IMG/VR virus record: IMGVR_UViG_3300011013_000090
Coordinates: 1-24,671 of that record
Source: a virus
DNA: 24,671 nt
Reading direction: 5' to 3' (one strand)
The notes beneath the pieces were generated by a model. It was not told where the DNA came from, did not search any database, and was given only the letters and a program-made list of their open reading frames with translations. The translations under genes were made by a program, and so were the position numbers. Of the stretch, positions 1 through 24,671 are shown piece after piece (the stretch's first letter is position 1; every line of letters starts with the position of its first letter).

Positions 1-1947
1 GACTGGAGATCATATCCAGAAGATCAAAAAGAACAGTGGTACGACTATATAGACGAAGAGTTTAAAAGAAGAGACGAAGGGTTTTGGTTTACTAACAACG
101 GTAAAGCAACCTGGATGCCTGGTACTCACTATATGTACTTGCAATGGAGCAAGATAGACGTTGGAGCTCCAGATTTTAGAGAAGCAAATAGATTGTTTTT
201 TATATTCTGGGAAGCTTGCAAGGCAGATAAGAGGTGTTACGGAATGTGCTATCTAAAGAACAGAAGATCAGGGTTTTCTTTTATGTCATCTGCAGAAACA
301 GTTAATTTAGCCACTCTTGCGAGTGATAGTAGATATGGTATACTTTCTAAAACGGGTGCTGACGCTAAGAAAATGTTTACAGATAAAGTAGTACCTATTA
401 GTATTAATTATCCTTTTTTCTTTAAACCTATTCAAGATGGTATGGATCGTCCTAAATCTGAATTAGCATATAGAGTTCCAGCTAGTAAATTCACTAGAAA
501 AAAAATGTCTGCAACTGATGGTATGGAAGAAATAGAAGGTTTAGATACCACTATAGACTGGAAGAATACTGGAGACAATAGTTATGACGGAGAAAAATTA
601 AATTTATTAGTTCATGATGAAAGTGGTAAATGGGAAAGACCTGATAATATATTAAACAATTGGCGAGTTACAAAAACATGTTTACGATTAGGTAGTAGAA
701 TTATAGGTAAGTGCATGATGGGATCTACATCTAATGCTTTAGATAAAGGAGGAGATAATTTTAAAAAATTATATAATAGTTCTAATGTTTCTCAAAGAAA
801 TAGAAATGGACAAACAAAATCTGGCTTATACTCTTTATTTATTCCGATGGAATGGAATTATGAAGGTTTTATAGATATATATGGAAACCCAGTTTTTGAT
901 ACACCAGAACAAGAAGCTATAGATCCACACGGAGAACCTATTTTTATAGGTATTGTAGAACATTGGGAAAATGAAGCTGATGGGTTAAAAGATGATCATG
1001 ATGCTTTAAATGAGTTTTACAGACAGTTTCCACGAACAGAAGAGCATGCATTTAGAGACGAGACTAGAAATAGTATATTTAATCTAGTTAGAATATATGA
1101 TCAAATAGATTATAACGAAGGCATAGGAACGGCTACACATGTAAACACAGGAAACTTTCAATGGGTAAACGGAATAAAAGATACACAAGTAATTTTTTAT
1201 CCAGATCCAAAAGGTAGATTTAAAGTAAGTTGGGTACCACCAATGAATCTACAAAATAAAATAATTATAAAAAATGGAATTAAACACCCAGCGAATGAAC
1301 ACATGGGTGCTTTTGGTTGTGACAGTTATGATATATCAGGAACGGTAGATGGAAGAGGATCAAATGGAGCTTTACACGGATTAACTAAGTTTAGCATGGA
1401 AGATGCTCCACCTAATCACTTTTTCTTAGAATATATAGCTAGACCACAAACCGCAGAGATGTTTTTTGAAGACGTATTAATGTCATTAGTATTTTATGGG
1501 ATGCCATTACTTTGTGAAAATAATAAACCTAGATTGTTGTATTATTTAAGAAGAAGAGGTTATAGAGGTTTTAGTATGAATAGGCCAGATAAAGTTTGGA
1601 ATAAATTATCTGTAGCAGAAAAAGAAGTAGGTGGAATACCTAATTCTAGTGAAGATGTAAAACAAGCCCATGCCGCCGCAATTGAAATGTATATACAAGG
1701 AAACGTAGGACATTTAGGTGATGGTAATTATGGTAACATATATTTTAACAGAACTTTAAATGATTGGGCTAAATTTGATATAACAAAAAGAACAAAGTTT
1801 GACGCTTCAATAAGTTCTGGATTAGCTATAATGGCATGTAATAGACATTTGTACACTCCAAATGCTAATGTAGAAAAACAAAAACTAAATTTAAATATTG
1901 CTAAATATTCAAACAAAGGTAATATGTCAAAATTAATTAAAGAATAA
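1..1947 (+). CDS. Terminase large subunit (TerL), 5'-truncated by window edge
   Basis: This is the packaging motor, which pumps DNA into the prohead through the portal and cuts concatemers. The frame is open from base 1, so 648 residues are visible and the true start lies upstream; the ATG at 115 is internal. Visible-residue landmarks are: a deviant Walker A, KNRRSGFS (86-93), in place of GxxGxGK[ST]; Walker B ending HDE (205-207); a coupling-type motif MMGSTSN (239-245); and an RNase H-like nuclease with GCDSYD (439-444), an acidic ENN (506-508) and a late Asp in KFDAS (about 601). This combination of an Arg/Ser-type P-loop and a GCDxYD nuclease fits TerL of crAss-like and related marine podophages. 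The stop is TAA, one base before the portal ATG, so the two genes are probably translationally coupled. The identification is firm; the family placement is from memory. Confidence 0.92.
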   Translation, partial: DWRSYPEDQKEQWYDYIDEEFKRRDEGFWFTNNGKATWMPGTHYMYLQWSKIDVGAPDFREANRLFFIFWEACKADKRCYGMCYLKNRRSGFSFMSSAETVNLATLASDSRYGILSKTGADAKKMFTDKVVPISINYPFFFKPIQDGMDRPKSELAYRVPASKFTRKKMSATDGMEEIEGLDTTIDWKNTGDNSYDGEKLNLLVHDESGKWERPDNILNNWRVTKTCLRLGSRIIGKCMMGSTSNALDKGGDNFKKLYNSSNVSQRNRNGQTKSGLYSLFIPMEWNYEGFIDIYGNPVFDTPEQEAIDPHGEPIFIGIVEHWENEADGLKDDHDALNEFYRQFPRTEEHAFRDETRNSIFNLVRIYDQIDYNEGIGTATHVNTGNFQWVNGIKDTQVIFYPDPKGRFKVSWVPPMNLQNKIIIKNGIKHPANEHMGAFGCDSYDISGTVDGRGSNGALHGLTKFSMEDAPPNHFFLEYIARPQTAEMFFEDVLMSLVFYGMPLLCENNKPRLLYYLRRRGYRGFSMNRPDKVWNKLSVAEKEVGGIPNSSEDVKQAHAAAIEMYIQGNVGHLGDGNYGNIYFNRTLNDWAKFDITKRTKFDASISSGLAIMACNRHLYTPNANVEKQKLNLNIAKYSNKGNMSKLIKE

Positions 1948-1948
1948 G

Positions 1949-4396
1949 ATGATTAGAACGAGTACAAGAAACCATTTTCCTAGCCAAGTTGTTAGTGATT
2001 CAGAGAAATCAAGCTTTGAATACGGATTAAAAATAGCAAAAGCTATAGAAAACGAATGGTTTAATACAGATTACGCTAGCAATAGATTTTTAACTAATCA
2101 TAATAATTTTCATAGATTACGTTTGTACGCTAGAGGAGAACAAAGTATACAAAAATATAAAGATGAATTATCTATTAATGGTGATTTGTCTTATTTAAAT
2201 TTAGATTGGAAACCAGTTCCAATTATACCTAAATTTGTAGATATAGTTGTTAATGGTATAGCAGAAAGAATATATGACGTTAAAGCTTATTCTCAAGATC
2301 CATATGGTGTTAGTAAAAGAACAGAATATATGGAATCTCTTTTAAGAGATATGAAAACAAAAGAAATCAGTGATCTTGCTGAAGAAAAATTTGGAATATC
2401 ATTAAACGAAAATCCAAAAGAAGTTTTACCTGACTCAGAAGAAGAGTTAGCTTTACATATGCAATTAACGTACAAGCAAGCTATAGAATTAGCAGAAGAG
2501 CAAGCGTTAAATGTTTTATTAGAAGGTAATAAATATGATTTAGTAAAAAGAAGATTTTATTATGATTTAACTGTTTTAGGTATTGGAGCTGTTAAAACAG
2601 GATTTGATCAATCTAGAGGTGCTACAGTTGAATATGTAGATCCAGCTGATTTAGTATGGTCTTATACAGATTCTCCTTATTTCGATGATATTTATTATGT
2701 TGGTGAGGTAAAATTAATACCTATTAATGAACTTATAAAACAATTTCCAGATCTCACTATGAGTGAACTAGAAGAAATATCTAAGAAAAATTACAAAGCT
2801 TCAAATAGATATAATTCTAGAAATTCAAGTTTAAATGATGACGATAAAAACAAAGTAGAAGTATTATACTTTAATTATAAAACTTTTATGTCTGAAGTTT
2901 ATAAAATGAAACAAACTAGTAGTGGTGGTTATAAAGCTATAGAAAAAGATGATAAGTTTAATCCTCCAAAAGATATGGGAGAGATGTTTACTAAAGAATC
3001 TAGAAAAATAGAATGCTTATATGAAGGTGCTATGATTTTAGGTAGTGATAAATTGATTAAATGGGAAATGTCAAAGAACATGATGCGTCCTAAAAGCGAT
3101 TTTACAAAAGTAAAAATGAATTATAATATAGTGGCTCCTAGAATGTATGAAGGTAAAATAGAGTCATTAGTTAGTAGAATAACTGGTTTTGCAGACATGA
3201 TTCAATTAACACACCTTAAATTACAGCAAGTAATGTCACGTATGGTACCGGATGGAATATACTTAGATGCCGATGGACTTGCTGAAATAGATTTAGGTAA
3301 TGGAACTAATTATAATCCACAAGAAGCATTGAACATGTTTTTCCAGACTGGTAGTATAATTGGTAGATCTTTTACTGGTGATGGTGATATGAATCCAGGA
3401 AAAGTACCTATACAAGAAATATCTGGAGGTCAAGGAGCTGGTGGTAAAATGCAAGCACTTATAGGTAACTATAATTACTATCTACAAATGATAAGAGATA
3501 CAACTGGATTGAACGAAGCTAGAGATGCCGCTAATCCAGATCCAAAGGCTTTAGTAGGAGTTCAAAAAATGGCGGCAGCAAATTCTAACACAGCTACAAG
3601 ACATATATTGCAATCTGGATTATTTTTAACATCTGAAGTATGTGAATGTTTGTCTCTTAGAATATCTGATATTATAGAATACTCTCCAACTAAAAATGCT
3701 TTTATACAATCTATAGGAGCACATAACGTTGCGACTTTAGAAGAGATATCTAATTTACATCTATATGATTTTGGTATATTTATAGAGTTAGCGCCAGATG
3801 AGGAAGAAAAAGCAATGCTTGAAAATAACATACAAGCAGCTATAGCTCAACAAAGTATAGATTTAGAAGATGCTATAGATCTAAGAGAAATAAAGAATCT
3901 TAAATTAGCAAATCAACTACTTAAAATTAGAAGAAAAAAGAAAATAGAAAAAGATCAAATGATAGCTCAGCAAAACATGCAGGCACAGGCGCAGGCGAAC
4001 GCACAGCAGCAACAAGCAGCCGCTCAAGCTGAAGTTCAAAAACAACAAGCTTTGTTACAGCAAAACATGCAAATGGAACAAGGTAAAGCAGAATTAGAGA
4101 GACAGTCTATGATGCAAGAAGCAGAAATTAAAAAGCAATTAATGGATCATGAGTTCCAATTAAACATGCAATTAAAAAGAATGGAAGCTGAAGTTACTAA
4201 AAATAAAGAATCTGTAAAAGAAGATCGTAAAGATAAAAGAACAAAGATACAAGCAACTCAACAGTCTGAGTTGATAGATCAAAGAACTAAAGATAAACCA
4301 CCAAAAGATTTTGAAATGAGCCAACAAAGATTCGAATCTTCTGGAAATGACGTACTAGGTGGTGGTTTTGGTTTAGGTGGATTTGATCCTAGATAA
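1949..4396 (+). CDS. Portal protein with long Gln/Ala-rich coiled-coil C-terminus
   Basis: The portal is the dodecameric ring at the capsid vertex that docks the terminase and later the tail. The protein has 815 residues, large for a portal. The N-terminal part holds the WKPVPIIPKFVDIVVNGI segment (about 86-103), a signature I associate with crAss-like portals. A clip/stem-like middle region covers about 375-560. From about residue 670 it becomes Gln/Ala-rich, then a charged coiled coil to about 780, and it ends in a Gly-rich tail (GGGFGLGGFD). Long helical C-termini in P22-type portals form the barrel inside the capsid, so this region may be a barrel, which is inference. The gene starts one base after the TerL stop with no Shine-Dalgarno sequence. 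Position between TerL and scaffold/MCP supports the call. Confidence 0.88.
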   Translation: MIRTSTRNHFPSQVVSDSEKSSFEYGLKIAKAIENEWFNTDYASNRFLTNHNNFHRLRLYARGEQSIQKYKDELSINGDLSYLNLDWKPVPIIPKFVDIVVNGIAERIYDVKAYSQDPYGVSKRTEYMESLLRDMKTKEISDLAEEKFGISLNENPKEVLPDSEEELALHMQLTYKQAIELAEEQALNVLLEGNKYDLVKRRFYYDLTVLGIGAVKTGFDQSRGATVEYVDPADLVWSYTDSPYFDDIYYVGEVKLIPINELIKQFPDLTMSELEEISKKNYKASNRYNSRNSSLNDDDKNKVEVLYFNYKTFMSEVYKMKQTSSGGYKAIEKDDKFNPPKDMGEMFTKESRKIECLYEGAMILGSDKLIKWEMSKNMMRPKSDFTKVKMNYNIVAPRMYEGKIESLVSRITGFADMIQLTHLKLQQVMSRMVPDGIYLDADGLAEIDLGNGTNYNPQEALNMFFQTGSIIGRSFTGDGDMNPGKVPIQEISGGQGAGGKMQALIGNYNYYLQMIRDTTGLNEARDAANPDPKALVGVQKMAAANSNTATRHILQSGLFLTSEVCECLSLRISDIIEYSPTKNAFIQSIGAHNVATLEEISNLHLYDFGIFIELAPDEEEKAMLENNIQAAIAQQSIDLEDAIDLREIKNLKLANQLLKIRRKKKIEKDQMIAQQNMQAQAQANAQQQQAAAQAEVQKQQALLQQNMQMEQGKAELERQSMMQEAEIKKQLMDHEFQLNMQLKRMEAEVTKNKESVKEDRKDKRTKIQATQQSELIDQRTKDKPPKDFEMSQQRFESSGNDVLGGGFGLGGFDPR

Positions 4397-4426
4397 ACAA
4401 ATTAATTAATTATATAATATTTTATT

Positions 4427-5575
4427 ATGGAAGAAAAAAACAACGATGTAGTAGAAAATACTACTGAACCAAAAGTAGACGAAAAAGTCGAAAAATTAAA
4501 AATTAAAAAGAAACCTAAAAAATTTTCTAACAGTAAAGATGGAGATGTTACAAAGGTAAATCTTGAAGAGTTAGTTAAAAAAACAGAAGATGTTATTAAA
4601 GTTGACTTATCAAAACCAAAAGAAGATGTTGAAGTTGAAAAAGAAGTTAACGAGGTTTTAGAAGAAACAATTGAACAAACTCCTTTATTAGAAGAAATTA
4701 CAGAAGAACAAGAAACTACAAAAGTAGTTGAACCACCAAAAGAAGTTAAAAATGAATTACCTGAAAATATTCAAAAGTTAGTAGACTTTATGAATGACAC
4801 TGGTGGAGATGTAAAAGACTATGTTAATCTTAATACAGATTATTCTGAATTAGATAACGATACGTTATTAAGAGAGTATTATAATAAAACAAAACCACAT
4901 CTTAATGATGAAGAAATTAATTTTCTTATGGAAGATAATTTTTCTTATGATGAAGATGTTGATGATACAAAAGACATACAAAGAAAAAAATTAGCGTTAA
5001 AAGAGCAAGTTGCCAACGCTAAAGGCCACCTGGACGGGCTAAAGTCCAAATATTATGAAGATATTAAATATGGTTCAAAGCTCACGGGTGAGCAACAGAA
5101 AGCAATTGATTTCTTCAACAGATACGAAAAAGAAGCAGAAAATGCAAAAGAATCAAGTGATCATTTCTTAAATAAAACTAAAGAAGTTTTTAACAACGAT
5201 TTCAAAGGTTTTGAATATAAAGTTGGAGATAAGAAATATAGATTTAATGTTAAAGACAGTTCTAAAGTTAGAGATAACCAAAGCGATATTAATAATTTTG
5301 TCAAAAAGTTTTTGAATAAAGAAAATTTAATGGAAGATGCTACTGGTTATCATAAATCTTTATTTACTGCTATGAATTCTGATGCTATTGCTAATCATTT
5401 CTACGAACAAGGTAAAGCTGATGCTTTGAAAGATAGTATAGCTAAATCTAAAAACGTTGATATGAACCCTAGACAATCGCACACTGGGGAAACTCAAGTT
5501 GGTGGTTATAAGTTTAAGGTATTAGGTGATAATTCTGACGACTTTAAATTCAAAATTAAAAAAAAGAGTAAATAA
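4427..5575 (+). CDS. Putative scaffolding / head-assembly protein (acidic, helical)
   Basis: The protein has 382 residues. The first ~120 are low-complexity and rich in Glu, Lys and Val with no obvious fold. Residues about 120-180 are acidic (NDEEINFLMEDN), and 185-260 look helical/coiled-coil. The C-terminus is basic (KFKIKKKSK). I recognise no enzyme motif. A charged, largely helical protein encoded directly between portal and MCP is the usual position and character of a scaffold, which binds MCP through a basic C-terminal tail in P22-type phages. The function is therefore inferred from position and composition. Codons about 199-222 (5022-5093) are richer in GC than the surroundings. The 30-bp gap upstream is pure A/T apart from one C, with no Shine-Dalgarno sequence. 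Confidence 0.6.
   Translation: MEEKNNDVVENTTEPKVDEKVEKLKIKKKPKKFSNSKDGDVTKVNLEELVKKTEDVIKVDLSKPKEDVEVEKEVNEVLEETIEQTPLLEEITEEQETTKVVEPPKEVKNELPENIQKLVDFMNDTGGDVKDYVNLNTDYSELDNDTLLREYYNKTKPHLNDEEINFLMEDNFSYDEDVDDTKDIQRKKLALKEQVANAKGHLDGLKSKYYEDIKYGSKLTGEQQKAIDFFNRYEKEAENAKESSDHFLNKTKEVFNNDFKGFEYKVGDKKYRFNVKDSSKVRDNQSDINNFVKKFLNKENLMEDATGYHKSLFTAMNSDAIANHFYEQGKADALKDSIAKSKNVDMNPRQSHTGETQVGGYKFKVLGDNSDDFKFKIKKKSK
5080..5093 (+). other. Small GC-rich hairpin inside the scaffold-like gene
   Basis: GCTCA (5080-5084) and TGAGC (5089-5093) form a perfect stem around CGGG. Just upstream TGGAC (5031-5035) and GTCCA (5044-5048) can also pair. Both lie in the GC-richer patch of this gene and could be by-products of codon choice. 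Confidence 0.4.
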
Positions 5576-5592
5576 TTTAAAACAATAAAAAA

Positions 5593-7065
5593 ATGGCAAT
5601 TACAGCAGGAAGTAATTTGAATAGTGTTTTAGCTCCACAAAAGCAAACATTAGCTTCAAATTATATTGATTTCGCTACAGCAGGTTCTTCGGATGGCTGG
5701 GCACAGCAGTACCTGCCTGACTTAATGGAAAAAGAAGCTGAGGTTTTTGGTAACAGAACTATCTCAGGTTTTTTATCTCAAGTTGGAGCAGAAGAGTCTA
5801 TGACTTCAGACCAAGTAGTTTGGTCAGAACAAGGTAGATTACACCTTTCTTATAAAGGTACTTTAGCTACTGATACTTCGGTAGTAACAATTACACATGA
5901 TATCGATGGAAACGCATTAACAACTACTCATGGTGTTAGATTAAACGATCAAGTTATCGTTGCTACAACAGAAGGAGCGGTTAAATGTTTCGTTACAGAT
6001 ATTGATAACACAACAGTTAACAAAATCACTTGTCGTCCTTATGAAGTAGAGCATATTGATGATGACGCTGCTATTACAGCAGGTCAATCAGCAGCTGCTT
6101 GTACTATACTTGTATTTGGTTCTGAGTATGCAAAAGGAACTGACGGTCAAGGAAGTCACGCAGAGGGACCTAAAGCTATATCTCCTGATTTCAAATCATT
6201 CACTAACAAACCTATTATTATCAAGGATTATTATGAAATCTCTGGTTCTGATACAGCTCAAATTGGTTGGGTTGAAGTTTCTGGTGAAGATGGACAAAAC
6301 GGGTACTTATGGTATTTAAAAGCTGAAGGTGATACTAGAGCTAGATTTACTGACTATTTAGAGATGACTATGATGGAATCTGTAAAAGGTGTTTCTGGTT
6401 CTTCAGCAGTAGATGGTACTGATTCTATTGGTACTAACTTTGGTACTGAAGGTTTATTTGCGGCTATCGAAGATAGAGGTAATGTTACTTCTGGTGTTAC
6501 TGGTGTTAATGCTGCTACTGATTTAGCAGAGTTTGACGCTATCTTGGCTGAATTTGATAAGCAAGGTGCTATTGAAGAAAACATGATGTTTGTCAATAGA
6601 ACTGTAGCTTTAGCAATGGATGACATGCTAGCTTCTATGAACTCTTATGGTTCAGGTGGTACTTCTTATGGAGTTTTTGATAACGAAGAAGAAATGGCAC
6701 TTAACTTAGGGTTCTCTGGTTTCCGTAGAGGTTCTTATGATTTCTATAAATCAGACTTTAAATATCTAAATGATAGATCTACAAGAGGTGGTATTAATGA
6801 TAGAAACACTACGTCTCCTATAAGAGGGGTAATGATACCAGCAGGTGTTACTTCTGTATATGATCAATCTTTAGGAAAGAACCTTAAACGTCCTTTCTTA
6901 CACGTTAGATATAGAGCTTCTCAAACAGATAACAGAAAGCTTAAAACTTGGATCACTGGTTCAGTTGGGGCTACTACATCTGATTTAGATGCTATGCAGG
7001 TAAACTATTTATCTGAGAGATGTTTAATCACTCAAGGTGCTAATAACTTTATGTTAATGAAGTAA
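5593..7065 (+). CDS. Major capsid protein (HK97-fold, crAss-like type)
   Basis: The 490-residue protein fits an HK97-fold major capsid protein. The N-terminal arm carries DGWAQQYLPDLMEKEAEVFG (about 34-53), then a VVWSEQGRLHLSY strand region. A beta-rich insertion follows (about 85-150), then the SHAEGPKAI and FTNKPIIIKDYYEISG elements (about 196-218), and the C-terminal half has the conserved FLHVRYRAS and a terminal MLMK. This general pattern is known to me from MCPs of crAss-like and marine podophages. Codons lean to GGT, GCT, TCT and ACT, as expected for a highly expressed gene. It is followed within 20 bp by a strong intrinsic terminator, also fitting a very abundant product. The ATG is preceded by a run of A, and the second codon is GCA. 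Confidence 0.87.
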   Translation: MAITAGSNLNSVLAPQKQTLASNYIDFATAGSSDGWAQQYLPDLMEKEAEVFGNRTISGFLSQVGAEESMTSDQVVWSEQGRLHLSYKGTLATDTSVVTITHDIDGNALTTTHGVRLNDQVIVATTEGAVKCFVTDIDNTTVNKITCRPYEVEHIDDDAAITAGQSAAACTILVFGSEYAKGTDGQGSHAEGPKAISPDFKSFTNKPIIIKDYYEISGSDTAQIGWVEVSGEDGQNGYLWYLKAEGDTRARFTDYLEMTMMESVKGVSGSSAVDGTDSIGTNFGTEGLFAAIEDRGNVTSGVTGVNAATDLAEFDAILAEFDKQGAIEENMMFVNRTVALAMDDMLASMNSYGSGGTSYGVFDNEEEMALNLGFSGFRRGSYDFYKSDFKYLNDRSTRGGINDRNTTSPIRGVMIPAGVTSVYDQSLGKNLKRPFLHVRYRASQTDNRKLKTWITGSVGATTSDLDAMQVNYLSERCLITQGANNFMLMK

Positions 7066-7081
7066 GCACTATTATATTAAA

Positions 7082-7115
7082 GAGTCGAGGCTTCGGCCTC
7101 GGCCCTTTATTTTTA
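7082..7115 (+). terminator. Rho-independent terminator after the capsid gene, UUCG loop
   Basis: A perfect 6-bp stem CGAGGC (7086-7091) / GCCTCG (7096-7101) closes a TTCG tetraloop (7092-7095), a C(UUCG)G loop of exceptional stability. Additional weaker pairing flanks the stem, and a T-rich tract (7106-7115) follows directly. It sits 16 bp after the MCP stop. Since the next gene is on the same strand without an evident promoter, partial read-through is likely, which would lower downstream structural genes relative to MCP. Confidence 0.88.
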
Positions 7116-7138
7116 TTAATTTTATTATATATTATATT

Positions 7139-7963
7139 ATGGCAAAGAAAAAACAAAAAACAAAAAAAACAATTACTGACCAACCACAAGTTATGGAGCA
7201 TACAGTAGTTGAAACAAAAAAACCAAATCCTGAAGATAGATGGGAAATAAAAGATAGAAATTATTTTTTAATAAACAATAAATCTCCAATATCGTATCAA
7301 ATAAGATCTTCAAACGTATATTATTTTGATGAAGAAAAAGGATACGAAAGAGAATTAAAATATACAACAAATATGCAAACCCCTTTTGTTGATGAGTTTC
7401 CAAAAGGAAGTGAATCTAGATTAGAGCATATTATATTTAGAAACGGGTCGTTATTTGTACCTAGAAACAAACAAACTTTACAAAAGCTATTATCTTTATA
7501 TCATCCGCATAAAAATAAATTATTTAGAGAACACATGCCTGTTAAGGATGCTGAAAACGAATTAGATTGGTTAGAATTTGAAATTGCAGCATTAAACGCA
7601 GCTAAAAATATAGATATTGATATGGCAGAAGCTGTTATGCGTGTAGAAATTGGCTCTAAAGTGTCAGAGATGAGTTCTAAGGAACTTAAGCGAGATTTAT
7701 TATTATTCGCTAAGAGAAAACCTAGATTGTTCTTAGAATTAGTTACTGATGAAAACGTACAATTAAGAAACTTTGGTATTAAAGCAGTTGAAGAAAATCT
7801 TATTAGATTATCTGGTGATCAACGAACGTTTTCTTGGGGAACTACAAATAGAAAGTTAATGACTGTACCATTTGATGAACACCCATATTCAGCTTTAGCC
7901 GCTTGGTTTAAAACTGATGAAGGAATGGAAGTTTATTCAAATATTGAAAAAAGATTAAAATAA
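7139..7963 (+). CDS. Conserved phage protein of unknown function, probable virion or head-tail gene
   Basis: The protein has 274 residues. A Lys-rich N-terminus (KKKQKTKKT) leads to a beta-type first half (YQIRSSNVYYF; about 45-105). A helical middle follows with the well-ordered segments DWLEFEIAALNAAKNIDID (about 140-160), EIGSKVSEMSSKELKRDLLL (about 171-191) and NVQLRNFGIKAVEENLI (about 205-222). It ends with PYSALAAWFKTDEGMEVY. These read as a conserved globular protein, and I recall similar unannotated proteins near the capsid gene in marine phages, but I cannot name a function. There is no membrane segment, signal peptide or catalytic motif. It lies alone between two UNCG-loop hairpins, so its message may be handled separately from MCP and from the ring genes. 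Head completion or vertex protein are guesses. Confidence 0.6.
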   Translation: MAKKKQKTKKTITDQPQVMEHTVVETKKPNPEDRWEIKDRNYFLINNKSPISYQIRSSNVYYFDEEKGYERELKYTTNMQTPFVDEFPKGSESRLEHIIFRNGSLFVPRNKQTLQKLLSLYHPHKNKLFREHMPVKDAENELDWLEFEIAALNAAKNIDIDMAEAVMRVEIGSKVSEMSSKELKRDLLLFAKRKPRLFLELVTDENVQLRNFGIKAVEENLIRLSGDQRTFSWGTTNRKLMTVPFDEHPYSALAAWFKTDEGMEVYSNIEKRLK

Positions 7964-7972
7964 TAATCAAAC

Positions 7973-8012
7973 TGTAGCAAGCGATCGCTCTACGGAGCGA
8001 TTGCAAACTACA
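7973..8012 (+). other. Strong intergenic RNA hairpin with UACG tetraloop
   Basis: A 10-bp stem GCGATCGCTC (7981-7990) / GAGCGATTGC (7995-8004), with one G-U pair, closes a TACG loop, again a C(UNCG)G tetraloop. A further outer helix TGTAG (7973-7977) / CTACA (8008-8012) extends it across a small internal loop. No T-run follows on either strand, so it is not a standard intrinsic terminator. It lies 15 bp before the ATG of the next gene. A messenger-processing, 3'-end protection or translation-modulating role is inference. Confidence 0.75.
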
Positions 8013-8027
8013 AAACAAAAATAAATT

Positions 8028-8753
8028 ATGGCAGTAAGTGTAGATACGGTGTACCAAAGAGTTTTAGCGATATCAAACAAGGAACAAAGAGGTTATATAA
8101 CACCTCAAGAATTTAATTTACTAGCCAACCAAGCTCAAATGCAGATTTTTGAACAGTATTTTTATGACTTAAACCAATTTTTAAGAGCTCCACAAAATGA
8201 TACAGAATACTCTAATATGGTAACTGTCTTAGAGGAAAAAATATCTTCTTTTGAAAAATACAAAGTAGCTATGTCAGCTATGTCTGGAAATCAAGCTACT
8301 TTACCAACTGATGTCTATAGATTAGGAACTGTTTTTTACGGCGGTTTAGGTTATGATGTTGAACTAGAAAAAGTTGGTAAAAAAGAATTAGAATATATGT
8401 TAAGAACAAAATTAACATCACCAGTAGATAAACGTCCTGTTTATACTAGAAAATCAAACACTTTATTAAAACTATTTCCAGCATCGCCTTCTACGTCTTA
8501 TACTACAGGTAATGTTACATGTAATTATGTAGCTGTTCCCGCAGAGGCTTACTGGACTTATACTGTTGTTAATAACAAGGCTTTATACAACGCCTCAGCT
8601 AGTGATTTACAAAATTTTGAATTACATGAATCTGAAGAAACATCATTAGTTATTAAAATACTAGAACTAGCAGGGGTAACTACAAAGCAAGTTGATATAA
8701 CTCAATTTGCAAAATCAGAAGAATTACAAAAAACACAATCAGAAAAACAATAA
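8028..8753 (+). CDS. Ring / tail-adaptor-like structural protein
   Basis: The protein has 241 residues. It begins with the segment VSVDTVYQRVLAISNKEQRG (3-22) and continues TPQEFNLLANQAQMQIFEQYFYD. The C-terminal part has NFELHESEETSLVIKILELAGV (about 196-217). I know this pattern from a conserved family encoded next to the head-tail connector genes of crAss-like and marine podophages, where such proteins form rings below the portal. It ends three bases before the next ATG, so the two products are probably made together in fixed ratio. It has no signal peptide and no enzymatic motif. Role by family resemblance from memory and by position; the exact ring assignment is uncertain. Confidence 0.68.
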   Translation: MAVSVDTVYQRVLAISNKEQRGYITPQEFNLLANQAQMQIFEQYFYDLNQFLRAPQNDTEYSNMVTVLEEKISSFEKYKVAMSAMSGNQATLPTDVYRLGTVFYGGLGYDVELEKVGKKELEYMLRTKLTSPVDKRPVYTRKSNTLLKLFPASPSTSYTTGNVTCNYVAVPAEAYWTYTVVNNKALYNASASDLQNFELHESEETSLVIKILELAGVTTKQVDITQFAKSEELQKTQSEKQ

Positions 8754-8756
8754 TAT

Positions 8757-9650
8757 ATGGCGACTAATTACTTATTAACAGAATCACAAGAAAATTACTA
8801 TGATGCTACTGATGTTGATTACGGTGGTTATCAATTTATAGATTTAATTGACATTATTAATAACTTTATGGTTGCTTACGTTGGAGATGGAAAAGTAATA
8901 AATAAAGTAAAAAGAGTTGATGTAGCTTTTCATGCTCAAAGAGCCATGCAAGAATTATCTTTTGATACATTTAAATCTACTAAATCTCAAGAAATAGAAA
9001 TACCAGCTTCACTTACAATGACCCTTCCACAAGACTATGTAAACTATGTAAAACTAACTTGGTCAGATTCTGCTGGTATAGAACATACAATATACCCAAC
9101 TTCAAAAACATCTAATCCTTACGCTATATCTCAAGCCACTGATGGTTCTTATAATAACGATGGAACAAATTTAACAGAACAAGACGCTACAGATCATATA
9201 TCTGATACTTGGGATAAATATAAAGATTCAACTCCAGTTGAAAATTTAGACTCTTATAATTATGATGTATACCCACATGCTGATGGTAAACGTTATGGTA
9301 TAGATCCACAACATGCTCAAGTTAACGGTTCTTTCTTTATAGATCCACTTCAAGGAAAAATCCATTTTAGCTCTAACATTAACGGTAAAACTGTAACCTT
9401 AAAATATATAAGCGATAGTTTAGGAACAGAAGAAGAAATGAAAGTACATAAATTTGCTGAAGAAGCAATGTATAAATGGATAGCACATGCTATTTTATCT
9501 ACTAAGGCAAATATACAAGAGTATTTAGTACAGAGATTCAAAAGAGAAAGATTTGCAGCTGTAAGAACTGCTAAACTAAGATTGTCTAATCTAAAAATAG
9601 AAGAGCTAACTCAAATAATGAGAGGTAAATCTAAACATATAAAACATTAA
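8757..9650 (+). CDS. Tail tubular / head-tail adaptor-like protein
   Basis: The protein has 297 residues. The N-terminal helical part contains VDVAFHAQRAMQELSFDTFK (about 54-73), followed by IEIPASLTMTLPQDYVNYVK (about 82-101). A beta sandwich-like section (GSFFIDPLQGKIHFSS, about 190-206; TVTLKYISDSLG) leads to a long basic C-terminal helix (EEAMYKWIAHAI to the end). A helix-beta-helix layout of this size, between portal/MCP and the big tail protein, agrees with P22 gp4/T7 gp11-like tail accessory proteins reported in crAss-like phages. It would link the portal ring to the tail barrel. Its stop lies four bases before the start of the 1828-aa gene, and the start again has no Shine-Dalgarno sequence. 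Confidence 0.72.
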   Translation: MATNYLLTESQENYYDATDVDYGGYQFIDLIDIINNFMVAYVGDGKVINKVKRVDVAFHAQRAMQELSFDTFKSTKSQEIEIPASLTMTLPQDYVNYVKLTWSDSAGIEHTIYPTSKTSNPYAISQATDGSYNNDGTNLTEQDATDHISDTWDKYKDSTPVENLDSYNYDVYPHADGKRYGIDPQHAQVNGSFFIDPLQGKIHFSSNINGKTVTLKYISDSLGTEEEMKVHKFAEEAMYKWIAHAILSTKANIQEYLVQRFKRERFAAVRTAKLRLSNLKIEELTQIMRGKSKHIKH

Positions 9651-9654
9651 TTAA

Positions 9655-12600
9655 ATGCCGGAAATTAAAAGAGCCTTTTCCGCTAGTAGAATGAACAAGG
9701 ATCTAGATGAGAGACTTGTTCCTGCTGGAGAATATAGAGATGCAAATAATATAGAAATAGATACATCAGAGGATACTAACATTGGTACAGTGCAATCATT
9801 AAAAGGTAACACTGCATTAACCGCAAAGTTTCCTGCTAGTAGTATTTGTGTTGGCTCTATAACAGACGATAAAAACGATAAAATATATTGGCTTGTCGCT
9901 GGAGCGTCTGTAACTAGTAACAATGTAACTATAACAAAAGATTATATAGCAGAATATGATATTCAAAATGCTACATTTAAATATGTTTTAGTTGATATAT
10001 ACGAAGTTAAAATAAAAGCTGAAGGAGCTAGTACCGCAGCGAATGGATTTCTATATGCCCCAGAAATATCAAGTATAGATTCATATAACAATATAGGTAT
10101 AAGGTTAGATATGAAAGTTACATCTACTAATGTAACAGCTGATGATAATATTTATGTTACAGACATACAAACTGATACAAATAAATGGAAGATATTAACG
10201 TCAACAGGATTTGCTACTAGCGACGACGAAGATATAACATTTACATCAGAAAGACTGCTTAATTTTTATGGTGGAGAAATATTAAACGGAAAACATCTTC
10301 CACCTAGATTAATTACAGGTATCAACGTTTTAGATGGAATGTTATTTTGGACAGATAATCATTGTGAGCCTAAAAAAATAAATATAGAAAGATGTATAGC
10401 AGGGACTGGTGGAGTACAATATTTACAAGGCGGTAGTGTTTCTGGTTTTGCATCTACAACAACAACAACAACACATCAAATCTTTGATGGAGATACAGAT
10501 CATTTTCACACTAGACTAGTTTCTTCGAAAAATGGTTTTGATTTAGAAGTTATGACTGATAGATTAAAACAAAAAGCTGTTTGGTTAGATGAAGAACATA
10601 TAACTGTTCTTAGAAAAGCTCCACATACACCTCCTTATTTAGAAATGTCTAGCACTGACGTTCTTAGAACTGACGCCAATGGTAACGCGCTTAATATATC
10701 AACAACAGCCACTAATCTTGCATTTGTAGATTCAAACAACAATTTATTAACTTCAAGTTCCACTGTTTACACTGGTTCTGATGCTATAACTTTTGATACT
10801 AATGTAGATTTTAGAATTGGAGATATAGTTATACTTACTAATAATCCTAATGCTAATACCGCTACGTTTACAGAGCATGAAGTTAGAATACGTATAGAAA
10901 ACACACCAAGTTCTTTACCGCCAAATAATGGACCTTATGATTGGTCACTTTTGTCAATTGATTCTTCTATTTCTACTGGTCAACAAAACTGGTCTGCAAG
11001 ATTAGAACAAAGTAAACCATTATTTGAATTTAAATTTCCAAGATTTGCTTATAGATATAAATATAAAGATGGCGAATATTCTACATTTTCTCCGTTTTCA
11101 GAAATAGCTTTCTTACCAAGTGATTTTGATTACGCTCCTAAAAAAGGATTTAATCTTGGTATGACAAATGAGTTGAGAAGTTTAAAAATAAAAGACTATG
11201 TTGTTGAAGACGCTGCTAGAGGAAGAGATGTTGTAGAGGTAGATATACTTTATAAAGAAGATGGTTCTCCTAATATTTATACTATGAAAAGTATAAAAAT
11301 ATCAGATGACCATCCTAAATGGCCTGACAAAGCAAACCATGCTTATGCTAGAGGTGAATTTGAAATAGAATCAGAATTAATACATGCTACGTTACCTTCT
11401 AATCAATTATTAAGACCTTGGGATAATGTACCTAGATTAGCAAAATCACAAGAAGTTACTGCTAATAGATTAGTGTATGGTAATTATGTTCAGAACTACA
11501 ATATGGAAATTAACAATGAAGAGTTAATACCTTTAGTAGATATAGGCTTAGAAAGCACTGTTGGCGATGGAACTGTATCGCCTAGTAAATCCGTAAAGTC
11601 AATTAGAACATACCAAGTGGGCGTTGTGTATAGAGATAAGTATGGTAGAGAAACACCTGTATTTCCAGGTGACCCACAAAAAAGCGCTATTAAAGTAGAA
11701 AAAAAAGAATGTGCTAAATTCAACAAGTTAACAGCTAAAATGCTAACACCTCCACCTAGTTGGGCTGACTCTTGGAAATTTTTTGTAAAAGAAACTTCTA
11801 ATGAATATTATAACTTAGCACAAGATAGATGGTACAATGCTGAAGATGGTAATATATGGTTGTCGTTCCCATCATCTGAAAGAAATAAAATAGACGAAGA
11901 TACTTTCTTAATACTTAAAAAACAACATGAAAACAATGTTGCTGTAACAGAAAAAGCTAGATATAAAATTTTAGCAATAGAAAATGAAGCTCCAGATTTT
12001 ATAAAAACTAATACTAAAATACTAGGTAAACAATTAAGCACAACTAATAATTGGGTTACTTCTACAACTGCAGGTTTTCCTTTTATAGATTACACTAACT
12101 TTACAATGCAAGATGCTATTAATTTTTATGAAGAATTTGGTGATGGTGGCGCTTTAGATGACGCGGTAACAAAAGCAATGCATGATGGATATTTATTTAT
12201 TAGGATTAGTACAGACACAGTAAAAGGAAAGTTTTATAAACTAGCAAATATAAAAGAGGTTGGTAGCAATATTAAAATAGAAATAGATGGTAAGTTTGGA
12301 GATGATATAAGGTTTGCCGCGCCTGCTCAAACTACAGGTAGTATAGTTAGTGGTTTATTTGTAGAATTAGCAACTAGAATACCTGAAAATAAACCTGAGT
12401 TTGATGGTAGGTTCTTTGCAAAAATATATAAAGATTTAGTTTTAAAAGAAAACGTATTATCTCAAACTTCTTTTGATGGATATAAAGTGATTAGTGCAAT
12501 GTCTTCTTATTATATAAATTATCAAACTTTTGATACTGGAGGTTCTACTGATTTAGTAAATGCTTTAAACAATCCTGGATCAAACACTACATACGTAATA

Positions 12601-15141
12601 ACTCCAAAAGGACATTCTGCGGCAGATGTTAACAGTATGGCCTCTGGACCTATTGGCGCATCAGATCTTAAAAAAGCAGTAAAAAGTTGGTGGAGAGCTT
12701 GGGGGGCTGGTTGGTTTATAGATAGTGCTATAACAGCAAACGAGAATGAAGCTGCTGGCTCGTCAGGAGAGGCAGATATTCAAGATTCGCTTGGAGTAAC
12801 AGCACCAGCAGATAACGCTTTAGATAGCTCTGGAACTGGACGTATAGCCTCTGGACAACACGGTATTTTTGATGCTACATCTAGTAATAATACGCAAGGT
12901 ATAGTTGGATCAAATAAAAATATAGCACTATCATGGTCTGGTATATATCCTACAGGTACATCATTAGAAACAGTGCCCGCAACAACATCATCAGCCGGTG
13001 GAGATAATAACCATACACATAGTTCTTCTCCAATATATAGTGTTGGAACTGGTGCGCATCTTCAACAAGCGTTAGTTGTTCAATATCTATCAACACCTGG
13101 AACTCAATTTAGATTTAAAGACGATCCAGATAGTTTTGTTTACACTATAAAAGACTCACAAAGAACAGAAGATTTACTTAATTACGATGCTCGTAGAAAT
13201 TCCATAGCAATTGATGATTCTTTTTTAGAGTGTGCAAATAAACGTTTGAGACTTACGCTTACTGTAGAAAATCAAAATGGAAATGGAATTGGAGTAGATG
13301 GATTACAATATAGTCCTATAACAACTGGAGCAAATCCAGTTTGGTCACCAGCGTCAAGTACATCACCAGTTGTAATAGAGTTTGTAGAAGAGTTTGATGA
13401 AGACGATACGCAAGAATCTAGTTCTAATCCTGGTATATGGGAAACAGAACCAAAAGAAGATGTTGGATTAGATATTTATTATGAATCAACACAAGCCTAT
13501 CCAATAAAATTAAACGCAAGAACAAACGAGCAATATGCAGTTATAGGTTCTGTAGTAGAAAACGAAAATACAAGTTTTGGTACAACGTTAACAGTTAAAT
13601 CTTGGAGTGATCAAACTGTTACTTTAAGTGCTCAAATACCAACAGCAATAGCAGTTGATGATATAATATCTTTTACAGCCCCTGATGGTGGCGTAACTAG
13701 ATTAGTCGTTAAAACTGCTGTTACAGCTGCAACATCAAGTCAAATAGAATTTTATAATCACGCTTTTGGACCTCCTAGTCAAACTTTACCTGGACACTCT
13801 CCATGTTATCAAAAAGTAACATTACCATTTTTTAATTGTTATTCTTTTCAAAATGGAGTAGAATCAAATAGAATTAGAGATGATTTTAATGCTATGACAA
13901 TAGACAAAGGAGTTAAAGTGTCAACAGTTTTTGCTCAGCATTATGAAGAAGAGAGATTAGGTAGTGGGTTAATACATTCTGGAATATACAATTCAACAAA
14001 TGGTATAAATAATTTAAATCAATTTATAGCAGCAGAAAAAATAACTAAAAACTTAAACCCAAGACATGGCGCTATACAGAAACTATATAATAGGGATACA
14101 AATTTAATAACAATTTGTGAAGATAAAGTTTTTAATATTTTAGCAGATAAAGATGCTTTATTTAATGCGGATGGTAGTGCTCAATTAATCGCGTCTAATA
14201 AAGTATTAGGACAAATAACTCCTTATGGTGGAGATTATGGAACTCAAAATCCAGAATCATTTGTATCTGATAATTATAGATCTTATTTTACTGATAGAAT
14301 TAGAGGGGCGGTATTAAGATTATCAATGAATGGTATAACACCTATATCAAAAGCTGGTATGTCTGATTGGTTTAATGATAATCTAAAAGGTAGTACTGAT
14401 TCTTCATATAAAAATAGTGTAGAAAGTATAATAGGTACTTTTGATAGTAAAAAAGGTTTATATAATGTAACTATTAAACAAATTCAAGAAACAATAAAAG
14501 GTGTTTCCTTTGAATCAAAAGATCCTACATATTATACCGTTAGTTATAGCGAACAAGCAAAAGGTTGGGTTAGTTTTAAATCTTTTTATCCAGAAAGCGG
14601 AATAAGTATAAATAATAATTATTATACATTTAAAGATGGTGAATTATACAAGCATCATGATAATAGCACTTATAATAATTTTTATGGAGTACAATATTAT
14701 TCAGATGTAACAGCTATATTAAATGACCAACCGGGATCAATAAAAAGTTTTAATACTATAAATTACGAGGGAAGTCAAGCAAAAATAGATGCATATACAG
14801 GTGCAGATGGAGAGTATTATAATTTAACCGCTAGCAAAGGTTGGTATGTAGACTCTATATCAACAGATCAACAAACTGGAATTGTCCCAGAGTTTATAGA
14901 CAAAGAAGGTAAATGGTTTAATTATATAAGAGGTGAATCTACTACATTATCTAATTTAGATCAAAAAGAATTTTCTGTACAAGGTATAGGTGTAGCATCA
15001 ACAGTATCTGGCTCTGGAGAAACTAACACACATACATTTACAGTTGCTAACAATACAAGTACAACTTATAATCCAGACACAGAAAGAGACGGAAATACAG
15101 ATGGCGCTGCAGATGGTGTTTGGGATTCATCAGCAGATTAA
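9655..15141 (+). CDS. Giant tail stabilization / muzzle-type protein (1828 aa)
   Basis: The N-terminus RAFSASRMNKDLDERLVPAG (6-25) followed by EYRDANNIEI is, from memory, the hallmark of a tail stabilization family widespread in crAss-like and marine podophages. The C-terminal third keeps other hallmarks: NPRHGAIQKLY and ITICEDKVFNILADKDALF (about 1468-1500), ITPYGGDYG...NPESF (about 1521-1537), YFTDRIRGAVLRLS (about 1543-1556), GMSDWFNDNL and IIGTFDSKKGLYNV (about 1592-1605). Such proteins are beta-propeller/beta-sandwich tail components, named muzzle in crAss001. Between the hallmarks lies a very long, poorly conserved-looking beta-rich region with a Ser/Gly/Thr-rich stretch (about 1020-1135), suggesting inserted decoration domains. 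The end (1812-1824) carries a DxNxDGxxxD calcium-binding-like pattern. Six consecutive Thr occur at 268-273. There is no signal peptide or transmembrane segment. ATG chosen because the hallmark starts at residue 5. Confidence 0.82.
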   Translation: MPEIKRAFSASRMNKDLDERLVPAGEYRDANNIEIDTSEDTNIGTVQSLKGNTALTAKFPASSICVGSITDDKNDKIYWLVAGASVTSNNVTITKDYIAEYDIQNATFKYVLVDIYEVKIKAEGASTAANGFLYAPEISSIDSYNNIGIRLDMKVTSTNVTADDNIYVTDIQTDTNKWKILTSTGFATSDDEDITFTSERLLNFYGGEILNGKHLPPRLITGINVLDGMLFWTDNHCEPKKINIERCIAGTGGVQYLQGGSVSGFASTTTTTTHQIFDGDTDHFHTRLVSSKNGFDLEVMTDRLKQKAVWLDEEHITVLRKAPHTPPYLEMSSTDVLRTDANGNALNISTTATNLAFVDSNNNLLTSSSTVYTGSDAITFDTNVDFRIGDIVILTNNPNANTATFTEHEVRIRIENTPSSLPPNNGPYDWSLLSIDSSISTGQQNWSARLEQSKPLFEFKFPRFAYRYKYKDGEYSTFSPFSEIAFLPSDFDYAPKKGFNLGMTNELRSLKIKDYVVEDAARGRDVVEVDILYKEDGSPNIYTMKSIKISDDHPKWPDKANHAYARGEFEIESELIHATLPSNQLLRPWDNVPRLAKSQEVTANRLVYGNYVQNYNMEINNEELIPLVDIGLESTVGDGTVSPSKSVKSIRTYQVGVVYRDKYGRETPVFPGDPQKSAIKVEKKECAKFNKLTAKMLTPPPSWADSWKFFVKETSNEYYNLAQDRWYNAEDGNIWLSFPSSERNKIDEDTFLILKKQHENNVAVTEKARYKILAIENEAPDFIKTNTKILGKQLSTTNNWVTSTTAGFPFIDYTNFTMQDAINFYEEFGDGGALDDAVTKAMHDGYLFIRISTDTVKGKFYKLANIKEVGSNIKIEIDGKFGDDIRFAAPAQTTGSIVSGLFVELATRIPENKPEFDGRFFAKIYKDLVLKENVLSQTSFDGYKVISAMSSYYINYQTFDTGGSTDLVNALNNPGSNTTYVITPKGHSAADVNSMASGPIGASDLKKAVKSWWRAWGAGWFIDSAITANENEAAGSSGEADIQDSLGVTAPADNALDSSGTGRIASGQHGIFDATSSNNTQGIVGSNKNIALSWSGIYPTGTSLETVPATTSSAGGDNNHTHSSSPIYSVGTGAHLQQALVVQYLSTPGTQFRFKDDPDSFVYTIKDSQRTEDLLNYDARRNSIAIDDSFLECANKRLRLTLTVENQNGNGIGVDGLQYSPITTGANPVWSPASSTSPVVIEFVEEFDEDDTQESSSNPGIWETEPKEDVGLDIYYESTQAYPIKLNARTNEQYAVIGSVVENENTSFGTTLTVKSWSDQTVTLSAQIPTAIAVDDIISFTAPDGGVTRLVVKTAVTAATSSQIEFYNHAFGPPSQTLPGHSPCYQKVTLPFFNCYSFQNGVESNRIRDDFNAMTIDKGVKVSTVFAQHYEEERLGSGLIHSGIYNSTNGINNLNQFIAAEKITKNLNPRHGAIQKLYNRDTNLITICEDKVFNILADKDALFNADGSAQLIASNKVLGQITPYGGDYGTQNPESFVSDNYRSYFTDRIRGAVLRLSMNGITPISKAGMSDWFNDNLKGSTDSSYKNSVESIIGTFDSKKGLYNVTIKQIQETIKGVSFESKDPTYYTVSYSEQAKGWVSFKSFYPESGISINNNYYTFKDGELYKHHDNSTYNNFYGVQYYSDVTAILNDQPGSIKSFNTINYEGSQAKIDAYTGADGEYYNLTASKGWYVDSISTDQQTGIVPEFIDKEGKWFNYIRGESTTLSNLDQKEFSVQGIGVASTVSGSGETNTHTFTVANNTSTTYNPDTERDGNTDGAADGVWDSSAD

Positions 15142-15151
15142 AAAATAGAAT

Positions 15152-17188
15152 ATGGCAAATTGGACAGTATCAACATCAACATCAACAGTAGCTCAAGGTG
15201 CAAGTGTTTCCGGAACAAAAGTTCTGACAATAACGCCTAATACTGGTTATGTATTAAGTGCTAGTAATTTTAAAATTGGAGAAGCTACAAATACTAGTGG
15301 GAACGTGTGGGAAGGAGGAAACGTAGATATTGGAGTTAATACTGTGACTTTTGCAGACACAGGAACAGCCGGTTCTCCAACAAATGAAGTTACAGCAACT
15401 ATAGCTTTTGACACGTTTAGCATGCCTTCTAGTTCAAAGACTTTATATATTGACATAGATGAAGTATCAGCATCAAGAGCTGAAGTAAGGCCTTTATGTG
15501 TAAGATCTAAACATTTAGCAGAAACATCACCTAGTGATGCAGGGTTAAATATACATACTGTTACAACTACTAGTGAGTCTGGAATAACACAAACAGATGA
15601 TTCTTCAACAATAGGATCAAGTGGAACACATACATACTTTCATAAAGGAGATGTTATAGAAGATCCTTCAGTTCCTGGTAATTTAATATTTACAAAAGTT
15701 TTTGCTGCAAATACAACGTATGGTTATTATTACGATGCAACGCCAACTATAACATTTGCTGTAAGTGGTGGGTATGGAGACTATAGTAATTATTATACGG
15801 TTATAAAAGATAGTGAAACACTCACGAATGTAGTAGTTGGGGGCGTTACTATAAGTAGACCAACAAGCGTTACTTTTAAAGCTTATTATACGCCACCTGT
15901 TGATCCTACGACTCCAACTGGATTAGACCCAGATCCATTTACAACAAATGCGGCAATGTGCGAACTAAATCATTATATACAGTTTAATCACGTGTTAAAA
16001 CAAGAAGATCAAGGTAACCCTGGTGATAAAAAATATATTACATCTGTAGTTACCGACACGTCAGATATTCCGTCAACTGGAGACGTTAGAAATATTAGAG
16101 TACTTGGAGATGTAGGTTCAGTTTTTAAACTTGTTGTTACTATAACAGACAATGGTAATACGTATGATTTTTCAAGTAATTCATTTACAGCTGGGGCAAC
16201 AACGTCTACAGAAACAACATTAGGATCAAGTGGTTATCAAGACTTTAATGTAACTTATCCTTCTACAAGCAGCACAGATACATATGATATAACAATAGTT
16301 GCTACAACCCCAACATCAACTTTGATAAATGTGCCTATAACTGCTGGAGACATGAGAATATCACAATACGCACCTGTTGTTATTACTCTTGATTTAAGAG
16401 ATGATTCTTCTGGTAATCTTTGGGATGATGGTGAGTTTCCAACGCCTATCACTATAACAGGTGAAGCAGGACAAGAAAGTAGAAATAAACCTTTTACAAA
16501 GGCTTTTTCGTTTACTATAACGCAAGCTATGGTCACTGCTGGAGGCACACCAGATATAGCTCCAAAAGATATTTTAATATGGGACTTTGACACAGACAGT
16601 GGATTAACAACGCTTACCGATGGTAACGTTAGTAGCGCCACGTTTGATGTAGACGCTACAGATGGAATCACAGTGGGACAAACTATTAATTGGGAAATTA
16701 AGAAAACACCTTTATTTAATCAAGAATCAATAAGCGAAATATCAGTAGGTACATTTGCTGAAGACACATCTTTAGTAATTCCACCTAATGTAGATAATTT
16801 AACAGCTGGCATGGTATTATCAGCCTCTAATTTATCATCAGAAGATCCTATTACAATAACTACTGTTAACACAAGTACCGTTACGTTAAGCGCGCCAATA
16901 GAAACAAATACTAACATACCTATTACTTTCACAGCTTCAGGTGTAACCGTAAACAGTATCACAGATGGTAATACTTTAGTAGCATCACAAAGTTTATCGG
17001 GATTAAAAGACGATTTATCATTAACATTTGGTGGTACATCTTCAAACACTGATGTTAACATAATTGGCGGCACAGTTGTAGAAAGTGGTAGTAATGTTAT
17101 AATAGCTGGTACTTTTGCGGTTAATTCTTTTGGTAACGCAAATAAAACATTTCTACTAGGAATAGATAATTTAGTAAATATACCTTAA
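15152..17188 (+). CDS. Beta-rich Ig-like / fibre-like structural protein
   Basis: The 678-residue protein is dominated by Thr, Ser, Val, Gly and Asp, with almost no long helices, typical of fibres and Ig-like modules. Near the N-terminus, LTITPNTGYVLSASNF (about 26-41) resembles a short beta module I associate with phage tail and surface proteins. A Pro-rich linker (PPVDPTTPTGLDPDP, about 249-263) separates the N-terminal half from further beta modules. Residues about 535-595 resemble a fibre repeat with the shape 'LTxGMxLSxxxxxxxxxITTVxxxTVTLS'. A hexanucleotide repeat encodes Ser-Thr pairs near the start. It begins 10 bp after the 1828-aa gene, so a tail-tip fibre or decoration that may contact the host is the best guess. 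No enzyme motif was seen. Receptor binding is inference only. Confidence 0.6.
   Translation: MANWTVSTSTSTVAQGASVSGTKVLTITPNTGYVLSASNFKIGEATNTSGNVWEGGNVDIGVNTVTFADTGTAGSPTNEVTATIAFDTFSMPSSSKTLYIDIDEVSASRAEVRPLCVRSKHLAETSPSDAGLNIHTVTTTSESGITQTDDSSTIGSSGTHTYFHKGDVIEDPSVPGNLIFTKVFAANTTYGYYYDATPTITFAVSGGYGDYSNYYTVIKDSETLTNVVVGGVTISRPTSVTFKAYYTPPVDPTTPTGLDPDPFTTNAAMCELNHYIQFNHVLKQEDQGNPGDKKYITSVVTDTSDIPSTGDVRNIRVLGDVGSVFKLVVTITDNGNTYDFSSNSFTAGATTSTETTLGSSGYQDFNVTYPSTSSTDTYDITIVATTPTSTLINVPITAGDMRISQYAPVVITLDLRDDSSGNLWDDGEFPTPITITGEAGQESRNKPFTKAFSFTITQAMVTAGGTPDIAPKDILIWDFDTDSGLTTLTDGNVSSATFDVDATDGITVGQTINWEIKKTPLFNQESISEISVGTFAEDTSLVIPPNVDNLTAGMVLSASNLSSEDPITITTVNTSTVTLSAPIETNTNIPITFTASGVTVNSITDGNTLVASQSLSGLKDDLSLTFGGTSSNTDVNIIGGTVVESGSNVIIAGTFAVNSFGNANKTFLLGIDNLVNIP
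15169..15186 (+). repeat. Hexanucleotide direct repeat (ATCAAC x3)
   Basis: Three tandem copies of ATCAAC lie in codons 6-12 of the fibre-like gene and encode alternating Ser-Thr residues. Gain or loss of one unit keeps the reading frame and would only change the length of a Ser/Thr linker. Confidence 0.8.
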
Positions 17189-17192
17189 AAAT

Positions 17193-17570
17193 ATGGCAAC
17201 AATAACAATGGTTTTTCCAGATCCTTTAAACGTATCGCTACAAATTGGCGACACAGCTTACTATGTACCTACTAATACTCATGGTGGCTTTTTAACATCT
17301 TTAAATAGTGGTGCTACCGCTGAAGAAACAATAGTAGAAATAGGTGCTGTAGCTAGTATAATACAAAATACAAATACTATAACAGTAACAACAAGTTTAA
17401 CAACAGCTAATTTACCAACAACAAGTCATTATATATTTTTTAGTAAAGATAACAAAGCTAATTTAAGTACAATGCTAGGTTATTATGCTGAAGTTAAGTT
17501 TTCAAATAACTCTACAACAGAAGCAGAATTATTTAGTATAGGTGCCGATATCTTTGAAAGTAGTAAATAA
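17193..17570 (+). CDS. Small virion-type protein of unknown function
   Basis: The 125-residue protein is predicted to be mostly beta. It contains LQIGDTAYYVPT (about 16-27), a central VEIGAVASIIQNTNTITVTT strand pair (about 50-69), and ends with KFSNNSTTEAELFSIGADIF and ESSK. I recall small proteins with this 'V-GD-AYY ... ELFxxxxxIxESSK' layout in marine phage structural regions but know no experimental function. It starts four bases after the fibre-like gene and likely belongs to the same message, so a fibre partner, chaperone or minor decoration is possible. The second codon is GCA, there is no Shine-Dalgarno sequence, and the stop is TAA. Confidence 0.6.
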   Translation: MATITMVFPDPLNVSLQIGDTAYYVPTNTHGGFLTSLNSGATAEETIVEIGAVASIIQNTNTITVTTSLTTANLPTTSHYIFFSKDNKANLSTMLGYYAEVKFSNNSTTEAELFSIGADIFESSK

Positions 17571-17584
17571 CACTTAAAAAGTGT
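17570..17584 (+). other. Small A/T-loop hairpin between genes
   Basis: ACACTT (17570-17575) and AAGTGT (17579-17584) form a 6-bp stem around an AAA loop, starting on the last base of the preceding stop codon. It is not followed by a T-run, so termination is not supported. It marks the widest gap (44 bp) in the tail-to-ejection gene run. Confidence 0.4.
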
Positions 17585-17614
17585 AATAATAATATAACGA
17601 ATAAATATAAAATT

Positions 17615-18307
17615 ATGTATAAACACAAGCAACCAACATTTTATAACAATATGAAAAGTCCATTTAAATCTATAGGTGGTACTAGTCCAGTAAAACAATT
17701 AGGACAAGGAATAGGTCAATTAATAGGTTCAGTTGGAGCTAAAAAAAGAGCTAAAAAAGAATTAGGAAAAGCAAAAGAAGAATATCGTGACGTTAAAGCT
17801 GATTACATGGCTATGGATTTTAGTAATCCTTATGCTAATATGGAAAACACAATGGAAGATTTAACTATAAACCAACAAGCCGCAGATCAAGCTGCTCGAC
17901 AGTTTCAAGCATCTCAAGCTAACATATTAGGTCAAGTACAACAAGGTGGTCAATTTAACGCTGGTAATATACAAGCTTTGGTTGGGGCTGGTCAACAGGC
18001 AGCGGCGGCAACGTCAGCTGATATAGGTAGACAAGAAGCAGCTAATCAAGCAGCAGCGGCTAGACAAGCAGCGCAATTACAAACAGCTGAAAGAAAAGGA
18101 GCGGCGGAAATGGCAGAAGCTGAAAGAGGAAGAACTGAAACATTATTTGGTATGGGAATAGAAAGACGAGGCGCTGCAGAAGCTGCAAAAGCTGAAGCAG
18201 ACGCAATGAGAGCTCAAGGATATGGTAACGTTATTGGTGGTGTAGTTGACTTAGGTGTTAAAGCAGCAACAATGGGTATGGGTGGACTTCCTGTAAAACC
18301 TCAATAA
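17615..18307 (+). CDS. Gln/Ala-rich internal virion-like protein (T7 gp14-like by size and position)
   Basis: The protein has 230 residues. The N-terminal half has a Gly-rich helix (GQGIGQLIGSVGAKKRAKKE, about 30-49) and the segment DFSNPYANMENTMEDLTINQ (about 68-87). A long Ala/Gln/Glu helix rich in QAA and AAEAA repeats runs from about 90 to 200, and a hydrophobic Gly-rich end follows (YGNVIGGVVDLGVKAATMGM). Small, helical, Ala/Gln-rich proteins with Gly-rich hydrophobic ends are typical of phage ejection proteins such as T7 gp14. The position at the head of a small-medium-giant gene trio strengthens this, but it remains inference. An alternative start at 17651 (MKSPFKS) would remove 12 residues; the first ATG was kept because its leader (AAATATAAAATT) matches the other genes. 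Confidence 0.62.
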   Translation: MYKHKQPTFYNNMKSPFKSIGGTSPVKQLGQGIGQLIGSVGAKKRAKKELGKAKEEYRDVKADYMAMDFSNPYANMENTMEDLTINQQAADQAARQFQASQANILGQVQQGGQFNAGNIQALVGAGQQAAAATSADIGRQEAANQAAAARQAAQLQTAERKGAAEMAEAERGRTETLFGMGIERRGAAEAAKAEADAMRAQGYGNVIGGVVDLGVKAATMGMGGLPVKPQ

Positions 18308-18327
18308 AAATAAATAAAGAAAATAAT

Positions 18328-20055
18328 ATGGCAATAAATGAAACATTAGTAAACGCATCTAAAGCTGCTAATCAAGCTAAATTAGAGGCAACGGCTAACT
18401 TTAGTGGTCTAAGTGGTGCTGATTCAGCTATAAATAAATACCTTGATCATAAAATAGACATGAAGCATGATGAAGACAAAAGAAAAGCAGATGAAGAATA
18501 TCAAGAATATTTAAAACAAAAAGAAGAAAAAGAAAATGAAAAAATAGTTGAAAATGCCGTAGAAAATTCAGCTGAAAGTTTAAATGATGAAAACACAATT
18601 GTTTCTTCTTTACAAATGAAAACTCCTTTTACTTATAATCAAGGATTAGTAAATGCTGCTTCAAAACTTTATAAAAACCGAAGATATGCTAACAATGCTT
18701 TAGGTAATGCTTTAGCCAAATCAGGTACAGCAATAGATGGTTCTATTCAAGATATGATGGATGATTTTGATTTAGAAGCAAAACTAAAAAAGGAAGAAGA
18801 GAGATTAAAAGAAGAAAAGTCACAAGCAGAAAAAGATAGACAGCTAAAAATTATTGACGATAGAATATTAGAATCTAATCAAAACAACTTGTCACAGCAT
18901 GGTTCTAAAATGTACAACGAAGTACAAGATCAGTTATATGGTTTAAGAGATGAATATTTAAGAGTATTAGACGAAGATCCTAAAAATACAAGAGCCTTAA
19001 ACGATATAAGAACAGAATTAACAAAACTAGATGGTCAATTAACCGCTTTTTCTACAGGTGCTATTGCTTATGATAGCGCTGTTCAAAAAGATAATTTTTC
19101 AGCTGGTATGGATAAAGATACTAAAAGTTTATTAGACGCATATTATACACATGGAGATAAAGTAGAAATTGAAGGTAAGGATTGGACATTTGAAAAACAA
19201 TACATTGATGGAGAATATAAGATGATTATTCAAGATCCATCATCAGCAAATATAGTTTCAGAACTTGAAAGCAAAATAAAATCTTTAGAAGAGCAAAAAG
19301 GAATGTTTAGCGAAGACGAATATAACAATGTAATGGCTTCACATAAAGAAGAATTATATAAATATAAAAGAACATTAAGTCCTAAAGAGCAATTTACTGC
19401 TAGTTCATTAGTACAAAAAGTAGATGGCTCTCCTTTAAACAACTTTTATAGTTTAATGGAGAAAACATCAAACGCTGGAAGAGTGGTTACAAAAGATGAA
19501 ATAACAGGGACAATAAGAAGTCTAGTTAAAGATAAAGCATCTTTAATTTCTTACGCTAACGATCCTATACCAGGGCAGGGTAAAAGTATGAGAGAACATT
19601 TTACAGAAATGTTTCCAGAAGGTATACCTATAGAAAAAGAAGATGGAGTTGTTGATTATGTAACTATTGATCAAATATTTAACGCTCAAAGCCCTTATTT
19701 TAGAGAAAATCAAGGACAGAAAGTACTAGAAGAATTAGTTGTTGATTATTATACTAGAATAGGTATTAATAAATTTAATAAGCAAAAAGTTGGAGATGCT
19801 AATATAATATCAGTAGAGAACGACTATGGATCAACAACGTTTGGCTTAAGTAGAGAAGAAGGTGATAAGTTTAGAAGTTGGATACATGAAAACTATCCAG
19901 CTTATGCTGAAGAAATAGATTTAGACAAAAGTTATAAATCTTTTACAAACAAATATATAGCTACAGCTTGGGAAAAATATGGAGAAGAATATCAAAAAAC
20001 TATGGCTGGACAAAGATATGATGATATAGTAACAAAGTATAACTTAGAAGATTAA
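18328..20055 (+). CDS. Helical coiled-coil virion/ejection-type protein of unknown function
   Basis: The 575-residue protein is highly charged (Lys, Glu, Asp). Coiled-coil stretches lie at about 45-75 and 150-175, where LKKEEERLKEEKSQAEKD is clear, and again at about 310-350. The C-terminal ~50 residues form a distinct module: DKFRSWIHENYPAYAEEIDL (about 512-531), then FTNKYIATAWEKYGEEY (about 537-553). I recall comparable 'FRxWxNxxYPxYAxxIDLD ... AWxKYG' modules in marine phage virion proteins but cannot assign a role. There is no enzyme motif, signal peptide or membrane helix. It sits between the gp14-like gene and the giant last gene, the relative place of T7 gene 15, so an ejection-tube or cargo component is the favoured, unproven idea. 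Confidence 0.58.
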   Translation: MAINETLVNASKAANQAKLEATANFSGLSGADSAINKYLDHKIDMKHDEDKRKADEEYQEYLKQKEEKENEKIVENAVENSAESLNDENTIVSSLQMKTPFTYNQGLVNAASKLYKNRRYANNALGNALAKSGTAIDGSIQDMMDDFDLEAKLKKEEERLKEEKSQAEKDRQLKIIDDRILESNQNNLSQHGSKMYNEVQDQLYGLRDEYLRVLDEDPKNTRALNDIRTELTKLDGQLTAFSTGAIAYDSAVQKDNFSAGMDKDTKSLLDAYYTHGDKVEIEGKDWTFEKQYIDGEYKMIIQDPSSANIVSELESKIKSLEEQKGMFSEDEYNNVMASHKEELYKYKRTLSPKEQFTASSLVQKVDGSPLNNFYSLMEKTSNAGRVVTKDEITGTIRSLVKDKASLISYANDPIPGQGKSMREHFTEMFPEGIPIEKEDGVVDYVTIDQIFNAQSPYFRENQGQKVLEELVVDYYTRIGINKFNKQKVGDANIISVENDYGSTTFGLSREEGDKFRSWIHENYPAYAEEIDLDKSYKSFTNKYIATAWEKYGEEYQKTMAGQRYDDIVTKYNLED

Positions 20056-20070
20056 TAAATATAATTTAAT

Positions 20071-23000
20071 ATGACACAGGCACAATTAAAAAGTATAGTA
20101 CGTAAGATGGTAGACGCTGGAGAGCCAGACAGTACTATAGGTGAATTTATAGAAGAATACAAAAAAAGAAATACCGAGGGAAAGAAAAAGGGCTCCACAA
20201 AACGTGCGAGTGTGGGGCCAAGCCTAGCACTAAAAAATATGGCTTATCCATCGGTAAATGGTTTTTTGGACTCACCAATTAAACACCGCGATACTGGTAC
20301 TGCCCATGATAGCTTAAACACAAGAGATCATATGGACGCTCATTCTAAAGGTGGTGAATATCATACAGATAAAGTTCAGTTTCCAGAAATAGCAGCAGCT
20401 ATAAATGAATCAAACGACTATAAATTAGGAAGTTTAAGTAAATTGGCTGAGCAAGGTATAAAAACGATTGATAATCGTAGAAAAAATGAAGAGATTTATC
20501 GACAAAAAAACTCAAATCAAAAACTTAGTAAAGATTTAGAAAATGCTAAGAAAATAGGAGAAATAGAAACTCACGATGGAATAGTATCTGAATTTGATGC
20601 GTTAATGAGTAGTACAATTAAAGATCAGAAAAAACTTCATGGAAATGTATCTGATGAATTAATGAGGTATATTGATGATGTATACGCTGATGATCCCGCT
20701 AAACGTAAAGAGTTTGAAAGAATGTTTGAAACTAGAAGATACAGTAAAATAATTAACAAGCTTCAAACATACGAATTTAGTTTAGAAAGCGCAAGTAGAT
20801 TAAAAGATAGAGCTTTTGATCCTGATTACAAGAAAATGATAAAAAATTTAGAGGAGCTTGAAAAAAACAATAACTCTCTTTATCCTTATTTAAAAAGAAA
20901 ATCACTTAAAGAAAAAGAAAAAAATAAGTTAGAAAAACAAAAAGACATTGAACTCACAAAACCTAAAGATGATTACACGCTTGATATAGATAACTATACT
21001 TTTTGGAAAGATGTAGTACAAAGTAATATGAATGACTTTTCATATTTAGATGATTATAACGCGAGTTTGAAAAGAAAGTATCAGGAAGATTATGACAAAG
21101 GAATTAATGACTATGGAGATTTTAGAACGAAACAAAATAAAGAGTTAATTACTGAAGGACACAAAGCTTTTAATAGATTTTTAGGAAAAGATCACCCAAA
21201 AAATATAACAAGAAAAAAACACAACGGTACATATAAATGGTTTAATATAAAAACTGGCACTTACTATAATGCAGATAGTAAATTAGCAAAACATTTAGAT
21301 AAGTATGGACTACCAACCGAACAGCAAATGATACAATACGGTAGTTTAGAGGGTGGTGAAGAGTATCGAAGTAAACAAAAACCAAAACACGTGCAAGATC
21401 TTTTAAGTGGGCAAAATGAGTTATTTAATCTTCGAAATACATATGTAGAAGTGGCTAAGAAGAAAAGCGCTTCAAGACAAAAAGATGAAATATTTGGAGA
21501 CGTTAAAAATGTTTCTGTTACAGCTGATAATAAAACAATTATTGATTCTCAATTTTACGATGAAGGCTTAGATCAAGTAGTACCGGTTTCTAGCGCAATA
21601 GCTAATCAAGCTTATGAAGGTGGTGATGGTACTTTTTTGGTAGATGGAATAGAATATAAAAGAACAGATTTACGTGATACATTTACAACCATTTCTGGAA
21701 AAGAAAAAATTGCCAAAATTAAAACTATCTTGCAAACAAAAAGTTCAAATGGAGAATGGGTGGCAATTAATCCAAGTGAGCATCTAAATATACAGTTAAG
21801 CATGTTACCTAGATATACTATTGAAGGTAAAGACGGTGTAGAGTATGAGTTTACCGCAGTTAAAGGTGATATTAAAGGAGACGTATATAAACAAATATAT
21901 AAAAGAAAAAAAGGAGAAAAAGATTGGAGCAAGTATAACGATGAGATAGAAGGAATTGAATATTACGAAGATAAAGAAGCTTGGGATGAAGATAGTCCAA
22001 CTCAAACACAATATGAATTTTCTTTAATAAGACAAGGTGGAGCTACTCATGACGATGCTGTTGTAACTGAAAATATTTTAGATGCAATAACCAAAGGAGT
22101 TAGTAGTCCAGATTTTACAGGTTTTAATATACAATCATTGTCAAGCCTTGCTAAAACGATGCATAACTATATAGTAGCTTCATCTCACTCAAGTATAATT
22201 GAGTCTTATCATGATGAGATAGATCGAGCGGAGTTAAAAAATATTAAAGAAAAAATTGATGAGCAAGAAAAAAAAGACGATAAAAAGATTGTAAAATCAA
22301 AATTTAGAGCAGATAAATATCTTGAGAAAGCGCAAAAGGATGATTTTTGTAAAGAACACGATTTAAATATAGTTAGAGACGATTGGACGTTTGATTCTGA
22401 TAAAGGAGAGTTTTTTCATAAAGAATTAAAAAATAAGAGTGGAAAACCAACATCACTTTCTGATCACATGAGACATTTATCTGGTAAAACTAACTTAACA
22501 GGTGACGATTACGAATCTTACAAAAATATAGAAAGTAATTTACTTATATCTTACTACAATAATTTAGGATCTGATGACGCTAGAATGTATATCTCCCCTA
22601 AAAGCGTGGATTTGTTAGTTGAATATAATCATTTAAGAGAGCGTTTTTACGAAGATGATGATTATGATAATGAATTATATACAGATAGAAATTATATTTA
22701 TATTGCAAATGGATCTCATACACATGATAATAAAACGCTTAGTAGAGTCAATGAAAATTCTGTTGAAGAAATAATTAAGCATCTTAAAAGAGGTGAATTA
22801 ACAACAAATGTTTTAAAAGATGATGGTAGAACGACGTTTGTTGATGATCTTGAAAACCCTATAATAGGAGATGATGGGGAGCAATTAATGATAAATGGTG
22901 AGCCAGCGTATACAAAAATAGAAAAAAAAGTTACATTACTTGATCCAAAAAACAATAGAGAAGATAGAAGGTTTCTTCATAAATTATTAAATACCCACAA

Positions 23001-24671
23001 AAATGATAATTTAACGCCAATGCAGTTGCGTTTTGAAATAGGGAAGTATTTAAAAGAAAAAGGTATAGAAGATAAATATAGCGGATTTGATCATGAAACT
23101 ATCAAGTCATTATCGAATGGATGGGAGCAGTATGATTGGTCGACGGTGCGAGACGATGAAGAACTTAAAAAGACTATCGATAATGATCCGATACTTGGTC
23201 AAATTATTAAAATATCAGACAGACAATATCAAGAACAAAAATTTCATGAATATTGTGAAGACAAAGGAAAAACTAAAGCATATAAAGAAGGCGCTACTTT
23301 TTATGGAAAAACAAAAACACAAAAATCATCAATTAAGGGATATCGAAAAGATATAAAGACAGCTAAAGAAGCAGAGGGATTAATGGATATTAAGCTTAAT
23401 GCTTTAGAAAGTACTTTTGAAAATTATCAGACACGTTACATTCAAATGAATGATAAAAATGGTGAGTTCTCAAAAGAAATAGAACTAGGGCAAGAAAAAA
23501 TAACCTCTACGTATAATGAATTTAATAGGCTTGCTAAAGAAGGTAAAAAATTAGATGGTACTTATTATGCGTCAATGGAAGAGTTTGAAGAAGAGGTTGC
23601 GAAGTTAGAAAAAATGAAAACTGATTTCCAAGCTAGTGTAGACAAAAAAGTAAAAGAAAGAGAAGATCTTATAGATGCAATGATTGAGGTATCAGAAAAT
23701 ATGCAAACTTTAGGAGATATGGATTTTGCTTTTGAGAATGCGCGAGATACATATAAATCATTTTTACATTCAGCAGAAAAGAAACAAGGTATACTTTCCG
23801 GAATAGCAGCAAGAATGCAAACAAGTTTTGCTAACTTATCAAATAATCTAAATCAATTTGCTTTTGAAATTTCTAATGATTTATTAGATTACGCAGGTAT
23901 TGTTGACAGCGAAGAATATAAAGCTTGTGTAGATGGTTATAATGAAACAATTAAAGATTTTAATGAAAATGTTATGTCTGATGTTGTTGAAAGTAGAGAC
24001 TTCTCCGATATTGGAGGGGATGGTAGCTATGTGTTTGATACGATTAAATACATGACTGATGTTGCCGCTGAAAATTCTGCTGTTACTTTAGTAGCTATTG
24101 CCACAGCAAATCCTTATGCTGCTTTTGGATTAGGATACGTGAGTGGTGCAGGTTCAAAATATAGAGAAATGCGAGATTATGCAGACCTTCATGGGATAAC
24201 ATATACCCCAATGCAATTTCATTTAACTGCTAATGCTTTTGGACTTGCAGAAGGAACTACAGAGCTAATAACATTTGGACTAAGTCAAAAGCTGTTAAAA
24301 AAGGTTGGTGGTGATCAGTATTTAAAAAGAGGATTTAGCGGCCAATACACAAGTAGATTTTTAGCCTCTTCTATAATTATAGAACCTGGTACAGAAGGAT
24401 TATCAGAAGGTGTTAATCAATTAGTTGGTAATATATTAGATAGAGAAGCTTTAGGTAGGTCAGATGTAGGTTATTTTGATGATGTTCCAATGGCTATAAT
24501 AAACGGTACGATGGCCTCTCAAATTATGTATACAACACCTGCAATTGGGATTGATTTAGTTAAAACTTTTTCCAGTAAAGATTTTAATCAAAAAATTGGA
24601 GAAAATTCAGAAAGATTAAAACAAATTAAACTTTTATTAGCTAAAAAAGATTTAGATGCTAATGTTAGAAA
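20071..24671 (+). CDS. Giant virion/cargo-type protein, 3'-truncated (at least 1533 aa)
   Basis: A single frame stays open from the ATG at 20071 to the last base, 1533 complete codons with no stop, and continues beyond the window. The start lies 15 bp after the previous stop behind an A/T-only leader. The N-terminus (MTQAQLKSIVRKMVDAGEPD, then IGEFIEEY, to residue 30) is a short helical segment of a type I associate with giant phage virion proteins. A low-complexity link follows, then some 1200 charged helical residues with coiled coils, and beta-type inserts near 490-650 and 900-960. Hydrophobic, Gly/Ala-rich segments occur at about 1331-1360 (AVTLVAIATANPYAAFGLGY), 1385-1405 and 1470-1497. 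Hydrophobic helices late in a giant soluble protein suit an ejected protein that enters the host membrane, like T7 gp16. No lytic transglycosylase, protease or RNA polymerase motif was seen. A crAss-type cargo or virion RNA polymerase whose active part lies downstream cannot be excluded. Confidence 0.7.
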   Translation, partial: MTQAQLKSIVRKMVDAGEPDSTIGEFIEEYKKRNTEGKKKGSTKRASVGPSLALKNMAYPSVNGFLDSPIKHRDTGTAHDSLNTRDHMDAHSKGGEYHTDKVQFPEIAAAINESNDYKLGSLSKLAEQGIKTIDNRRKNEEIYRQKNSNQKLSKDLENAKKIGEIETHDGIVSEFDALMSSTIKDQKKLHGNVSDELMRYIDDVYADDPAKRKEFERMFETRRYSKIINKLQTYEFSLESASRLKDRAFDPDYKKMIKNLEELEKNNNSLYPYLKRKSLKEKEKNKLEKQKDIELTKPKDDYTLDIDNYTFWKDVVQSNMNDFSYLDDYNASLKRKYQEDYDKGINDYGDFRTKQNKELITEGHKAFNRFLGKDHPKNITRKKHNGTYKWFNIKTGTYYNADSKLAKHLDKYGLPTEQQMIQYGSLEGGEEYRSKQKPKHVQDLLSGQNELFNLRNTYVEVAKKKSASRQKDEIFGDVKNVSVTADNKTIIDSQFYDEGLDQVVPVSSAIANQAYEGGDGTFLVDGIEYKRTDLRDTFTTISGKEKIAKIKTILQTKSSNGEWVAINPSEHLNIQLSMLPRYTIEGKDGVEYEFTAVKGDIKGDVYKQIYKRKKGEKDWSKYNDEIEGIEYYEDKEAWDEDSPTQTQYEFSLIRQGGATHDDAVVTENILDAITKGVSSPDFTGFNIQSLSSLAKTMHNYIVASSHSSIIESYHDEIDRAELKNIKEKIDEQEKKDDKKIVKSKFRADKYLEKAQKDDFCKEHDLNIVRDDWTFDSDKGEFFHKELKNKSGKPTSLSDHMRHLSGKTNLTGDDYESYKNIESNLLISYYNNLGSDDARMYISPKSVDLLVEYNHLRERFYEDDDYDNELYTDRNYIYIANGSHTHDNKTLSRVNENSVEEIIKHLKRGELTTNVLKDDGRTTFVDDLENPIIGDDGEQLMINGEPAYTKIEKKVTLLDPKNNREDRRFLHKLLNTHKNDNLTPMQLRFEIGKYLKEKGIEDKYSGFDHETIKSLSNGWEQYDWSTVRDDEELKKTIDNDPILGQIIKISDRQYQEQKFHEYCEDKGKTKAYKEGATFYGKTKTQKSSIKGYRKDIKTAKEAEGLMDIKLNALESTFENYQTRYIQMNDKNGEFSKEIELGQEKITSTYNEFNRLAKEGKKLDGTYYASMEEFEEEVAKLEKMKTDFQASVDKKVKEREDLIDAMIEVSENMQTLGDMDFAFENARDTYKSFLHSAEKKQGILSGIAARMQTSFANLSNNLNQFAFEISNDLLDYAGIVDSEEYKACVDGYNETIKDFNENVMSDVVESRDFSDIGGDGSYVFDTIKYMTDVAAENSAVTLVAIATANPYAAFGLGYVSGAGSKYREMRDYADLHGITYTPMQFHLTANAFGLAEGTTELITFGLSQKLLKKVGGDQYLKRGFSGQYTSRFLASSIIIEPGTEGLSEGVNQLVGNILDREALGRSDVGYFDDVPMAIINGTMASQIMYTTPAIGIDLVKTFSSKDFNQKIGENSERLKQIKLLLAKKDLDANVR
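20191..20219 (+). other. GC-rich hairpin inside the start of the giant gene
   Basis: GGCTCCACA (20191-20199) pairs with TGTGGGGCC (20211-20219) over 9 bp, with one G-U, around an 11-nt loop. It covers codons 41-50 of the giant gene, right after an A-rich run (20182-20190). Such GC-rich pairing is unusual in this A/T-rich genome. Read on the minus strand it is followed by a T-rich tract, as in an intrinsic terminator, although that strand has one C-A mismatch and no gene. Confidence 0.55.

What the first reader, a model, noticed from the sequence alone, without database searches (positions are those of the whole stretch)
20071..24671. Giant unstopped reading frame with late membrane-like segments and no recognised domain
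Manual reading shows no stop across 1533 codons to the window edge. The protein is mostly charged helix, then turns hydrophobic and Gly/Ala-rich near residues 1331-1360, 1385-1405 and 1470-1497. This is what one expects of a virion protein injected into and across the host envelope, but I see no known catalytic motif. It could be a new giant ejection/cargo protein or the front part of a fused virion polymerase.
Basis: partly seen in the sequence, partly recalled or inferred. Interest (0 to 1): 0.62.

Follow-up and report, generated by a model that had tools for sequence, protein, structure and literature searches.

The report
Front half of giant phage ejection protein
The long open frame is the first part, cut off by the end of the contig, of a giant protein that short-tailed phages of Bacteroidota appear to carry in the virion and push into the host; it looks built on the same membrane-anchor-plus-metallopeptidase plan as the phage N4 virion RNA polymerase, but its full-length relatives carry no polymerase.

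Summary
In detail: 1,533 codons without a stop run to the end of the contig, which is the whole window, so the protein is truncated. The gene is the last of a small-medium-giant trio (230 aa, 575 aa, >1,533 aa) downstream of a crAss-type muzzle, in a podovirus related to Elemovirus and Pervagoviridae. The same trio occurs in nearly all of the 31 loci examined. The 'late' hydrophobic part (residues 1310-1522) is a conserved all-helical core found in about 21 of 30 relatives' giants, usually near residues 200-1100 of proteins of 1,700-3,900 aa. Beyond the point where the window stops, relatives carry a zincin metallopeptidase (HExxH...E), often a HAD phosphatase, and a 670-aa helical C-terminal region. 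Profile comparison matches the core to the membrane-binding N-terminal domain of N4-family virion RNA polymerases, and the zincin to their C1 domain. No polymerase family was found in 17 giants. Best reading: a giant ejection protein that works like N4/DEV vRNAP or T7 gp16, without the polymerase. 'Ejection protein' is well supported; 'fused virion polymerase' is not. Presence in virions and membrane insertion were not tested for this phage. It is a new variant of a known kind.

The parts
20071..24669 (+). Giant ejection protein, N-terminal 1,533 residues; frame open at the contig end
20071..20178 (+). N-terminal ~36-aa helical module (type A), shared with several relatives' giants and found only at their N-termini among the loci searched
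20179..23997 (+). Charged, mostly helical region (residues 37-1309); no homologue found
   Evidence: AF2 helix prediction of residues 1060-1533 only, pLDDT 48
23998..24636 (+). Conserved hydrophobic helical core (residues 1310-1522), with the invariant glutamate pair E1442/E1446 in 'EPGTEGLSEGVNQLVGN'
   Evidence: profile match to the N4 vRNAP NTD
18328..20055 (+). Medium gene of the trio (575 aa), predicted periplasmic-tunnel-like ejection protein by position only
   Evidence: position; no sequence relative found
17615..18307 (+). Small gene of the trio (230 aa, Gln/Ala-rich), homologous to phi38:1 gp99, elemo gp20 and relatives; predicted outer-membrane-pore-like ejection protein
9655..15141 (+). 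Muzzle/nozzle protein (1,828 aa) with a crAss muzzle C-terminal domain; the gate the ejected proteins would pass
8028..9650 (+). Two virion structural proteins (241 and 297 aa), tail-ring/adaptor-like by position
5593..7065 (+). Probable major capsid protein (virion structural protein family phrog_13704)
1949..4396 (+). Portal protein
1..1947 (+). Terminase large subunit, 5' end cut by the contig start

Best explanation
The frame encodes the N-terminal 1,533 residues of a giant ejection protein, probably about 3,500-4,500 aa when complete (inferred from relatives), of a podovirus of Bacteroidota. Shown here: it is the last gene of a conserved small-medium-giant trio behind the muzzle; residues 1310-1522 are a conserved hydrophobic helical core; in most relatives with the core an HExxH...E zincin motif follows about 170-350 residues after it, with a 670-aa C-terminal region and often a HAD phosphatase further on. 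Inferred: the protein is stored in the capsid and leaves through portal and muzzle, partly unfolded, after the small and medium proteins have bridged the outer membrane and periplasm. Its core then lodges in the inner membrane as the end of the DNA channel. The C-terminal enzymatic part reaches the cytoplasm, where the zincin may cut the polypeptide free or attack host proteins and the HAD domain dephosphorylates an unknown substrate. It works like N4/DEV virion RNA polymerase or T7 gp16, with a different payload in place of the polymerase.
For: Window gene order terminase, portal, capsid, rings, muzzle, small, medium, giant. The trio small (~200-320 aa), medium (~310-865 aa), giant is present in nearly all of 31 loci; the small protein is homologous across them and in phi38:1, elemo, phi13:2 and Gundel. 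Positional homologues in isolates (phi38:1 gp101 1,691 aa, phi13:2 gp127 1,990 aa, elemoE gp18 3,694 aa, Gundel gp74 2,482 aa) are annotated as structural or virion structural proteins. Core: BLAST to phi38:1 gp101 E 4e-6, then about 21 of 30 giants at E<1e-25. Zincin: 27 of 28 giants of at least 1,900 aa have HExxH, 0.3 expected from shuffles; H, E, H and the downstream E are invariant in 13 aligned. HAD: motif residues invariant, Pfam DUF2608 in 8 of 8. Core profile versus 13 Schitoviridae NTDs: hhalign score 38.0; reversed control 20.3, 60 column shuffles at most 17.4, unrelated profiles at most 13.9. In a grid of giant-domain profiles against 9 vRNAP segments, only core-NTD and zincin-C1 stand out, in the same order in both proteins. 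N4 NTD inserts in nanodiscs (PMC12633501) and the DEV vRNAP is identified as an ejection protein (PMC10925440).
Against: The window itself shows no zincin, HAD or C-terminal region; these are inferred from relatives. Residues 37-1309 match nothing. No window segment reaches the usual transmembrane threshold. hhalign's own probability for core versus N4 NTD is only 33-39%, over about 60 columns, and the window core alone gives P 0.03. No significant match to T7 gp14-16 or to crAss001 gp45-50. About nine giants lack a detectable core, including those of the nearest relatives by muzzle and by portal. phi38:1 and phi13:2 lack HExxH, and several giants lack HAD. The AF2 model of the core region has pLDDT 48.
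Confidence: 0.78

Rival explanations
1. Fused virion RNA polymerase of the N4 type: the polymerase domain lies beyond the contig end.
For: The core resembles the NTD of N4-family vRNAPs, which precedes their polymerase; the gene trio has the same order as N4 gp52-51-50.
Against: No RNA polymerase family in 17 relatives' giants in Pfam or PHROGs, while N4 gp50 is recognised as phrog_2206 with E 0; no RNAP-segment match in profile comparisons; no DFDxD motif. In most relatives with the core, the zincin follows it within about 170-350 residues, leaving no room for a polymerase between them. The PHROGs negative says little about crAss-type RNAP, which the library missed in crAss001 gp50.
Confidence: 0.04
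2. Multidomain polyvalent effector that is packaged and injected, but whose hydrophobic core is only a packing or folding module and forms no part of a membrane channel.
For: Large size, late-gene position and a zincin MPTase in relatives fit phage-type polyvalent proteins (PMC5512222); hydropathy peaks are below the transmembrane threshold.
Against: The core matches a part of the N4 vRNAP domain that, isolated, inserts in nanodiscs (PMC12633501), and the gene is the third of an ejection-type trio.
Confidence: 0.12
3. Static internal scaffold or tail structural protein that is never ejected.
For: Homologues are annotated only as 'structural protein'; no ejection experiment exists for this group as far as found.
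Against: Trio order, hydrophobic core and catalytic domains in relatives.
Confidence: 0.05
4. Assembly or reading-frame artefact.
For: The frame runs off the contig end.
Against: Codon-position GC is steady over the frame, the start module is conserved, and a giant frame sits at the same place in nearly all relatives.
Confidence: 0.01

Closest known systems
phi38:1 gp101 and the giant 'structural proteins' of Pervagoviridae, Pachyviridae and Elemovirus
   Same: Same position at the end of the morphogenesis module, same small protein upstream, homologous hydrophobic core.
   Different: Core lies at residue ~1310 here but ~260-520 in those with the core; the region before it is unrelated; phi38:1 and phi13:2 lack the zincin motif.
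N4/DEV virion RNA polymerase (Schitoviridae, phrog_2206)
   Same: Giant last gene of a small-medium-giant trio; core profile matches its NTD; in relatives a zincin HExxH domain matches C1.
   Different: No polymerase domain in relatives; HAD phosphatase in many instead; the C-terminal region shows no match to N4 C2.
T7 gp14-gp15-gp16 ejection proteins
   Same: Same gene order behind the nozzle gene and same general plan.
   Different: No significant sequence match for the small protein or the core; no lytic transglycosylase domain recognised in this fragment.
Phage-type polyvalent proteins (Iyer et al. 2017, PMC5512222)
   Same: Giant multidomain, late-gene position, zincin metallopeptidase in relatives.
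   Different: HAD domain and the 670-aa C-terminal region are not in the passages of that paper read here; only five weak Pfam matches among the 17 giants scanned, none of a polyvalent-protein domain.
crAss001 muzzle and cargo proteins (PMC10172136)
   Same: Homologous muzzle C-terminal domain; large proteins encoded directly behind the muzzle.
   Different: No significant match of core, HAD or C-terminal profiles to gp45, gp46, gp47, gp49 or gp50.

Membership tests
Podovirus ejection-protein cassette (T7 gp14-16, DEV gp73-71, N4 gp52-50) | Consecutive small, medium and giant genes downstream of nozzle/muzzle | tested here: met
   Window 17615-24669; nearly all of 31 related loci; same order in T7 and N4
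Podovirus ejection-protein cassette (T7 gp14-16, DEV gp73-71, N4 gp52-50) | Protein present inside the virion | not testable with these tools
   Only by analogy: positional homologues annotated as (virion) structural proteins
Podovirus ejection-protein cassette (T7 gp14-16, DEV gp73-71, N4 gp52-50) | Ejected and inserted in the host envelope | not testable with these tools
   Hydrophobic core only; hydropathy below the transmembrane threshold
Podovirus ejection-protein cassette (T7 gp14-16, DEV gp73-71, N4 gp52-50) | Sequence homology to T7 gp14/gp15/gp16 | tested here: inconclusive
   No significant match; ejection proteins diverge strongly (PMC10925440: 7% identity of DEV gp72 to T7 gp15)
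N4-type virion RNA polymerase (phrog_2206) | Membrane-binding N-terminal domain | tested here: inconclusive
   Profile match score 38 against controls of about 20 or less; hhalign probability only 33-39%; window core alone P 0.03
N4-type virion RNA polymerase (phrog_2206) | Single-subunit RNA polymerase domain | tested here: not met
   Not in the 1,533 residues seen; absent from 17 relatives' giants with N4 gp50 as positive control
N4-type virion RNA polymerase (phrog_2206) | Zincin HExxH domain (C1) in the C-terminal half | tested here: inconclusive
   Beyond the window end; present in relatives and matches C1 by profile, P 6e-5 over 23 columns, mostly the motif itself
Phage-type polyvalent protein (PMC5512222) | Large multidomain protein encoded among late/virion genes | tested here: met
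   Position; multidomain shown in relatives only
Phage-type polyvalent protein (PMC5512222) | Zincin MPTase or another listed effector domain | tested here: inconclusive
   Contig ends before the expected site; 27 of 28 relatives' giants of 1,900 aa or more have HExxH
Crassvirales cargo / virion RNAP proteins | Sequence relation to gp45-gp50 of crAss001 | tested here: not met
   No significant hits with core, HAD and C-terminal profiles, and only isolated weak hits by reverse search

The most novel reading that the evidence does not exclude
Giant ejection proteins of Bacteroidota podoviruses and the virion RNA polymerases of Schitoviridae share a common chassis: a membrane core followed by a zincin metallopeptidase. 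The enzymatic payload is interchangeable, RNA polymerase in Schitoviridae and HAD phosphatase or other modules here, so the N4 vRNAP would be one polymerase-bearing version of a wider class of injected giants.
Probability: 0.42. Interest if true: 0.75.

Novelty: new variant of a known kind. Interest (0 to 1): 0.52.

Why it matters
How short-tailed phages get giant proteins across the Gram-negative envelope is known from a few model phages (T7, P22, N4/DEV). This points to a large set of marine and environmental Bacteroidota phages with a giant ejection protein outside Pfam and largely outside PHROGs, and offers a sequence-level bridge to the membrane domain of the N4 virion RNA polymerase. If the bridge holds, the roles of the membrane core and of the metallopeptidase, whose function in N4 is open, can be tested in relatives that lack the polymerase.

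Tried and rejected
Whole giant in tblastn against 50,697 phage records and in IMG/VR: no relative, so homologues were reached through the muzzle and portal instead. AF2 on residues 1060-1533 gave an all-helical model with pLDDT 48, not usable for fold search. AF2 on the relatives' zincin (pLDDT 61) gave no convincing PDB match, so the zincin call rests on the conserved HExxH...E pattern and weak profile hits to metallopeptidases. HAD profile against PDB: nothing significant. The first iterative profile took in a coiled-coil stretch of the window (1139-1206) and was rebuilt with stricter limits. The core alignment was too divergent for a degenerate-pattern scan. N4's TAxxA injected-protein motif (recalled from memory) is not conserved in the cores. 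Small and medium proteins show no sequence match to T7 gp14/gp15, N4 gp52/gp51 or crAss001 gp45/gp46. A nearer relative by portal, 71-72% identical, was found in a MAG contig; its 2,498-aa giant has HExxH, HAD and C-terminal region but no detectable similarity to the window's part.

Full report
OBSERVATION. The frame starts at ATG 20071 and runs 1,533 codons without a stop to 24669. The window is the whole contig record, 24,671 bp, and no longer version is held, so the protein is cut by the contig end. Length and codon-position bias exclude chance. Residues 1-1309 are charged. That is significantly clustered against shuffles but below the usual transmembrane threshold of 1.6. Pfam, PHROGs and NCBIfam recognise nothing in the fragment.

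SURROUNDINGS. Upstream lie terminase, portal, major capsid protein, two ring-like structural proteins and an 1,828-aa muzzle with the crAss muzzle C-terminal domain. Then come a 678-aa and a 125-aa protein, a 230-aa Gln/Ala-rich protein, a 575-aa protein and the giant. The portal is 53% identical to phage MW202828, 42% to Elemovirus phages and 38% to Callevirus phi38:1, and more distantly related to Pachyviridae. Closer relatives by portal, 71-72% identical, are in metagenome-assembled genomes. In nearly all of the 31 related loci checked, the giant is preceded by a medium protein of about 310-865 aa and a small one of about 200-320 aa. The small protein is one homologous family that includes phi38:1 gp99 and elemo gp20. 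This is the order of T7 genes 14-15-16 and of N4 genes 52-51-50. In Pseudomonas phage DEV the same trio is transcribed together and was identified as ejection proteins (PMC10925440).

THE GIANT IN RELATIVES. Whole-protein searches find no relative. Through the muzzle gene I fetched 80 related loci and then the giants of about 25 contigs, 1,975-3,572 aa in the frames held. The hydrophobic part of the window protein is homologous to phi38:1 gp101 (30% identity, E 4e-6). Iterated profiles find it in about 21 of 30 giants at E<1e-25. It lies at residues ~200-1100 of those proteins; in the window it lies at 1310-1522, behind an exceptionally long, unmatched N-terminal part. Two glutamates (E1442 and E1446 here) are invariant in the 16-sequence alignment.

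Further on, 27 of 28 giants of at least 1,900 aa contain HExxH, where 0.3 would be expected from shuffles. Both histidines, the glutamate and a glutamate further downstream are invariant in 13 aligned sequences: the zincin pattern. Weak profile hits to PDB zincins (CAAX prenyl protease and an M60 peptidase) agree. In most giants with the core the motif sits 167-352 residues after it; in elemo and Gundel the gap is longer, 637-819. In the relatives whose core is closest to the window's it is about 256-260, so the window probably ends some 250 residues short of it (inference).

Many giants then carry a HAD phosphatase (DFD[DE]T ... LTAR ... K ... DD; Pfam DUF2608 in 8 of 8), a 670-aa C-terminal region and a Cys/His tail (DUF5763-like). 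phi38:1 and phi13:2 have the core but not the zincin motif.

LINK TO N4. The core profile gave a weak hit to N4 gp50 residues 276-444. I therefore built a profile of 13 Schitoviridae vRNAP N-terminal domains. hhalign aligns the second half of the core with N4 residues ~380-445: score 38.0, P 4e-4, probability 33%. The reversed profile scores 20.3, 60 column-shuffled profiles at most 17.4, and unrelated profiles at most 13.9. Six random halves of the core alignment all give the same place, P 0.001-0.013; without the window sequence P is 3e-4; the window core alone gives 0.03. In a grid of the giants' domain profiles against nine segments of full-length vRNAPs, only core-NTD and zincin-C1 stand out, in the same order along both proteins. 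The N4 NTD is the domain that inserts in nanodiscs (PMC12633501). I regard common descent of the core as likely but not proven. The zincin match is mostly the motif itself and could be convergent.

NOT A POLYMERASE. PHROGs recognises N4 gp50 with E 0, but Pfam and PHROGs find no RNA polymerase in 17 giants, and no crAss-type DFDxD motif is seen. That library missed the crAss RNAP, so the negative is weaker for that type.

MECHANISM. Shown: trio order, conserved core, zincin, HAD and C-terminal region in relatives. Inferred from T7, N4, DEV and crAss001 (PMC10925440, PMC12633501, PMC10172136): storage in the capsid, exit through portal and muzzle in a partly unfolded state, small protein in the outer membrane, medium protein across the periplasm, giant in the inner membrane through its core, enzymatic part in the cytoplasm. 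As in polyvalent proteins (PMC5512222), the zincin may release the payload by self-cleavage or act on host proteins. That choice is open.

TURNOVER. The relative with 71-72% identical portal has a giant whose N-terminal part shows no detectable similarity to the window's, yet keeps HExxH, HAD and C-terminal region. The front of the protein thus seems to be replaced far faster than the rest of the module. A short N-terminal module of about 30-36 aa occurs in at least five types, in tandem in some; its function, perhaps docking for packaging, is speculation.

VERDICT. A giant ejection protein of the N4/T7 kind, truncated by the contig, without evidence for a polymerase: a new variant of a known kind.

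Noticed in passing
window 9655-15141: The crAss muzzle C-terminal domain (PF25729, E 7.5e-11) occurs here outside Crassvirales; muzzle length in related contigs varies from about 1,410 to 3,330 aa.
   Followed up: no
window 20071-20178; N-termini of giants in L043, L014, L008, L039, L026, L015, L023, L002, L060: Giants begin with short modules of about 30-36 aa of at least five apparently unrelated types, some in tandem; related phages use different types.
   Followed up: partly
L174 (G051:C28): A relative with 71-72% identical portal has a giant with no detectable similarity to the window's N-terminal half, while HExxH, HAD and C-terminal region are kept.
   Followed up: partly
window 15152-17570: A 678-aa protein of unknown family and a 125-aa protein sit between muzzle and ejection trio. 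The 125-aa protein matches the end of phrog_18548 whose beginning matches the muzzle C-terminus, which suggests a split or fused gene in other phages.
   Followed up: no
L094, L096, L097 giants, C-terminus: C-terminal Cys/His tail (QC..iKS.G.RCK..T....GlCYyHD, DUF5763-like), present twice in tandem in several giants.
   Followed up: no
L003 38851-49935 and L006 10108-17556: The elemoE giant carries DUF3293 (E 1e-12); the Gundel giant has a sub-threshold GNAT acetyltransferase-like stretch: different payloads in the same gene.
   Followed up: no
L160 (CP070801.1) and L139, L147, L149, L153, L165, L166: Contigs of these phages sit in archaeal metagenome bins, one inside a 1.05-Mb 'Aenigmatarchaeota chromosome'; probably binning or assembly errors.
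   Followed up: no
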